This document shows, one piece after another, positions 1 to 64,000 of a stretch of 64,000 nucleotides of DNA. The stretch lies in contig WGMF01000028.1 in assembly GCA_016125215.1 (NCBI GenBank), positions 62,001 to 126,000 on the forward strand, written 5' to 3'. The position numbers and the translations under genes are program-made. Every line of letters starts with the position of its first letter. Within the stretch, counting starts at the first letter, position 1. The notes under the pieces are model-generated. The model had not been told where the DNA came from. It ran no database searches and saw nothing but the letters and a program-made list of their open reading frames with translations. This DNA comes from Phycisphaera sp. (GTDB lineage: Bacteria > Planctomycetota > Phycisphaerae > Phycisphaerales > Phycisphaeraceae).

Positions 1-479
1 CCTCGGTCGGCGAGGGCGACTTCCTGCGCGACCGGATCTTCCGTGAAGCCACCGGCGACGAGGCGCTGCGGCCGGGCGTTGGCATGCGATTCGTCAAACT
101 CAACATCAACCCACGCAACGCCCCGGGCAGCCTGATGCAGGGCGAGGTCGTCGACGTGCTCGCGCCCTTTGCCAGCCCCGGCCGCGTGCCCGAGGTCATG
201 GTCGTCATGGAGAACGTCAAGGTCGTGGCCGTCGGCTCGCGCGTGGCCCAGATCGACACCGGCGACTCCCGCACCAAGCCCGTGACCAACTACCACAACA
301 TCACCATCGAGGTCGAACCCCAGGAAGCCGTCGACCTGGCCATGATCGAAGAACTCTCCACCGGCGACTTCCAGATCGTCATCCGAAACCAAGCCGACCT
401 GGGCCACCCCTTCACAGGCAAGGGCGGCATCAACGACAAGGTCCTCGAACTGCTCGCCAAGGCACGCAGCGGGAGTTAG
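1..479 (+). CDS. cpaB: Flp/Tad pilus assembly protein CpaB, C-terminal part
   Basis: The gene enters from the left edge: the frame is open from base 3, so the N-terminus lies outside the window. About 158 C-terminal residues are visible. They match the end of the CpaB/RcpC family, with the GSLMQGEVVDVL stretch of the SAF-like domain and a late NITIEVEPQEAVDLAMIEEL segment typical of CpaB C-termini. CpaB is a periplasmic or outer-membrane-associated component of Tad pilus secretion. The genes downstream on the same strand, an FHA-CpaF ATPase and TadB, fit a Tad operon. The internal ATG at 84 is not the start, because coding sequence continues upstream in frame. I see family resemblance and context; the exact role is inferred. 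Confidence 0.8.
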   Translation, partial: SVGEGDFLRDRIFREATGDEALRPGVGMRFVKLNINPRNAPGSLMQGEVVDVLAPFASPGRVPEVMVVMENVKVVAVGSRVAQIDTGDSRTKPVTNYHNITIEVEPQEAVDLAMIEELSTGDFQIVIRNQADLGHPFTGKGGINDKVLELLAKARSGS

Positions 480-500
480 GCAGTTCAAGCCGATCCGCCT

Positions 501-628
501 GACGGGATAACAGGATCGGCAAGATTCACAGGATCAATCCTCATGACGACAGATTGCCCGTGTCTCTCTTTACACACACAAAAGTTCTTTTCTGATCCTG
601 TCAATCCATAACATCCTGTTATCCTGTC
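501..628. repeat. Palindromic intergenic repeat of the GACAGGATAACAGGAT type
   Basis: Two 36-bp arms (501-536 and 593-628) are inverted copies matching at 28 of 36 positions. Both contain GGATAACAGGAT and end in ACAGGATCA. The 56-bp centre is not repetitive. The element fills most of the gap between cpaB and the FHA-cpaF gene. It could fold as a long imperfect hairpin in the mRNA, or it may be a miniature mobile repeat. There is no coding potential and no T-run that would make it a standard terminator. Confidence 0.7.
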
Positions 629-644
629 AACTCTTAATATCCCC

Positions 645-2510
645 ATGGACTTCTGGCTCTACGACCACGCGAACAACGAACGCCGACCTGTCACGGTCGA
701 GGGTGAGCCTGTCACGATCGGCCGGGACGATGCGTGTGACATCGTGCTCAAGGGCGCGTTCGTCGCGCGCAGGCACGCCCGCATCGTCCGCAAGGGCAAC
801 CAGTTTTTCGTCGAGAACCTCTCGCGCTCGGCCCTGACCGTTGCCGGCCGTGACGCCTCGATCGGACAGAGCGTGCGCGTGGACTTCGGCGACGAGATCC
901 AGGTCGCCCAGTATTCCGTCGTCCCCATCGGCACCACCCGGGCCGGCGGCAATGCCCGCGAAACCGACCGCAGGCTGATGCAGTCCCGCCTCGTCGCCTT
1001 CGAGCAACAGGTCCACTCCGAACTGCTCGACCGCATGAACCTCCGTGTCACCGCGCACGTCGACAAGAGCGACTCACAATATGTCACGCAGGTGCTCAAC
1101 CACCTCGAGGAAATCCTCGGTGCCAAGACCCAGTCGATGGACGAAACGCTCCAGACGCACACCGTCCACCTCCACCTGCACCGCCTCGTGACCTCCGAGG
1201 TCATGCGCCAGTGCCAGGGGAAGGTGCAGACCGACTACCAGGCCGCCGACTCTCGCCAGCTCGACCCTGCGCGCGAACGCGCGGTCCACGAGGTCGTCTC
1301 GTCCATCGTGGACATGATGCCGCTGATCTTCGACCCCACGAGCGTGGCTGAGGACCTCGCGCTGGCCGAGGAAGCCTACGACGACCTGTTCAACCAGGTC
1401 CTGCCCACGATCAGCAAAAACGTCCAGCGTTACATCGTCCAGCGCACCGTCGCCAAGGACATCCAGGACATCATGTTCGGCCTGGGCCCGCTGCAGGACC
1501 TGCTCGAGATGGGCAACGTCAGCGAGATCATGGTCGTGGGCAAAGACCGCATCTACGTCGAGAAAAACGGCGTCATCCAGCCGACCACACGCTCGTTCTT
1601 CTCCGACGACACCCTGCTCTCCGTGATCGAACGCATCCTCTCGCCCGTCGGTCGGCGGGTGGACACGAGCAACCCGCTCGTCGACGCACGCCTCTCGGAC
1701 GGCTCGCGCGTCAACGTCGTGATCTCCCCCCTCTCGCTTGTCGGGCCGATCCTCACCATCCGCAAGTTCGGGTGGATCCCCTTCACCATCGACGACCTCG
1801 TGGAACGCAGGTCCATCAGCCCGCAGTGCGCCGAGTTCCTCAAGGCCTGCGTGATCGGGCGGAAGAACATCATCGTCTCGGGCGGGACCGGCTCGGGGAA
1901 GACCACGCTGCTCAACACGCTCTGTGCCTACGCGCGGGCCAACGAGCGCATCGTGACGGTCGAGGAGTCCGCCGAGTTGAGATTGCCTCAGCCGCACGTC
2001 GTCGCCCTTGAGGGCAGGCCGGCCAACGTCGAGGGACGCGGCGCGTTTACCATCCGTGACCTTGTGCGCAACGCGCTGCGGATGCGCCCGGACCGCATCA
2101 TCGTCGGCGAGGTGCGTGGCCCCGAGGCTTTGGACATGCTCCAGGCTATGAACACCGGACACGACGGCTCGCTCTCGACCCTCCACGCCAACGCCCCGCC
2201 CGAGGCCTCGCAGCGCCTCGAAACGCTCGTGCTCATGGCCGTCGACATGCCCGTCCGTGCGATCCGTGAACAGATCGTCACCGCCATCGACGTCATCGTA
2301 CAGGTCGCCCGATTCCCCAACGGCCACCGCCGTGTCACGCACATCTCCGAGGTCACCACGCTCGACCGGGAGACCTCGGAGGTCCAGATCGAAGACATCT
2401 TCGTCCTGCGCGACCCGGAACAAGACCGCCTGCGGCACACCGGCTACATCCCCAGCTTCACCGAGGCGATGGTCGCCAAGGGCACGCTCGGCGTCGAGGT
2501 GTTCCTGTGA
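645..2510 (+). CDS. cpaF: FHA domain-CpaF type II/IV secretion ATPase fusion (Tad pilus motor)
   Basis: This 621-residue protein starts with a forkhead-associated domain (about residues 1-95, with GRDDACDIVL and RRHARI), a phosphothreonine-binding fold. It continues into a CpaF/TadA secretion ATPase. Walker A GGTGSGKTT lies at about 413-421, and the later RPDRIIVGEVRG and HDGSLSTLHA segments are the usual Walker B and His-box regions. The ATPase is expected to power Flp pilin assembly at the inner membrane. CpaF proteins are commonly 400-500 residues, so the extra length is the FHA domain and linker. The stop overlaps the GTG start of tadB by 4 bp (GTGA), showing coupling. The FHA module suggests control by Ser/Thr kinases, which is inference. 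Confidence 0.93.
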   Translation: MDFWLYDHANNERRPVTVEGEPVTIGRDDACDIVLKGAFVARRHARIVRKGNQFFVENLSRSALTVAGRDASIGQSVRVDFGDEIQVAQYSVVPIGTTRAGGNARETDRRLMQSRLVAFEQQVHSELLDRMNLRVTAHVDKSDSQYVTQVLNHLEEILGAKTQSMDETLQTHTVHLHLHRLVTSEVMRQCQGKVQTDYQAADSRQLDPARERAVHEVVSSIVDMMPLIFDPTSVAEDLALAEEAYDDLFNQVLPTISKNVQRYIVQRTVAKDIQDIMFGLGPLQDLLEMGNVSEIMVVGKDRIYVEKNGVIQPTTRSFFSDDTLLSVIERILSPVGRRVDTSNPLVDARLSDGSRVNVVISPLSLVGPILTIRKFGWIPFTIDDLVERRSISPQCAEFLKACVIGRKNIIVSGGTGSGKTTLLNTLCAYARANERIVTVEESAELRLPQPHVVALEGRPANVEGRGAFTIRDLVRNALRMRPDRIIVGEVRGPEALDMLQAMNTGHDGSLSTLHANAPPEASQRLETLVLMAVDMPVRAIREQIVTAIDVIVQVARFPNGHRRVTHISEVTTLDRETSEVQIEDIFVLRDPEQDRLRHTGYIPSFTEAMVAKGTLGVEVFL

Positions 2511-3358
2511 ACAACCTGAACTACACCCTCCTCATCAGTGGGCTGGTCTTTGTCAGCGTCTATCTCTTGATTAGATTCGGGGAGCCGACCGGGCGCTACG
2601 CGCTGGCCAAACTCGAAGATTGGTACCGGCGTGTACTCGTGCAGCAACTGCTCATCGACATCCCGCCGCGCGCCGCAGTCTTCATGGCGGGCATGTGCAT
2701 CCTCATCACCGGGCTGTTCGGCTTGCTTGTCATGGGCAACGGGGTCTGGTTCGTCATCGGCTGCGTCCTGGGCGCGTTCATCCCCAACCTCCTCGTCAAG
2801 CACCTCGAACAGAAACGACGGGAGCGACTCAACGCGCAGATCATCGACGGCATCACGACGCTGGCGTCAGGGGTCCGCGCGGGGTTGAACCTCGTGCAGT
2901 CGATGGAACTGCTCGCACAGAACACCGTCGGCCCGATCCAGCAGGAGTTTGCGCAGCTCCTGCGGGAATACAGCCTCGGGCTCGACCTGAATGTGGCCAT
3001 GCACAACGCCTCCAACCGAATCGGTTCGCAGCACTATCGGTTGCTCTTTACCGCCATCGAGATGCACCGCCTGCGTGGCGGCGACGCCGGCGAAAGCCTC
3101 GACCGCATCGCCGAGGCCATCCGCGAGATCCAACGACTCGAGGGCAAACTCGACGCGGTCACGTCGCAAGGGCGGATGCAGTCGTGGATGATGGCGGGCG
3201 TGGGGATGGTGTTGCTGCTGATCCTGTGGATGATCGAACCGACCGAGGTGAACAATCTTTTTGCCGAGCCTTCGGGGCGCATCCTGCTCTTGATCGCCGC
3301 GGGTCTGGCGGCTATCGGGTTCTACTGGATCCAGCGCATCATGCAGGTGGATATCTGA
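2507..3358 (+). CDS. tadB: Tad pilus inner-membrane protein TadB (T2SS F domain)
   Basis: This 283-residue protein starts at GTG, overlapping the end of the ATPase gene. Hydrophobic segments lie near residues 5-25, 60-95, 228-245 and 258-275. The central cytosolic part (ITTLASGVRAGLNLVQSMEL, then RLRGGDAGESLDRIAEAIRE) is the type II secretion F domain of TadB/TadC. Such proteins form the membrane platform on which the CpaF ATPase acts. TadB is normally followed by a second F-domain protein, TadC; here a convergent gene follows instead, so the partner must be elsewhere or absent. A hairpin terminator follows the stop. Confidence 0.9.
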   Translation: MNNLNYTLLISGLVFVSVYLLIRFGEPTGRYALAKLEDWYRRVLVQQLLIDIPPRAAVFMAGMCILITGLFGLLVMGNGVWFVIGCVLGAFIPNLLVKHLEQKRRERLNAQIIDGITTLASGVRAGLNLVQSMELLAQNTVGPIQQEFAQLLREYSLGLDLNVAMHNASNRIGSQHYRLLFTAIEMHRLRGGDAGESLDRIAEAIREIQRLEGKLDAVTSQGRMQSWMMAGVGMVLLLILWMIEPTEVNNLFAEPSGRILLLIAAGLAAIGFYWIQRIMQVDI

Positions 3359-3365
3359 AGTTCAC

Positions 3366-3392
3366 GCGGGGGGATGGCCATCCCTCCGCTTT
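3366..3392. terminator. Hairpin terminator between convergent tadB and kelch-protein genes
   Basis: GCGGGGGGATGG (3366-3377) pairs with CCATCCCTCCGC (3378-3389) with one G-T pair and essentially no loop, followed by TTT. It sits between two convergent genes, 7 bp after the tadB stop, so it could serve tadB and perhaps the opposite gene. Confidence 0.6.
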
Positions 3393-3408
3393 GAAAAACA
3401 TCCTCAAT

Positions 3409-4551
3409 CTACTTCTCGATCGGCAGCGTCAGTCGGTGGACCTCGTTGCCCGCGACGGGTTCGGGGACCACACCGAGCACCGCGCCCTGTTCGACACGGT
3501 AGCCCCCGAGCACGATCACGCCGTTGGGTAGCGTGACGATGCAGGAATCATCGTGGGGCAGCGGCATGGGCGGGAGCGAGTAAACCTTCAGGTCGTCGAG
3601 TTTGAGCAGACGTGCGACGTTGAGTTCCGTGTCCGAGCCGTGCCGTTGACTCTCCCCGCCGAGCACGATGGCCCACTTGTTTTGAGCGAGCACCGCGACG
3701 CAATGGTCCGCCATGCCGCCGGTGATCCCCAGGCGCGGGCCGTCGGTGATCGTGGCGTTACGCGGGTCGGAAAGGTCGATGAGCCAGGTCTGATCGGTGG
3801 TATCGCCCGTGGCGTGCTGGCCGCCGAGCACCCAGGCCCGGCCGTCGGGGAGCTTGATCGCAGCCAGGTCATCGAAGGCGTCGGGCAGCGACGCGGCAAG
3901 CATCCGGCTGACCCCGGTGTCGATGTGGACCTCCTCAATCGACGCCTCGCGTTCACCCCCGATCACGAGGATTCGGTGCTCATCGAGCAACACGGTGGCA
4001 CACGCCTTGCGTGGCCGACGCAACCGCACAGTCTGACTCCATTTCATCGTGTTGGGGTCGAACACTTCCACGGTGGGACCGGCTATGGACACGATGCGGC
4101 CATCGGGCAGTGTCTCGACGCACCCGTCGGAGATCGGCCGGGGCAGGGCGTCCGCGTCACTGACCTCACCGGTCCGGGGATTGATGATCTCGCAACTTGC
4201 CGTGGTCTGGCGCTTCCGCTCGAAAGGTCCCGTAGTCTGCCCGCCGATGACGAGGATTCGCCCGTCGGGGAGCGACGCCTGCTCGTGGAACGCGCGGGGC
4301 TGTTTGAGTTGGCCGACCACGCGCCAGGCCATCGTGGACATATCTAACACTTGAATAGCCGATGCGACCCCGCCCGCCGAATCGAAGCCCCCGGTGAGCA
4401 CCGCGTGTCCACCGCTCACACAGACCGCCGCGTCGAAGACGCCCACCGGCATCGGGTTGAGCGTTTCCCAGTGCAGGGCAGGTTTGTCCTGCGCAAGGGC
4501 CGGGTTATGCGACACGAAGATAAACGCGATCACCACGCACGCAAGACGCAT
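3409..4551 (-). CDS. Secreted kelch-repeat (beta-propeller) protein
   Basis: Starting at the ATG at 4551 gives 380 residues with a signal peptide (MRLACVVIAFIFVSHNPALA, cleavage before QD). The mature part has about six kelch-type blades, recognisable from repeated units such as LPDGRILVIGGQ, LDEHRILVIGGE, LPDGRAWVLGGQ and LPNGVIVLGGY. These form a galactose-oxidase-like beta-propeller, but no catalytic copper-radical signature was recognised, so a binding or scaffold role is as likely as an enzyme. A longer frame reaches 4680, but its extra 43 residues are translated from a palindromic repeat (4568-4641), so I reject that start. No clear ribosome binding site is seen. The substrate is unknown. 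Confidence 0.75.
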   Translation of the reverse strand: MRLACVVIAFIFVSHNPALAQDKPALHWETLNPMPVGVFDAAVCVSGGHAVLTGGFDSAGGVASAIQVLDMSTMAWRVVGQLKQPRAFHEQASLPDGRILVIGGQTTGPFERKRQTTASCEIINPRTGEVSDADALPRPISDGCVETLPDGRIVSIAGPTVEVFDPNTMKWSQTVRLRRPRKACATVLLDEHRILVIGGEREASIEEVHIDTGVSRMLAASLPDAFDDLAAIKLPDGRAWVLGGQHATGDTTDQTWLIDLSDPRNATITDGPRLGITGGMADHCVAVLAQNKWAIVLGGESQRHGSDTELNVARLLKLDDLKVYSLPPMPLPHDDSCIVTLPNGVIVLGGYRVEQGAVLGVVPEPVAGNEVHRLTLPIEK

Positions 4552-4567
4552 AGAACCCGATAGGCGT

Positions 4568-4641
4568 GTGCCACTGGCGGCTTGCCCGCCAGTATGAAAG
4601 CTCAACGACCCATGCACTGGCGGGCAAGCCGCCAGTGGCAC
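4568..4641. repeat. 74-bp palindromic repeat, ACTGGCGG...CCGCCAGT family
   Basis: Two perfect 26-bp inverted arms (4568-4593 and 4616-4641) flank a 22-bp centre. Each arm is itself a small hairpin: ACTGGCGG, loop GCAAG or CTTGC, CCGCCAGT, plus a GTGCC/GGCAC tail. The structure resembles a REP/BIME or MITE. The same unit recurs at both ends of the cassette at 28893-29806. Here it lies in the leader of the kelch-protein gene with no cargo. Confidence 0.85.
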
Positions 4642-4683
4642 CCAAAGTGTCTCACGTCGATGGCGGGTGTTCTTCAACATGAC

Positions 4684-6255
4684 TCACCGCATGACGGCCA
4701 GTGATACGCGCTTCTCAAGCTCCGCGACGGGGCGGGCGGCCAGGTCGTAACCCTCGTGGCCAGTAATACGGCAACGCACCAGTTCACCGGGCGAGAGGTT
4801 CTCCGTGCTGTCCACGAAAGTCACGGCGTCGATCTGCGGGGCCTGGGCGTAGGTCCGACCGGTGTAGCGTATCACGGGACGTTTGCGGGGTGTCTTCACT
4901 GATTTTTTTGACCCGCCGCGCTCGGCGGCCGTCTTCTCGTGCATCGCATCGATCAGGACCTCGACTTCGTCGCCGCGCTCGGCGGCCTGTGCGTTGCGCG
5001 CAAAGACCACTTCCTGCTGTGTCAACATCAATTCATCGATGCGCTCACGGATGACTTCATCGGGCACAGCCAGTCCGCTTGCGTGCAGTGTGCCCGCGGG
5101 GGTGCCCGGTTCGGGGGAGTAGGGGAAGACGCCCATCGCCTCGAAGCCGATCTCTCGCACGAACTTGACCAGCGCCTTGTGGTGCCTGTCCTTTTCACCG
5201 GGGAAGCCGGTGATGAAGGTCGTGCGGATGGCGATGCCGTGGACGCGCTTGCGGAGTTTGTCGAGGAGTTTTTCGATGAGCTTGCGTGAGGTCTTGCGGC
5301 GCATCGAGTCGAGGATGTCGTCGTGGATGTGCTGGAGCGGGATGTCGATGTATTTCACGACCCCCGTGAGTCGGGCGATGGCGTCGATCATCGCATCGGT
5401 GAAGCAGGAGGGATAGGCATACATCAAGCGCAGCCAGGCCCCGCCGAACTCACGCGCGGAAGAGTCGAGCGTTTCCAGTAAACCCACAAGCCCGGCGTCG
5501 TAGCCGATGTCCGAGCCGTAGCTCGTGGTGTCCTGCCCGATGAGGTTGATCTCGAACGCGCCGTCGGCCATCAGTTCACGCAGTTCATCGACCATCGCTT
5601 CCGGGGGCTTGGAGCGCATCTTGCCGCGGATCGACGGGATGGTGCAGAAAGCGCAGTTCTGGTTGCAGCCCTCGCTCATGCGGAGGTAGGCGTAGTGTCG
5701 CGGGGTGAGACGGAGACGCGCAGCGTCGGACTCAAAATATCCCCGTGCGTCTTTGCCGAGGTGGCGATCGCGCTTGGCCATCGTCGCGCTGGAGGCAATG
5801 GAGGAGTAGACGGGGAGGGGATGAGAAGAATGGATGATGGATGATGGATGATGGATGATGTCAGAGGGTGCCGGACCTTTGACGGCTTCGAGGATTCGGT
5901 CTCGGTCGAAGACGCCGATCATCGCGTCGATGTCGGGGCACCAGTCGAGGAGCTTGGCACGGTGGCGTTGCACTAGGCAGCCGGCGACGATGAGGCGTTT
6001 GACCTTGCCCGCTTTTTTAAGCTCCGCGGCCTTGTTGATCTCATCGACACTCTCGACCTTGGACGCTTCGAGGAAGCCACAGGTGTTGACGACGACCGCG
6101 TCGGCGCCGCTGTGTTCCGCTTCGCTGTGGGGCACGGGCACAAGACCGTCCTCGGCAAGGAGGCCGAGCATCTTTTCGCTGTCGACAAGGTTCTTCGGGC
6201 AGCCGAGGCTGACGAAGGCGACGCTCTGGATGGCGTTTTTGCGTTGACGGGGCAT
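4684..6255 (-). CDS. rimO: Ribosomal protein S12 methylthiotransferase RimO
   Basis: RimO is a radical-SAM enzyme adding a methylthio group to an aspartate of ribosomal protein S12. The MTTase N-domain cysteines are visible in LGCPKNLVDSE, VVNTCGF and VAGCLVQRH. The radical-SAM CxxxCxxC is in EGCNQNCAFCTIP, and a C-terminal TRAM-like domain follows. From ATG 6255 it has 523 residues, against about 440 for typical RimO. Part of the excess is a low-complexity insert between the two cluster domains, encoded by a 7-bp tandem repeat at 5830-5860. Further in-frame starts exist at 6285 (ATG) and 6300 (GTG); 6255 was chosen because homology begins just after it. No convincing ribosome binding site was seen. 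Confidence 0.92.
   Translation of the reverse strand: MPRQRKNAIQSVAFVSLGCPKNLVDSEKMLGLLAEDGLVPVPHSEAEHSGADAVVVNTCGFLEASKVESVDEINKAAELKKAGKVKRLIVAGCLVQRHRAKLLDWCPDIDAMIGVFDRDRILEAVKGPAPSDIIHHPSSIIHSSHPLPVYSSIASSATMAKRDRHLGKDARGYFESDAARLRLTPRHYAYLRMSEGCNQNCAFCTIPSIRGKMRSKPPEAMVDELRELMADGAFEINLIGQDTTSYGSDIGYDAGLVGLLETLDSSAREFGGAWLRLMYAYPSCFTDAMIDAIARLTGVVKYIDIPLQHIHDDILDSMRRKTSRKLIEKLLDKLRKRVHGIAIRTTFITGFPGEKDRHHKALVKFVREIGFEAMGVFPYSPEPGTPAGTLHASGLAVPDEVIRERIDELMLTQQEVVFARNAQAAERGDEVEVLIDAMHEKTAAERGGSKKSVKTPRKRPVIRYTGRTYAQAPQIDAVTFVDSTENLSPGELVRCRITGHEGYDLAARPVAELEKRVSLAVMR
5830..5860. repeat. 7-bp tandem repeat (ATGGATG) inside rimO
   Basis: Four perfect copies of ATGGATG plus a partial fifth lie in the rimO coding region, encoding the IIHHPSSIIH stretch on the minus strand. 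Seven is not a multiple of three, so gain or loss of one unit would shift the frame between the MTTase N-domain and the radical-SAM domain. Confidence 0.9.
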
Positions 6256-6339
6256 GGGGGTTCGCCGCGAGGGAAAGCGGGGCATTCTAGCACGACTCAC
6301 GCCGGGTCGGGACGGGAAGATTGGCCACGGTTGTCGCGG

Positions 6340-7650
6340 TCAATACAGGCGTACGATCTGGGCACCGGGGTAATAAAAGGCCAGGATCGAGGCCTCGCTG
6401 TAGCCGCCGCGCGCCATGTTTTCAGAGCCGAACTGGTCCATGCCCACGCCGTGGCCGTACCCCCGTCCGTCCCAGAACTGGACAACGCCCCCCGCCACAC
6501 GGACCTGGACGTGGCTGGAGAGCAGCGTCTGGTCACGCGGTGCCCCGGTGTTGCAAGCAAAGCGAAACTCCTCAGGCCCCAGAGTAAAATGCCTGCCCGA
6601 GACATCGACGATCTCGAACCCCGCCGGCCTGCCGACGCTGTTGACCCTGGCCACCGACACCTGGCTAATCAATTGTAAGTTTGCCACCGGGTCGCGGTTG
6701 GACCGGCCCCACGCCGCGATGCGGGAGGTCAGCGCCGCGCGATCCACCGAGATCGGCCCCCAACGGAAGTTCGGGCTGAGCCTGCCCCAAACGCCCTGCT
6801 CCCTGCCGCGCAACGGGGGGATGTCCACGGCGTTGGGGAACGCGATCGCGGCGTCCTGTCCCGTGCCGCCGGTGGTGCTGCTGAAATAAGCCGGCACGAT
6901 CTTGCCCTGCCACGCAAGCACCATCCCGCGCGTCCGACTCACCGCGTCGAGGGACTTGCTTCGCGTGGAGAGGCCCGAGTAAGCCTGGCTGGCCTGGGTC
7001 GATTCGACATCGAAGTCCCGGTTGGGCCGCATGTGACACAGCGCGTATGACCGGGCTGCGATCGCCTGGGCACGGTAAGCCGCGGGCGACCACTGGGCAA
7101 AGAGTTCCTTGTCCAACACCCCTGGGAGGTAATCTTCCAGGCGGATGTGGTTGACGACATCGATCGTGTTCCAACTCCCCGTGACCTGCTCCGACGGGAC
7201 AAGCACGAGGCTGCCGGGATAGGCTGCCCCCTCCAGGCCGATGCCCGTCGGGTCGGGCGCGGTCGCCATCAGGCTCGGCAGCTTCCACGCGAGTGCCCGG
7301 CGGGCGGAGTCGGTGATGACAAACGCCCCGTCGCGGTGTGCGATGTAGACCGGTTGAGGGAAATTGCGTGGCTGTGCGAGCTGGTTGTGCGCGGGGGTCG
7401 GACCGAGTGTGATGCTGGCGTTCGAGGTCAGCACCACCGTCTTCTGGTCGGCGGCGATGCGCACACGGATCGTGGGTTCACGGCTGATCGATGCCGTGGC
7501 CGGCAGGACCTCGCGTTGTGTGACACGTTGTGACGGGGCGCAGCTCGAGAACGTCAGACCGATCAGGCAGACCAACACTCCCGCGACCAACGACCACATC
7601 GTCGGCGGCAATCGCAAAGCGGCTCTGAGGATGACGTGTGAACGAGGCAT
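6340..7650 (-). CDS. SpoIID/LytB-domain secreted protein
   Basis: From the ATG at 7650 this is a 436-residue protein with an N-terminal hydrophobic segment (MWSLVAGVLVCLIGLTFSSC), either an uncleaved anchor or a weak lipoprotein signal with Cys after FSS. The SpoIID/LytB domain is clear: EDYLPGVLDKEL, AYRAQAIAARSYAL and, near the end, GRGYGHGVGMDQFGSENMA. SpoIID is a peptidoglycan lytic transglycosylase acting on stem-peptide-free glycan, and the domain is widespread in non-sporulating bacteria as a putative cell-wall hydrolase. An upstream in-frame start (7719) lacks support. It lies between pseudopilin and rimO genes on the same strand; a functional link is not evident. Confidence 0.85.
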   Translation of the reverse strand: MPRSHVILRAALRLPPTMWSLVAGVLVCLIGLTFSSCAPSQRVTQREVLPATASISREPTIRVRIAADQKTVVLTSNASITLGPTPAHNQLAQPRNFPQPVYIAHRDGAFVITDSARRALAWKLPSLMATAPDPTGIGLEGAAYPGSLVLVPSEQVTGSWNTIDVVNHIRLEDYLPGVLDKELFAQWSPAAYRAQAIAARSYALCHMRPNRDFDVESTQASQAYSGLSTRSKSLDAVSRTRGMVLAWQGKIVPAYFSSTTGGTGQDAAIAFPNAVDIPPLRGREQGVWGRLSPNFRWGPISVDRAALTSRIAAWGRSNRDPVANLQLISQVSVARVNSVGRPAGFEIVDVSGRHFTLGPEEFRFACNTGAPRDQTLLSSHVQVRVAGGVVQFWDGRGYGHGVGMDQFGSENMARGGYSEASILAFYYPGAQIVRLY

Positions 7651-7716
7651 GACGCGGATCGTCCCTGATCCTGGATGATGCCTCCATGATAACAAACACG
7701 CATCACAAGCACGCAT

Positions 7717-7746
7717 CAAAAAACCCGGGCGTCAAACGACCGGGCT
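7717..7746 (-). terminator. Rho-independent terminator of the pseudopilin gene
   Basis: On the minus strand a CCCGG stem (complement of 7740-7744) pairs across an 11-nt loop with CCGGG (complement of 7724-7728), followed by TTTTTT. It lies just downstream of the pseudopilin stop. Confidence 0.7.
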
Positions 7747-7769
7747 TTGCAGAACATATAGTCGGGCGA

Positions 7770-8228
7770 TCAATAGGTGCGTGACTCGGCGGAATCGTTG
7801 GCCAGGAACGTGCCATTGGATTCGTCGTAGTACCACGCGCTGGTGCCCACCGCCCCGTTGCCGACCGAGTCCTGGTTGGTGGTGGCGTTGGGGTTGATGG
7901 GCAGGTTCCGGAAATAAGGCCCGAAGGGGTAGCCGGTGGTGCCCGGCTCGGCGGTGGTGCCGTTGGCGTTGCTGGCCTGGGTCATCTGGTCCTCGAAATT
8001 GGCCAGCTCGGGGAAGTTGCCGTCGTGCTGTTCGGAGTAGATCTGCAACTGCGTGCGGACACGGTGGAGCGTCATGCGGATCGTGTTCTCACGGGTTTCG
8101 GCTGTGGCGCTGGTGAACTGCGGCACGACGATGGCCGCGAGGATGCCGATGATGACGACCACGATCAGGATTTCCACAAGCGTAAAGGCCGACGGGCGTT
8201 TGCGGCTGGGCTTTAAGGGAAATGACAT
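7770..8228 (-). CDS. Type II secretion/type IV pilin-like prepilin
   Basis: This 152-residue protein starts at ATG 8228 behind a strong AAGGAGAAGG ribosome binding site. A short basic leader (RKRPSA) precedes the prepilin cleavage and methylation motif FTLVEILIVVVIIGILAAIV, with the conserved Glu at mature position 5. Only a small globular domain follows, with a GTFLANDSAES tail. It should be cut and methylated by a prepilin peptidase and assembled into a pseudopilus; planctomycete genomes carry many such proteins. A dedicated terminator follows, so it is probably monocistronic. It is not a Flp-type pilin and need not belong to the Tad locus at the left edge. Confidence 0.9.
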   Translation of the reverse strand: MSFPLKPSRKRPSAFTLVEILIVVVIIGILAAIVVPQFTSATAETRENTIRMTLHRVRTQLQIYSEQHDGNFPELANFEDQMTQASNANGTTAEPGTTGYPFGPYFRNLPINPNATTNQDSVGNGAVGTSAWYYDESNGTFLANDSAESRTY

Positions 8229-8388
8229 CGACCTTCTCCTTGGGCTTGGGTCGGGGCGCAAAGTTGACCTCGGGTTCAATCGGCCGTTGGAGGCGATGGA
8301 TCACCCTGATCGGGGTGCCTTTCAAAAGTTATCGGATAAACCTTGCGGTCTGTAACAACTCGGTGGGTTGTGACGGTATCATGACCCC

Positions 8389-10167
8389 ATGCACGAGGCA
8401 GGGACGCTCAGACGCTGGCGCTGGCGGGGGGTGGACAGGCAAGACCGTGAAGCACGCGAGTGCGTGTCGGCCGTGAGCGCCGCAACGGGTATCGGACCCC
8501 TGCCGGCTGCGCTGCTCGTGGGGCGGGGCATCCGGGACGCACAAACCGCAAGAACATTTCTCCAACCCTCACTGGCCTCACTTCACGACCCCGTGCGTCT
8601 GCCCGGTGTCGAACGGGCTGCGCAGCGAATCCTTCAATCCATAACAAGCGGTCAACCTATCGTGGTCTACGGCGACTACGACGTGGACGGCGTCACCGCC
8701 AGCGCGATCCTCCACCACACGCTCACCGCGCTGGGCGCAAAGGTCACGGTCTACACCCCCCACCGCATCGAAGAGGGCTACGGCCTCAACAGCGAGGCGA
8801 TCCGGGAACTGGCTGTAAATAATCCGCTCATCGTCAGCGTCGATTGCGGCATCACCGCGCTCGAGCCGGCACGCCTGGCCAAAGCACTGGGCATCGACCT
8901 GGTCATCACCGACCACCACGAGTTCGACCCATCTAACCTTCCCGAAGCGCACGCGCTGGTCCACCCGCGCATCACCGATGGCACCACCGAGCCTTACCCC
9001 TTCGGCGAACTGTGCGGCGCGGGCGTCGCGCTCAAACTCGCCTGGCACACCGCACGCCTGCACTGCGGTAGCGACCGCCTGCCCCAGGCGCTCAGAGAAC
9101 TGATGGTCGACATGGTCAGCCTCGCGGCGCTGGGGACGGTCGCTGACGTGGCGCCCCTGATGGGTGAGAACCGTGACATCACCGCTTGTGGCCTGAACCA
9201 GATCAAGCGTACGCACATCGTCGGCTTGACCGCGCTGATCGATGCCGCCAAGCTCAATGATGAACGCATCAGCGCCTATCACGTGGGCTTCGTGCTCGGC
9301 CCCCGGCTCAATGCGTGCGGACGCATGGGCCACGCGCGTGAAGCCGTCGAACTGCTCACGATGACCGACGCCGAACGCGCCAAGGAAATCGCTGTGCGTC
9401 TGACCGGCGTCAACGACCACCGCCGAGCGACCGAGCGGGCGATCTACACCGAGGCCCACCGCATGGTCCTCGAACAGGGCTTCGACAGCGTGGATTCACG
9501 CGCGATCGTCGTGGGCAAAGAGGGCTGGCACCCCGGGGTTGTGGGTATCGTCGCCAGCAGGCTTGTCGAGGCCTTTGCCCGACCGGTCGTGATGCTGCAC
9601 ATCGACCAGGAAACCGGCGAGGCGCACGGGTCGGCAAGGAGTGTCACGGGCGTCTCCATCCACGAGGCGCTCGAACACTGTGCCCACCACTTCCGCAGTT
9701 GGGGCGGCCACGCGATGGCGGCGGGCGTTCGGCTCGACGCGGTCAAGGTCGAAGATTTCCGTCGCGATCTGATCGCGTTTGTCAACGAACGATTGCGGGC
9801 CGAGGACCTTGTCGGTGAACTGGAGATCGACACCGAGTGCTCGATGACGGATGTGAACCCGACGGTGTGGGAGCAGTTCGAGCGACTGGCGCCGTTTGGC
9901 CGGGGCAACCCGTCACCGGTGCTGTGCCTGCGTAACGCCGTAGTCGAGCGCGGGGCCACACGGATGGGCGGCGAGGGCAAACACCTGCGCGTGCTTCTTC
10001 GTCAGGGCGACCGCATGGCCGACGCGGTGGGCTTCGGGTTGGGCGAGTATGCCCACATTCTGCAGCGCGGCGTCAGGATCGATGCCGTGTTCGAGCCGAA
10101 GATGAACATATGGCAAGGTCGGCGTAAGGCGGAGATGCACATCAGGGACTTCAAAACGATTCAGTGA
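8389..10167 (+). CDS. recJ: Single-stranded-DNA-specific exonuclease RecJ
   Basis: This 592-residue protein has the DHH phosphoesterase motifs of RecJ: VVYGDYDVDGVTASAIL (motif I), SVDCGITA, the DHH of ITDHHEFD, and GPRLNACGRMGHA, followed by the DHHA1 domain with GWHPGVVGIVASRL and GGHAMAAG. RecJ degrades single-stranded DNA 5' to 3' in recombination and mismatch repair. Length is in the family range. The ATG at 8389 has no clear ribosome binding site. Divergent from the pseudopilin gene, so the promoter should lie in 8229-8388. Confidence 0.95.
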   Translation: MHEAGTLRRWRWRGVDRQDREARECVSAVSAATGIGPLPAALLVGRGIRDAQTARTFLQPSLASLHDPVRLPGVERAAQRILQSITSGQPIVVYGDYDVDGVTASAILHHTLTALGAKVTVYTPHRIEEGYGLNSEAIRELAVNNPLIVSVDCGITALEPARLAKALGIDLVITDHHEFDPSNLPEAHALVHPRITDGTTEPYPFGELCGAGVALKLAWHTARLHCGSDRLPQALRELMVDMVSLAALGTVADVAPLMGENRDITACGLNQIKRTHIVGLTALIDAAKLNDERISAYHVGFVLGPRLNACGRMGHAREAVELLTMTDAERAKEIAVRLTGVNDHRRATERAIYTEAHRMVLEQGFDSVDSRAIVVGKEGWHPGVVGIVASRLVEAFARPVVMLHIDQETGEAHGSARSVTGVSIHEALEHCAHHFRSWGGHAMAAGVRLDAVKVEDFRRDLIAFVNERLRAEDLVGELEIDTECSMTDVNPTVWEQFERLAPFGRGNPSPVLCLRNAVVERGATRMGGEGKHLRVLLRQGDRMADAVGFGLGEYAHILQRGVRIDAVFEPKMNIWQGRRKAEMHIRDFKTIQ

Positions 10168-10252
10168 CCCGCAAAAAAGCCCGGGGGAGTAAGCGCCCGG
10201 CTAAGCCCCGCTTACCGACTTGAGTGCTTGCGCACATGCCCGGGTGTTTTCC

Positions 10253-10258
10253 TACAAT
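10253..10258 (+). promoter_or_regulatory. Possible -10 element for the aldolase gene
   Basis: TACAAT lies 30 bp before the aldolase ATG. The best upstream hexamer, TTGCGC at 10228-10233, gives a long 19-bp spacer, so only the -10 match is reasonable. A hairpin GTAAGCG/CGCTTAC (10189-10215) lies just upstream and may end the recJ transcript, though no T-run follows. Confidence 0.3.
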
Positions 10259-10287
10259 ACGACTTCAACCTCACGGAGAACATCGCC

Positions 10288-11310
10288 ATGCTCATGACCA
10301 CCAAACCCATGTTCGACCTCGCCTACGCCGGCTCGTTCGGTGTCGGGGCGTTCAACGTCAACAACATGGAAATCACCCAAGGCATCATCGAGGCCTGCGC
10401 TGCGGAGAAGTCGCCCTGCATCCTGCAGATCTCCAAGGGCGCCCGCAAGTACGCCAACATCCGCTTCCTGCGCAAGATTATCGAGGCTTGTGTTGAAGAG
10501 TATCCGGGGGTGCCGATCGCCATCCACTGCGACCACGGCGACACGCTCGACCTGATCCAGAATTGCATCGACGACGGGTACACCTCCGTCATGATCGACG
10601 GCTCGCACCACCCGTACGAAGAAAACGTCAAGCTCTCCAAACAGGCGGTGGACCTGGCACACGCCGCGGGCGTCGTCGTCGAGGCGGAGCTCGGGATGCT
10701 CGGCGGGATCGAGGAAGACGTCGTCGGCCTCAACGCCGAGGAATACGCCAAGAACATCGAGAAATTCCTCACCGACCCGGTGCAGGCGCAGGACTTTGCC
10801 CATCGGACCGGGATCGATTCGCTCGCGGTTGCCATCGGCACGTCGCACGGGGCTTACAAGTTCAAGCACGAGGCGGTGCTCGCCTTCGACCGCATCGAAA
10901 AGATCATGAAGACCTGCCCAGGCCTGCCGCTGGTGATGCACGGCTCGTCGAGCGTACCTAAAGAATTCATCGACCTCGTCAACAAATACGGCGGGAACAT
11001 GCCCAACGCGATGGGCGTGCCCGAGGCCCAGATCGCCAAGGCTGTCCGTGAATACGGCGTGTGCAAGGTCAACATCGACACCGACCTCCGCCTGGCGTTG
11101 ACAGCCAAGATCCGTGAGGTCTTTGCCACCAAGCCCGCCGAGTTCGACCCCAGGAATTACCTTGGGCCGGCCCGCACGGCGATCGTCGAGATGGTCAAAC
11201 GCAAGCTCCACATGCTCAACAGCGCCGGCAAGGCCGACGCCGTGATCGCCGAGTGGAAGCGACAGGGTGAACCGATGCCCGGCTACTACAAGACCGCCGC
11301 GGCGGTATGA
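10288..11310 (+). CDS. fba: Class II fructose-bisphosphate aldolase
   Basis: The 340-residue protein begins at ATG 10288, preceded by CACGGAGAA. Class II zinc aldolase signatures are clear: GAFNVNNMEITQGI at the N-terminus, PIAIHCDHGDTLD with the catalytic Asp and a zinc His, VVEAELGMLGG, the His in GTSHGAYKF, and VMHGSSSVP with a further His in the active-site loop. It interconverts fructose-1,6-bisphosphate with the two triose phosphates in the cytosol. The large glycosidase follows on the same strand, its GTG start 25 bp after the stop, so the two could be co-transcribed. Confidence 0.95.
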   Translation: MLMTTKPMFDLAYAGSFGVGAFNVNNMEITQGIIEACAAEKSPCILQISKGARKYANIRFLRKIIEACVEEYPGVPIAIHCDHGDTLDLIQNCIDDGYTSVMIDGSHHPYEENVKLSKQAVDLAHAAGVVVEAELGMLGGIEEDVVGLNAEEYAKNIEKFLTDPVQAQDFAHRTGIDSLAVAIGTSHGAYKFKHEAVLAFDRIEKIMKTCPGLPLVMHGSSSVPKEFIDLVNKYGGNMPNAMGVPEAQIAKAVREYGVCKVNIDTDLRLALTAKIREVFATKPAEFDPRNYLGPARTAIVEMVKRKLHMLNSAGKADAVIAEWKRQGEPMPGYYKTAAAV

Positions 11311-11335
11311 AGGGGCCGTCCATCAAGGAGACACC

Positions 11336-14011
11336 GTGGCCATGGTGAGACTCACCCCCCTCTTCGCGGTGCTGCTGGTCTCGCTCAGCACGGTGCTGGC
11401 AGACGAAACCCAGTACGTCTGGTGGGAGGGCGAAAAGCCCGAATCGACCAACTTCCCCGATTCGTCGTGGTTCAAACCCCAGAACGACGGTGAGCGTGCC
11501 ATCCTCTCCGAAGGCGACTGGCTGACCATCGACGGCAAGCCCACGCAGGGCGACCAACCCACCGCGACTTACAAGGTGTATGTCCCCGAAGACGGTGACT
11601 ACCACCTCTGGACAAGAAAGTTCTGGTACCACGGCCCGTTCGCGTGGCGCTTCGACGACCGGCCGTGGCAAACGTGTGGCAAAGACATCGCCCTTGCGGA
11701 CGAGGCAACGCTCCGAACACACGTCGTGGCCAACTGGGTCCGGCTCGGCAAGGTCACGCTCACGCGAGGGCACCACATCTTCGAGCTGCGCCTGGTTCAG
11801 GACAACCCGGACAAGTTCGTTGCATGTTTCGATGCTTTCGTGCTCTCGCAGGCCCCCTTCTTCCCCAACGGCAAACTCAAGCCGGGTGAAAAGACGGGCC
11901 TGGCTGAACCGGGGTATTTTGCCTACGAACCCCAGCCCGACCCCTTCATGGACGACGCCCCGCTCGACCTGCGATACCTCAACGAAACCGTGGCCGGCCA
12001 GAACGGGTACGTCACGAGACAGGGCAACCAATTCAAACTCGGCAACAACGACGTGGTCCGCTTCTGGGCCGTCAACGTCTCATCCGCCATCGCGGCGCAG
12101 GACCACGACACGCTCGACTACATGGCGCGTCGACTGGCCAAGCTCGGCGTCAACATGGTCCGATTCCACTCCCCCCTCTTCGACCCCAACGACCTCGACA
12201 AGATCGACCCCCGGAAGCTGGACAACCTTTTTTACCTCGTCACCGCACTCAAAAAGCAGGGCATCTACACCACGCTGAGTTTCTACTTCCCGTTGTGGGT
12301 CAACGTCAAGCCAGAGTACGGCATCGAGGGCTACGACACCATCGAAAACAAGCACCCCTTCGGCTTGATCTATTTCAATGAGCGGTTGCAATCCGCCCAC
12401 CGCGCGTGGATGAAGCAACTGCTCACCACGCCCAATCCTTACACGGGCGTGACCCTTTCGGATGACCCCGCGCTGGCCGTCGTCGAACTCGTCAACGAGG
12501 ACAGCCTCTTCTTCTGGACATTCAGCCACACCAACATCCCCGACGCGCAGTGGCAAAAGATCAACAAGCTCTTCGGTGATGACCTGACACTCAAATACGG
12601 CTCGGTGGCCAAGGCGCTCGAGGCGTGGGGGCCCGGGAGCGTCAACCCCGGCCACGACGACCCCGATCAAGGCAAGGCGGAGGTCTCTGAAGACCGGCAC
12701 AAGACACGAGGGAGCCTGGCAAAAAGCAACGATGCCTTACGCAATCGCATGCGCGACCAGGTGCGATTCCTCACCCAACTCCAACACGGCTTCTACGAGA
12801 GCGCATCGAAATACCTGCGTGACGAGCTCAACTTCCGGGGGCTGATCAATTGCAGCAACTGGCAGACCTCCGACCCCTCACTCTACGACGCACTCGAACG
12901 TTACACCTACACCGCCGGCGACGTGATCGACCAGCACGGCTACTTCCAGGGCAAGCACACAGGTGAGGGGCACGACTACTCCGTCCGCGTCGGGCACTGG
13001 TACCTCAACCGCTCCGCCCTCAAGGTCCCGTGGGCGTCCCCCATCGCCGCGCGGCAGGTCGTCGGCTACCCGCAGATCATCTCCGAGATCGGCTACCCCC
13101 TGCCCAACCGCAACCGCGCCGAGATGACGCTCATGGCCGCCATCTACGGACGCCTGCAGGGCATCGACGGGCTTTACTTCTTCGCGCTCGATAGCGCCAC
13201 GCTCACCCCCGGCAGCATCGGCAAGTTCCAGATCACCGACCCCGTAGTGCTCCAGTCCTTCCCTGCTTGTGCGCTGATCTACCGCAGGGGCGACCTCGAT
13301 GAAACGGGCACCGCCGTCGGCGAGGGCCTGACCCCGGGCGATCTGTTCAATCTCAAGGGCAACGCGGTCGCGCTGGCCTCCGACGAGAAGAAGCCCGACT
13401 TCGATGCGCGGACGTTCCCCGCATTGGCCTACTTTGTCGGTCCGGTCCAACGTACATTCGTCAGCACCGCGTTCACCGACCGCACAAGGCCCTTCATCAA
13501 AACGGACAAGCGAACCGTCACCGACCCGCTGAGCCAGGTCACGCTCGACTACGGACGGGGCCTGCTCACACTCAACACCCCACGCACACGCGCCGCGGTC
13601 GGTTCCAAAGGGGAGATGGCCGACCTCGACCTCTCAGGCGTCAAGATCAAGTCGGGCAACGACTACTCGGCCGTCGTCGTCACGTCGCTCACGCCCGACC
13701 CGATTGCCACGTCCCGCCGCGTGCTCATCCAGGCCCTCACCACCGACAAGCCCTACGGTTTCAAAACCCAGACCGAAACAATCGAAAGCCTCGGGCAAAC
13801 GCCGTGGCTCATCGAACAGACCGACCTGACCGTCGTCCTCCCCTGGGGCATGACCGACCGCGTGTTCGGCTACGCGCTCAACGAAAACGGCACCCCTCGC
13901 CCCCGCGCCCGGAACAATGAAAACGGGGAAGATGTCACCATCGACCAGGAGCGGGGCTTCGTGCGCGTGAAACTCCCACGCAACGCCACGCACGTTGTGG
14001 TCGAACAGTAA
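11336..14011 (+). CDS. Large secreted clan GH-A glycoside hydrolase
   Basis: About 891 residues from GTG 11336, chosen because AAGGAG at 11325-11330 is 5 bp upstream; ATG 11342 is the alternative. A signal peptide (VRLTPLFAVLLVSLSTVLA) is followed by a carbohydrate-binding-like beta domain (YVWWEGEKPE to WRFDDRPW). A TIM-barrel region then resembles clan GH-A cellulase/beta-galactosidase-like enzymes: LGVNMVRFHSPLF, AVVELVNEDSLFFW with the probable acid/base Glu after Asn, and IISEIGYPLP with a probable nucleophile Glu. A C-terminal beta-rich region ends in KLPRNATHVVVEQ. The family and substrate cannot be fixed by eye. With the nearby sulfatase it suggests polysaccharide breakdown. Confidence 0.75.
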   Translation: MAMVRLTPLFAVLLVSLSTVLADETQYVWWEGEKPESTNFPDSSWFKPQNDGERAILSEGDWLTIDGKPTQGDQPTATYKVYVPEDGDYHLWTRKFWYHGPFAWRFDDRPWQTCGKDIALADEATLRTHVVANWVRLGKVTLTRGHHIFELRLVQDNPDKFVACFDAFVLSQAPFFPNGKLKPGEKTGLAEPGYFAYEPQPDPFMDDAPLDLRYLNETVAGQNGYVTRQGNQFKLGNNDVVRFWAVNVSSAIAAQDHDTLDYMARRLAKLGVNMVRFHSPLFDPNDLDKIDPRKLDNLFYLVTALKKQGIYTTLSFYFPLWVNVKPEYGIEGYDTIENKHPFGLIYFNERLQSAHRAWMKQLLTTPNPYTGVTLSDDPALAVVELVNEDSLFFWTFSHTNIPDAQWQKINKLFGDDLTLKYGSVAKALEAWGPGSVNPGHDDPDQGKAEVSEDRHKTRGSLAKSNDALRNRMRDQVRFLTQLQHGFYESASKYLRDELNFRGLINCSNWQTSDPSLYDALERYTYTAGDVIDQHGYFQGKHTGEGHDYSVRVGHWYLNRSALKVPWASPIAARQVVGYPQIISEIGYPLPNRNRAEMTLMAAIYGRLQGIDGLYFFALDSATLTPGSIGKFQITDPVVLQSFPACALIYRRGDLDETGTAVGEGLTPGDLFNLKGNAVALASDEKKPDFDARTFPALAYFVGPVQRTFVSTAFTDRTRPFIKTDKRTVTDPLSQVTLDYGRGLLTLNTPRTRAAVGSKGEMADLDLSGVKIKSGNDYSAVVVTSLTPDPIATSRRVLIQALTTDKPYGFKTQTETIESLGQTPWLIEQTDLTVVLPWGMTDRVFGYALNENGTPRPRARNNENGEDVTIDQERGFVRVKLPRNATHVVVEQ

Positions 14012-14039
14012 CAAGTTGTTACTCTCAGCAAACCGGCGA

Positions 14040-15050
14040 TCACCCCAGGTCGTTTTCAAGCACGATGCGGTACCGCGCCTTGCCGGCGTGCAGGTGTTCG
14101 AGGGCGTCGTTGGCTTGCGTCATCTTGTAGTTCTCGGTGACGGGGGCAATGTGGTGACGCGCAGCGAACTCAAGCATCTGAGCCGTCGTGGCCGGGCTGC
14201 CCAGGGGTGAACCCGACAGGGACCGCTGCGCGAGGATCATGTTGAAGACCGGCACGGGCACCGGGTTGGGCACAACGCCGACAAAATGCAGTCGGCCCTT
14301 GGGCGCGATGGTGTCGATGTAGGCGTTCCAGTCGAGGTCGACGTTCGCGGTGACGAGGAGAAAATCCAGCGAGCCGGCGAGTTTTTTCATGTCGTCGGGG
14401 TTGCGGGAGTTCACGACGCTTGTGGCGCCGAGCTTGATCGCCTCGTCGCGTTTGGAATCGCTTGATGTGAAGGCGATCACGTCGCAGCCCCACTTACTCA
14501 GAAACTGCAGCGCCATGTGGCCCAGCCCGCCGATGCCCACGACGCCGACGCGGTGTGTCGGTAAGACGCCGAACTGCACGATCGGGTTGAACACCGTGAT
14601 CCCGCCACAGAACATCGGGCCGACCTTGGACACGTCCAGTCTCTCGGGCAGGGGCAACGCCCACTCGGCGCTGCAGCGCACGCGGTCGGCAAACCCGCCG
14701 TGCCGCCCGACGATGGTCTGCTCCGCCGTCGCGCAGAGGTTGTGGTGGCCGGTCATGCACTGTCGGCAGGTCATGCAACTCTGCGAGAACCAGCCCAGCC
14801 CGACGGTCTGGCCGACCTTGAGGTGCTTGACCTGACCGCCGACCTCTTCGAGGGTGCCGACGACCTCGTGGCCGGGCACGAAGGGGAATTGCGTGATACC
14901 CCAGTCGTTGTTGAGCATGGACAGGTCGGAGTGGCACAGGCCGCAGTAACGGACCTTGATCTGGACCTGGTTGGGCCTGAGCCGGCCGGGGTCGAATTCG
15001 ATGGACTTGAGGGGGCCTTTGGCTTGCGTCGCACACATCGCTTTGAACAT
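14040..15050 (-). CDS. Zinc-dependent NAD(P) alcohol dehydrogenase (YahK/cinnamyl type)
   Basis: This 336-residue medium-chain dehydrogenase has the catalytic-zinc ligands in CGLCHSD and PGHEVVG, the four structural-zinc cysteines in CMTCRQCMTGHHNLC, and a Rossmann motif GIGGLGHMAL. The pattern fits the cinnamyl-alcohol/YahK aldehyde reductase branch, typically NADPH-dependent reducers of broad aldehydes. It is convergent with the glycosidase gene, with only 28 bp between stops. The sulfatase lies upstream on the same strand. The physiological substrate is not evident. Confidence 0.9.
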   Translation of the reverse strand: MFKAMCATQAKGPLKSIEFDPGRLRPNQVQIKVRYCGLCHSDLSMLNNDWGITQFPFVPGHEVVGTLEEVGGQVKHLKVGQTVGLGWFSQSCMTCRQCMTGHHNLCATAEQTIVGRHGGFADRVRCSAEWALPLPERLDVSKVGPMFCGGITVFNPIVQFGVLPTHRVGVVGIGGLGHMALQFLSKWGCDVIAFTSSDSKRDEAIKLGATSVVNSRNPDDMKKLAGSLDFLLVTANVDLDWNAYIDTIAPKGRLHFVGVVPNPVPVPVFNMILAQRSLSGSPLGSPATTAQMLEFAARHHIAPVTENYKMTQANDALEHLHAGKARYRIVLENDLG

Positions 15051-15114
15051 GGATAAGACTCCTTGGGGTGGGAGCTAATCGTAGGCGCGGTGATCTTGTG
15101 GCGTGGTCCCGAAA

Positions 15115-16542
15115 TCAATACCTCACACGACGCGCGGGGGATTGGCCGAGCTCGGGTTTAAAGTTGTCACCGACGTGCTGCTTCAAAACCGCAGCTAAAC
15201 GAGACGCAATCTCGGGATGCTTCATAGACAGGTCGGCGGTCTCACCGGGGTCGATCTGGAGGTCGTACAGCGCGGGTTCGCCGTCGCGGGACATGGGCTG
15301 ATCGCCCTCGGGCTTTGCGAGGGTTTCGACAAGTTTGTATCGGCCATCGAAGACCATCCGCCAGCGCCCGAGGCTCGAGACCGTGACATCACGGTGGGTT
15401 TTGTCGTCCGCCTGATTGCAAAGGATCGGCTTGAGACTCTTGCTGTCGTAGTAGTCCGGGCAGCTTAGCCCCGCAAGGTCAAGGTGTGTGGCGGCCAGGT
15501 CGATCAACTCCACCAGTGCGTGGCTGACTTTACCCCGCGCGATGCCCGGACCGGCGACGATCAACGGGACGTGGACGCTCGGTTCGTAGGGCACGCCTTT
15601 GGTGTATTTCCCGTGGTCGCCGAGCATCTCGCCGTGGTCGGAGGAGAAGATGACGACGGTGTTGTCGAGTTCACCGCGCTGTTCGACCTTGTCGATGATC
15701 CAGCCGACCCACTCGTCGAGGCCCTCGCAGCAGGCGGCGTAGTTCCGCCGGGCCTGCGCGACATCCTGCCGTGTCTTGCTCATCACGGGTTCCGATCCTA
15801 CGCGGTCGGGGAAGTCCACCCCGTCGTAGCGGCGCTGCAATTCGGCCGGCGGGTCGAACGGGTCGTGCGGGCCGGGGAAGTTCACCCACAGCGCCCACGG
15901 CTCGTTGGCGGGTGTGCGGTCGAGCAGTTCGATTGCCATGCGTCCGCAGAAGTCGTCGGTGTAGTGTTCGCGATCGAAGGGCGCGGGGGCAAGGTCGTTA
16001 CGATTGGAAGCCTCCCGGTAGGCCCCGAACAGACCGTGCGAATGGAGGTAACTGGTGTAGGCACAATGTGGCCCCCCCTCTTCAACCTGACCCCAACGCG
16101 CCGCGTCCATCTTGCCCGAAGAGGCAATCGCGTCACTGAAACCGTACTTGCCCATCAGGTGCGTCCAGCCGTCCCGGCCCTTCCAGAACGTCTTCTTGTG
16201 CAGGTCGTTCTTGCCACAGGTCAGGGTGCGGTAGCCCGCTTCACGGAGCAAGGCGTAATACGTCACCGCATCGTACGGCGTGTCCTGACCGTTGCTTTCG
16301 ACACCACATCGGTGGTATCGCAGGCCCTGCGATAGCGCCGCCCTGGCCGGGGCGCACACGGGCGAGTTGGTCCGGCACTGCGTGAACCGCACACCCCGCG
16401 CAGCCAGGGCATCGATGTTCGGCGTCCGCACCGGCATCTTGCCATAGGGCGATGTCTCGCACCCCAGAAAATCCCACCGCCACTGATCGGGGAACAGGAA
16501 CAGGAAGTTGGGCACGTCGTTGGGCAGTGGCTGAACGGGCAT
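15115..16542 (-). CDS. Sulfatase (formylglycine-dependent)
   Basis: This 475-residue type I sulfatase has its modification site at residues 63-67, CAPAR within PVCAPARAALSQG. The Cys would be converted to formylglycine, and Ala replaces the more usual Ser of CxPSR. The metal-binding FLFPDQWRWD at the N-terminus, TCGKNDLHKK and FSSDHGEMLGDHGKYTKG are present. It removes sulfate esters, typically from polysaccharides in planctomycetes. No signal peptide is seen at the N-terminus (MPVQPLPNDVPNFLFLF), so it may act in the cytosol unless the start is upstream. It sits 17 bp downstream of guaB on the same strand. Confidence 0.9.
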   Translation of the reverse strand: MPVQPLPNDVPNFLFLFPDQWRWDFLGCETSPYGKMPVRTPNIDALAARGVRFTQCRTNSPVCAPARAALSQGLRYHRCGVESNGQDTPYDAVTYYALLREAGYRTLTCGKNDLHKKTFWKGRDGWTHLMGKYGFSDAIASSGKMDAARWGQVEEGGPHCAYTSYLHSHGLFGAYREASNRNDLAPAPFDREHYTDDFCGRMAIELLDRTPANEPWALWVNFPGPHDPFDPPAELQRRYDGVDFPDRVGSEPVMSKTRQDVAQARRNYAACCEGLDEWVGWIIDKVEQRGELDNTVVIFSSDHGEMLGDHGKYTKGVPYEPSVHVPLIVAGPGIARGKVSHALVELIDLAATHLDLAGLSCPDYYDSKSLKPILCNQADDKTHRDVTVSSLGRWRMVFDGRYKLVETLAKPEGDQPMSRDGEPALYDLQIDPGETADLSMKHPEIASRLAAVLKQHVGDNFKPELGQSPARRVRY

Positions 16543-16559
16543 GGCTATCCTAAATGACC

Positions 16560-18092
<1,533 letters not shown>

Positions 18093-18133
18093 TTACCGCG
18101 ATTGGGGGTGGTCGTCAAATGGGGAGGAAGTTC

Positions 18134-18163
18134 AGCCGCAAACGGACGCGAATAAACGCGAAT
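18134..18163. repeat. Dispersed repeat GCCGCAAA..GACGCGAAT, copy 1
   Basis: AGCCGCAAACGGACGCGAAT followed by AAACGCGAAT is an internally repetitive stretch in the guaB upstream region. A diverged copy lies at 61957-61987. No coding role. Confidence 0.55.
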
Positions 18164-18242
18164 GGGGGATAGCCATTGTGCCGTTGCGTGTGAGCGGTAT
18201 GCAGGGTGATCCGGGAATGACTGATAGATCGGTAGCACGACA

Positions 18243-18286
18243 GCGTTAAGGGTGTGATCTCACGTCAGGGCTTAACGCGGTATAAA
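18243..18286 (+). promoter_or_regulatory. Inverted repeat abutting a TATAAA -10 element
   Basis: GCGTTAAG (18243-18250) and CTTAACGC (18271-18278) form a perfect 8-bp inverted repeat with a 20-bp centre. TATAAA begins 2 bp later (18281-18286) and the next ATG is at 18301, so transcription would give a very short leader. The repeat lies where an operator overlapping the -35 region would be. The regulator is unknown. Confidence 0.4.
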
Positions 18287-18300
18287 GATACTCAGCAAAA

Positions 18301-19734
18301 ATGATGAACAGCCCTCCATCCTCGAATGAGGTCGCTACGCTGGATGTCGCGCCGCAATACCGTTGGCTGACGGATGGGTGGGTGATTGTTTTGATCTGCG
18401 GATTGCTTACGGCCGGGTGCGTGGCGGAGGCGGTCAGTTCGATTGGTTTTCGGAACAACGACTTCCTGTGGCACTACAACATGGGACAGGGGGGGTTGCA
18501 CGGCCATCTCTACACCGATGGCCTGGGTCAGCCCGTGCCAGCTCATCACCTGCCGGGGCGTGTGCTCATCGACGCCCTGATCGCCCTGCTTCCCTACAGG
18601 CTGTCGCGTGCGGTGATTTTCTGCGGGGCGATCGCGGCGTTGATCTGGTCGGTGATGACCTGGAGCCTGTTGGCACAGAGGGTGCGACCCGTGACCGGGC
18701 GTGTGGCGGTGCTCGCGGGCCTGGCCTCTGTGGGCCTCTTGGCGCAGGTGATTGTGCGCGATTTGGACGAATGTGGTTTGCAAATCCTGTTGCTTGCGAT
18801 GATGACGGCGGCGGTCTTGTCGCTTGTACGCGGTAAGTGGCTGTGGTGCGGGCTGTGGGTGGCGATGAGTATCACCTACAAGACCAACCCCGCGCTGCTG
18901 TGGGGCTACCTGGTTTACAAGCGTCGATGGAAAGAGGCCCTGGCGTGCCTGGGGTTTTTGATCGTTATCAATCTCGCGTTGCCCGCGGCCTTTTTCGGGG
19001 TGCATGACACAAGACAAGCCGTGGGTCGTTTCGTGGATTTAGCTGAACGTGTTGCTCAGGTCCAGGACCCGACCGTCAACCCCATCGAAAAGCCCAAAAA
19101 TCAGAACTTCGCGCTTAAGCAAGCCGTGGCCAGATTCCTGATGACCTTCCCCCCCGAGCATTCCCTCTTTCTGGCACGGGATGGTCAAAAGGATTCCTCA
19201 CAAAATCTTCTTGTGCCTGTTGGAGAGGTCCAACCCGCGCCGGGATTTGTTCAGTTTTTTGACTTATCACCCCGAGCCGCCGACAGGATCGTCACGGGGA
19301 TCCTTCTGTTGCTTGCGGCGGCATTGGCCTGGCGATTCAGGAGGTCATTGCCCGACCCGGCCGCTGCGCCGGGGGAGGCCTGGACGCGCGAGGCCTCACG
19401 CGAATGGGCAGCCATGATGGTGCTGTGCATGTTGCTCTCGCCGATGGCGTGGACCCAGCACTTCGTCCTGCTTGTGCCTTGCGTGTTGTGGTTGTCACGT
19501 GTCGGGCTGGTCGGCAAACTCGGGGCCCCGCGACTGATGCTGTTATGGGTAGCCATCGTGATGACACTGCCGATGCGGGTTGTCCTCGGCAGGCAGGGCA
19601 ATCTTGTCTGGCAGTCCTACAATGCCATGACGCTGGCAGCCCTGATGTTGATGGGGCTGGTGCTGACGCTACCGGACCCGATGAAACCCCAACCCGAACG
19701 CGAACTGATACGCCAACCGGGGGGGTCGATATAA
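18301..19734 (+). CDS. Polytopic membrane protein, GT87/DUF2029-like glycosyltransferase
   Basis: This 477-residue protein has about nine or ten hydrophobic segments. It shows the pattern of GT87 (DUF2029) mannosyltransferase-like proteins: a first membrane helix followed by a periplasmic loop with NNDFLWHYNMGQGG, then alternating helices (RAVIFCGAIAALIWSVM, WCGLWVAMSITYKTNPALLW, MVLCMLLSPMAWTQHFVLLV). Such enzymes use polyprenyl-phosphate sugars on the outer face of the membrane. The Asp in the first loop is a plausible catalytic residue. It ends 10 bp before lepA. Specific function is not assignable. Confidence 0.65.
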   Translation: MMNSPPSSNEVATLDVAPQYRWLTDGWVIVLICGLLTAGCVAEAVSSIGFRNNDFLWHYNMGQGGLHGHLYTDGLGQPVPAHHLPGRVLIDALIALLPYRLSRAVIFCGAIAALIWSVMTWSLLAQRVRPVTGRVAVLAGLASVGLLAQVIVRDLDECGLQILLLAMMTAAVLSLVRGKWLWCGLWVAMSITYKTNPALLWGYLVYKRRWKEALACLGFLIVINLALPAAFFGVHDTRQAVGRFVDLAERVAQVQDPTVNPIEKPKNQNFALKQAVARFLMTFPPEHSLFLARDGQKDSSQNLLVPVGEVQPAPGFVQFFDLSPRAADRIVTGILLLLAAALAWRFRRSLPDPAAAPGEAWTREASREWAAMMVLCMLLSPMAWTQHFVLLVPCVLWLSRVGLVGKLGAPRLMLLWVAIVMTLPMRVVLGRQGNLVWQSYNAMTLAALMLMGLVLTLPDPMKPQPERELIRQPGGSI

Positions 19735-19744
19735 TCCCCGCTCC

Positions 19745-21547
19745 ATGCCGACGAACGTCCACATCCGAAACTTCTGCATCATTGCCCACATCGACCACGG
19801 CAAGAGCACCCTGGCCGACCGCATGCTCATGGGCACCGGGGCCATGACCGAGCGCACCCGCCGCGAGCAGACGCTCGACGACATGGACCTCGAACGCGAA
19901 CGGGGCATCACGATCAAGGCCTCCGCGGTCTCCGTGGAACACACCTTCCGGGGGGAGCTTTACGAGTTGAACTTCATCGACACGCCCGGGCACGTGGACT
20001 TCCATTACGAGGTGTCTCGTGCTCTTGCGGCCTGTGAGGGGGCGCTGCTCGTGGTTGATGCGACGCAGGGCGTCGAGGCGCAGACGGTGGCGAACCTCTA
20101 CAAGGCCGTCGAGGCCGACCTGCACCTGATCCCGGTCATCAACAAGATCGATCTGCCCAGCGCGATGCCGGAGGACGTGGCCTTACAGGTTGAAAGTGTG
20201 CTCGGGCTGGACGCCAACGATTGCGTCTTCACGAGCGCCAAGACGGGACAGGGTGTACCCGAACTACTCGACGCGATCTGCGAACGTTTCCCCCCACCGC
20301 GCGGCGACGCCGACGCCAAGACCCAGGCCCTGATCTTCGACGCCAAGTACGACGACTACCGCGGCGTCATCGTCTACTTCCGCTTGATGAACGGCAGGCT
20401 CACCGTGGGCGACCGCATCCGCATGATGCGCAAGGGCCGGGTCTACACCATCACGGAGCTGGGCAAGTTCAAGCCGAAGATGTTGGCGATGGACGACCCG
20501 ATGGAGGCCGGCGACGTGGGGTACATGGTCGCGGCGATCAAAACCCTCGACGACGTGAACATCGGCGACACGATCACCAGCGATATCCACCCCGCAAGCG
20601 AACCCCTGGCCGGCTACCGTGAGCCGCAGCCGATGGTTTACTGCGACTTCTACCCCACCGGCGATACGCAGTTCGAGGACCTGCGCGACGCAATGGCACG
20701 CCTGCACCTCAACGACGCAAGCTTCACGCACGAACCGACCAGCTCCGAGGCGCTGGGCTTTGGTTTTAGATGCGGGTTCCTCGGCATGCTCCACATGGAC
20801 ATCATCCAGGAACGTCTCGAACGCGAGAGCAACGTCACCATCGTCCAGACCGCGCCGACGGTGACCTACGAAGTCGACCTGCGCGACAAGACCACAAGAC
20901 GCATCACCACCCCCGCCGACCTGCCCGACCCGACATTGATTCAGGACATCAAGGAACCCATCGTCCGGGCCGAGATCATCACCCCCACGCGCTCGATCGG
21001 CGACATCATGAAACTCTGCGAGCAGCGCCGCGGCACGTTCAAGGACCAGAAGTTCGTCTCCGAAGAACGACAGATCCTCCACTACGACCTGCCCCTGGCC
21101 GAGATCATTTACGACTTCTTCGACAAGCTCAAGTCCATCACCTCGGGCTACGGCACGGTCGATTACGAGGTCGACACCTTCCGCGCCGACGACCTCGTGA
21201 AGATGGACATCCTCGTCAACGGCTCAAAGGTCGACGCGCTTTCGGTGATCGTCCACCGGAGCAAAGCCGAGTACCGTGGGCGCATCCTGCTCAAGCGCCT
21301 CAAGGAAGAGATCGACCGCCACCTCTTCGAGATCCCCTTGCAAGCGGCGATCGGCGGAAAGATCATCGCGCGAGAGACGATCAAGAGCGTGGGCAAGAAC
21401 GTCACCGCCAAGTGCTACGGCGGCGACGTGTCGCGCAAACGCAAGCTGCTCGAGAAGCAAAAAGAGGGCAAAAAACGCATGAAGCGCGTCGGCACCGTCG
21501 ACATCCCGCAGGAGGCGTTCATGTCCGTCCTCGACCCGGGCGAGTAA
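19745..21547 (+). CDS. lepA: Elongation factor 4 (back-translocating GTPase LepA)
   Basis: This 600-residue translational GTPase has G-motifs AHIDHGKSTLADRM, RGITIKA, DTPGHVDF and NKIDLP. It ends with the LepA-specific C-terminal domain (GKNVTAKCYGGDVSRKRKLL, then KEGKKRMKRVGTVDIPQEAF). EF4 remodels stalled ribosomes and is non-essential in most species. Length is standard. It starts 10 bp after the GT87-like gene and may share its transcript. Confidence 0.98.
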   Translation: MPTNVHIRNFCIIAHIDHGKSTLADRMLMGTGAMTERTRREQTLDDMDLERERGITIKASAVSVEHTFRGELYELNFIDTPGHVDFHYEVSRALAACEGALLVVDATQGVEAQTVANLYKAVEADLHLIPVINKIDLPSAMPEDVALQVESVLGLDANDCVFTSAKTGQGVPELLDAICERFPPPRGDADAKTQALIFDAKYDDYRGVIVYFRLMNGRLTVGDRIRMMRKGRVYTITELGKFKPKMLAMDDPMEAGDVGYMVAAIKTLDDVNIGDTITSDIHPASEPLAGYREPQPMVYCDFYPTGDTQFEDLRDAMARLHLNDASFTHEPTSSEALGFGFRCGFLGMLHMDIIQERLERESNVTIVQTAPTVTYEVDLRDKTTRRITTPADLPDPTLIQDIKEPIVRAEIITPTRSIGDIMKLCEQRRGTFKDQKFVSEERQILHYDLPLAEIIYDFFDKLKSITSGYGTVDYEVDTFRADDLVKMDILVNGSKVDALSVIVHRSKAEYRGRILLKRLKEEIDRHLFEIPLQAAIGGKIIARETIKSVGKNVTAKCYGGDVSRKRKLLEKQKEGKKRMKRVGTVDIPQEAFMSVLDPGE

Positions 21548-21573
21548 CCCCTGTAATAGCCACTCTATCGATA

Positions 21574-21582
21574 TGCTAAAAT
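21574..21582 (+). promoter_or_regulatory. Possible extended -10 promoter for the nucleotidyltransferase pair
   Basis: TGCTAAAAT matches an extended -10 (TGnTATAAT) and lies about 30 bp before the ATG at 21613. No convincing -35 hexamer is seen, which is acceptable for extended -10 promoters. Confidence 0.35.
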
Positions 21583-21612
21583 CAGGGCGTCGGCATTGAG
21601 GGATTGAATACC

Positions 21613-21861
21613 ATGGAAGACCCCCGACTTAAAGATTTTGTTGAGAATTGGAAGCTCGCGGGGCCGATCCTCAAGGCGATGCGGGAAGAGAATATCCGTA
21701 ACGCGGACACCGCGAAGGCGATCGAAGCACTCAGCGGATGTTTTCAAAGCGCGATCCGCACCCATCCACCCCGGAAGGCGTCGGGGTTGGCCGAGTTACA
21801 GCGTTGGTTCAAAATTTTCCGCGAGCGTAACCCCGAACTCGCGGCAAATCGTCATGGTTGA
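21613..21861 (+). CDS. Small basic protein paired with a nucleotidyltransferase
   Basis: This 82-residue protein is rich in charged residues and predicted helical (LKDFVENWKLAGPILKAM, IRNADTAKAIEALSG). It has no signal peptide or membrane segment. Its stop overlaps the start of the downstream nucleotidyltransferase gene by 8 bp, so translation is coupled. Small helical proteins encoded just before AbiEii-like nucleotidyltransferases are often the partner or antitoxin, but I do not recognise a named family, so the role is inference. ATG 21613 is preferred over TTG 21604. Confidence 0.7.
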   Translation: MEDPRLKDFVENWKLAGPILKAMREENIRNADTAKAIEALSGCFQSAIRTHPPRKASGLAELQRWFKIFRERNPELAANRHG

Positions 21862-22420
21862 TCTCTTTCGGTGTGCGCTGCGGCTTCAAGGCCACCTTGA
21901 AAAACTCGAGGCGCGATACTGTTTCATCGGCGGGGTTGCGTTACAGAGGTGGGGCGAGCCGAGATTAACCCTCGATGTTGATGTCACGGTCTACACGGGT
22001 TCGCATGATGAATTGGGCTTCATCCAATCGCTGCTGAACATCTATCCCCCCCGCTATGACAACACGGTGGACTTTGCCCGTACACGCAGAATCCTGCTGT
22101 TGAATGACAACCAGCAAAGCATTGGCATTGATATCTCGCTGGGGGCTTTGATGTATGAAGAGCGTGTGATCGAGCGTGCCACGCGGTATGACTTTTGGGG
22201 AGGTATCAAACTATTAACATGTAGCGCGGAAGACCTTGTCGTTCTTAAGGCCTTTGCAGACAGGGGGCAGGACTGGGTGGATATCGAATACGTGCTTGTG
22301 AGACAGGGGGATAAACTCGACCGGCTATTGATCGAGCGGGAACTTGGGCCGCTTGTGGAACTGAAGGAAGACCCCGAGATCATGGAGAAGTGGCACAAGC
22401 TCGCTCGGACCATCGGATAA
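21854..22420 (+). CDS. AbiEii-like/DUF6036-like nucleotidyltransferase
   Basis: This 188-residue protein belongs to the polymerase-beta nucleotidyltransferase superfamily. The signature hGG..DhDh is in IGGVALQRWGEPRLTLDVDVTV (key residues: GG, the DVD pair), and a third acidic residue is in IGIDISLG. A conserved Lys/Asp segment (AEDLVVLKAFADRGQDWVDI) follows, as in AbiEii/MNT-type proteins. Some of these are toxins that modify tRNA or a partner by nucleotide transfer. It overlaps the 82-residue gene by 8 bp, consistent with a two-gene toxin-antitoxin or regulatory module. Activity is inferred from fold only. Confidence 0.75.
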   Translation: MVDLFRCALRLQGHLEKLEARYCFIGGVALQRWGEPRLTLDVDVTVYTGSHDELGFIQSLLNIYPPRYDNTVDFARTRRILLLNDNQQSIGIDISLGALMYEERVIERATRYDFWGGIKLLTCSAEDLVVLKAFADRGQDWVDIEYVLVRQGDKLDRLLIERELGPLVELKEDPEIMEKWHKLARTIG

Positions 22421-22490
22421 ATGACGGCGCAAGATTCACATAGCGGGTATTGCCCGGGGCTTGACCAAGATCATGTTGAGTGGATGACCG

Positions 22491-23123
22491 CTACCGCGTT
22501 TCGGGCGTGAGCAACTGCTGACGGAAACGGGCGAGGGGGAAGAGGCGTGGGGTCGAGCCGTTGACGTTGTCGCCGGCTTCGACATAGATGTGGTCGGGGG
22601 TGATGCCGAGTTGGGTCTGAAGTTGGCGGACGAGCCAGAGCAGTTCGCGCATCTGGGCGTCGGTGGGCGGGGTGCGGTTGCCGTCGCCGACGAGGCAGAT
22701 GCCGACGCCGTGGGTGTTGAAGTGGGTTGCCCACTGGCCGATCGTGTGGGCGCCGTCGAGTTGGGCGCGCCACCGGTAGCCGACCTGCACCTGGCCGTCG
22801 GGCCCACCCTTGCCGTTGGTGATGACAAAGTGATCGCCGAGTCCGCCGCGGCCCTGCGCCTCGTGCTGGGCGCTGACGGTGGCGGCTGAACCCGTTGGGC
22901 TGCCCGAGTATCGGATGACGATGTCGGTCCAGCGTCCGTCGAGCACGGCGGGCTGGGTGTCGAAGAGGAGCTTGCCGGGGTTGGCCTGGGTGTCGAGCGA
23001 GGTGAGACGGAGCACACCCAGCGGCGCGATCGGGCCGGGCTCGAGCGCCATGAGCAGGCTGCTGACAAGCGTCATGGTGCCCAGCAGGCTGGCCAGGACC
23101 ACGATGGTACGCTTGTTCGGCAT
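22491..23123 (-). CDS. N-acetylmuramoyl-L-alanine amidase-like protein, zinc ligands apparently lost
   Basis: From ATG 23123 the protein has 210 residues with an N-terminal membrane anchor (RTIVVLASLLGTMTLVSSLL). The rest resembles the amidase_2/PGRP fold: IVIRYSGS, GLGDHFVITNGKG, THFNTHGVGICLVGD, then STPRLFP. In active enzymes the zinc ligands come from IVIHHS and from a GH(R/G)D...CPG motif. Here the first His is Tyr, and the terminal segment reads VEAGDNVNGSTPRLFP without His or Cys. It may therefore bind peptidoglycan rather than cut it. The longer frame begins with TTG (23153). Confidence 0.7.
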   Translation of the reverse strand: MPNKRTIVVLASLLGTMTLVSSLLMALEPGPIAPLGVLRLTSLDTQANPGKLLFDTQPAVLDGRWTDIVIRYSGSPTGSAATVSAQHEAQGRGGLGDHFVITNGKGGPDGQVQVGYRWRAQLDGAHTIGQWATHFNTHGVGICLVGDGNRTPPTDAQMRELLWLVRQLQTQLGITPDHIYVEAGDNVNGSTPRLFPLARFRQQLLTPETR

Positions 23124-23289
23124 GAGCTTGGAATTGTTCAACGTCTTGCCCAAGAGGCCACCCCAACCTTCACAGGAACCGCGGGTATTTTAACCAGCGG
23201 AGTCCGACCCACGTGTAACATCGGTAGACCGACCGGTTCTCTTTGATTTTTCACAAGTCACGGGTCTGCAAGCTGAAAAAAGGGTCCGT

Positions 23290-23520
23290 TTAATTCGTTC
23301 GTTCAAGCGGGCGAAGGCGGTCACGCAGGGCGGGTTTCTCGATGCCGTAGGCGTTGCGTTCGCTCATGGGGCGGTAGTCGCCGCGGAGTTGGCTGTAACG
23401 CTCGTACTGCGATCGCGGGAGGTCTTCGGGGAACAGTTGCTTGGCACAGCCCACGCCCAGCAGAACAAACCCCACGAGAAGGATCAACCCGATACCACGC
23501 CCTGCCGCTTCATGAAGCAT
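23290..23520 (-). CDS. Small putative lipoprotein
   Basis: This 76-residue protein has a hydrophobic N-terminus (GIGLILLVGFVLLGVGC). The lipobox LGVGC would place an acylated Cys at about residue 25, leaving a mature part of some 52 charged residues (QLFPEDLPRSQYERYSQLRG). I do not recognise the family. It lies alone between the amidase-like protein and the CarH-like regulator, all on the minus strand. No ribosome binding site is visible before the ATG. Confidence 0.6.
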   Translation of the reverse strand: MLHEAAGRGIGLILLVGFVLLGVGCAKQLFPEDLPRSQYERYSQLRGDYRPMSERNAYGIEKPALRDRLRPLERTN

Positions 23521-23620
23521 AGAACTTTATTGTAACATGCCGGGGCGGTTGGGTGATGACCCCACCATGAATAAATCGCGGCACCAGAGCGGGTTGGTTC
23601 CGGATAACCGACACAAACGG

Positions 23621-24484
23621 TCAGGGGGCTGAAATCCCACGTGCAAACGCGGTCAGTTCCGCCATGGTGCGGGTAAGTAAGACGTGCGGGGCGGGCTTGC
23701 GGAGCTGGGTTGGGGCGTTGCGTCCACCGATGACGAGTTGGCATCCGAGTTTTGCGGTGGAGGCGATGAGAGGGGTCAGGTCGCGTTCGAGTTGGTCCTG
23801 TTCAAACTCGGTGGAGATGGAGAGCCACGCGGCGCGGGCCTGGTTTTCCTCGATACCGTGGATCAGGGTCTGGGTCGGTGTTTGCGGGCCGAGGTTGATG
23901 TCCCGCACGCCGTTGTCCGCAAAGATGCAGGCCGCCATCATCGTGGGGATGAAATAGGGGTCGTTTCCCGGTGCGCACCCGATGGCAACGGGGGCGTCGG
24001 CCGGGGGGTTTTTAATGCTCAAGCGGATGCGAGAAAGGGCACGGATGAAGGTATCGGTGGCGCGGTGTTCGATGAGGATGCCGCGTTCGTTGTGTTTCCA
24101 CAGCTCGCCGAGGCGTGTCATCGTGGCGCGGATCGGCCCGTCAAAAAGCGTAGCGATCGGCTTGCCGGAGAGGAAGTAGGTCATCACGATCCCGATGGCG
24201 TGTTCGTCATCGCCGACCATCAGCGCGTTGAGCAGGGTCTCGGTGGGATCGACGGTGTAGCCCTGGTGGTCGCGTGGCAGCGTGGGCAGGCCGATCTTCA
24301 CGGGATTGACCAGCGGCGTGCCGGACTCACGGATGAAGCGGATCGCTTCATCGAGGGTGATCCGCCTGTGCCCCCCCGCGGTGCGGAAGGCCTGGATGAC
24401 GCCGTCGTCGACCCAGCGCCTGAGCGATGATTCGCTGACGCCGATGGCCTCAGCCAGATCGCGGGTGGTTAAAAGCTGTGACAC
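23621..24484 (-). CDS. MerR-family regulator with CarH-like cobalamin-binding region lacking the ligand His
   Basis: This 287-residue protein has a MerR-type helix-turn-helix (about residues 1-55: TTRDLAEAIGVSESSLRRWV, then GGHRRITLDEAIRFI). A four-helix region with the CarH signature Wx9EH follows (LWKHNERGILIEHR), and then a Rossmann-like domain aligned with the B12-binding fold (PVAIGCAPGN, INLGPQTPTQTL, AWLSIS). In CarH light sensors a GERHEIG-type motif supplies the His that binds cobalt; here that position reads GNDPYFIP. It may have lost cobalamin control, or it binds the cofactor base-on. CarH-type proteins repress carotenoid or photoprotection genes. None is adjacent, so it probably acts elsewhere or on itself. 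Confidence 0.85.
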   Translation of the reverse strand: MSQLLTTRDLAEAIGVSESSLRRWVDDGVIQAFRTAGGHRRITLDEAIRFIRESGTPLVNPVKIGLPTLPRDHQGYTVDPTETLLNALMVGDDEHAIGIVMTYFLSGKPIATLFDGPIRATMTRLGELWKHNERGILIEHRATDTFIRALSRIRLSIKNPPADAPVAIGCAPGNDPYFIPTMMAACIFADNGVRDINLGPQTPTQTLIHGIEENQARAAWLSISTEFEQDQLERDLTPLIASTAKLGCQLVIGGRNAPTQLRKPAPHVLLTRTMAELTAFARGISAP

Positions 24485-24526
24485 ATCTACTCCGGTTGAT
24501 GGTTGTGTTGGTGGATTTTACCATAT

Positions 24527-24597
24527 TGTAAAGAATAATCCAGTTATAGAATAAACAATTATTATAACTTGTTTAAAAATTACTTACGGTCTGTATA
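24527..24597 (-). promoter_or_regulatory. Possible CarH-type half-sites upstream of the regulator
   Basis: On the minus strand TTTACA (24527-24532) and TATACA (24592-24597) both match TnTACA, the core reported for CarH operators, in an otherwise AT-rich upstream region. Such short matches are expected by chance in AT-rich DNA, so support is weak. Location upstream of a CarH-like gene is the only added argument. Confidence 0.25.
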
Positions 24598-24617
24598 TCG
24601 AAATTTTTATATGAATA

Positions 24618-24645
24618 TTGACAACATCATGACTGATGATAAGAT
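24618..24645 (+). promoter_or_regulatory. Sigma-70-like promoter in the regulator-adk gap
   Basis: A perfect TTGACA (24618-24623) is followed after 16 bp by TAAGAT (24640-24645). The surrounding 365-bp gap (24485-24849) is markedly AT-rich compared with its neighbours. A transcript starting near 24652 would meet two terminator-like hairpins before reaching adk. This predicts either a short RNA or an attenuated adk leader. Confidence 0.5.
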
Positions 24646-24691
24646 ATCTTGTGACAGTTTTGAATGTTTTATAACCCCTGACATCCCAGCG

Positions 24692-24716
24692 CCCGCCATG
24701 GACCCTGGCGGGTTTT
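24692..24716 (+). terminator. Hairpin with TTTT upstream of adk
   Basis: CCCGCCA (24692-24698), a 7-nt loop and TGGCGGG (24706-24712), followed by TTTT. Standard rho-independent form on the + strand, yet no gene on that strand precedes it, which makes the promoter at 24618 its only visible client. Confidence 0.6.
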
Positions 24717-24731
24717 GAAGAGGGGGTCCGA

Positions 24732-24756
24732 GGGCCGTCCCGAATAAGGACGGCCC
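24732..24756 (+). terminator. Second hairpin upstream of adk
   Basis: GGGCCGTCC (24732-24740), loop CGAATAA, GGACGGCCC (24748-24756), a perfect 9-bp stem, then TTACCCTTTTATT. An overlapping alternative stem pairs CCGAATAA with TTATTCGG further downstream, so the region could switch between two folds, as in an attenuator. Function is inferred. Confidence 0.55.
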
Positions 24757-24849
24757 TTACCCTTTTATTCGGGATCGAACAATTATTTTCACCCCAAATC
24801 GTCTTTTCATCTTTCGCAATCTTTCGTGACCCGCTACACTCTCTGAGCT

Positions 24850-25491
24850 ATGCACAAATACGTCATCATGGGAGCCCAGGGGTGTGGCAAAGGCACCCAG
24901 GCCAAACGTCTTCACGAAGCCTTCGACCTCGTCCACATCAGCGTGGGCGACATCTTCCGATGGAACATCCAGGCCCACACCAAGCTCGCGGCCCGCGTCA
25001 AACGCATCGTCGACTCGGGCCTGCTCGTGCCGGATGAAGTGGTCGAGGAAATCGTCCGCACCCGACTGGCTGAGCACGATTGGAACTTCGGCTTTATCCT
25101 CGACGGCTTCCCACGCAACCGTGCCCAGGCCGAGTTCTTCGTCGAAAGCTACGACATCGACGCGGTGATCCACATTGCCATCAGCGACGAAGCGGTGCTC
25201 CAGCGCGTCCTGTCGCGCAGGCTCTGCAGCCAGTGCGGGCTGGATTACAACCTCATCCACCACCGCCCGAACAAGCCGGATGTCTGCGACGTGTGTGGCG
25301 GGAAACTCGTCACACGCAAAGACGACAACGAAGAAGCCGTCAGGCAACGACTGGCTGACTACCGCACCAAGACCGAGCCCGTGCTCGAACTCTTCCGACG
25401 CAAGGAACTGGTCGTGCAGGTGGACGGTGAAAAGTCCGCGGACGGGGTCCATGAAGACATCCGCATGAGGCTGGGCCTGCCGCTGGTCTGA
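24850..25491 (+). CDS. adk: Adenylate kinase, zinc-LID type
   Basis: This 213-residue enzyme interconverts ATP, AMP and ADP. The P-loop reads GAQGCGKGTQ, with Gln where the family usually has Pro (GxPGxGKGT). The NMP-binding ISVGDIFR, the DGFPRN motif and a LID with four cysteines (CSQC ... CDVC) follow, so the LID probably binds zinc. There is no Shine-Dalgarno sequence before the ATG. The leader region contains two hairpins (24692-24756). Confidence 0.96.
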   Translation: MHKYVIMGAQGCGKGTQAKRLHEAFDLVHISVGDIFRWNIQAHTKLAARVKRIVDSGLLVPDEVVEEIVRTRLAEHDWNFGFILDGFPRNRAQAEFFVESYDIDAVIHIAISDEAVLQRVLSRRLCSQCGLDYNLIHHRPNKPDVCDVCGGKLVTRKDDNEEAVRQRLADYRTKTEPVLELFRRKELVVQVDGEKSADGVHEDIRMRLGLPLV

Positions 25492-25559
25492 ACGCTTCCC
25501 ATCTTCACCATCGTGACCCCTGACGCCTTGCCACACGGCGTCTGACGTATAGTGTCCGC

Positions 25560-25865
25560 ATGGCACTGTTTGGCAGAGAATCCCCGTCCGACCATTTGCG
25601 CGCCCTGCGTGTCAAGGCCTGGCTCAACGCGCGGTCGCCTTACGCCCTGTTCTGTGCGATGTTCGGGTGCCTGGCGGTGCTTGATGCCTTCACGGGGGTG
25701 CTCGGCGTGGTGTTTGGCGTGATCGCGTGGGTCTTAAGTGTGCAGGCCGGCCGTCAATTGAAAAGCCAGCCGACGCTTAAGGGCCACCGCCTGCGCGTGC
25801 TTGGGCTTGTGACAGGATTGGCGGGGATCGCGCTAGGCGTTGCGGTGTGGTGTTACTGGTATTGA
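25560..25865 (+). CDS. Small membrane protein
   Basis: This 101-residue protein has a basic N-terminus and about three hydrophobic segments (YALFCAMFGCLAVLDAF, GVLGVVFGVIAWVLSV, VLGLVTGLAGIALGVAVW). The two-helix-hairpin look resembles DUF4190-type proteins, but I cannot confirm the family. It lies 68 bp after adk and 67 bp before ddl on the same strand. Confidence 0.6.
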   Translation: MALFGRESPSDHLRALRVKAWLNARSPYALFCAMFGCLAVLDAFTGVLGVVFGVIAWVLSVQAGRQLKSQPTLKGHRLRVLGLVTGLAGIALGVAVWCYWY

Positions 25866-25932
25866 TGCGTTTGAGCCGGGCTTGTCGATAAAAGCCCTTG
25901 GAACACGGGTCGGGTCATAAGGCGGTCGCACC

Positions 25933-26868
25933 ATGCACATCCTCGTTCTAGCGGGCGGTCCTGACAAGGAACGCGAGGTCAGCCTCGTGTCCGGCGCGTC
26001 GGTGGCCAAGGCCCTGGCCGAGGCGGGCCACGAAGTGACGCAGAGCGACATCGGACCCGACAAACTCGACTGCCTCGACCGGTTCGCCCGCGCCAAAGGC
26101 GATGTCATCTTCCCCGTGCTGCACGGGCCGTGGGGCGAGGGCGGCGGACTGCAACGCATCCTAGACAAACGGGGCCTGATCTACGTCGGCTCCCGGGCAC
26201 CCGCGGCCGAGTTGTGCATGGACAAGGCGGCCACCAAGCGGGTCCTCTCTTCCCACGACCTGCCGACGCCCCGGTTCTGCGTCGTCTCCCCCCGGTCGCG
26301 GGTCAACATCGAACTGCCGCTTGTGCTCAAGCCCATCACCGAGGGCAGCAGCATCGATCTATTCATCTGTAAGACAGCCGACCAGTTGGCCAAGGCCCAA
26401 TCCGCGCTCACGGGGAAATACGACCACGTCCTCGCGGAGCAGTTCGTCGCCGGCTGCGAGATGACCGTCGGTGTGATCGATACCGAGGAAGGCCCGACCG
26501 CCCTCTCGCCGATCCGCATCGTGCCCGCCACGGCGTTCTACGATTACCAGGCCAAATACACCCGCGAAGACACGCTCTACCTGCTCGACCCCGCCGAGGT
26601 CGGCCTGCCCAAAGAAACCCTCGACGAGCTGCGCCGCCTGGCCACGCTCGCGCACACCTTCACCGGCTGCCGACACCTCAGCCGGGTCGACTTCATCGTC
26701 AGCCCCGAGGCCGGGCCGATGATCCTCGAAATCAACACGCTCCCCGGTTTCACGTCGCACTCGCTCTTGCCCAAGGCCGCGGCGCACAGAGGCATGCCCA
26801 TGCCCCGGCTCGTCGACCACCTGGTGACGCTCGCCGCCGCACGGACCGCGGTCAATCCACGTGCATGA
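25933..26868 (+). CDS. ddl: D-alanine--D-alanine ligase
   Basis: This 311-residue ATP-grasp enzyme makes the D-Ala-D-Ala dipeptide of peptidoglycan stem peptides. Family features: GGPDKEREVSLVSGASV at the N-terminus, FPVLHGPWGEGGGLQRIL, LPLVLKPITEGSSID, the SRVDFIVS segment and metal-binding ILEINTLPGFTSHSLLPKAA. Its presence agrees with planctomycetes having peptidoglycan. The stop is 4 bp from the stop of the convergent oxidase-like gene. Confidence 0.96.
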   Translation: MHILVLAGGPDKEREVSLVSGASVAKALAEAGHEVTQSDIGPDKLDCLDRFARAKGDVIFPVLHGPWGEGGGLQRILDKRGLIYVGSRAPAAELCMDKAATKRVLSSHDLPTPRFCVVSPRSRVNIELPLVLKPITEGSSIDLFICKTADQLAKAQSALTGKYDHVLAEQFVAGCEMTVGVIDTEEGPTALSPIRIVPATAFYDYQAKYTREDTLYLLDPAEVGLPKETLDELRRLATLAHTFTGCRHLSRVDFIVSPEAGPMILEINTLPGFTSHSLLPKAAAHRGMPMPRLVDHLVTLAAARTAVNPRA

Positions 26869-26872
26869 AATC

Positions 26873-27358
26873 TCACCGCTCGACGCGCGAAGACATCTCG
26901 ATCACGCGTGGCTTGAAGAGCTTGAGGCGCGGGCTGAGGTACTCGATCCGTTCGACCTGAGTCTCGATCGAAACAAACTCGACTGTGTCGTCGTTGGAGA
27001 GCACACTCATGCAGTAAGCCTTGGCACACGCCACGAGCCTGTCCCAGACGTGCTGCGAGACGATCGGCGCGCTGAGCACACCAGCCCGACCCTCGAGTGT
27101 CACGACATCGGAGTAGTCCGGGGTCGAGAACGTCCAACTCACGAGCGGGTTGCGTTCGAGGTGTTCGCACTTTCGGCTGCCCTTGCCGGTGAGCGTGTAA
27201 ACCCGCCGCAGCCCCCCCTCCGCAATGGCCGACCCCATCCAACGCGCGTGGGGACAACCGTCAAAATCCACAGTCGTCAACAGGCCGACGACCGATGAAT
27301 TGACCACCTTGATGCACTCGGCCATGACCTGATCGTCTGTGAGCATGATGGGCTCCAT
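26873..27358 (-). CDS. Pyridoxamine 5'-phosphate oxidase-like flavin-binding protein
   Basis: From ATG 27358 this is a 161-residue split-barrel protein of the PNPOx/general-stress-protein-26 superfamily: VGLLTTVDFDGCPHARWM, RVYTLTGKGSRKCEHLERNP and VTLEGRAGVL fit the FMN-binding fold. Many members bind FMN, haem or F420 rather than making PLP, so the substrate is open. An in-frame ATG at 27409 would add 17 residues without similarity. No ribosome binding site distinguishes the two. Confidence 0.75.
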   Translation of the reverse strand: MEPIMLTDDQVMAECIKVVNSSVVGLLTTVDFDGCPHARWMGSAIAEGGLRRVYTLTGKGSRKCEHLERNPLVSWTFSTPDYSDVVTLEGRAGVLSAPIVSQHVWDRLVACAKAYCMSVLSNDDTVEFVSIETQVERIEYLSPRLKLFKPRVIEMSSRVER

Positions 27359-27480
27359 CGTGAGAGAATACCGTCCGTTGATTATATCGTCCCATCCCAA
27401 ACCCACCATGACAGAATCGTGTTAATTGACCGACATCCCCCGCAGGCCGATACTGGAACAGTGCCGGTGGCATCCAGACC

Positions 27481-28764
27481 ATGAGTTCTCCCAAAGAACC
27501 CCACTACGACCGTGACACGCTGCTCAAGCTCCTTGAGGTTGCCAAGGACCTTGGCCGACCACTTGAGTTGCAGGCGTTGCTCACACGCATCATCGACGCC
27601 GGCCGCAGTGTGCTCGGGGCCGACCGCGGTTCGGTGTTTCTCTACGACGACAAGACGCAGGAACTTTTCGTGAAGATCGCCACCGGATTGCGTGAGCTGC
27701 GATTCGGGATCGACAAAGGGATCGCCGGTGAGTGCGCACGCAAACGGCAGATCGTCAACGTGCCCGACTGCTACGCCGACGCCCGCTTCAACCAGGAGGT
27801 CGACAAGCGCACGGGCTACCACACGAAGTGCCTGATTGCGATCCCGCTCGTGGGATTTGATGACGAGTTGGTCGGGGTGCTGCAACTGCTCAACGCACGG
27901 AAAGGGCAATTCGACGAAAACGACGAACGCATCGCGGTGGCGCTCTCGTCGCAGGCCGCCGTGGCGATCCAGCGTGCCCGTCTCATGGACGAACGGCTGG
28001 TCAAGCTCAAGCTCGAACGCGACCTTGAGACAGCCAAAAAAATCCAACTCGGGGTGTTGCCCAAGGTGATCGAGCCTTGCGAGGGCTACGAGTTTGCCGG
28101 CCGGTCGCTCCCCGCCGAGCAAACCGGTGGGGATATCTACGACGTGGCCCCCGAGCCGGTCGGCGATGAAAACAACCGAAAAAAGGCCTGCCGACTGCTG
28201 CTCCTGGCCGACGCCACCGGGCACGGGATCGGGCCGGCCCTCTCCGTCACGCAGGTCCGGGCCATGATCCGCATCGGCGTAAGGCTCTCCTCATCACTCG
28301 ACACCCTCTTCCAACAGGTCAACAGCCAACTCCACGAAGACCTGTCGATGGAGCGCTTTGTCACCGCGTTCCTTGGTCGGCTCGACCCGGTCAAACACAC
28401 GGTCGAGTACCACGCGGCGGGACAGGGGCCGCTGCTCATCGTGCGCGCGGACGGCAAGGTCGAGTGGTTCAACGCCACGACGCTGCCGATGGGCATCATG
28501 CCCGACCCCCCCGGCGACGGGCTGCAGACCCTCCACCTCAACACCGGCGACATCCTGGCCCTCATCACCGACGGCTTCTACGAGTACCAGGACATCCACG
28601 GCAAGATGTTTGGCAAGGACCGCGTGAGCAACGTGATCGTCGAGACCCGCACACAGAGCGCCGAAAAGATCATGACCTCCCTGTTCGACGAGGTCCACCG
28701 CTTTGCCGAGAGCGCCCCGCAACTCGACGACCAGACCGCGTTGATCGTCAAACGGGTGGGGTAA
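27481..28764 (+). CDS. GAF domain-PP2C (SpoIIE/RsbU-type) phosphatase
   Basis: This 427-residue protein has a GAF sensor domain (about residues 20-180: GADRGSVFLYDDKTQELFV, KCLIAIPLVGF, AAVAIQRARL), a coiled-coil linker (KLKLERDLETAKKIQLGVLP) and a PP2C-type phosphatase domain. Metal-binding motifs are GGDIYDV, LLADATGHG, LITDGFYEYQD and the terminal LDDQTALIVK. Such proteins dephosphorylate anti-anti-sigma factors or similar partners in response to a GAF ligand. No anti-sigma partner is adjacent. Its stop lies just before a displaced copy of the ptsH 3' end. Confidence 0.9.
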   Translation: MSSPKEPHYDRDTLLKLLEVAKDLGRPLELQALLTRIIDAGRSVLGADRGSVFLYDDKTQELFVKIATGLRELRFGIDKGIAGECARKRQIVNVPDCYADARFNQEVDKRTGYHTKCLIAIPLVGFDDELVGVLQLLNARKGQFDENDERIAVALSSQAAVAIQRARLMDERLVKLKLERDLETAKKIQLGVLPKVIEPCEGYEFAGRSLPAEQTGGDIYDVAPEPVGDENNRKKACRLLLLADATGHGIGPALSVTQVRAMIRIGVRLSSSLDTLFQQVNSQLHEDLSMERFVTAFLGRLDPVKHTVEYHAAGQGPLLIVRADGKVEWFNATTLPMGIMPDPPGDGLQTLHLNTGDILALITDGFYEYQDIHGKMFGKDRVSNVIVETRTQSAEKIMTSLFDEVHRFAESAPQLDDQTALIVKRVG

Positions 28765-28773
28765 CTGCAACAA

Positions 28774-28797
28774 TCACTCTTCGTCGAACTTGCGGTC
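28774..28797 (-). pseudogene. Displaced 3' end of ptsH (attachment-site-like)
   Basis: On the minus strand these 24 bp read D-R-K-F-D-E-E-stop, identical in protein to the last residues of HPr at 29894-29917 but ending in TGA instead of TAA. It probably marks the original gene end, 9 bp from the stop of the phosphatase gene, before the cassette entered. Confidence 0.65.
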
Positions 28798-28892
28798 TAC
28801 GGCCAGTGAATTGCGTCACCGATTACTGCAGATTTTATATTATCCACAACGCGATGAGGTTCGTGTGTTCACATGCCTCCGTTGATCGATCA

Positions 28893-28940
28893 CACTGGCG
28901 GACGAGCCGCCAGTGGCACCCAGAGCCAGTGCCACCCGCC
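28893..28940. repeat. Left terminal inverted repeat of the cassette
   Basis: Begins CACTGGCGGACGAGCCGCC and continues AGTGGCACCC, then CCAGTGCCACCCGCC at 28926-28940. The reverse complement of both blocks occurs in the same order at 29735-29806. The first block matches the repeat unit at 4568-4641. Confidence 0.8.
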
Positions 28941-28986
28941 CGTAAGAGTGTTCCAAAAATCTGTATATCGAAACATCAACGTATCC

Positions 28987-29151
28987 ATGACAATCCATCA
29001 CCGCTTCCTCAGCCAGGCGGGGGGTGCATTGAACCCCCACCAGTTGGCCAATCTGGAAACCATGATGCCTTGGAGTCACGCGGCCATCGACCCAAACTAT
29101 CACACGGGTTACGAACTCATCAAGATATTAAATGGAACCAAGACATTTTAG
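28987..29151 (+). CDS. Small unrecognised protein in the cassette, upstream gene
   Basis: A 54-residue open frame from ATG 28987 (MTIHHRFLSQAGGALNPHQ ... ILNGTKTF). The frame extends further upstream, but that part is translated from the inverted repeat. No motif, signal peptide or membrane segment is seen. Its TAG stop overlaps the AGGAG ribosome binding site of the next gene, suggesting coupling. It may be a genuine small gene or the remnant of a longer one. Confidence 0.45.
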   Translation: MTIHHRFLSQAGGALNPHQLANLETMMPWSHAAIDPNYHTGYELIKILNGTKTF

Positions 29152-29164
29152 GAGCATTTGTGTA

Positions 29165-29689
29165 ATGATGGATATTAATACACCAGGCTATGACCCATCT
29201 GGAGAAGCAAGTAAGTTTCGTGGAAGTGTATTAATAGCCGCCATGAAAATATATAATGCTTCTTGTGGATGTCAAAATGATTATGACAAGTTCATGGGTC
29301 GGATTTGGTCGGACTATCAGAAGGCGGGAAAACCGCGTTCCAAGAACCGTTGGATAAGAGAGCGTCTGAAAGACGAGTTCCGCAGTGTGGACCAGCCCCC
29401 GGTGTGGGTCGGAGCCGAACCCAATTGGGCGTTTCACAACGGACAGCCCATGGTGTTTATTCATCAGACGCCGCTTATCCCAAAGAACGAAACTACTGAA
29501 AGCATGCTGGGTTATGGTGACGTGATTTACCTTTTTGGTGCACGAGTTCTATACAATGATGGGAGCTATCGTGTTGTATACAAGTTGATTGAAGAATCCC
29601 CCGATATCCCCGGTGCCACCGGTGTGCAGAGCAATCCGGTGTGGATCGGTAAACCGCCGTCAGGCATCAACGTTGCTGGTTCTGGATAA
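29165..29689 (+). CDS. Unrecognised 174-residue protein, cassette cargo
   Basis: The start at 29165 (MMDINTPGYDPSG) follows AGGAG at 29150-29154 by 10 bp; the frame opens at ATG 29132 but that lacks a binding site. The protein is soluble, with a basic middle (AGKPRSKNRWIRERLKDEFR) and an aromatic, beta-rich end (YGDVIYLFGARVLYNDGSYRVVYKLIEE). I recognise no family. Base composition, visibly A/T-rich with codons such as ATA and TTA, differs sharply from the genes on both sides, which supports foreign origin. Located between inverted repeats inside the ptsH-end cassette. Confidence 0.7.
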   Translation: MMDINTPGYDPSGEASKFRGSVLIAAMKIYNASCGCQNDYDKFMGRIWSDYQKAGKPRSKNRWIRERLKDEFRSVDQPPVWVGAEPNWAFHNGQPMVFIHQTPLIPKNETTESMLGYGDVIYLFGARVLYNDGSYRVVYKLIEESPDIPGATGVQSNPVWIGKPPSGINVAGSG

Positions 29690-29734
29690 CCCAATAAACA
29701 CATATAATTATCCGCCACACACCAATACCACGGC

Positions 29735-29806
29735 GGCGGGTGGCACTGGTAACTGGGTTCCACTGGAGGATTTCGCCGGGTGCCACTGGCGGCTTGTCCG
29801 CCAGTG
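29735..29806. repeat. Right terminal inverted repeat of the cassette
   Basis: GGCGGGTGGCACTGG (29735-29749) and, after a 30-bp insertion relative to the left end, GTGCCACTGGCGGCTTGTCC followed by GCCAGTG (29780-29806). These are inverted copies of the left-end blocks with one or no mismatches. Confidence 0.8.
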
Positions 29807-29893
29807 CGTGAGACGCACGGACGACGCGAGTGCAATTTCGCACACGGACCGGCGATGACATCGTCGGCTATATGTTGTGAAAAGGGTGTCCCT

Positions 29894-30178
29894 TTACTCT
29901 TCGTCGAACTTGCGGTCGACCAGCTCGCGCAGGGCTGTGACCGCGGCCTGGGCGTCGTCGCCCTCGGCTTCGATGCGCAGCTCGGTGCCCGTGACCGCCG
30001 CGAGCATCATCATCTGCATGATGCTCTTGCCGTCGACCGATTGCGTACCCTTGACGACACGGATGTCGGAGGAAAAAGTGTTGGCAACATCGACGAACGC
30101 CATCGCCGGCCGGGCGTGCAGGCCCAGCTTGTTCTGGATCGCCACGTTGATCTGGGCCGATCGGCCGGCGGTGTTCAA
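29894..30178 (-). CDS. ptsH: HPr phosphocarrier protein
   Basis: This 94-residue protein carries the phospho-acceptor His21 in GLHARPA and the regulatory-type Ser52 in GKSIMQMMML. It accepts phosphate from enzyme I and passes it to EIIA proteins. The start is TTG at 30178, supported by GGGGAG 6 bp upstream. It ends with the DRKFDEE segment duplicated at 28774. It lies downstream of hpf and ptsN on the same strand, an arrangement like the nitrogen-PTS cluster in proteobacteria. No enzyme I, sugar permease or HPr kinase is in the window, so a regulatory relay is likely. Confidence 0.92.
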   Translation of the reverse strand: MNTAGRSAQINVAIQNKLGLHARPAMAFVDVANTFSSDIRVVKGTQSVDGKSIMQMMMLAAVTGTELRIEAEGDDAQAAVTALRELVDRKFDEE

Positions 30179-30245
30179 GACCGTCTCCCCATTGAGGCGC
30201 AGTGCGGGCGCGCAGGCCTGATCGTCGGCTTACTCAAGATCATCA

Positions 30246-30722
30246 TTAACCCTGGAGTTGTTGGGCGTCGGCCTCTTCGAGAAGGTCGTAGACCTCCTCC
30301 ACCGTGGACGCCTGACGCAGGAATCGGCGGAACACGTCGCGCTGCAGGTTCGAGAAGATATTCTCCATCGCCTGCAGGTGCTCGTCGGGCTTGTTCTTGG
30401 GCGAGAGCAGGAGCACCACGGAATACACCGGCGCCTTGTCGAGTGCGTGAAAATCCACGCCCGGCTGGCTCACGCCGATCGCGGCCGCCATCTTCTTGAT
30501 CTTCTCGTGCTTGACGTGCGGCACGGCCACGCCCTTGCCAAAGCCCGTCGAGCCGTGCTTCTCACGGTCGAGGATCTGTTTGACAAGATCGTCTCGCAGC
30601 GTCTTGGTGGCGGCCCCGGCCTTGACCAGCGCATCGACCAACTCGCCGATTACCTCGTCTCGGTCGGTCGATTTAAGCTGGGGGACAATCGCGTCCTTCA
30701 CGACAAACTCGGTTAACTTCAT
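30246..30722 (-). CDS. ptsN: PTS EIIA, fructose/nitrogen-regulatory type (PtsN-like)
   Basis: This 158-residue EIIA-fructose-family domain stands alone, as PtsN does. The phospho-His is His69 in GKGVAVPHVKH. Other family segments are REKHGSTGFG and VYSVVLLLSP. It would take phosphate from HPr, whose gene begins 67 bp downstream, and regulate targets by its phosphorylation state. ATG 30722 has AGGAG about 12 bp upstream. The upstream extension to 30779 overlaps hpf and is rejected. Confidence 0.92.
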   Translation of the reverse strand: MKLTEFVVKDAIVPQLKSTDRDEVIGELVDALVKAGAATKTLRDDLVKQILDREKHGSTGFGKGVAVPHVKHEKIKKMAAAIGVSQPGVDFHALDKAPVYSVVLLLSPKNKPDEHLQAMENIFSNLQRDVFRRFLRQASTVEEVYDLLEEADAQQLQG

Positions 30723-30775
30723 GGCGGTGTGTGACTCCTGATTTCGGATATCTCTGGGCCGACCCCACCGGGCCG

Positions 30776-31078
30776 TCACCCGTTGTGCTTGCGGTTGCGG
30801 AGTTTTTCCTTGTGGTCGGTTAGCTGCCGTTCGAGCTTGTCGACCACGTCATCGACCCCCGCGTAGAGGTCTTCGTTTCGGGTCTTGCAGACAAAGGGCT
30901 TGGCGTGCTCGGCTTCGACGATCACTTCAACCACGTATTCGTTGCCGATGTGGTCGAGGATCGCCTGGATCATCTGGACCCGGTCGTAATACCTCGGGAG
31001 CTTGGCGAGCTTGGATTCACAGTACCGGCGGATCGCGTCGGTGGCTTCGACATGTCGCCCGGTAATCGTGATCTCCAT
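30776..31078 (-). CDS. hpf: Ribosome hibernation promoting factor, short form
   Basis: A 100-residue HPF/YfiA-family protein: MEITITGRHVEATDAIRRYC, KLAKLPRYYDRVQMIQAIL and ends with KLRNRKHNG. It binds the 30S subunit at the decoding site when growth stops. Lacking the C-terminal dimerisation domain of long HPF, it resembles the short HPF found beside ptsN in proteobacteria. The start ATG 31078 follows CGGAGACGG. It is 53 bp upstream of ptsN and 25 bp after the DUF502 gene. Confidence 0.93.
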   Translation of the reverse strand: MEITITGRHVEATDAIRRYCESKLAKLPRYYDRVQMIQAILDHIGNEYVVEVIVEAEHAKPFVCKTRNEDLYAGVDDVVDKLERQLTDHKEKLRNRKHNG

Positions 31079-31103
31079 GAACCGTCTCCGTGTGAGGGAT
31101 TGA

Positions 31104-32006
31104 TTATGACGCCTTGGCCTGATCTTCGCCACTCGGCCCCAATTTCCGAACGGAACCCGCGGGGATCGATTTCATACCCACGTTGTCCGATGATCGGTTC
31201 ACGAGTTGCGAAGGCGGCACCACGACACCGCCCGAGATCGTGAACCGCAGCGCCTCTTCGATCGAAACGGGCAGGTCGATCGCGTCCTCCCGCGACACCG
31301 TGATGACGTAACCCGTAAACGGCGTCGGCGAGGAGGGCACGAAGACCGTGATGCACTCCTGTCCAGCCGCCTCCTGGATCAGCCGCATCGTGTCGCCCGT
31401 GACCAGGCCGACCGACCAGATGCCCTTGCGTGGGTACTGTACCGCCACGACGCGGTTGAAGCGGATCTCCTGATCGTCACCGCCCCCACCGACGATAAAG
31501 TCCGTCACCTGTTTGATCGAGGGGTAGACCTGCTTGATGAGCGGGACGCGGCCGATGAGTTCTTCGCCACGTGCCCATATCCGCCCGCCGATGAACGACC
31601 CCAGAAACGCCCCGGCGATGTAGATCGCCAGCACCGCGATCACCAAACCGATCAGGTCCAGCGCGTAACTGTAATCCGACCATTTCTGTGCCAACACCTG
31701 CCTGCGCGTGTCGCGTTCGAGCCACTGTCGGCTGTCCTGGGCGCTGCGCCACTGGGCGCGCAGATCGGGGTTCTTCTCGATGACCTCTCTGTGCGACTGG
31801 ATGTCCGATTCCAGAACCTTGGGCCAGGGGCTGGTGTAGACGATCAGCTCTCGCACACCCACGTTGATCGGGCCGGCGATCCGGGTCTGCACGAAGTTGT
31901 ACGCGGCGATGAGCACCCACACCGTCAGGATCGACGGTAGGAGGATCGCCAGCCCGCGGAAGAAAAACCGACGGAAGTTGAAGCCCAGACCGGCTTGTTT
32001 GACCAT
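31104..32006 (-). CDS. DUF502 membrane protein
   Basis: From ATG 32006 this is a 300-residue protein with two transmembrane segments (FFFRGLAILLPSILTVWVLI near the start; LDLIGLVIAVLAIYIAGAFL at about 145-165). DUF502 hallmarks are present: RVPLIKQVYPSIKQVTDFI, VAVQYPRKGIWSVGLVTG and VFVPSSPTPFTGYV. The insert between the helices is long for the family. Function is unknown; the gene leads the hpf-ptsN-ptsH run, so co-transcription is likely. Confidence 0.85.
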   Translation of the reverse strand: MVKQAGLGFNFRRFFFRGLAILLPSILTVWVLIAAYNFVQTRIAGPINVGVRELIVYTSPWPKVLESDIQSHREVIEKNPDLRAQWRSAQDSRQWLERDTRRQVLAQKWSDYSYALDLIGLVIAVLAIYIAGAFLGSFIGGRIWARGEELIGRVPLIKQVYPSIKQVTDFIVGGGGDDQEIRFNRVVAVQYPRKGIWSVGLVTGDTMRLIQEAAGQECITVFVPSSPTPFTGYVITVSREDAIDLPVSIEEALRFTISGGVVVPPSQLVNRSSDNVGMKSIPAGSVRKLGPSGEDQAKAS

Positions 32007-32127
32007 ATGCTTAGCCTGTCGCTCAAAACCCCCGGGGTGTCTCTCGAACGCCCGACAGCTTAGGATAGAAGCCACCCCACCTGGCGTCAACGATACACCC
32101 TCTGACTATGCGACAACACCCACCGCC

Positions 32128-32769
32128 ATGAAACTGCTCATCACCGCCGGCCCAACACGTGAACCCATCGACGCCGTCCGCTTCATATCCAACCGCTCCA
32201 GCGGCAAGCTCGGCGTCGCGTTGCTCGACGCCGCCGCGGAGCTGGGGCACGAAGCGACCTTGCTCATGGGGCCGGGCATCGAGCGTATCGACCCTCCCGC
32301 ACGTTGCCGGGTCTACCGTTTTGAAAGCTCAGCCGAACTCGCCCAACTCCTCGAAGCCCACTTCAACGACCACGACGTGCTCATCATGGCCGCCGCCGTC
32401 GCGGACTACCGACCGATTTGTGTCAATGAGGGCAAGCTCGAACGGGCCGAGAAAGGCACGATGACCCTCACCCTTCAACCGACGCCCGACCTCGTCGCCC
32501 GCACCGCGGCGAACAAACGGCCCGGTCAACGCATCATCGCCTTCGCACTCGAAGAGGCCGCCAAGCTCCGCGAGCGAGCGACGGCCAAGATGAAACGCAA
32601 AGGCGTCGACGCCATCGTGGCCAACCCCCTGGGCACGATGGAGTCCGACTCGATCACGCCGACCCTGTTTACCGCCGACGGCCAAGAGGACAGCCCGGGC
32701 AGGATGAGCAAGCGTGATTTTGCGCGGTGGCTGGTCGATAAAGCACAGGGTCTTCTTTCCCACGGTTGA
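32128..32769 (+). CDS. coaB: Phosphopantothenoylcysteine synthetase domain, stand-alone (CoaB)
   Basis: This 213-residue protein matches the C-terminal half of CoaBC: LLITAGPTREPIDAVRFISN with SSGKLG, DVLIMAAAVADYRP, QPTPDLVA, IAFALEE and the conserved Lys/Asn-Pro region DAIVANPLG. It joins cysteine to 4'-phosphopantothenate in coenzyme A synthesis. No CoaC decarboxylase domain is fused or adjacent, so the pathway is split here. ATG 32128 was chosen since homology starts at once. Divergent from the DUF502 gene. Confidence 0.9.
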   Translation: MKLLITAGPTREPIDAVRFISNRSSGKLGVALLDAAAELGHEATLLMGPGIERIDPPARCRVYRFESSAELAQLLEAHFNDHDVLIMAAAVADYRPICVNEGKLERAEKGTMTLTLQPTPDLVARTAANKRPGQRIIAFALEEAAKLRERATAKMKRKGVDAIVANPLGTMESDSITPTLFTADGQEDSPGRMSKRDFARWLVDKAQGLLSHG

Positions 32770-32796
32770 ACGCGCCGCAGACGTTGTTCTGGCCAT

Positions 32797-32830
32797 AAAA
32801 AAAGGACCCGCGGAACAGAGTCCGCAGGCC
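32797..32830 (-). terminator. Terminator of the giant LEPR-XLL gene
   Basis: On the minus strand GGCCTGCGGA and TCCGCGGGTCC form a stem with a short loop, followed by seven T (complement of the A-run 32797-32803). It lies 35 bp past the stop of the 13.5-kb gene and could also serve the convergent coaB. Confidence 0.7.
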
Positions 32831-32864
32831 CCGTGAGGGTGCATGGTCATAACCAGACCGGGGT

Positions 32865-35800
32865 TCAGGACAGCCACCACGTCAACATCGCCGCGGTATC
32901 GATCCAGCCGATCGGGAACTCGTCGGTCTCGATGTCGGAGACACCCAGGCGACGCAGGTAGGTGTAGCGCTCGAAGCTGCCGGAGTTCTGACCGGCGGAC
33001 ATGAGCTGGTATGAACCGACGGGCACGCTGTTGAAGACATCGGTGAGCGTGAGCTGCTCGGTGTGGTTGAGGCCCATCGTGTGGCCCAGCTCGTGCGCGG
33101 CGGTGTTGGCGATCGCGATGGCGGCGCCTTCGAGCGACGGGATGCCGAGATAGGCAAACGTGGCCTCGAAGATGATCGCCTCGTTCGAGTATTCCATGTG
33201 GCCCACGTCGATGTTGCTGGCAATCCCCAGCAGGCCGCCGGGGTAACCCAGGAAGATCGCGTCGTCAGCCCCACCGATGTAGAGCGTGGTGTAGTCCGTC
33301 GTCGGGTCGAGACCGTAGAGGGCCGGGTCCACCGTGGTGAAGTGCAACCCGCTTGCGAGATTGCCGATGTCACCCGAAAGCGACGAGAGGTCGGACGCCA
33401 GCAGCCGGTCCACGGTGAAGCTGCCGTACTGGCTCGTGAAGTTGGAGTAGATGTCGATCATGTTGTCGATGATGCCGGTGAACCCGACACCGCCGTTGAT
33501 CAACTCGTCTTCGTGCCCACCGAAACCGGGGGCGATGTTGGACGCATCGAACGCCGAGACGGGGACATCGACGCCGTAGTTGGCCTTGTACTGCGTCGCT
33601 GTGCCGCCGTTGAAGTTCACATAGACCAGCTGCGACGGGATGTTCTTCGTGTTGTTGACGTAACCGATCGTCACATCGTCGTATGGCGAGCCCGGGTTGA
33701 AGTTCAAATTCACACCGTTGATCGTGCCATCGAACACCGTGGCCAGGCCGGTGTCGGTCGAACTCAAGGCGAATTGTGCCTCGTAGCCCTGTCCGGCTTC
33801 GGTGATCCCGGTGGCGACAAAGACCACGTAGTATTCGCCCGAGTCCGGCAGCTCGATGCCCTGGAAGTCCTGGTTCGAGAAGCTGTCCCACGTGATGACC
33901 AGGTCGAAGTAGTCATCGCCGGTAGCCAGCGTGCCCTGCGTGTCACGGAAGAAGATGCCCATCTTGCCGGTGAACGATTCGGTCGAGGTGATGCCCGCGC
34001 CGAGGTACTGGCCGGCGATGCCGTCGATCCGGAAGATGTCGATATCGGAGTCGTTCTCGAAGTTGGCGGTGAAGGTAAAGATCGGACCGTCGAGGACGAT
34101 CGGCTGTTCATTACCGACCAGGTCTCGGACGTCCTCAAAGCTGTCGGGCTGGTCGGTATTGCCGATGCGTACGACATAACTGCCGCCCTCGACGCCGTCC
34201 TTGTCGCCATCGAGGATCGTGCCGCGTGCGTCTTCGCCTGCGTCCTGGGTTCCGTCCCGGTTCCAGTCACGCTGGGCCGACCTCAGGCCGGTGCGGTCGA
34301 CAATCGTCGGGGCCGTGAGGTTGCCCGAGAGCGTGATCTCGAGGAACTCAGCGGTGAAATCGGTCGGGCTGGTGATCGTGAGCACGCCCAGGACCTTGCC
34401 GTTGGCGTCGGTCGTCGTCGAATAGGAGAGCGTGAGGTTGTTCAGGACATTGCCCTGGTCATCGACAACCAGAACACTGCCCGGTGTGTCGCCTACGTCG
34501 TCGACATCGCCGTCGCCGTTGTTGTCCTGCGCGAGCACGAACGAGTTGGAGATCAGTTCCTCTGTGAAGACCGACTGGACCTGCGAGGCACTGGTGAAGG
34601 TGGTGTAGATGACCTGCGGCGCACCGAGCGGGTCGCCGTAGGCCCGCGTGGTAATCAGGCCCACCGTCGGGCCGGTCAGGTTTTTGATCGTGTCTGCCGC
34701 CGCCACGACCGAGCCCAGCCCGATGCCGTTGACGTTGCCCAGCACACTGAGCTGATCGATTCGGCTGGGGAGGATACCGCCGGCCTCCGCCGAGTCGGTC
34801 TTGTTCAAGTCGGGGTTGCCCGGTGAGCCGGTGTAGTAGAGATTCGACGTCGGCCGACCCGTGCCCGCCACCGCCGTCGGCAACACGCCGGCGACAATCG
34901 CGCTGCCGTTGAAGACCCCCGAGACCGTCGCGGCGCTGATCGTGCCGCCGGTGATCTCGTCGTCATCGGTGTTGTAGACGCCGTCCGCCCCGACGGTCGT
35001 GCCGACGCTGACCACCGAACCGGTCATGGACGTGGCGGAGAAGTTCGTGAGGTTTTCACCCACGACAATCAGGGCGTAGGCCAGGTTGCCCAGTTGCGCG
35101 GTCGTGACGCCGTTGGTTGCGTAGATCTCGCCGTTGATCGTGCCGAGCACCTTGAGCGTGGCGACCGGGCCGAAGAAGTTCATCACCGAGGTGACCGCCG
35201 CGCCCACGGTGACGGAGACGAAGTTGGTCGCGCCGTTGACCGTCAGGCTCGAATCCCGTGCCAGCGAACCACTGACCACAATCGAACCCGCCGAGCCGAG
35301 CGTCACGTGGCCGAGCAGCGACGCCACCGACACGCTCGAAGCGTAGCCGTTGACGAGCAGCTCGCCCATCATGCCGAGGTTGCCCTTGATGTTGAACGTC
35401 TCGGCGTACTCCGCAACGACCCGGCCGTTCATCGCGGTCGAGGCGGTGGGCATCGAGAAGTTCTTGAGCGTCCCGCCGGCCTGGATGAGCGCACCGGTCA
35501 AGACCGATCCGCCGGTGATCGTGACGCTGACCAGGTCGCCCGCGGCCTGCATGACGCCGCTGAAGTTGCCGCCGGTCTGTGCGTAGCTGTTGATCGAGCC
35601 TTGCGTGACCAGTTCGCCCGAGAACGAGCCGGCTACGGTGACGGTGTTGAACGTGTTGCCCGTGGCCTCGACGCGGCCGGCAAAATCACCGCCGCCGGTG
35701 ATCTGCAGCGCGTTGTAAGAGTCCGCGATCAGGCCCGCCTGGTCCGTGCCCGATATGCGGTAACGGGTGAAGTGGTCGGTCGAATCATTGAACGACCGGA

Positions 35801-38800
35801 GCGTGCCCGTGGTGTCGTTGAAGTCCAGGCCGTTGAGGATCGTCGTGTCAAACGATCCGGGCAGGATCGCCGAGCCCTGGGCCGTGGTGGTGTCGATCAT
35901 CACCACGGTACTCAGGCGTGAGTCAAGCCCGAGCAGGCGGCCGTTGGTGTTGTCGTAGCTCAGGGCGCGGAGGGTCAGCGCCACGCCGGAGCTGGCGTCG
36001 GTCAGGGTGCCGATCGCACCGGCCCCGACGAGCGAGCCGTCGGCCGTGTCGTATTCGTAGAGCTTGCCGGTCGAGGTGGCCACGTAGGCGTGGTCCGTGG
36101 CGGTGTCGATCGTGAAGCCGCGCACCGAGGACGTGATCGGCAAACCGGAGGTGTCTTTGGCCAGGGTCTTGACCCGTGTGAAGACGCCGGTGGTCGTGTT
36201 GAGCGAGCCGAGCACCTCAGCCAGGCCCGCCGATGCGTACAGCGTGCCCGAGCCGGCGTTGTCGATGGCCAGTGTCCTGCCGGTCGCACCGACGACGAAC
36301 TGGTCCAGGTCGCCCGACAGCGCATTGGCCGCGGTGATGCGTGTGGCGCTGCCGGGGGCGGGCGCTGTGAACTTGATGAGTTCCGCCGTCGCACCGGTCT
36401 TGTTCAGGGCGACGAGATTGCCGGCGTAGTAACCCAGGCCGACGATGTTGGTATCGACCCCGCCGACCTTCACGGTGCCCAGCACGGTGCGTGTGACCAC
36501 GGTGCTTGCGCCGGAACCGCCGAACTGCAGACGGACGAGGATGTCCTGACCACCGACACGCTCGATCGCGTAGAAGCGGTCACTGAGCGAGGGGTGACGG
36601 GTCATGGCGACGTAGGTGTTGGTCACGCCGCCGCCGTTGATGAGCACGCCGGGGAAGAAGAGCGACGAGGGGCTGGAGACCTCGACGACACCGTTGTTGT
36701 TCACGTCGCCCAGTTCGACCTGGACGAGAGCCGCACCGTTGGCGGAGGTGTAGGTCGTGCCGGTGCCGTCACGGTCGTTGACGATGCCAAAGAGCTTGGT
36801 CCCGTCGGGGCTGGTGGTCAGGGCCTGGAAGTTGCCTGAATAAGACTGGCCGAAGATGTCTTCGAGGTTGCCCAGCACGGTGACGGCGGCGGTGGAGCCG
36901 TTGATACGGATCAATCGGTCGGTGCCGGTCGAGGAATCGATGGCGAGGATGTTGCCGTTGCGGTCGTCGGTCGATGCGGTAATGTTCAGGCCCGCGACGG
37001 CCAGCGACCCGATCACCGTGGTCGGGCTCTGGTCGAAGACCGACGCGGTGGCAAAGAGGTTGCCAACCGAGTCGAAGTCCAAACCCGAGAGCGTGATGGC
37101 CGAACCGGTTGCCTCATCGGTGACGCTCACCGGGGCGGTGAGGTCTGCACCGGTCACGGGGTTGACCTGCCGCAGGGTCTTGGCGACGGAGTCGAAGACC
37201 CACGTCTGCCCGATCGAGTCGGAAGCCAGCAGCGAGATGTTCGCGGTCGAGCTGGCGCCCTCGGCGACTGTCAGGCCGGCCCGGTTGCCCTGCTGGAGGA
37301 TGGCCGTGGCAATCGAGCCGCCGACGACGAATGTGCCGCTGCCGAGCGTGCGGAGCTGGAAGGTGCCGACGTTGCCGCCGATCTTCCCGTCGGCGTTGTT
37401 GCCGATGTCACGCACAGCAAAGGTCGTCACCGGGCCGTCGATCCAGATGTCCGGGTCGGCGGTGCCGTCGCCGATGATGTCGCCGTCGAAGCTGAACTTG
37501 GAGAGCGAAATATCGTCGGTGCTCAGGACGCGTCCGATGCTCACCGCGCCGGGCGTCGTGGAGGTCACAACGACCTGCGTGTTGGGGTTGGTGCCAACAA
37601 GGATGAGCGTATCCACGACGTTACCCGCCAGAACATCGTCACGGACCTGCACGCTGCCCGTGCCGGTGACGGTGACGGTGATCCCGCCGTAGGTCACGGG
37701 CGAACCCTGGACCGCCGTGCCCACGAGCGGTTCGATCGGGTTGTTGGATGAGATGTCCTGCGTCGCAAAGCTGTAAGCCACGTTGGCAATGACCGTGCCG
37801 CCGGCCAACGTGGTGCGGTTGCTGACGAAGCCCGTGTCGGCGATGACGAACGAGCCGGCCCCGACCGCCGCCACGATGTCATTGATATAGCTGCGACCGC
37901 CGGTGACGGAGGACTTAACGTTGTTGAGGTCCGCGCTGCTGCCCGCGACGGCGTCGTTGAAGCTGCCGTCGTCGCCGGGGCTGACGCCGGCCACGACCGA
38001 ACTGCCGGTCATCGCGCCGGTGATCGAGACGCTGGACATCAGGCCGTTAAACAGCGTTGCGCCGCCGCGCAGCGTGTTGCGGTCGCTCGACGAAGCGAGG
38101 CTCAACGTGCCGTCGAGCACGTCGTCCAACCGGTTGCCGTTGAGCACGAGGCCGCTGGTGAGCGAACTGTTGGTCATGGCCCCACGGATCACCGCGGTGA
38201 CCACGTCGCCACCCGCCGAGACGACGGAGTTGACCATCGAGCCCACGTCGAACGTGGTGAGCTTGCCGCGCCGCCTCAGGGACTGCGCATATTCATTGGC
38301 GTCGTTGCGCGAGGCACCGACCTGCACGAGGCCGGCCGTCATCGCGCCGCTGACGGTGAGGTTCACCAGGTCCAGCCCGGTGATGATCTTGGCTGAACTG
38401 ACCGAGCCGGCGGTGATAAGCTTGGCGGCGCCGTCGACAAGGACGTTGGAAGCCAGCGCCCCGGTGACGCGCAGCTCGTTGAGGTCGCGGCCGACCGAGA
38501 GCGTCGAGCCGGCCACCGTTGAACCGGAGACCTTGACCACGCTGTTGGCGTTGATCGAAACGGTCGTGCCCGAGGTGCCGAGGTTTCCGCCGACGGTCAG
38601 GAAAGTCGGCGTCGTGCGGTAGCCCCACGTGGCGTCGCCGGCGTAGTTGCCGACCGTGGTAAAGCTCGAAACGCTGCCGGCGTTGATCGTCGCGCCATAG
38701 GCGACCGAACCGACGATGGCCTGAGTCAATTCGCCGGCAATGTTGAATGTCACGCCGCCCTTGATGATGCCGGCGACGATAAGCACGCCCAGCGAGTCCG

Positions 38801-41800
38801 CCAGGATTTCCAGAGGTGTCGAGCCGTCGCCGATGTCCGACCCGGAGGCGACTTCGAGGCGGAGGATATTGCCCTGCATCGCCTTGACCGGTCCGAAGAG
38901 GTCGCCGTTGATGATCTTGACCAGTTCGATGTTGCCAAAGGCGCTGACGATGCTGCCCGCGGTGGTCACGTTGCCGTTGGTCACGACGACAGAGCCGATG
39001 CGGTCGCCCACGAGGATGCCCGAGGCGATGTGGCCGTTGGTCAGCGCCAAGGCGCCGAGCTGGTTGCCGACGTGAATCCCACCGACGATGTTGCCGCCGG
39101 AGATCGCGGCGTTGCTGAGCGAATTGCCCACGTCGATGATGCCCTGCAACAGCGAAGCGCTTGAGAGGGCGTCCTTGGCCACGATGAGGTTGAGCAGGTT
39201 GCCGCCGACGAAGATGTCGCCCCGGACTTCACCGGTGACGTTGACCGAGCCGACGTCGCCGGTGACGGTGAGGGTGAGCACGAGGGCGTCGCCGTTGGAG
39301 GTCGTGTCGTTGCCGACGATGAGCGAATTGAGATTGCCGGTGACGTTGAACGTGTCGCTGGCGGAGAGGCCCATGGTCTTGCGGACCTCGACGGTGCCGA
39401 CGTTGCCCAGGATGGTGGCGGTGCCGAAGTAATTGCCACTGACCTTGAAGTAGCTCAGCGCCAGGTTGCCGGCGAGGAGCTTGGCGCCGTTGATGGTGAG
39501 CAGGCCGACGAAGTTGCCGCCGACGATGAGGTTCTTGATCGCGTTGGTGGCAAAGATCGTGCCGTCGAAGTTGCCCGTGACGGTGACGTCGAAGATCGTG
39601 CCGTCGGGCCCGATGGCGGAGATGGACGAATCATTGCCCAGGTCGCCGTTGATATAAATCGACGTGATCGGCCCGGAGACGGTCAGGTCCAGCCCATAAA
39701 CGGAAGCCCCGGGGAGGAAGCCCGCGAGGCTGCCGGTGACGACCTTAAGGTCGTTGATCGTGGAGGTGGTCTTGATCGTGCCGATCTTGTTGGCAAAGTT
39801 GAAGGAGACGGGCGCGAGCGGGTTGGTGGCCCGGATGAGATAAGCCGTGACGTTGCCCAGGTCCTGGCTGGCGTAAGCCACGACGTCTTCGATGACACCG
39901 GCGGTGGTGACCGGCGGGATCGAGGGCATGGCCTCGCTGGTGCCCAGCCACGCGTGCAGGTCGTTGGGGAAGGTGAGCAATCTGCCGGAGAAGGGATCGT
40001 AGGTCTGGTTGCGGCTTTGGCGGACGCTGGTGGTGAAGTTCGTCGCGGGCAGCGAGGCACCGGTGAGGTTGGTCGCGGTGATGTTGCGTTGAACCGCACC
40101 GCCATTGAAGCTCACCGTGCGCAGGCCATAACCATCGACCGTGACATCGCCGATCGTGCCCTGGTTGGCCACGACGAAGTTGGCTTCGATCAGGCCGAAC
40201 GACCCGTTGGACAACGTGATCGGGCCGATGTCCGGCGCGGTGATGTTCGTGCCGATGATCCCGCCCTTGCCGCTGAGGTTGATCGACCCGATGTCGAACG
40301 TGGGGAAGTAGGGGTTCTCGTCCTGGGGCAATCCAAACGCGGCGCTATAGAGTTCGCTCACGCCCGTGAAGTCGGGGATGACAGCGATATCGGTGTCGAT
40401 GATGGCGCCGTTGTTGAGGTTGATGCTGCCGATGCCGGTCTGGCTGACGACGTGGCCGCGGATGTCCGAGCCTAAGCCGGTGTTGATCACAGTGCCGAGC
40501 TGCCCAACGACATACAGGCCGGTCTTCTCGAACTCGCCGGTGCCGCTGGAGGGCAGGCCGGCACCGATGTCGATCTTGTTGACCAGGCCCTCGACGTAGA
40601 CGGGCGCGGTGATGCCGTCGAACGAGCCGGTTGTGTTGGGTTTCTTATCGAGGTCAGCGGCGATGGTGTTCACGTCCCCGCCGACCATGATGTTGCCCAG
40701 CGCGCCGGTGGCGTACATCTCGCCGACGTTGCCCGAGAACATGATGCCGTTGGTCTGCTGGAGGAAGGGGAAGGCATTGGCAATGGCGTTGCCGGTGACG
40801 TCGGTGTCCTGCGTGAGGATGACGCCGCCCGCGGTGGACTTGGCAATGCCCAGCGAGCCGGCGACGATCTTGCCGGTGGAGACCGCGTCCACGGTGATGA
40901 TCTCGCCCAGCGTGTTGTTCTCGATGGAGGAGAACTGCCCGCCGGTGATCTTGTACACGTCGGTCTTGGCGCCGTAGACGAAGAAGTAGATATCGTCTTC
41001 GGTCGAGGTGGTCGAGAGCGCGACGTTGCCTGTGGTCTCATCGGTCTCGACGGGCTTGCCGCCCTCTGTGGGCAGGATGGCCTGGCTGATCTCGACGTGC
41101 TGGGAGGTCTGGAGGGTGCTGGTGTCGACCTTGACGCCGCCGGTGCCGGTGACGTTGAGCAGGACCGACCCGCCCGACCCGCGGATGCCGTAGGTCATGT
41201 ACGACAACTGCGTGGGCAGGAACTTCTGCGAGCCGTAGACGTTCTGGTCGTAGTCGGGGTTGGGTGTGCCGATGGGGGTGAGCGTGAAGCGTCCACCCGA
41301 GTCATCGACGAGCTGGATCGCCTGACCCTCGTTGAGGATCGTGGGCTGGATGGGCAGGCTCGAGCCGAAGAGCGAGTCCTGATACATCAGACCGCCGGCG
41401 TGAATATAGCGGACGTTGCCGCCCGGGCCGGTGGTGATCTGCGGGCCACCCCCGGCGCTCGTGCCCATCTGTCCGAGCACGTCGATCAGATCGACAAACC
41501 CGTCGTTGCCGACGAGGTCGGAGTTGACGGTGATCTTGAATGCAGACGTCGCCGCCATGTTGCCCGCACGGATCGTACCGACGCCCCTGCCGGCGCTCAG
41601 GTCGAGCATGAGCATGGTCTGGCCTTCGCCCGCGGCGTAGGCGTCCAGGGCCTGGACGTCCACGTCCGAGTGGAACCTGTACCAATAGGAGTCCCCCGTG
41701 AACGCCTCGGCGATGCCGACGCTGCCCCCGAGCGCGGAGAGCACCATACCGTTGCTCAAACTGCGTCCGAACTGGTCCGCCATGACCGCGCGGATGGTGC

Positions 41801-44800
41801 CGGCGTCGGTGCGGATGCGGTCGGCGGGTTGAAATGCGGCGTTGTACTCAAGCCTTGCGCTCATCGAGCCGGCGGTCCACACCGCGCCCAGGTCGCCCTT
41901 CTGGACAAGAATAGCCGCGTCCGTCGAGTCGTGGAACCAGGTGTCGTCGGCGGTGTCACCGGTCTGGTACCCGCCCAAGGCCACGTTGCCCAGCCCACTG
42001 AGTTGCAGGTAGTAAGGGAACGGCCCAAGAACGCGCGTGACACTCTCGCCCGCATCGGCGCTGCCGTTGAAGTTCACGTCACCGGGCCACGCCACCGCAA
42101 CCCGGTAAAGCCCCGGTCGGTCGGCTGTGAATTGGAAGGCCTGGTTGGTGTAGCTGCCGTCGTAGTTGGAATAATCCGTGGCAATCAGCCTGCCGTCGGG
42201 GTCGATGATGCCGACTTGCAAAAACGGCGGCGGTTGAATGGTGATAAGTTGCACCGTGACGGTCTGGCCGGCCATCAGCGAGACGCCGTAGTAATCGACA
42301 TCGTCCGAGACGAACCCGTTCAACTGACCGACCAGGCTGTAACCCGTAGCCGGTGCCCCGACCGCGGTGGACATCACGCCCAGTATCTGCGGCGTGTCAA
42401 ACGAATCGTTGACGGAAAGGTTGGCGGTGGCCGCGTCGGCGATGTGGCCCCGCTCGAAAGCCGACCCCTCGCTCTCACCGGGGTTGAGCCGGTATTCGAA
42501 CTCGGTGTCGAGGTAGTTGAGCGGGCCAAGCTTGCTCGATGCGTTGTTGACCACGTCGATCTGGCTGATGTTCGAGCCGATCGTGTGGACCCAGCCGGCG
42601 CGACCGCCGACCTGGATCTCCGTGCCGGTCTGGAAGACCGTGGACGTGCTGGCCGAGTTGCCGCCGATGGTTTGGAGTGTTGCGAGGTTGCGCAGGTCGC
42701 CGCCGATGTGGAAATTGTTGTAGAGCGGCGTGTTGTAGTACGTGCTTGTCGGTGCGGTTTGGGTCGGGGTGAAACCGTTGTAGGGCGAGGTGAACAGCCC
42801 GGTCATCCCGTCGCTCTTGCCGGTGATCAGCCAGCCGGCGTAGAACGTGTCGACCGAGCCGGAAATGTCGACGATGCCCGTGACGGTGCCGCCGAAGAAT
42901 GCCTTGGCGAGGTTCTGCGGGTCTTCCGTCAAGGTCGTCACGCCGTTGAGCTTGAAGAGCGCCGACGACGCCAGGCCGGTGTGCCCGATCTCGAGCGCAC
43001 CAAAGGCGTTGTCCACGGCATACCACGAGTTGGTGGCGCGGTTGTACGAGATCGCGCCGACACTGGTGCGCAGCGAGCCGTCGGTGGTCTGTACCGTGGC
43101 ACCCGCGACGGCGGTGGTGAGGTTGATGTTGACCAGTCGGCCGTGCGAACGGTCATGGGCCAGGAGCCTGCCGGTGGCGTCGAAGTCCATCGAGGCGATG
43201 TCGAGGGTGCTGCCGGTGTTGTCCACGACGGTGCCGATGACCGAGATCACCGCGCCGGTATTGGGGTTGATCTGAATCAGGCGGTTCTGGTCGTCGACGA
43301 TGTAGAGCTTCTGGCTGCTGGTGAAGGCCATGGCCTTGACACCGGTGATCCCGCCGCCCAGGGCGCGCTGGGACTTGAAGCTGCCCGTCCCGCCGATCAC
43401 GCCCAGCGTCGGCGTGCCGGATTTGTCGTAGATGGCGTAAAGCTCTTCGACACCATCGAAGTTCAGGTCGCCAAAGTCCATCGCCTGCGCACCGAGCAGG
43501 CCGGAGTTGCCGTTGAGCGGGTCGGTCACGCTCAGGAGGATCGTGCCCGTGCCGTCGGTGCTCGAGAGGATGGCCAGTTGGTCAGACGTGGTGGACGCAC
43601 CGAACTGGTCGGTGCCATCGGAGTCGAGGGCGTAGATCACACCGTTGCGGGCGATCGAGACGTTGTTGACCCGTGCGAAGAAGTCATCAATGACACGGTC
43701 GTTGACGGTGTAAGCCGACCCGATGTTCGTCGAGACATAGCGCATCAGGCTCGAGGTCATGCGGACGCCGGAGAAGACGTCGTAATCGGTAATGCCGGTG
43801 TCCTCGCTCACGTCGTCGACGAGCCTGCCGCGCGTGTTGAACTGGATCAGTTGTCCACCGCTGTAGTCCGTCGCGGTGGTGCCGTAGAAGTAGGGGATAT
43901 TCGGCCGGGGGTCGCCGGCATTGATGCGTGCGGCGGTGGTGTTTTCGGTCCGGGCACCGATGTAGAGGCTGCCGACGCCGGTCGGGCCGGTGATGTCGAC
44001 GCGCCCGTCGTCAGCGGTGCTGCCGTTGCCCTGGCCGGGGAGGATGCGCAGCGTGCCCGCGTTGCCGGTGTAGGGGATCATGCCCTTGCCGGCCGCGGTG
44101 ATCTGCGAGATGAAGATGCCGCTGTTGTCGTCGAGCGAACCCTGTGTGAGATAAATCTGGAAAAGGTCCGCTTCGGGGAAGCGTGGCGTCGGGTCGATGT
44201 AGAGTAACTCGTCCGTGCCGACATCCGAGCCGACAAGCACGCCCGTGCCGCCAGAGAACGGGTCGGTCAGGACGGGGTTGTAGGTGATCCCTCTGACATG
44301 CTGTCCGCGAGCCCCGGTCTTGGTTTCGGGCATAGGCCCAAGGACATAGAGTGTGCCCGTGGAGATGCGGATGCGCACGAGCAGCGCGTCCGCGCCGCTC
44401 CCCTGCACGCCGAAGAAGAAACCGCTCCTGCCCGGTATCGCGACCATCGAATCGATGTCTGTAACCGTAGCCCCCTTGAGCGAAACCGCGATCGCACCGG
44501 CCGTTGTGCCGTTGGCGGTGTTGATCGTAAAGAGTTGGCCCGCGGTGCCGAAGCCGTAGAGTGCGTTCCCGCCGTTGACATCGAAGGCGATAGCATTGAC
44601 GTCTTTGCGATTGATGGTGGCCTTGAGGGTCAGGGAGTTCTGGATGCGGGCGCGTGAGCCGGCGGAAACATCGATCGTGTAAAGCCCGTCGTTGTTGGTG
44701 CCGTCATCAGCGACAAAGTAAAGCAGGCCGTCGTCAGGGTTGAAGTCCGCGCCGACGATGTCGCCGATCGTCGTGGCGCCGGTGGTGTCGTCGGTGGGGA

Positions 44801-46361
44801 GCTTGATCGTCGAGCCGAGGATCACCGACGTGCCGTCCGTGGAGTAGAGCAGCGGCCGGGTATCGCCGGGGTTGATGTAGCTCGACAGGCCCTTGACGGG
44901 CGAGACCATGCCGGCCTGGTCGAGGAGCTTGGTGGAGGCGTCGACAAACGACATGCTCACCAGCCGCGCGGAAATCAGGGAGGTCTGGTTGTTGACCAGC
45001 GAGTGATCGACACCGACAAGTAACAGGTTGTTATTGATGTCCAGCGAAACCGCCAGGCCCTCGATGTCCAGGCCCGTGATCACGCCCACCGTCGAGAGGT
45101 TGATCTGTTCAAATGCGCCGCCGGCAAAAGGCAGCACGGTCATTCGGCGCAGGGTGTCGGTGTTGGTCCCATCCTGAGCCACGACACGGGAGACCGCAAA
45201 GAGCGCACCGACGTTCTGCTTGCCCGCGATGGTCTGGAACGTCATCGCGGTGAAGTCGTCGTGGAACTGCTGGCCGTTGTCGAGAATGAGTTGGACATCG
45301 TCATCGGTGAATGTGGCGGTCGCCGGGTTGCTGATGCGGACCAGCGCCGCCTCGTTGACGTTTTGGTCGACGATGTCGGGGTCGGGGACGTTGGTCGGGT
45401 CGTAGTCCTGCGTGAGGATGAAGAGCGTGCCGGAGGAGTTGAACGCCATCGCCTTGACGTTGCGCAGGGCCGCGCCGTCGGAGGTGTTGGTGATCGTGGC
45501 GGCTGCGCCGACGGCACCGGTGGCGGTGTCGACGGAAACGATCTGGCTGCCCGCGCTCTCGTTTTCGATGATCGCGTAGGCCTGCCCATTGACCGGGTTG
45601 ACCGCGAAAGCCTCGACGTTGCCCAGCGCGGTCGAAAGGGCCGCGGGTCGGTCTTCACGCAGCGTCGCCTGATGCACCACCGCCTCAACCTGCGCGTTGG
45701 CGGAGGTGTCGGTCGTGCCGAATGAGTCGGGGGTGTCGAACTCGACAAGCTGGATCAACGGCCGGGCGGAATTGGCAATCGAACCGTTGCCGAGGTTGAA
45801 GCCGTAGATGTGCCCGCCGTTGGCAGCCGACTGCGACGCGATGGCGGTGACATTGATATTGGCGCTGGCGGCTGTGAACGACTGTGTAATGTCGAGTTCG
45901 TCAAGGTTCAGGGCATTGGCCGCGTCGTTTTCGACGTCGGTGATATCGGTCGTGCCCACGCCCTCGACGCCGTCCTGCCCGCCCAGCCCGCCGCGCGAGG
46001 ACGCCCCGCTGCGCCCGGTCAGGTCGCTCGACGTAATCACGCCGGGCATGTCGCCCAGCAGCAACTGGTTGAGGTCGTCGATGTCGGAGGCGATGAGTTC
46101 CGCGATCAGATCGCCCGTGGTCGTGACGCGGATGATGTCGCCGTTGGCCGCGACGTATTCAAAAGAGTCCCCGCCGATCAACGTGGTCAGGAGCAGGCGT
46201 GGCTCGAGGGTTTCGATCTGGCAGTCGGCGTGCGAAAACGTGGGGTTGGAAAGGCCATCGATCGGTTTGGATCGTTGTTGCCTCGACAGCTTGCGTCGGT
46301 TGAATACCCGTCTGGCTTTGGCGTTCCAACGTTCCCAACGGCGACGACGACGGTTCCACAT
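32865..46361 (-). CDS. Giant LEPR-XLL surface protein with C-terminal metzincin-like protease site
   Basis: This 4498-residue protein starts with a basic, Arg-rich stretch and the planctomycete sorting motif LEPRLLL at residues 52-58. Then come a beta-propeller-like region (about 150-1250, with repeated LYxID, VDTATGAV and AMAFNSSG units), a pre-peptidase-like domain (about 1350-1460), long Gly/Val-rich repeats resembling beta-helix rungs (about 1500-3040 and 3550-3880), a second propeller-like part (about 3040-3550) and another pre-peptidase-like domain (about 4060-4200). The last 290 residues contain HELGHTMGLNH (4423-4433), a metzincin zinc site, and LMSAG as a Met-turn candidate. GGAGG 8 bp before ATG supports the start. 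It is probably exported and cell-surface bound. Confidence 0.9.
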   Translation of the reverse strand: MWNRRRRRWERWNAKARRVFNRRKLSRQQRSKPIDGLSNPTFSHADCQIETLEPRLLLTTLIGGDSFEYVAANGDIIRVTTTGDLIAELIASDIDDLNQLLLGDMPGVITSSDLTGRSGASSRGGLGGQDGVEGVGTTDITDVENDAANALNLDELDITQSFTAASANINVTAIASQSAANGGHIYGFNLGNGSIANSARPLIQLVEFDTPDSFGTTDTSANAQVEAVVHQATLREDRPAALSTALGNVEAFAVNPVNGQAYAIIENESAGSQIVSVDTATGAVGAAATITNTSDGAALRNVKAMAFNSSGTLFILTQDYDPTNVPDPDIVDQNVNEAALVRISNPATATFTDDDVQLILDNGQQFHDDFTAMTFQTIAGKQNVGALFAVSRVVAQDGTNTDTLRRMTVLPFAGGAFEQINLSTVGVITGLDIEGLAVSLDINNNLLLVGVDHSLVNNQTSLISARLVSMSFVDASTKLLDQAGMVSPVKGLSSYINPGDTRPLLYSTDGTSVILGSTIKLPTDDTTGATTIGDIVGADFNPDDGLLYFVADDGTNNDGLYTIDVSAGSRARIQNSLTLKATINRKDVNAIAFDVNGGNALYGFGTAGQLFTINTANGTTAGAIAVSLKGATVTDIDSMVAIPGRSGFFFGVQGSGADALLVRIRISTGTLYVLGPMPETKTGARGQHVRGITYNPVLTDPFSGGTGVLVGSDVGTDELLYIDPTPRFPEADLFQIYLTQGSLDDNSGIFISQITAAGKGMIPYTGNAGTLRILPGQGNGSTADDGRVDITGPTGVGSLYIGARTENTTAARINAGDPRPNIPYFYGTTATDYSGGQLIQFNTRGRLVDDVSEDTGITDYDVFSGVRMTSSLMRYVSTNIGSAYTVNDRVIDDFFARVNNVSIARNGVIYALDSDGTDQFGASTTSDQLAILSSTDGTGTILLSVTDPLNGNSGLLGAQAMDFGDLNFDGVEELYAIYDKSGTPTLGVIGGTGSFKSQRALGGGITGVKAMAFTSSQKLYIVDDQNRLIQINPNTGAVISVIGTVVDNTGSTLDIASMDFDATGRLLAHDRSHGRLVNINLTTAVAGATVQTTDGSLRTSVGAISYNRATNSWYAVDNAFGALEIGHTGLASSALFKLNGVTTLTEDPQNLAKAFFGGTVTGIVDISGSVDTFYAGWLITGKSDGMTGLFTSPYNGFTPTQTAPTSTYYNTPLYNNFHIGGDLRNLATLQTIGGNSASTSTVFQTGTEIQVGGRAGWVHTIGSNISQIDVVNNASSKLGPLNYLDTEFEYRLNPGESEGSAFERGHIADAATANLSVNDSFDTPQILGVMSTAVGAPATGYSLVGQLNGFVSDDVDYYGVSLMAGQTVTVQLITIQPPPFLQVGIIDPDGRLIATDYSNYDGSYTNQAFQFTADRPGLYRVAVAWPGDVNFNGSADAGESVTRVLGPFPYYLQLSGLGNVALGGYQTGDTADDTWFHDSTDAAILVQKGDLGAVWTAGSMSARLEYNAAFQPADRIRTDAGTIRAVMADQFGRSLSNGMVLSALGGSVGIAEAFTGDSYWYRFHSDVDVQALDAYAAGEGQTMLMLDLSAGRGVGTIRAGNMAATSAFKITVNSDLVGNDGFVDLIDVLGQMGTSAGGGPQITTGPGGNVRYIHAGGLMYQDSLFGSSLPIQPTILNEGQAIQLVDDSGGRFTLTPIGTPNPDYDQNVYGSQKFLPTQLSYMTYGIRGSGGSVLLNVTGTGGVKVDTSTLQTSQHVEISQAILPTEGGKPVETDETTGNVALSTTSTEDDIYFFVYGAKTDVYKITGGQFSSIENNTLGEIITVDAVSTGKIVAGSLGIAKSTAGGVILTQDTDVTGNAIANAFPFLQQTNGIMFSGNVGEMYATGALGNIMVGGDVNTIAADLDKKPNTTGSFDGITAPVYVEGLVNKIDIGAGLPSSGTGEFEKTGLYVVGQLGTVINTGLGSDIRGHVVSQTGIGSINLNNGAIIDTDIAVIPDFTGVSELYSAAFGLPQDENPYFPTFDIGSINLSGKGGIIGTNITAPDIGPITLSNGSFGLIEANFVVANQGTIGDVTVDGYGLRTVSFNGGAVQRNITATNLTGASLPATNFTTSVRQSRNQTYDPFSGRLLTFPNDLHAWLGTSEAMPSIPPVTTAGVIEDVVAYASQDLGNVTAYLIRATNPLAPVSFNFANKIGTIKTTSTINDLKVVTGSLAGFLPGASVYGLDLTVSGPITSIYINGDLGNDSSISAIGPDGTIFDVTVTGNFDGTIFATNAIKNLIVGGNFVGLLTINGAKLLAGNLALSYFKVSGNYFGTATILGNVGTVEVRKTMGLSASDTFNVTGNLNSLIVGNDTTSNGDALVLTLTVTGDVGSVNVTGEVRGDIFVGGNLLNLIVAKDALSSASLLQGIIDVGNSLSNAAISGGNIVGGIHVGNQLGALALTNGHIASGILVGDRIGSVVVTNGNVTTAGSIVSAFGNIELVKIINGDLFGPVKAMQGNILRLEVASGSDIGDGSTPLEILADSLGVLIVAGIIKGGVTFNIAGELTQAIVGSVAYGATINAGSVSSFTTVGNYAGDATWGYRTTPTFLTVGGNLGTSGTTVSINANSVVKVSGSTVAGSTLSVGRDLNELRVTGALASNVLVDGAAKLITAGSVSSAKIITGLDLVNLTVSGAMTAGLVQVGASRNDANEYAQSLRRRGKLTTFDVGSMVNSVVSAGGDVVTAVIRGAMTNSSLTSGLVLNGNRLDDVLDGTLSLASSSDRNTLRGGATLFNGLMSSVSITGAMTGSSVVAGVSPGDDGSFNDAVAGSSADLNNVKSSVTGGRSYINDIVAAVGAGSFVIADTGFVSNRTTLAGGTVIANVAYSFATQDISSNNPIEPLVGTAVQGSPVTYGGITVTVTGTGSVQVRDDVLAGNVVDTLILVGTNPNTQVVVTSTTPGAVSIGRVLSTDDISLSKFSFDGDIIGDGTADPDIWIDGPVTTFAVRDIGNNADGKIGGNVGTFQLRTLGSGTFVVGGSIATAILQQGNRAGLTVAEGASSTANISLLASDSIGQTWVFDSVAKTLRQVNPVTGADLTAPVSVTDEATGSAITLSGLDFDSVGNLFATASVFDQSPTTVIGSLAVAGLNITASTDDRNGNILAIDSSTGTDRLIRINGSTAAVTVLGNLEDIFGQSYSGNFQALTTSPDGTKLFGIVNDRDGTGTTYTSANGAALVQVELGDVNNNGVVEVSSPSSLFFPGVLINGGGVTNTYVAMTRHPSLSDRFYAIERVGGQDILVRLQFGGSGASTVVTRTVLGTVKVGGVDTNIVGLGYYAGNLVALNKTGATAELIKFTAPAPGSATRITAANALSGDLDQFVVGATGRTLAIDNAGSGTLYASAGLAEVLGSLNTTTGVFTRVKTLAKDTSGLPITSSVRGFTIDTATDHAYVATSTGKLYEYDTADGSLVGAGAIGTLTDASSGVALTLRALSYDNTNGRLLGLDSRLSTVVMIDTTTAQGSAILPGSFDTTILNGLDFNDTTGTLRSFNDSTDHFTRYRISGTDQAGLIADSYNALQITGGGDFAGRVEATGNTFNTVTVAGSFSGELVTQGSINSYAQTGGNFSGVMQAAGDLVSVTITGGSVLTGALIQAGGTLKNFSMPTASTAMNGRVVAEYAETFNIKGNLGMMGELLVNGYASSVSVASLLGHVTLGSAGSIVVSGSLARDSSLTVNGATNFVSVTVGAAVTSVMNFFGPVATLKVLGTINGEIYATNGVTTAQLGNLAYALIVVGENLTNFSATSMTGSVVSVGTTVGADGVYNTDDDEITGGTISAATVSGVFNGSAIVAGVLPTAVAGTGRPTSNLYYTGSPGNPDLNKTDSAEAGGILPSRIDQLSVLGNVNGIGLGSVVAAADTIKNLTGPTVGLITTRAYGDPLGAPQVIYTTFTSASQVQSVFTEELISNSFVLAQDNNGDGDVDDVGDTPGSVLVVDDQGNVLNNLTLSYSTTTDANGKVLGVLTITSPTDFTAEFLEITLSGNLTAPTIVDRTGLRSAQRDWNRDGTQDAGEDARGTILDGDKDGVEGGSYVVRIGNTDQPDSFEDVRDLVGNEQPIVLDGPIFTFTANFENDSDIDIFRIDGIAGQYLGAGITSTESFTGKMGIFFRDTQGTLATGDDYFDLVITWDSFSNQDFQGIELPDSGEYYVVFVATGITEAGQGYEAQFALSSTDTGLATVFDGTINGVNLNFNPGSPYDDVTIGYVNNTKNIPSQLVYVNFNGGTATQYKANYGVDVPVSAFDASNIAPGFGGHEDELINGGVGFTGIIDNMIDIYSNFTSQYGSFTVDRLLASDLSSLSGDIGNLASGLHFTTVDPALYGLDPTTDYTTLYIGGADDAIFLGYPGGLLGIASNIDVGHMEYSNEAIIFEATFAYLGIPSLEGAAIAIANTAAHELGHTMGLNHTEQLTLTDVFNSVPVGSYQLMSAGQNSGSFERYTYLRRLGVSDIETDEFPIGWIDTAAMLTWWLS

Positions 46362-46582
46362 CGGCTAGGCCTCCACGGCAAAAATCTGGGGACGCTTCAA
46401 TCGGCGGGCGCGGTGTCGGACTCTCACCCAAGCGCAAGCCGACGGTGGTTCACATAAGGATCAAACCTTCATCTCTAAGCGGGATTCCAACGGTCAGCCG
46501 ACGCACCCACACGAGCCATCCACCATGGCCGACCGTCAGATCGGGAGGACCCCACAGCCAAAAACTCCCGATAACACACTCG

Positions 46583-46611
46583 AATGTACCCACCCCTCAC
46601 AACCGTGTCAA
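46583..46611 (-). promoter_or_regulatory. Sigma-70-like promoter of the giant gene
   Basis: On the minus strand TTGACA (46606-46611) is followed after exactly 17 bp by TACATT (46583-46588). Transcription would start near 46576, giving a leader of about 215 nt before the ATG at 46361. The rest of the 448-bp gap (46362-46809) shows no gene or clear hairpin. Confidence 0.55.
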
Positions 46612-46809
46612 GGTTCTCAGGATACGGAATATCAAGCCTTTACCTCACTCAGACCCTTGACTCAAAACTCTTTGGCACACGCCAGACTTCCATTCCGTGA
46701 ACACAGGTCAAAATCCACGTCTCGAACCGCTCAACCCCACCGGAACACCGTGGTCCGATGCACGGCCTGTGAGTTTGGGCAAACCCCAGGCGGCGTCATA
46801 CGTGAACTC

Positions 46810-47712
46810 TTAATCCACACCCGCAACCGTCACCGCAACCGGTCGTGACCCGCTCTGCGCCAGTGCCACCATGCCCAGGACCCCGACCAGCGCGATCAAC
46901 TGCGTCGGCGTGATCCGCTCGCCCCACAGCCACCCCTCCACCACCGCCACGCAGGGCACCACGTACGCCACCATCCCCGCGTACAACGGGCCGTGCGACT
47001 GGATGATCCGGTAGAAAAAAAACGTCGTCAGCCCCGTGCCCACCACGCCCAGCACCACCATCGCACCGATCGCGCCCGCCAGCCACTCGTGACCCCAATT
47101 CGGCCGCGGCCCCGAAACCGCAATCGGCGCTATCAATACCATCGCCATCGCAAGCGTACACATCACCACCGCCACAGCCGGTTTGTCCGCAAACCAACGC
47201 TTCACCAGTGTGTTGGCCACCGCGTAACCCACCGGCGTCAACGCAGCCAGCAGCAACACCCCCACCCCCACGCCGTGCGTGAGCTCCCCGCCAAAGAGCA
47301 CGAACATGAAACCCAGCGCCCCGATCAACCCCATCACCTGCCTCCGCGTGGGTAGCACCCCCAACAACGGCAGCGACACCACCGCCGTCACAATCGGCAC
47401 GAAACTCGGCATCATCCCCGCAAACGCCGAACCGTGACCCGCCTGCGCATCGACCACCCTGACGATGTACGGCTGCAAACAAAACGGCATCGCGTAACCG
47501 ATCACACTAATCAACAGTAAGCGTCCCGCGTCCCTGCGATCAAAGGGCCAACGCCTGCGCATCCCCGCCCAGATCGCCCCGAGCGCCAGTGCCCCCATCC
47601 CCACACGCCACAGCCCGACCTGCGTCGGCCCGAACACCGTCAGCCCGATCTTCATCAGCAGAAAACTCGTGCCCCAGATCAGGCAGACCGCGATGAACAA
47701 CACGTGGTGCAT
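46810..47712 (-). CDS. EamA-family (DMT superfamily) transporter
   Basis: From ATG 47712 this is a 300-residue protein with about ten transmembrane helices in two EamA repeats. The first repeat begins FIAVCLIWGTSFLLMKIGL, the second includes LLAALTPVGYAVANTLVKR and VPCVAVVEGWLWGERITP, whose Glu is typical of DMT exporters. The substrate cannot be told (amino acids or other metabolites). The upstream in-frame ATG at 47757 adds 15 residues and overlaps the expected binding site. It lies 54 bp downstream of the SGNH hydrolase gene on the same strand. Confidence 0.9.
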   Translation of the reverse strand: MHHVLFIAVCLIWGTSFLLMKIGLTVFGPTQVGLWRVGMGALALGAIWAGMRRRWPFDRRDAGRLLLISVIGYAMPFCLQPYIVRVVDAQAGHGSAFAGMMPSFVPIVTAVVSLPLLGVLPTRRQVMGLIGALGFMFVLFGGELTHGVGVGVLLLAALTPVGYAVANTLVKRWFADKPAVAVVMCTLAMAMVLIAPIAVSGPRPNWGHEWLAGAIGAMVVLGVVGTGLTTFFFYRIIQSHGPLYAGMVAYVVPCVAVVEGWLWGERITPTQLIALVGVLGMVALAQSGSRPVAVTVAGVD

Positions 47713-47766
47713 AGCCCCCCATCTTACCCCCCGGCCCCCGGAAGGTGCGATGGCCACGGCGACAGG

Positions 47767-48414
47767 CTAATCCCGGCGTGTCATCCACCAGGCGGTGAGC
47801 CACCCCGCGATGTAGGCCGCGTGTGCCCTTTGCACCACGGGCGTAAAGTGCCGACCGTCGGGCGATGTCTCCTCGATCGGCCCTTGAGCAAGCGTCAATG
47901 CGTGCAAGTCAATCTCCGGCACACCCGCATCCCGCATGACCGAGTCCGCCGCGGCGTTGTAGCGGTCCACGTCCTCGCTCAACCGCCAGAGCGTGCCACC
48001 GGGTTTGTTGTGGTGCGCTTCACACACAGGCGTCGTCCGCACCCAGACCAGCTTCAAATCCATCGCACGGGCCAACGCCACCATGTCCGTGAGGTTCTGC
48101 CGGTAACGCTCGATCGGCACCTGGTTCTCACGCGACGCGGCGCTGCACTTGACATCGTGCAGGCCGCAGTTGAGCAGCAGGATGTCCGCCTTGAGGTCGT
48201 CGCGCTCGTGCCGAAACTGGAGGTACTTCAAACAGCGTGTCGAGTCTCCACCGTTAGCCCCCGCGGGGATGTCGAGGTTGACCGGGCCTTTTTCGACATC
48301 TTCCTTGCGTGCATAACCCAACACGCCCCGAAGGTTGGCTTCGAGGAAAGGGCCGTATTGCATCGAGATGCTGTCGCCCAGGACGAAGAGCCGGGGCAGG
48401 GCTTGTTCACTCAT
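47767..48414 (-). CDS. SGNH/GDSL hydrolase
   Basis: This 215-residue protein has the GDS block (FVLGDSISMQYG, nucleophile Ser), a Gly block (GGDST), an Asn-containing block (LLLNCGLHDVK) and the terminal catalytic Asp-His (SPDGRHFTP). These give the esterase or lipase triad of the SGNH family, often removing acetyl groups from polysaccharides. No signal peptide is seen. It is 13 bp downstream of the GH4 glycosidase gene, so a joint role in carbohydrate use is plausible. Confidence 0.88.
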   Translation of the reverse strand: MSEQALPRLFVLGDSISMQYGPFLEANLRGVLGYARKEDVEKGPVNLDIPAGANGGDSTRCLKYLQFRHERDDLKADILLLNCGLHDVKCSAASRENQVPIERYRQNLTDMVALARAMDLKLVWVRTTPVCEAHHNKPGGTLWRLSEDVDRYNAAADSVMRDAGVPEIDLHALTLAQGPIEETSPDGRHFTPVVQRAHAAYIAGWLTAWWMTRRD

Positions 48415-48427
48415 AACAGGTTGTGAC

Positions 48428-49945
48428 TCATTTGAACCCGGGCAGGAACTTCGCCTCGGCGTCGAAGAGTTCGAGCGTCATGTCGCGGACCTGGCCGGGC
48501 GTGCAGACGGCGGCGGTCAAGGGGTCGAGCATCAACGAGTGGATGGCCGCTTCTTTACTCTTCTCGATGCACGCGGTGGCGGCGAGGTCGAACATGGCCA
48601 TGTTGCTTGCACAGACGTGCGCCATCTGGGCCGGCAGGGCACCGAAGCGCGTCGGGTTGATCCCGTTGCCATCGGCGATGCACTTAACCTCGACACAACC
48701 ATCGGAAGGCAGGTTGGTGATGAGCGATCCGTGACCGCTTGCGTCGCGGTTCATGACGTTGCCGTGGAAGGGGAACGGGCTGTTCTTCTCGCGTGCCTCG
48801 ATGATGGCCGAGGCGTATTCCCAACTGCGTGGCCAGACCTTGACCTCGGCGCTGTCGAGCATCTGTTGCCGGTTCGCGTCGGCGGCCTTGCGCCAGGTGG
48901 GCCAGTTCGACGCATAGAAACGCGACCCGCCGTGGTACGCCAACCGCAGGAGCTTCCGCCCCGCCTCCGACTTGCGGTAGTACGGCAGATACTCCGAGAG
49001 GTGGCCCGAACTCTCGGTGATGAAGGCCCCGAAATTCACGCACATGTCTTTGCGGACCAGGTCCTCGTGCTGGTACTTCTTCTCCACGATGTGGCCGTGG
49101 CCCGTGTCTTCGCTGTCGTAGCGTGCCAGGCCCGCGTCGGCTTCCTTAATGCCCTCGGCAATCTCGCGTTTGAACTTCTCATACAGCACGGTCTTGTAAA
49201 GGTCCTGGCCCTTGTGTTCGAGCTGTGTGAACCACGCCAGGTGGTTGATGCCCGCACACTGCCAGCGCATCTCCTCATACGGAACGCCGGCGTACCTCGC
49301 CAGCAGGTGGCTTGTGCCCTGCACGCTGTGGCACAGGCCGACGATCGGCACCTCCGGCACCGCGCGACCCGCCGCCAGGCACATGATGTTCATCGGGTTG
49401 GTGTAATTCAGCACGATCGCGTTCGGGGCGTGCTCGCGCACGTCTCTCAAAATGTCCAGAAACACCGGCACGGTCCGCAGCGACTTGAACAAGCCGCCCG
49501 GCCCGATCGTGTCGCCGATGCACTGGTCGATGCCGTACTTGAGCGGGATGTCGTTGTCGAACGCCACGCAATCGACGCCGGACACCTCGATGCAGTTGGT
49601 GACGTAGTCCGACCCCGGGAGCACGTCGAGGCGGTTGGTCGATCCGACGATCTTCCACCCCGGCTTGCCGACCTGTTGCACGACGCGCTGGAGGATCTTC
49701 ACCATTGCGTCGAGGCGGTTCTTATCAATGTCCACAAGCGCAAGCGTGCCCTCGTCAGCCGTGGGCGTGCGGATGATGTCGCAGCCCAGGCGTGGTGTGA
49801 ACCCCGAGCCGGCCCCGAGCATCGTGACCTTGATCGGCCTTTGAAACTTGCCGGGCAACCCGACGACCTCCGCGTCCTTGGTGTGAGCCGCGTGGCCCTG
49901 GGCTTCGGTCTTCTTTTCTTTCTCCAGCGTTTCGGTGGCGGTCAT
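48428..49945 (-). CDS. Family GH4 glycosidase, alpha-galactosidase (MelA)-like
   Basis: This 505-residue enzyme has the NAD-binding loop GAGSGF at residues 44-49, and the metal-binding CHSVQG (205-210) and NHLAWF (234-239) motifs of glycoside hydrolase family 4. GH4 enzymes use NAD and a divalent metal in a redox-assisted mechanism. The segment around CHSVQGTSHLLARYAG is closest to MelA alpha-galactosidases, but alpha-glucosidase or alpha-galacturonidase activity is possible. About 35 polar N-terminal residues precede the domain; there is no signal peptide, so it is cytosolic. It leads an apparent operon with the SGNH hydrolase and possibly the EamA transporter. Confidence 0.9.
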   Translation of the reverse strand: MTATETLEKEKKTEAQGHAAHTKDAEVVGLPGKFQRPIKVTMLGAGSGFTPRLGCDIIRTPTADEGTLALVDIDKNRLDAMVKILQRVVQQVGKPGWKIVGSTNRLDVLPGSDYVTNCIEVSGVDCVAFDNDIPLKYGIDQCIGDTIGPGGLFKSLRTVPVFLDILRDVREHAPNAIVLNYTNPMNIMCLAAGRAVPEVPIVGLCHSVQGTSHLLARYAGVPYEEMRWQCAGINHLAWFTQLEHKGQDLYKTVLYEKFKREIAEGIKEADAGLARYDSEDTGHGHIVEKKYQHEDLVRKDMCVNFGAFITESSGHLSEYLPYYRKSEAGRKLLRLAYHGGSRFYASNWPTWRKAADANRQQMLDSAEVKVWPRSWEYASAIIEAREKNSPFPFHGNVMNRDASGHGSLITNLPSDGCVEVKCIADGNGINPTRFGALPAQMAHVCASNMAMFDLAATACIEKSKEAAIHSLMLDPLTAAVCTPGQVRDMTLELFDAEAKFLPGFK

Positions 49946-50075
49946 GGTGGAACTCCAAGTTTAAGTCTCAAGTTAAGCCGACCATTATGACGGATGCCCC
50001 AGAAGTGACAAGAGCAGCCCGGACTCTTCCGTCAAGGCTTGCCCAGCTTCACATCATAAGTCGTACCGACTTTAG

Positions 50076-50223
50076 AGCTTGCACAGGGGGGTATCATGAT
50101 TGTGTAGCTTGGCAGTCGGGCCCAGTGTCAGAAACCCGTCTATCGACGGGGGGAGTTAAACGCACCACACCCAGCCAATGGGGATGTTGATTCATCCAAA
50201 CTGATTCTCAAGCTTGCGCAGGG
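50076..50223. promoter_or_regulatory. Direct 13-bp repeat and hairpin upstream of the PEP-CTERM genes
   Basis: AGCTTGC(A/G)CAGGG occurs at 50076-50088 and again at 50211-50223, the second just before the first PEP-CTERM gene. Between them lies a small hairpin, CCCGTC-TATC-GACGGG (50135-50150). The repeats could be operator sites for the array. No convincing promoter hexamers were seen in the 327-bp gap 49946-50272, which otherwise looks empty. Confidence 0.35.
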
Positions 50224-50272
50224 CTTGATTCATGTCGTAGTGTCACTCTGGTATTCACGGAGAAGAAAGCCC

Positions 50273-50848
50273 ATGTCTCATCGAACCTGCAAGCTCACTC
50301 TCGCCGGCTTACTCACCATCACCGCGATCACAAACGCCGCCCGCGCCGACGTGATCTACAACATCGTGCCCTACGCGCTGAGCGGCGGCTACACGATCGC
50401 CAGCGGGACCATCACCACCAACGATGTGATGGATACGATCGTCGCGTGGGATATCCAGGTCACTGGCGCGGTCCCCTACACCTTCTCGAACAACAACCCC
50501 GGCGCGACGCTATACCCGGCCGCGTTCGTCATTTCTCCCACGGCCATTACCATCGTCGGGGATAACACCGCCGGGACCGGTTTTGAAGCGCATGACAACA
50601 CAGACCCTGACTGGACCGACTGCACCCAGTCGCTTTACTACATCTTGTTCGGCCCGGCGATCCAATACACGATTCTCGACAGCGCCGACGGCAACCCCGA
50701 TGTCTCCTCGCAGTACAGCTACAACACCGGCCCGATCCCCGTCGCGACGGTCGTCCCCGAGCCCACGTCCCTCGCAATGCTGGGCCTGCTTGCCGTGAGC
50801 CTGTCGAGCCGGGGCGGGTTGGCGCGCAGACGCCACCATAATCGTTGA
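50273..50848 (+). CDS. PEP-CTERM protein 1
   Basis: This 191-residue protein has a signal peptide (CKLTLAGLLTITAITNAARA), a beta-rich body of unknown function and the C-terminal exosortase sorting signal: VVPEPTSLAMLGLLAVSL followed by basic ARRRHHNR. Proteins with this tag are cut and anchored or released by an exosortase, which is not encoded in this window. The ATG follows ACGGAGAAG. It is the first of six such genes in a row. Confidence 0.85.
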   Translation: MSHRTCKLTLAGLLTITAITNAARADVIYNIVPYALSGGYTIASGTITTNDVMDTIVAWDIQVTGAVPYTFSNNNPGATLYPAAFVISPTAITIVGDNTAGTGFEAHDNTDPDWTDCTQSLYYILFGPAIQYTILDSADGNPDVSSQYSYNTGPIPVATVVPEPTSLAMLGLLAVSLSSRGGLARRRHHNR

Positions 50849-50880
50849 TCCTTCCTTCCCTTGCTATGGAAACTACCGCT

Positions 50881-51540
50881 ATGAACCCCCCTCGCCCCGC
50901 ATGGACCGCCGTGATCGCCGCGTCCGTGATCGCCCTGGTTGCCGCACCCCGTTCGCACGCCGCGCTCGTCTTTACCGCCGTGGAGTCGGGCGGCGATGTC
51001 GTGGTCACTGCCACCGGCAGCGCGGACGTGAGCGCATTGACACTCACCTTCAACGACAACCCGACAACGGGACTCACGCCCAACCGCCCCTATGTGGTGG
51101 TGGGACCGGACAGCGCGTACACCGATTTCTACACGGGCTTGATCCTCGGGCTCAGCACCTTCGGCACCGGCTCATATACCGCCGCGACCTCCGGGACCGG
51201 CGACAAGGTCGGCATGGACTACACTTCAGCCGGCGATACATACACCCTGTTGCTCCCGACGGGATATGTCTCCGGCAGCCCGCTCAACGGCAGCGCGACC
51301 TGGCAGGGCCAGACCTTCGCGTCGCTGGGCATGACACCGGGCTCGTACACCTTGCTCTGGCAGACGGAGTCGAGCTTCGACTCGCTGACGCTAAATATTG
51401 GCGTCCCCGAACCCTCGTCGCTCGCGCTGCTGGGCCTGGGCGGGCTGCTTGCGATGCGTCGGAGACGAACTATCAACAGTTCCAGACACCTTAGTCCGGC
51501 CCGACCGTCGTCCCCGAGCCGGCGTCTGCGGTGGTGTTGA
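50881..51540 (+). CDS. PEP-CTERM protein 2, with an unusual run-on tail
   Basis: From ATG 50881 (219 residues; ATG 50866 is possible) the protein has a signal peptide ending SHA, a beta-rich body and the signal VPEPSSLALLGLGGLLAMRRRR. Instead of stopping there as its neighbours do, it continues for about 25 more residues (TINSSRHLSPARP ... RRLRWC). That extension is read from DNA that, in another frame, encodes a second PEP-CTERM tail (51495-51578). The normal stop may have been lost in a rearrangement. Whether sorting still works with the extra tail is unknown. Confidence 0.8.
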   Translation: MNPPRPAWTAVIAASVIALVAAPRSHAALVFTAVESGGDVVVTATGSADVSALTLTFNDNPTTGLTPNRPYVVVGPDSAYTDFYTGLILGLSTFGTGSYTAATSGTGDKVGMDYTSAGDTYTLLLPTGYVSGSPLNGSATWQGQTFASLGMTPGSYTLLWQTESSFDSLTLNIGVPEPSSLALLGLGGLLAMRRRRTINSSRHLSPARPSSPSRRLRWC

Positions 51541-51578
51541 TGGTCGGCTGCGTGGCAATTATTCGTCGTCGTCATTGA
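51495..51578 (+). pseudogene. Relic of a PEP-CTERM gene 3' end
   Basis: In a frame different from both neighbouring genes the DNA reads SGPTVVPEPASAVVLMVGC followed by VAIIRRRH and a TGA stop, a complete PEP-CTERM signal. A TAG stop lies just upstream in the same frame and no start codon or body exists. It appears to be the surviving tail of a deleted family member between proteins 2 and 3. Confidence 0.75.
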
Positions 51579-51595
51579 CCCAAGGAGAACCACTG

Positions 51596-52264
51596 ATGCG
51601 TCTAGCAACAATCCTGATCTCAATTGTTCTGCTTGCCTCGACCACGCGGGCGTCGGACCTGCTGTTTCCCATCGATGCGTCCACTGATGTCACGCTCAGC
51701 CACAGCGTTAGCTTCAGTGGATACACGACCATCAACACCGTGGGCACAACGGCACACCCGTTCACGGCTGATGTCTCGCAGTCGGATCGGCTGATCTGGG
51801 AATACATGGCCCCGGCCGGGATGAGCGTGGCGGTGAATCCGAACACGACCGACAATTCGATGTTTGTCTTAGTGGACTATGCCTCGGGCAATGGCTTTGG
51901 GGCACTACAGGACCCTCAACCCACAATCCAGTTCGAGTTCATCGGTCTGACTGGAACAGCGCCCACATTGACCTACACCGAAGCGAGGTATCGACTTGAA
52001 GGCGAGGACCTCCAATCGCAGGCCATTCTGAGTTTCTCGCAGCCCTTTGGTTTCACCGGCTTCCGCCTGATTACCGTAGGCCCATTTACCACGATCGGTA
52101 CACGGGACTACGCAGACGTTCTCCCCGCACAGTCCATCTTCAACGTCTCCTACAAGGGTGGGACGATTGACCAACAGATCATCAGCTTTGTCCCCGAACC
52201 GGCGTCGGCGGCGCTGCTGATGCTCGGCGGGCTGACAGTTCTTTGCCGACGGAGAAATCGATGA
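51596..52264 (+). CDS. PEP-CTERM protein 3
   Basis: This 222-residue protein has a signal peptide (MRLATILISIVLLASTTRA), a beta-rich body and the sorting signal FVPEPASAALLMLGGLTVLC with RRRNR. AAGGAG 9 bp before the ATG gives a strong start. Its stop overlaps the next start as ATGA. No catalytic motif was recognised; the function of the body is unknown. Confidence 0.87.
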   Translation: MRLATILISIVLLASTTRASDLLFPIDASTDVTLSHSVSFSGYTTINTVGTTAHPFTADVSQSDRLIWEYMAPAGMSVAVNPNTTDNSMFVLVDYASGNGFGALQDPQPTIQFEFIGLTGTAPTLTYTEARYRLEGEDLQSQAILSFSQPFGFTGFRLITVGPFTTIGTRDYADVLPAQSIFNVSYKGGTIDQQIISFVPEPASAALLMLGGLTVLCRRRNR

Positions 52265-52845
52265 TGCCCGCAACACAATGCAAAAATCCTTGGATCGTCG
52301 CAGTGTGTGTCACGCTGTTGACGGGCATATTAATGCCGATTCAAGCTAGAGGCGGCCTGATGATAACCGTCGATCCCGTGGGGATGACCTACCGGTTGAC
52401 CGGCTCAGACACGTTCGCGCCATTCGGCGGGGATGAATCTGACTTTGCCCAATGGACTCACTTGGACGGCATGGCGACAGGCGCACCGACGCAACTGGAC
52501 AACTCCGTCGCGACGGCCGCGCCCAACACTCTGGCCCTCACACGACTGCGACTGTTCGATCACCTGGTCGATCTGATCCTGGACTGGGGCGTAAGCGGCG
52601 TGGGTGAACAGACTGTACTTGGCGACGGTCTGATCTATAGCTACGCGGGTGCCACGGCCACACAGAAAAACTACCTGCAATCAATCATCGGCCAAACGTT
52701 GACGCCCTACTCCATCGCCGCTGATCCCATCCCCGTGGTCGCCGTCCCCGAGCCGGCATCGGCGGCACTGCTGGTCCTGGGTGTTACCGCAATGCTTATG
52801 CGTCGTCGGCCCGCATGCGCGTTTGAGAAAGGAATGTCCCAATGA
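52261..52845 (+). CDS. PEP-CTERM protein 4
   Basis: This 194-residue protein starts at ATG 52261, overlapping the previous stop by 4 bp. It has a hydrophobic N-terminal segment (WIVAVCVTLLTGILMPIQA) as signal peptide, and the tail VAVPEPASAALLVLGVTAML with MRRRPACAFEKGMSQ after it. The post-arginine tail is slightly longer than in its neighbours. The stop again overlaps the next start (ATGA). Unknown body. Confidence 0.85.
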   Translation: MMPATQCKNPWIVAVCVTLLTGILMPIQARGGLMITVDPVGMTYRLTGSDTFAPFGGDESDFAQWTHLDGMATGAPTQLDNSVATAAPNTLALTRLRLFDHLVDLILDWGVSGVGEQTVLGDGLIYSYAGATATQKNYLQSIIGQTLTPYSIAADPIPVVAVPEPASAALLVLGVTAMLMRRRPACAFEKGMSQ

Positions 52846-53429
52846 ATCGGATTCTCTTATTCGGCCTGGGCGCTGCTGTGGTCGTCGCGTGGTCGTCGTC
52901 CGCATGGTCCGCGGTGATCGGTTTCAACGTGGCGGACCAGGGTATGCCATACAGTGAAGCGGGATACGACTTCGCCAAGACCACCAACGCCAGCAACATC
53001 ACCCAGACCCAGATCAGCTCCAGCGAGCTGCTGATCGGCGCCAGCGATGGCAACGTGGAAGTCACAATGACGCGAAACGGCGGGGGGACTTTCGATATCG
53101 CTTCGCTGGACTACAGCGTCAGCGGGAACGACACGGGCACTTTCACGGAGTGGCGGATCATTTCCAGCCTTGGCGCCGAAGCGGTGCTCGATTCACCGAC
53201 CTCTCCCAGCGGAACTCTGAACCTCAACTGGACAGGCGTCACCAGCGTGCGTTTCCGTGTATTTGAGAGTAATTCAGCAGGTCCGAACACGATGCGTATC
53301 GACAACATCACCATCCCCGAACCGGCGTCGGCGGCGCTGATGGTTGCCACGCTCGGCGGGCTCTTGTTGGGGCGGCGGCGCTCCGCTCGATTTGCGAATC
53401 AATCATTTGCTACGGAGTACTCACGATGA
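52842..53429 (+). CDS. PEP-CTERM protein 5
   Basis: This 195-residue protein starts at ATG 52842 within the previous stop, after GAAAGGAATG. The signal peptide is MNRILLFGLGAAVVVAWSSS and the tail ITIPEPASAALMVATLGGLL then GRRRSARFANQ. It reads IPEP, an accepted variant of VPEP. The body looks like a small beta-sandwich (LNLNWTGVTSVRFRVFES). It overlaps the next gene by 4 bp. Confidence 0.85.
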   Translation: MNRILLFGLGAAVVVAWSSSAWSAVIGFNVADQGMPYSEAGYDFAKTTNASNITQTQISSSELLIGASDGNVEVTMTRNGGGTFDIASLDYSVSGNDTGTFTEWRIISSLGAEAVLDSPTSPSGTLNLNWTGVTSVRFRVFESNSAGPNTMRIDNITIPEPASAALMVATLGGLLLGRRRSARFANQSFATEYSR

Positions 53430-54103
53430 ATCAACGCACTGTGCGATTTTCGCTGTTGGCCATGCTGCTCTGTGCCGCGTTGGCACCGGCTGCGCGTGCC
53501 GAGTTGATCCTCAACGCCGACCTGAATCCCTCCCAGATCGGCCCGCTGACCGGCAACGGCTCGGGGATCGTGATCCCACTGTCCAACTTCACGCTCAGCG
53601 GAACCGAGTCGGTGATTTCCGTTCGCTTTACCCACAATCAGGCGGTTCACATCGTCGTACCCAACGGAAGCGGCTCGGATTTCTACATCACTTTGTTGGG
53701 CGTGACCGACGGTGCGGGCGACGATACTCTTCATGGGCCCGGGGCGTTCTATCTCACCGATGCGCAGCATCAGGCGTTGCCCAACACGACAGGGGAAGTC
53801 GGGTATGGAGACCGGGTGCTACACGACACCACGCCATACCTGGAAATCGGCGGCGTCCTGGCTACGACCGGCGGAACCGTGTACGAGTTCAGTGACATCC
53901 ACCTGACGGGTAGTCAACCGTTCGACACGGCAAACATCACCGGCGCGATACTCGAAATCTCCACCCGATCCGACACAGGAGACGGCGGCCCGCCTGTAGC
54001 GGTCTACGGCCCGGTGACGATTGTCACCGTCCCCGAGCCGGCGTCGGTGGCCATGCTGGCGCTGGGTGCGCTGGTGCTCACAAGACGGTGTCGGACGGCT
54101 TAG
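53426..54103 (+). CDS. PEP-CTERM protein 6
   Basis: This 225-residue protein closes the array. Signal peptide LLAMLLCAALAPAARA, beta-rich body, then VTVPEPASVAMLALGALVLT and RRCRTA. The ATG sits in the ATGA overlap with protein 5. A perfect 8-bp inverted repeat, TCTCTGTC/GACAGAGA (54115-54147), follows the stop but has no T-run. Confidence 0.86.
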   Translation: MNQRTVRFSLLAMLLCAALAPAARAELILNADLNPSQIGPLTGNGSGIVIPLSNFTLSGTESVISVRFTHNQAVHIVVPNGSGSDFYITLLGVTDGAGDDTLHGPGAFYLTDAQHQALPNTTGEVGYGDRVLHDTTPYLEIGGVLATTGGTVYEFSDIHLTGSQPFDTANITGAILEISTRSDTGDGGPPVAVYGPVTIVTVPEPASVAMLALGALVLTRRCRTA

Positions 54104-54114
54104 CGCAGTCACTC

Positions 54115-54147
54115 TCTGTCACCGTAAAGCGAATGGGGACAGAGAAC
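54115..54147. repeat. Hairpin after the PEP-CTERM array
   Basis: TCTCTGTC (54115-54122) and GACAGAGA (54140-54147) form a perfect stem with a 17-nt loop containing GCGAATGGG. It may be a weak terminator or a REP-like sequence between convergent genes. Confidence 0.4.
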
Positions 54148-54176
54148 TGAACTCGCAACGACCGCGCCGGAGAGTT

Positions 54177-55301
54177 TTAATCCAACGTCCCGAACGGCTT
54201 ACCCGCCGGCAGTGGCGCGGGGCGGTTGGTTGTGGTGGTCATGTCGATGGCCTTGCCCGATTGGCCTGCGTCGAGGAACGCGAGCATGGCGTCGAGCACG
54301 TGCATGGCCAGGTCGCCGCTGACACGCGCGGGACGGCTCTGCTGGATCGCCAGGGCCATGTCCGCCAGACCCGCGGCGCGGGCGTAGCCTTTGGCGTGGG
54401 TCCACTCCTGCGCTGCAAACTTGCGTTCGCTGCGTGTGGCTATCTCCACCGGGCCATCAAAACCGTTGGGGTCGGGCACACGCATCGTGCCCTCGCTGCC
54501 GAAGACGGTGATGGGTTGGCCTGCGAAGGGGTGGGCCTGCACGGCAAACGACATGATAACCGTGGCAAGGACGCCGCTGGCAAACTCAATGGTGCCCGCG
54601 ACGTGGTCGGGCGTGACGACCTTGATCTTCTTGCCGAACTTCGGTCCGGGGCCGCCCTCTTTGTTCTTGTGGGTGATCGTGCGTTCGGGGATGGCAATGG
54701 CCGTCGCGCCGCTGACACGTTTGATCGGGCCGAACATGTTGACCATCGCGGTGAGGTAATACGGCCCCATATCGAGCATCGGCCCGCCACCGAGGTCGTA
54801 GTAGAACTCGGGGTTGGGGTGCCAGGACTCGTGGCCGGGGCTGAGCATAAACGCCGTCGCCGCAACGGGTCTGCCGATCACGCCGTCGTCGATGAGCTTT
54901 CGGCTTGTCTGCTGGCCGGCCCCGAGAAATGTGTCGGGTGCGCAGCCGACGGACAGGCCTTTTTTCTTTGCAAGATCGAGCACCTTGCGTCCCTCGGCCC
55001 GGTCGAGCGCGAAGGGTTTTTCGCTGTAGGTGTGCTTGCCGTGTTCGAGTGCCCGCAGCGCGATCTCGGTGTGTACACGCGGGATCGTAAGGTTGAGCAC
55101 GCAGTCGATATCGGGGTCGGCCAACAGTTCGTCCACCGAGGCGACCTTGGGGATGTTGAACTCTTTGGCCCGCGCCTCGGCTGCATCACGCACGAGGTCG
55201 GCACAGGCCGTGATGGTGATCGAGGGGTACTTGGGCGCCTGGCCGAAGTACGCACCGGAGATGCTTCCGCAACCGACGACGCCGACACGCATGGGTTTCA
55301 T
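54177..55301 (-). CDS. Gfo/Idh/MocA family oxidoreductase
   Basis: This 374-residue protein has the N-terminal NAD(P) Rossmann fold (RVGVVGCGSISGAYFGQ) and the family signature EKPFALD, with the catalytic-type Lys, then a C-terminal alpha/beta domain including a DLGGGPMLDMGPYYLT segment. Such enzymes oxidise or reduce sugars, inositols and related compounds. ATG 55292 is an alternative start. It lies 56 bp downstream of the cyclophilin gene; the substrate is unknown. Confidence 0.92.
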   Translation of the reverse strand: MKPMRVGVVGCGSISGAYFGQAPKYPSITITACADLVRDAAEARAKEFNIPKVASVDELLADPDIDCVLNLTIPRVHTEIALRALEHGKHTYSEKPFALDRAEGRKVLDLAKKKGLSVGCAPDTFLGAGQQTSRKLIDDGVIGRPVAATAFMLSPGHESWHPNPEFYYDLGGGPMLDMGPYYLTAMVNMFGPIKRVSGATAIAIPERTITHKNKEGGPGPKFGKKIKVVTPDHVAGTIEFASGVLATVIMSFAVQAHPFAGQPITVFGSEGTMRVPDPNGFDGPVEIATRSERKFAAQEWTHAKGYARAAGLADMALAIQQSRPARVSGDLAMHVLDAMLAFLDAGQSGKAIDMTTTTNRPAPLPAGKPFGTLD

Positions 55302-55357
55302 CGCAGGATTTCCAGAGTCAAGGGGGGTTCAACGCGTGGCCAGAAGACCTAATCGCA

Positions 55358-55843
55358 TCAGGCGGCTTCCACGACTTTGGCGCTGACGATCTTCGGCGGC
55401 TTGGCAGGGGTGCCGGCCCGGCGGTCCTTGAGGGGCGTCGCGGCGATCTTGTCGACCGCTTCGATGCCGGAGACGACCTTGCCGAATGCGGTGTATTGGT
55501 TGTCCAGGTGCTGGCAGTGTTCGCGTCCGAGGCAGATGAAAAACTGCGAACCGGCCGAGTCGGGATCGGCGCTCCTGGCCATCGACAGAACGCCCTTGTC
55601 GTGCTTCCGGGGGTTGAACTCGGCTTTGACGTTCCAGCCGGGACCGCCGGTGCCATCGCCGCGCGGGCAGCCGCCCTGGATGACGAACCCGGGGAGTATG
55701 CGGTGGAAGGTCAGGCCGTCGTAGAAGCCCTGTCGTGAGAGCTTGAGGAAGTTTTCCGTGTGGCCGGGCGCGACGTCGGGCCAAAGCTCGACGGTGACGG
55801 TGCCCTCGCTGGTTTCGAGTGTGACCTGGGGGTTGGCGGGCAT
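55358..55843 (-). CDS. Cyclophilin-type peptidyl-prolyl isomerase
   Basis: From ATG 55843, behind AAGGAG, this 161-residue cytosolic cyclophilin has FYDGLTFHRILPGFVIQGG with the catalytic Arg, GVLSMARS and SAGSQFFICLG. It catalyses cis-trans isomerisation of peptidyl-proline bonds. The tail is short and has no signal peptide. It is 41 bp downstream of addA on the same strand. Confidence 0.96.
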   Translation of the reverse strand: MPANPQVTLETSEGTVTVELWPDVAPGHTENFLKLSRQGFYDGLTFHRILPGFVIQGGCPRGDGTGGPGWNVKAEFNPRKHDKGVLSMARSADPDSAGSQFFICLGREHCQHLDNQYTAFGKVVSGIEAVDKIAATPLKDRRAGTPAKPPKIVSAKVVEAA

Positions 55844-55884
55844 GGTGTCTCCTTGGGTAGGTATCGGGTTTGATTGGGGCAAGA

Positions 55885-58800
55885 TCATAGCGGTTCGAGC
55901 GGGATGTGCCTACCCTCGCCGGCGACAAAGAGAAGCGAGGCATGGATTTTGTCCAAGGGGATGTGCAGCATGACGGCAAGGGCTTTGCGGTAGGCGTCAA
56001 TCTGCGGGCGGTAGTGATCGATGGTGTTTTCGAGGTCGTCTGGGTTGTCGGTCTTGAAGTCGATAAGCCACACGCCGGCGATGGTGTTGCTCTGTCGCTG
56101 GATGACCACACGGTCGAACGAGCCGCGCAGGAGTCTGTTGTCGATACGGACCGCGAACGGGCGTTCCTGCCAGAGTTCGACTTCGTTCATGCCTCCGGGT
56201 TTACGCAGGGCTTGTTGGACGCACGGGAGCGTGACCGCGCGGCGGAATTGGCCGAGCCATGTATTGAGTGTGTCGGTTTCCAATCCCGGCACGACTTGAT
56301 GGGCAAGCGCAGCCAGTGACGCATCATCGGCCACCTTGTATGAAGGGTCGTCCGTGAAGCCCACGGTCTCGAACCACTTGTGAAAGAGCGTGCCCCTGAG
56401 ACGGGCAAGGTCGGGGCCATCGACGGGATCCACCGCCGCGCCCAGAAGGTCGGCCACGCTCACCCGGCCCATCCCTGCCAACGACGAGGGCGACACCGTC
56501 ACCCATGAACGCGATGCCCGGCCGGTTTGTTTAGCCGGCGTGACGTGCAACACTTGTTGAATATCAAGTTGTTTGCCCGTGCCGTTGTCTGTCTGCGCAG
56601 GCTGGGCGTGGCCGGTCATGGTCTTGTGCCACCGCGGGTCGCCCGCCTCGTAAAGCACACGCGGGCCTTCGAAGTCCGGCTCCTCCCCGCAAAGCGCACG
56701 GCGGACCATCGTGGCAAAAGAGGGGTTGCTCCACCCCGCCGCGCCGGGGCCGGCTTTCGTCCGTTTGATCGGCGGGACAATCATGTGCAACGCAAAACGC
56801 GCCCGCGTCATCGCCACATAAAGCACGCAAAGCTCTTCGTAAAGCTCGCCCTGCTCGTAAGTCTGCGCAAGCAGCTTCAGTTCGGGGAACATCTCGCGCT
56901 GGTCCTTGTTCACCGCCCGGTGGACCGCGAGTAACCGGCCCGTCCCCGGATCACGGTCGGCCCAGGCCGACGCACGGACACGGAATAACGGGTGCAACTC
57001 GGGCAGCACGACGGTGTCGAAGTCCAGCCCCTTGGACTTGTGGATCGTCATCACACGCACCGGCGCACCCCCGGTCGGCTCAACACCCGTCGTCTCCACA
57101 AAACGGACAAAATCACCCGGACGCAGCGACGCCGTCGCGTCGTAACGCTCTGCCAACTTGACCAGAGACTCGAGCGCCCACAGGGCACGCTGATCGCAAT
57201 ATGGCGCAAGTTGAGCCGTCCACCGACCGATACACGCGGGCAATCCGATGTCGAGGGCCGCAACACGGATGCCGTGCGTGACGCGGGAGATGCTGTCCCG
57301 GCTGCCGTCAAGCAGCCCCACGACCTTGGCCAGCGGGCAGTGCAACACGTGATAAGCCGCGGCGGAATCCCCGGGGTGCTCGCAGAGCTTGAGCAGCGAC
57401 AACACCGCCGCGACGCTCGGTTCGTGATGGAGCGACACCCCCGCCTCGCTCACCGCGGGCACACCCAGCCGCCGCAATTCATAAAGCAATCTTTCGCCTG
57501 TGGTCCCCTTCTTCACGAGCACGCCGATGTCGTGGGTCGGCGATTCTCGGTGCCACTGCGCGACGCATTGTGCGACGTGGGTCAGGTGGTCCGTGGATGC
57601 CGGGTTGTCCTCGTCGTCCTCTGTCGTTCTTGAAAGGGGCGACGTGTCGGCAACGGTGGGTGAGGTTTGAAGCGTGACGTGGCCCACGTAATGCGTGTAG
57701 TGCGCGGTGTGGGGATTGAAGTCGGCAGCGAAACGCCCCACCGGGGTCGGGTCCTTGATAAACGCCGGGCTTTGGGCGACCGTGCCAAAGACCTGGTTGA
57801 CCGTGTCGAGCACGACCTGCGCGGAGCGGAAGCTCTCGCTCAGGGGGTAGACGCCTAAACGGCCCTGGCCCAGGTCGTCACGGATATGGTCGAAGACCTC
57901 GACGCTCCCGCCGCGCCAACCGTAGATCGCCTGCTTCTTGTCGCCGACGCAAAAGAACGTCCTGCTCTGGTCGTTGTACGCCAGCACCTCCTCGGCCAGC
58001 GGCTCGAGCACGCGCCACTGCTCCCAGCTCGTGTCCTGAAACTCATCGAGCAACAGGTGTTCGACGCGCGAATCGAGCCGATAGACGAGTTCGCCAAACA
58101 ACTCCGGCCGGTGCTCGACCGCTTGGGAAAGCGTGCGGGTCAGGTCGTTGAAGTGCATCAGGCCCTGCCGGTCGCGCAGCTGATCGAAATACCGGTGGAA
58201 GCGGTCTAACAAGTGGTAAGTCGCCCTCGTCCGGTGGGCCACGAGGTTGTGGAGCCACGCTTTGGCGTGCGCGACGAGCGGCTCATACGTCACGAGCAAC
58301 TCCGGGCTGATCGGTTGTTTGTAGTAAGTCTCCTCTCCGCTGGCGATCTTGCCCGACAGCCCCCCGCCGAGAAAACCCTCCCAATCGTGCAACGATGCCT
58401 GTGCATAATCCCTGGCCCAGGCCTTCGACCACCTATCGCCCTTGGGTAGCATGTCTTGCGCATCACGCAGCGCGGCGACCGCCCCGGCCAACTCGGCAGG
58501 TTTAAGCGTGGGTTTGATGGGCAACGCCGACCACAGCGATTCAAGCGGCGCTTCGAGGTAAATGCCATACAGGTCGTCCACCAGCCTGTCGAGAGAGCCG
58601 ACCACGCTCTGAGCCGCGTCGTCAAAATGCACCTGCCGCATTAGCGTGATGAGCGTCTGGAGTTCGTTGTCGTCGGTCGAGGCCCTGCCGATCACCGCGT
58701 CGACCGCTTCGAGGCGAAGCCGCTGGGACTCGGCGCTGTGCTCATCGATCACCCTCTGCAGCAACGGCAGACCCAGCTCGAAACGAAACCCCTGTGCGAA

Positions 58801-59091
58801 TCGGCTGAAAAAACTGTCGAGCGTGCAGATGCTCAAGCGGTCGAGCGACCGCGCCACGAGCGCGAGCCTGTGCAGGCCGGCCGCCCCCTGTTTCGCCTCC
58901 TTGCACAGGTCGTCCAACACCCGTTCGAGGACCTCCCCCGCCGCTTTGCGTGTGAAGGTCGTGGCCAGGATTCGGCTCGGGTCCGCCCCGCGCTGCAGCA
59001 GCGCGTCGTAGCGCCTAACCAATTGATAGGTCTTGCCCGAGCCGGCGGACGCGAGGATCAACAGGTGCGGCTTGGCCGGTGTCGTGGTCAC
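55885..59091 (-). CDS. addA: UvrD/RecB-like helicase-nuclease, AddA-type
   Basis: This 1068-residue protein has Walker A ASAGSGKTYQL near residue 15, helicase motif Ia TFTRKAAGEVLERVL, a motif II/III region LLLDEFQDTSWEQ with VGDKKQAIYGWRGG, late motifs VMTIHKSKGLDFD and LCVLYVAMTRARFAL, and a C-terminal RecB-type nuclease block WLIDFKTD with QIDAYRKAL. It would unwind and cut double-strand-break ends with its AddB partner, whose gene overlaps it by 4 bp upstream. Length is close to AddA of other phyla. Confidence 0.92.
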   Translation of the reverse strand: MTTTPAKPHLLILASAGSGKTYQLVRRYDALLQRGADPSRILATTFTRKAAGEVLERVLDDLCKEAKQGAAGLHRLALVARSLDRLSICTLDSFFSRFAQGFRFELGLPLLQRVIDEHSAESQRLRLEAVDAVIGRASTDDNELQTLITLMRQVHFDDAAQSVVGSLDRLVDDLYGIYLEAPLESLWSALPIKPTLKPAELAGAVAALRDAQDMLPKGDRWSKAWARDYAQASLHDWEGFLGGGLSGKIASGEETYYKQPISPELLVTYEPLVAHAKAWLHNLVAHRTRATYHLLDRFHRYFDQLRDRQGLMHFNDLTRTLSQAVEHRPELFGELVYRLDSRVEHLLLDEFQDTSWEQWRVLEPLAEEVLAYNDQSRTFFCVGDKKQAIYGWRGGSVEVFDHIRDDLGQGRLGVYPLSESFRSAQVVLDTVNQVFGTVAQSPAFIKDPTPVGRFAADFNPHTAHYTHYVGHVTLQTSPTVADTSPLSRTTEDDEDNPASTDHLTHVAQCVAQWHRESPTHDIGVLVKKGTTGERLLYELRRLGVPAVSEAGVSLHHEPSVAAVLSLLKLCEHPGDSAAAYHVLHCPLAKVVGLLDGSRDSISRVTHGIRVAALDIGLPACIGRWTAQLAPYCDQRALWALESLVKLAERYDATASLRPGDFVRFVETTGVEPTGGAPVRVMTIHKSKGLDFDTVVLPELHPLFRVRASAWADRDPGTGRLLAVHRAVNKDQREMFPELKLLAQTYEQGELYEELCVLYVAMTRARFALHMIVPPIKRTKAGPGAAGWSNPSFATMVRRALCGEEPDFEGPRVLYEAGDPRWHKTMTGHAQPAQTDNGTGKQLDIQQVLHVTPAKQTGRASRSWVTVSPSSLAGMGRVSVADLLGAAVDPVDGPDLARLRGTLFHKWFETVGFTDDPSYKVADDASLAALAHQVVPGLETDTLNTWLGQFRRAVTLPCVQQALRKPGGMNEVELWQERPFAVRIDNRLLRGSFDRVVIQRQSNTIAGVWLIDFKTDNPDDLENTIDHYRPQIDAYRKALAVMLHIPLDKIHASLLFVAGEGRHIPLEPL

Positions 59092-61922
59092 ACCCGACCC
59101 CCCCGCTCAAGACTCTGTTCGATGATCCCCGCACGGTCGAACACGCCATCGGCACAGATCGACTCCAGGCCATCGGGATAATCCGTCGGTTCGCCCGGCG
59201 GCCAGAAGTGGCCCGCACGCAGCTTGCGGATCACCCCGTCCCGCACCGCCATCGCACCGTCGAGATCGCCCGCGTCCCACTCGGCCGGCACAAACCGCGT
59301 CCCCTTGACCTTGCGCGGCAGGTTGAAATAACCAAGCTCCACCCCGCCGTTCACTCCCATCGTCTGTGCAAGCACCCGGTACAACGGCAACTGCAGGTCG
59401 ACCCACTCTTTCCCGTCACCGACGCGCCTGCGGTGTTGGCCCTCCGGGGTCTTGGGGTTGTCCGCCGTCTTGAAGTCGATGATGCGGTAGCCACGCTCGG
59501 GGTGCATGTCGATGCGGTCGATCCGGCCGGTGAGGCCAAAGGGCTTGCCGTCCAGTTCGATAGTTGCATTCGCCTCACTCTCGACCTTACGCGGAAGGAT
59601 GCGCCAACCCTCGCGCCGCATGGCCGACTGCACATGGGCAAAAGCCTCAAGCCTCTCAAGGGCCTGCGCCTTCTGCATCACCACCGCCACCGGTGGGTGT
59701 GATCCGAACCCCTTGGCAACGAGCTTGTCCAGTGCGTCACGGAGATAACCCGCCATCCGCTGGGCGTCATCGCAATCCGCAAGGTCGGATGAGCCGAAGT
59801 CCTCAAGCGTGTCGTGGACCAGCGTCCCGAAGCGCGCCGCGTCCAACTCACGTGGCGACTCGTCAACCCCCCTGAGCTTGAGCACGTGCTTGAGATAGAA
59901 GCGATACGGGCACGCCAGGTAGTCCCGGAACGCGGTGACACGCAGTGAATCGATCGGCTTGAACGCTTGCGTGTCGGGCAACGGGATCAGGAAATCGCTT
60001 ACCCCGCCGGGCTGGGTGAGTTGCGGGACAGGCTCGGCGTGACTCTTGAAAAAAGCCCCGATGACGCCCGGCAGTTCTTTGTCATCCCGGGCCATGAGCA
60101 GTCGGCTGGGCGAGAGCGGGTAGCCCTCGGTGTCACGCCGCGCCGCGATGAGCGTGACGTGCTCGTGGCTTTGCAGAATCGAAGTCAACCGCACGAGGTC
60201 ACGCACGTAACGACGGGCATTGTCAGTCAAGCCGAGCGTTCGACGCGCGGGTTCGGGGAGGAAAGCGTCGCCCGTGACACTCTCGGGGATCAGCCCCTCG
60301 TTGAAGCCGGTGACGATGATGGCCGGCGCGTCGTCGAGCGCCAGCTCGAGAAAGCCCACGATTTCCACCGCGTCGCCCTCCGTCGGCGGTGGCGCAATCC
60401 GCTGTGACGCCAGCGCACGCAAGACCCACAGCGCCGCATCCGCCGCGCTGCCAACCGGTGAGAACGGGCAACCCCGCAGCGAAGCCAGGTCGCCCAGCGC
60501 ATCGCCGATCGCTCGCAACGGCTCGATCATCGCGTGGTCGTCGGCTTCGTAGTGGCGGAGTTCCAAGTGACCGTAGAGCGTCTTGAGCATCGCGGCCAAG
60601 GGACCGGCCCACTCGTGAAGGGGTTTGCGTCTGGAGGTCCCGGGTAAGAGCAAAGCGATCGCGTCGTGGGCGTGTTTGAGGTTCTCTTGAGTTTCATCCT
60701 GCCCCAGCCAACCGTCGGTCAAGGTGCCTGTGAAATGGTCCCGCATGTAGCGGTCAAGGAGAGTGATCCACTCGGCCCGCGCGCCGCCTGCGTTTATCCG
60801 GTCAAGGTACGCCTCGATGTCGGGGTGCCGCAGGAGTGTGGCAAACTCATCGATGCGGTGTGATGCGGACCATCGTGCCCACGCATCGAGCAAGTGAGCG
60901 GGTCGGGACCGCGCGACCATCCGACCCTGGGCCGGCCGCGCGGGGACGCCCGCCAATGACATGGCCCTTTCGATCGGCTCAGACAGCGCGTCGTCGCCCA
61001 TGCCGACCGTGATCCCACCGTCGGGTTGAAGGAGTGGGTCCCCCGTCGAAGCGATCACACGCAACACATCCACCGCCTGGTCGTGCCACGCATCGACCGT
61101 ACGGACCTGCTCGGGCTTGATCGGCAGGTGACGCGCCGCCCACCGTGCCACAATGGGCCTGCCCCACACATCAAAACCATCCCGGCTCGACTCCGGCGCG
61201 TGGACCAGCACCGTGACGCGCCCGGCGACCTGCCCGAGCATCTCCGCCAGCGTTTGGCCGAAGTCGATCGCGCCGACTAATACAATGTCACATTCCGTCC
61301 TGCAGACCCCCTCCTCGATCGCCGATCGGCGTGCCCCGTCACGGTCGGTCAGGCCGTGAAGAGCCAATAATTTTTCGTAAGCCTCTTCGAGCGATGACAG
61401 CACATCCCATCGTGGCGCGTCCACGAAGTCGGGCAGCTCGGCCAATCGCACCCCCGCCTCGCGCATCGACCAGCCCTCGGCCGCGAGCGTCTGGCGAAGC
61501 TTGTCGAGTTCCTCGGATAGCGCCAGCCAGCCCTGCGTGTCATCACGTTCGGGCAATCGGCTCGTCAAGCCTTGTAAGCCCTGCGTATCAAACCGACGCA
61601 ACACCTCCAGCCACGCCGCAAGCCGGGCCGACCCCTCCACAACTCGCGCCTCAGACGTGTACAACACCTCGGGCAAACTTCCGGGGGTCAGCATCGTCGG
61701 CGGGATGAGCACGCGCTCGCCCGTGGCCCCGGTGAGCAATTCGAGCAGCCGCCGCTGCGCCCGCGCCCCCGGAAGGACCAGCGTGACACCCGACAGGTCC
61801 CACTCGTGATCGTTCGCGTAACGCTCAAGCAACCACTCGACCGCCATCGCCAGGCACGGCCGATCCCACCCGAGAAAAACCCGGTCTGTCACCGCCCCCG
61901 TGCTGGATCGTCGCTTATCCAC
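59088..61922 (-). CDS. addB: AddB-type PD-(D/E)XK nuclease partner of AddA
   Basis: This 944-residue protein opens with an inactivated helicase-like region lacking a Walker A motif (TLVLPGARAQRRLLELL). It ends in a PD-(D/E)XK nuclease domain: YLACPYRFYLKHVLKL, EANATIELDGKPFGLTGRID, YRIIDFKTAD and LQLPLYRVL. This architecture is that of AddB. Classical AddB has four iron-sulfur cysteines; here the first is visible in LACPYRF, but no C-terminal CxxC cluster is seen. The 4-bp overlap with addA supports a two-subunit complex for recombination repair. Confidence 0.85.
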   Translation of the reverse strand: MDKRRSSTGAVTDRVFLGWDRPCLAMAVEWLLERYANDHEWDLSGVTLVLPGARAQRRLLELLTGATGERVLIPPTMLTPGSLPEVLYTSEARVVEGSARLAAWLEVLRRFDTQGLQGLTSRLPERDDTQGWLALSEELDKLRQTLAAEGWSMREAGVRLAELPDFVDAPRWDVLSSLEEAYEKLLALHGLTDRDGARRSAIEEGVCRTECDIVLVGAIDFGQTLAEMLGQVAGRVTVLVHAPESSRDGFDVWGRPIVARWAARHLPIKPEQVRTVDAWHDQAVDVLRVIASTGDPLLQPDGGITVGMGDDALSEPIERAMSLAGVPARPAQGRMVARSRPAHLLDAWARWSASHRIDEFATLLRHPDIEAYLDRINAGGARAEWITLLDRYMRDHFTGTLTDGWLGQDETQENLKHAHDAIALLLPGTSRRKPLHEWAGPLAAMLKTLYGHLELRHYEADDHAMIEPLRAIGDALGDLASLRGCPFSPVGSAADAALWVLRALASQRIAPPPTEGDAVEIVGFLELALDDAPAIIVTGFNEGLIPESVTGDAFLPEPARRTLGLTDNARRYVRDLVRLTSILQSHEHVTLIAARRDTEGYPLSPSRLLMARDDKELPGVIGAFFKSHAEPVPQLTQPGGVSDFLIPLPDTQAFKPIDSLRVTAFRDYLACPYRFYLKHVLKLRGVDESPRELDAARFGTLVHDTLEDFGSSDLADCDDAQRMAGYLRDALDKLVAKGFGSHPPVAVVMQKAQALERLEAFAHVQSAMRREGWRILPRKVESEANATIELDGKPFGLTGRIDRIDMHPERGYRIIDFKTADNPKTPEGQHRRRVGDGKEWVDLQLPLYRVLAQTMGVNGGVELGYFNLPRKVKGTRFVPAEWDAGDLDGAMAVRDGVIRKLRAGHFWPPGEPTDYPDGLESICADGVFDRAGIIEQSLERGGRV

Positions 61923-61956
61923 CGGTGCATCGTACCGTCAAACAAGAGGGGGAAGT

Positions 61957-61987
61957 AGCCGCAAATGAACGCGAGTAGACGCAAATG
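61957..61987. repeat. Dispersed repeat GCCGCAAA..GACGCGAAT, copy 2
   Basis: AGCCGCAAATGAACGCGAGT with AGACGCAAATG, a diverged copy of 18134-18163, in the addB-moxR gap. No other signal was seen in that gap. Confidence 0.5.
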
Positions 61988-62037
61988 AAAACAGCAGTGA
62001 CTGGGCGCTGTCATGCCTCATGCCTAAACACGATTCC

Positions 62038-63060
62038 TCACACGCTTCCCACGCCGGCCTCGACGGGCATCGTGTCGACGATGTCGTTGAGGACCATGTC
62101 CGGCGTCACGCCCTCGGCCTGGCCCTCGAAGTTGAGCAGGATGCGGTGACGAAGCGCCGGGAGCACGACGCTCTTGATGTCGTCGATCGAGACGTGGGCA
62201 CGGCTGTCCATCAGTGCGCGCACCTTGCCCCCGAGTACGAGGGATTGGGCGGCACGGGGTGAGGCGCCGAAACGGATGAACTGCTTGGTCAGCTTGGTGG
62301 CGTGTTCGCCCTCGGAGTGGGTCGCCAAGACACAACGGATGGCGTAGTCCTGCACGTGCGGTGCGATGATGACCCGGCGGACGAGCTTCTGGTGTTCGAT
62401 GATCGTCTTCTCGTCGAGCACGGCGTCAATAGTCGGCTCGGTCGCCATCGTGGTGCGATTGATGATCTCGTGCAGGTCCTCGCGCGAGCTGTAACCCACC
62501 ATGAGCTTGAAGAGGAAGCGGTCGAGCTGCGCTTCGGGCAGCGGGTAGGTGCCCTCCTGCTCGATGGGGTTCTGCGTGGCCATGACGAAGAAAGGTTTGG
62601 GCATGTGGTGCGTGACGCCGGCCACGGTGACGCTTTTTTCCTGCATCGCTTCGAGCATGGCGCTCTGGGTCTTGGGCGTGGCACGGTTGACTTCGTCAGC
62701 CAGGACCATCTGCGCGAAGATCGGCCCGGGCTGGAATCGGAACTCACGCTTGCCAGTGGCGGGGTCTTCGTTGACGATCGTCGTGCCGGTGATGTCGGCG
62801 GGCATCAGGTCGGGCGTGAATTGGATGCGTGCGAACTTGAGCGACAGCGCCTGCGAGAGCGAACGGATGAGCAAGGTCTTGCCCAGGCCGGGGACGCCTT
62901 CGAGCAAAACGTGCCCGCCGACGAAGAGCGACGTGAGCACGCCGTCGACGATCTCGTCGTGGCCGACGATGACTTTCTTGACCTGCTCGCGCACGGCCTG
63001 GTAGGCCTGGACGAACCTGGACGCTTGTTCAAGAACCTGCTGGTCATCGGAGAGGGCCAT
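62038..63060 (-). CDS. MoxR-family AAA+ ATPase
   Basis: From ATG 63060, behind AGGAG, this 340-residue protein has Walker A LLEGVPGLGKTLLIRSL, Walker B MVLADEVNRATPKTQSAML and sensor-1 VMATQNPIEQEGTYPLPEAQ. MoxR ATPases act as chaperones for metal insertion or complex assembly, typically together with DUF58 and von Willebrand A proteins. The truncated membrane-protein gene upstream on the same strand fits such a locus. Confidence 0.94.
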   Translation of the reverse strand: MALSDDQQVLEQASRFVQAYQAVREQVKKVIVGHDEIVDGVLTSLFVGGHVLLEGVPGLGKTLLIRSLSQALSLKFARIQFTPDLMPADITGTTIVNEDPATGKREFRFQPGPIFAQMVLADEVNRATPKTQSAMLEAMQEKSVTVAGVTHHMPKPFFVMATQNPIEQEGTYPLPEAQLDRFLFKLMVGYSSREDLHEIINRTTMATEPTIDAVLDEKTIIEHQKLVRRVIIAPHVQDYAIRCVLATHSEGEHATKLTKQFIRFGASPRAAQSLVLGGKVRALMDSRAHVSIDDIKSVVLPALRHRILLNFEGQAEGVTPDMVLNDIVDTMPVEAGVGSV

Positions 63061-63080
63061 GTGGGGACTCCTGTTGATAG

Positions 63081-63296
63081 TTAACCGCCAAGACGCCAAG
63101 GACGCCAAGAGGGGAGGAAAGATAAGAGAAACCGCAGATTGCGCTGATGACGCAGATCAGATTTTCCAAGCAGGAGAACATGAACTTCAGTATTCATTCT
63201 GTAATCTGTGTCATCTGTGAAATCTGCGGTTTCTGTATCGTACTGTCCATGATCCTTGGCGCACCCTCTTGGCGATCTTGGCGTCTTGGCGGTTAA
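63081..63296. repeat. Nested palindromic repeat in the moxR leader
   Basis: The outer arms are TTAACCGCCAAGACGCCAAG at 63081 and its inverted copy ending at 63296, extending to about 32 bp with two mismatches. The inner arms are AGAAACCGCAGATT at 63127-63160 and its inverted counterpart at 63200-63234. The whole 216-bp unit is palindromic and starts exactly at the stop codon of the upstream gene. It is probably a miniature repeat element. Confidence 0.75.
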
Positions 63297-64000
63297 TGGT
63301 CTTTGTTTTCATCCAATCGTTGCTGTGCGCGTCGTTTGGCGTCAAGGAGGCGGCTGGTGGTGGCGGGTGTATCGGACTGTGGACGCGGGGCGGTGTCACG
63401 GTGGCGGCTGCGCGGGGCGTCGGCGGTGGCGGCGCCGACGGCGGCGGCGAAGTCTTCCGAGGCCTCCGCGCCCTCGGCCGCCTCGAACTTGCGCGTTGTG
63501 ACGGGCTTGGGGGATTGGGAAACGGCAGGCTGACCCGGGATGACATTGGCATCGGGGATAGTGCCGGGGGCATCACGTTGGGCCGCTAACTTCTGGTCCG
63601 TCGCGGCGGCGCGGCGTTTGAGTGCGGTGAGGGTCGCTTCGGACTGGACCTCGCGCGGCTTGAGCCAGGTACGCACCGCCGCGACCTGCGCCAAGGCAAA
63701 GCCCCACATCGCCCCGAGGTCCCACGCGATGCGACGCACCGCCACGTCGAACACCATCAGGGCAATGAGCCACATCAGCAGCGGCCGCCACAGCGGGCGG
63801 ATCGAACGCGAGGCGTTGATGCCGTCGCGGGTGAACAGGGCCTTGGCGTTTTCGAGGTCGGGCGACAAGACACGTCCGCCGGTGATCTGAGCGACCTTCT
63901 TCAAGAGTTCCTGGTTGGCGGTAAATCGGCGAAGCTCTGCCCCGGGCGGTTTGCTTGTGCCGCCGAAGATCGCCTGCGGCTCTGAGTTGTTCTGTGATCG
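63293..64000 (-). CDS. C-terminal end of a membrane protein in the moxR locus (partial)
   Basis: The frame stays open to the right edge, so at least 235 C-terminal residues are visible and the start lies outside. A segment TANQELLKKVAQITGGRV resembles the end of the von Willebrand A/glutamine-amidotransferase-like domains in large planctomycete membrane proteins. It is followed by a membrane helix (PLLMWLIALMVFDVAVRRI) and a charged, Ala-rich tail (KRRAQQRLDENKDH). TTG 63904 is internal and not the start. The stop codon TAA is the first part of the palindromic repeat. The assignment to a VWA-type protein rests on context and is tentative. Confidence 0.65.
   Translation of the reverse strand, partial: RSQNNSEPQAIFGGTSKPPGAELRRFTANQELLKKVAQITGGRVLSPDLENAKALFTRDGINASRSIRPLWRPLLMWLIALMVFDVAVRRIAWDLGAMWGFALAQVAAVRTWLKPREVQSEATLTALKRRAAATDQKLAAQRDAPGTIPDANVIPGQPAVSQSPKPVTTRKFEAAEGAEASEDFAAAVGAATADAPRSRHRDTAPRPQSDTPATTSRLLDAKRRAQQRLDENKDH

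What the first reader, a model, noticed from the sequence alone, without database searches (positions are those of the whole stretch)
28776..29917. Cassette flanked by a duplicated ptsH gene end and terminal inverted repeats, without a recombinase
Seen: 22 identical bp (28776-28797 and 29896-29917) are the final codons of ptsH, and the left copy still encodes DRKFDEE and a stop. Between them lie inverted repeats (28893-28940, 29735-29806) and low-GC DNA. Known: elements that integrate at the 3' end of a gene often restore it and leave such a duplication, and tyrosine recombinases do this at tRNA genes. Inference: this is a small non-autonomous element using a protein gene end as target. The repeat ends belong to a family also present at 4568-4641.
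Basis: partly seen in the sequence, partly recalled or inferred. Interest (0 to 1): 0.85.

Follow-up and report, generated by a model that had tools for sequence, protein, structure and literature searches.

The report
Toxin-immunity remnant beside duplicated ptsH end
A short, probably foreign stretch that seems to hold the tail of a bacterial warfare toxin and its antidote gene sits next to the gene ptsH, whose last 25 or so letters are repeated on the far side; the inverted repeats in it are a common scattered repeat of this genome, so the repeated gene end is the only real sign of how the stretch got there.

Summary
The 22-bp repeat is exact and extends to 25 of 27 bp (eight codons plus stop) with two silent differences. 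The reading needs revision. (1) The inverted repeats are not element ends but members of a REP/REPIN-like family: 140 pattern matches in this genome, 27 of 27 close pairs (among 100 listed places) in one orientation, and a REP-associated transposase gene (RAYT) on another contig flanked by the same repeats. Window 4568-4641 is a complete doublet. (2) The cargo can probably be named: ORF1 resembles the last ~50 codons of an Rhs/HINT polymorphic toxin and ORF2 its immunity gene. Another genome has a similar orphan pair; one query found no parent toxin in the own genome. Cargo GC is 47.6% against 62.7%. (3) No empty site was found. In the relatives examined the phosphatase never directly follows ptsH, none shows a convincing repeat, no tyrosine integrase lies on this contig, and two viral-contig scans for the gene end found nothing. 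The duplication thus looks like the scar of one insertion, so far seen only here. Integration at the gene's 3' end, by a recombinase now absent, is my leading reading (0.45). Homology-anchored illegitimate recombination remains open.

The parts
27481..28764 (+). GAF + SpoIIE-type protein phosphatase (PP2C) gene, converging on ptsH
   Evidence: Pfam SpoIIE 2.5e-38, GAF 3.8e-21; 9 bp between its stop codon and the left ptsH-end copy
28774..28800 (-). Left copy of the ptsH end: 8 codons plus TGA stop; 22 bp identical to the real gene end
   Evidence: no ptsH similarity beyond it
28893..28942 (+). REP-type palindrome plus tail, single unit, tail facing the cargo
   Evidence: 28893-28940 folds as two hairpins, z -3.6
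28987..29151 (+). ORF1, 54 aa: resembles the C-terminal tip of an Rhs/HINT polymorphic toxin, cut short next to the REP
   Evidence: similar to the C-terminus of a PT-HINT/Rhs-like protein in G038 (E 4.1e-5 per genome, 392 genomes searched) and to tips in G019 and G029; reverse search with the G038 piece hits ORF1, E 1.5e-4
29165..29689 (+). ORF2, 174 aa: probable immunity protein; AGGAG 10 bp upstream, overlapping the ORF1 stop codon
   Evidence: no Pfam or NCBIfam match; weak relatives in three other planctomycete genomes of 392 searched and one right after the orphan toxin tip of G029
29735..29806 (-). REP-type palindrome plus tail, single unit, tail facing the cargo
   Evidence: z -2.2, 7 of 200 shuffles fold as well
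29894..30178 (-). ptsH (HPr), intact; 29896-29917 is the right copy of the repeat
   Evidence: Pfam PTS-HPr 4.4e-29
4568..4641 (.). Complete REPIN-like doublet of the same family, no cargo
   Evidence: folds into one long hairpin, -38.8 kcal/mol, z -11.1

Best explanation
Shown: the spacer between two convergent genes holds (a) a duplicated ptsH end, (b) two single REP-type repeats of a genome-wide family, and (c) between them a low-GC two-gene stretch that resembles an Rhs-type toxin tip followed by an immunity gene. Inferred: the toxin-tip/immunity piece came in horizontally as one insertion that crossed over at the 3' end of ptsH, leaving ptsH intact and its former last codons beside the phosphatase. 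The form fits integration of a small circle at a conserved gene end by a tyrosine-type recombinase that is now absent or was supplied from elsewhere. The REPs came into the spacers through RAYT activity, independently of the insertion. The immunity gene may still protect the cell against a toxin of neighbours.
For: Exact 22-bp repeat at the very end of a conserved gene, with unrelated sequence on both sides of each copy, which a simple tandem duplication does not give. Both copies keep codons and stop with silent differences. Cargo GC 47.6% against 62.7%. Cargo similarity to toxin tips and to an orphan tip-plus-immunity pair in another genome. With one toxin piece as query the own genome gave only ORF1. 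The REP family and its RAYT explain the inverted repeats. The genome does hold an island of the usual kind: an 18-bp repeat, one copy inside tRNA-Ser, with two PF00589 matches between the copies.
Against: No tyrosine integrase on the contig. No second copy of the ptsH end in any of the 13 other pattern-positive genomes among 301, and no convincing one among 80 loci. No integrase similarity downstream of ptsH in the 80 loci: five matches in four loci, all on the other side of ptsH; the queries were only integrase-region frames of the own genome. Two scans of viral contigs for the 24-bp end, exact and degenerate, found nothing. The empty site was never seen. Flanking repeats of 17 bp or more were found around integrases in only 2 of 9 stretches of this genome, so such scars are not the rule here. 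The toxin-tip and immunity similarities are weak one by one. An assembly error cannot be excluded without reads.
Confidence: 0.45

Rival explanations
1. Homology-anchored illegitimate recombination: foreign DNA carrying a relative's ptsH followed by the toxin-tip/immunity pair recombined with ptsH on one side and joined illegitimately on the other, inside the resident ptsH, leaving its last 8 codons as the left copy. No recombinase and no circle needed.
For: Silent differences between the copies (GTA/GTC, TGA/TAA) are what two orthologous gene ends would show. No integrase on the contig and no sign of a hot-spot in relatives.
Against: The break would have to fall by chance within the last ~25 of 285 bp of ptsH. 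ptsH of this genome shows no clear sign of being foreign, though that comparison has little power (the best relatives stand at about 65-73% identity).
Confidence: 0.33
2. Older gene duplication: a second ptsH once stood beside the phosphatase and was destroyed by deletions and insertion of the cargo, leaving about 25 bp.
For: The left copy is a coding gene end with a stop codon.
Against: No trace of ptsH beyond 25 bp, yet 22 bp are untouched. It needs several steps. None of the 41 genomes lists two neighbouring ptsH genes: three have a second match, each in a frame of 831-880 codons far from the first or on another contig.
Confidence: 0.12
3. The 1.1 kb is a REP-bounded element moved by the RAYT, with the REP units as ends.
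For: A RAYT gene flanked by the same REPs exists, and four short elements on contig C48 have REPs at both ends and an interior similar to RAYT ends (the 3' end by eye). REP units within 3 kb of each other are not rare: 12 neighbour pairs 61-3000 bp apart among 100 listed places.
Against: Orientation is opposite: '+ cargo -' here, '- gene +' around the RAYT and in 27 of 27 close pairs. The ptsH-end copies lie 95 and 89 bp outside the REPs. I recognised no other gene-end duplication in ten stretches around REPs (not checked gene by gene).
Confidence: 0.05

Closest known systems
REP / REPIN elements with RAYT (REP-associated tyrosine transposase)
   Same: Short palindromes in >100 copies, many as inverted doublets, with a RAYT gene flanked by the same repeats
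   Different: The two units flanking the cargo are single, not doublets; the foot reads GGTGCC rather than the GT[AG]G quoted for canonical REPs (PMC6006769, passages)
Orphan Rhs toxin-tip/immunity modules (e.g. Salmonella rhs orphans, PMC3967940, abstract and passages)
   Same: Toxin C-terminal fragment, directly followed by an immunity-type gene
   Different: Not next to a main rhs gene; no parent toxin found in the genome with one query; tip only ~50 codons
rAID (recombinase-associated acquired interbacterial defence) clusters of Bacteroidales (PMC12247911, passages including part of the abstract)
   Same: Orphan immunity genes as acquired cargo
   Different: No tyrosine recombinase, no gene array
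Integrative elements at gene 3' ends (from general knowledge)
   Same: Direct repeat of the gene end on both sides, gene left intact
   Different: No integrase; only 1.1 kb; one case; empty site not seen

Membership tests
REP/REPIN | Palindromic, high copy number | tested here: met
   140 matches with up to 2 mismatches in the own genome, reversed-pattern control 0. A slightly shorter pattern: 12 of 51 family genomes including the own one; three of the 12 have only 3 matches, and the reversed control gave 1 match in each of 4 genomes
REP/REPIN | Inverted doublets as a usual unit | tested here: met
   54 of the 100 places listed (of 140) lie in 27 pairs no more than 60 bp apart, all '-+'
REP/REPIN | RAYT gene flanked by the same repeats | tested here: met
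   C53: REPs at 879-906 (-) and 1523-1550 (+) around a protein over the NF047646 cut-off, 89.7 against 80 bits
REP/REPIN | GT[AG]G foot | tested here: not met
   Foot reads GGTGCC by my reading of the matches; so I call the family REP-like in this respect
REP/REPIN | The two units around the cargo are themselves doublets | tested here: not met
   Only single palindromes at 28893 and 29784
REP/REPIN | Extragenic location | not tested
   the REPs read here lie between genes, but no genome-wide count was made
Orphan Rhs tip/immunity module | Fragment homologous to the C-terminus of an Rhs/HINT toxin | tested here: met
   G038 protein with PT-HINT 6.7e-17 and an Rhs core below cut-off (17.5 against 32.5 bits); 43% over 51 columns. 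The E-value 4.1e-5 is per genome in a search of 392, so the evidence is moderate
Orphan Rhs tip/immunity module | Adjacent gene is an immunity gene | tested here: inconclusive
   ORF2 has no family match; a relative follows the orphan tip of G029 (27% over 51 residues, E 9e-6 for the pair)
Orphan Rhs tip/immunity module | Toxin and immunity activity | not testable with these tools
   needs expression
Integrative element at a gene 3' end | Direct repeat of the gene end, gene left intact | tested here: met
Integrative element at a gene 3' end | Integrase in the element | tested here: not met
   no PF00589 match on C14; serine recombinases not searched
Integrative element at a gene 3' end | Empty site in a relative | tested here: inconclusive
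   no relative examined has the phosphatase directly after ptsH
Integrative element at a gene 3' end | Circular or excised form | not testable with these tools
   needs reads or PCR

The most novel reading that the evidence does not exclude
A minimal mobile cassette, about 1.1 kb, that carries one orphan immunity gene with a toxin tip and inserts at the 3' end of ptsH through a recombinase supplied in trans: a planctomycete counterpart of recombinase-associated interbacterial immunity, with a housekeeping gene end as attachment site.
Probability: 0.2. Interest if true: 0.65.

Novelty: new member of a known kind. Interest (0 to 1): 0.3.

Why it matters
If the insertion reading holds, ptsH would be a protein-gene attachment site, for which my one paper search (ptsH, attB, integrase and genomic island together) found nothing in the library held, and single orphan immunity genes would be seen to travel as very small units outside recombinase-bearing arrays. 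Even if it was a one-off accident, the locus shows how dispersed REP repeats can make an ordinary insertion look like a transposon with inverted ends, and it records a REP/RAYT family and orphan toxin-immunity pairs in a little-studied planctomycete group.

Tried and rejected
REPs as element ends: disfavoured (orientation, copy number, position 95 and 89 bp inside the ptsH-end copies).

Tandem duplication of one block: rejected as a single step, because neither flank of the repeat is duplicated.

Residual ptsH sequence behind the left copy: none above shuffles.

Second copies of the ptsH end in relatives: four of 80 loci had 18-20 of 24 matches downstream (L143, L152 and L158 with 18, L154 with 20). 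I read only L154: four of 24 bases differ and no stop codon follows. I count all four as chance without a computed rate. In the earlier set, L038 had 17 of 24. Seven of the 80 loci hold under 1 kb after ptsH and test little.

Integrases near ptsH in relatives: five best matches in four loci (L112, L116 twice, L143, L144), all upstream of ptsH; queries were own-genome frames only.

Attachment core in viral contigs: 0 stretches. Plasmid search with ORF2: one unconvincing match, E 0.2; the phage collection was not searched. Genome-contig scan with ORF2: 20 pattern matches, none confirmed.

Structure of ORF2: mean pLDDT 37, not usable, no fold search made. Rfam on 28700-30000: nothing up to E 1. 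Promoter and terminator scan: 2 and 3 sites, near the shuffled means of 1.2 and 1.6. Mosaic test on ptsH: no power.

Direct repeats around the weak ORF2 relatives (L060, L061, L062, L208): none to 12 bp; chance level not computed for them.

My first REP pattern was mis-typed and found nothing in the window; one search has the right one.

Full report
Setting. The window is G000:C14:62001-126000 in a 4.04-Mb, 58-contig genome, 98% complete; the relatives and family lists held no other genome of its genus. Named loci from relatives are mostly Phycisphaeraceae/Phycisphaerales metagenome assemblies. Gene order: phosphatase (+, GAF and SpoIIE domains), spacer block, ptsH (-), ptsN (-); hpf-like and DUF502-like genes follow (my names, from recall; used as labels).

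The repeat. The 22-bp repeat is exact and is the end of ptsH. Read on the ptsH strand, the left copy spells V-D-R-K-F-D-E-E-TGA and the right copy V-D-R-K-F-D-E-E-TAA; the valine codons are GTA and GTC. The similarity stops on both sides: comparing the next 20 to 60 bases of the left copy with the ptsH body, 38-60% of 500 shuffles scored as well. Chance does not explain the repeat: the longest direct repeat at 300-5000 bp in 30 simulated windows was 13-16 bp. One other direct repeat in the real window is longer (26 bp, 52191/53314) and was not examined.

The inverted repeats. The two units at 28893 and 29784 share a 23-bp palindrome and a tail with a further 15-bp motif. A pattern of palindrome plus tail matches 140 times in this genome with up to 2 mismatches, 0 times reversed; a slightly shorter pattern matches in 12 of 51 family genomes, the own one included, three of them with only 3 matches, while the reversed control gave one match in each of four genomes. 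Of the 100 places listed, 54 form 27 pairs at most 60 bp apart, all in '- +' order; 12 further neighbour pairs lie 61-3000 bp apart (four '--', three '+-' including ours, three '-+', two '++'). Window 4568-4641 is a complete doublet and folds into one long hairpin. On contig C53 a gene that passes the NCBIfam REP-associated tyrosine transposase cut-off (89.7 against 80 bits) stands between two of these palindromes. This is the REP/REPIN/RAYT arrangement described for other bacteria (PMC3116915 and PMC6006769, passages seen). The foot, GGTGCC by my reading, differs from the GT[AG]G given there. REPs in Planctomycetes are mentioned in PMC3733652 (passages). DNA between two complete '- +' doublets is flanked by '+ ... 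-' units by construction. Here both units are single, so their order is one of the possible ones and not a signature; only three of the 12 wider neighbour pairs listed have it. The inverted ends are therefore no good evidence for an element.

The cargo. Between the REPs lie 792 bp at 47.6% GC, lower than any of 632 windows of 800 bp. ORF2 has a plausible ribosome-binding site overlapping the ORF1 stop (read by eye). ORF1 matches, at E 4.1e-5 to 3.4e-4 per genome in a search of 392 genomes, the extreme C-termini of proteins in G038 and G019 and a fragment in G029; five further genomes had weaker matches (E 0.026-0.034). The G038 protein has a pretoxin HINT domain (6.7e-17) and an Rhs core below cut-off, and the next frame is SUKH-like (25.1 bits, cut-off 25.4). 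The G019 protein also has a HINT domain (7.9e-14). In G029 the tip is an orphan fragment and the next frame is similar to ORF2 (27% over 51 residues, E 9e-6 for the pair); no REP was found in that locus. Three other genomes hold weak ORF2 relatives; I noticed no tip beside those that I read (L060, L061). With the G038 toxin piece as query the own genome gave one match, ORF1 itself; that is one query at one sensitivity. I read the cargo as an orphan toxin-tip/immunity pair, of the kind described for Salmonella rhs loci (PMC3967940, abstract and passages). The similarity is weak in each single comparison; the adjacency in G029 is what persuades me.

Relatives. ptsH was found in 39 of 41 genomes, the own one included. 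In 29 loci from that search (L010-L038, mostly with 1.5 kb after ptsH) and 80 from genome contigs (up to 10 kb), partly the same genomes, no phosphatase directly follows ptsH; two of the 80 have a phosphatase-like match 2.2 and 6.2 kb away (L180, L121). Seven of the 80 have under 1 kb of downstream DNA. For the eight relatives with both a listed ptsH locus and a strong full-length or split phosphatase match (G004, G007, G011, G016, G018, G020, G021, G024) the two genes lie on different contigs. Of 301 genomes of the order, 14 match the degenerate gene-end pattern and only this genome has two matches; the pattern misses most ptsH genes, so this is a limited test. Thus the order phosphatase-ptsH, the repeat and the cargo all appear private to this lineage in the data at hand, and the empty site cannot be tested.

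Mechanism. The product (intact gene, gene end repeated beyond an insert, flanks not duplicated) is what integration at a gene 3' end gives. The genome does carry a conventional example: an 18-bp repeat, one copy inside tRNA-Ser, with two PF00589 matches between the copies, on contig C31 (L195); of nine integrase stretches, two had a flanking repeat of 17 bp or more. But no tyrosine integrase lies on C14 (serine recombinases not searched), none was found downstream of ptsH in the 80 loci, and two scans of viral contigs for the gene end found nothing. An alternative without any recombinase, homology-anchored illegitimate recombination with DNA from a relative, would also give two orthologous gene ends with silent differences; it needs a chance break in the last 25 bp of ptsH. 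I put these at 0.45 and 0.33. A single paper search for ptsH, attB, integrase and genomic island together found no paper in the library held; that is not proof that nothing is in print.

Verdict. The direct repeat is a real scar; the inverted ends come from REP-type repeats; the cargo is an orphan toxin-tip/immunity pair in my reading. A new member of known kinds, of moderate interest, with one open question (the insertion mechanism) that a same-genus genome would settle.

Noticed in passing
G000 contig C48 (L070), about 1075-1271, 4958-5150, 6705-6900, 10414-10606: Four short elements with REPs at both ends; the interior matches the 5' end of the C53 RAYT gene (77% over 56 bases) and by eye its 3' end. 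[quoted passage not shown]
   Followed up: partly
L195 (G000:C31:140000-155754), 5980 and 15103: 18-bp direct repeat, one copy inside tRNA-Ser(TGA), with two integrase matches between: looks like an ordinary tRNA-targeted island.
   Followed up: partly
window 51509-54028: Direct repeats of 26, 18 and 16 bp with CCCCGA(A/G)CCGGC units at ~1.1-2.5 kb spacing; not examined.
   Followed up: no
window 32865-46361, - strand: A 4498-aa open frame with a zinc-protease-like HELGHTMGLNH motif near its C-terminus (motif recognised from recall).
   Followed up: no
L208 (G029), about 1489-2227: Orphan toxin-tip fragment followed by an ORF2-like gene, without REPs in the locus.
   Followed up: partly
L072 (G000:C4) 10159-12000: A duplication at ~1.37-kb spacing with exact repeats up to 76 bp, REPs included.
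   Followed up: no
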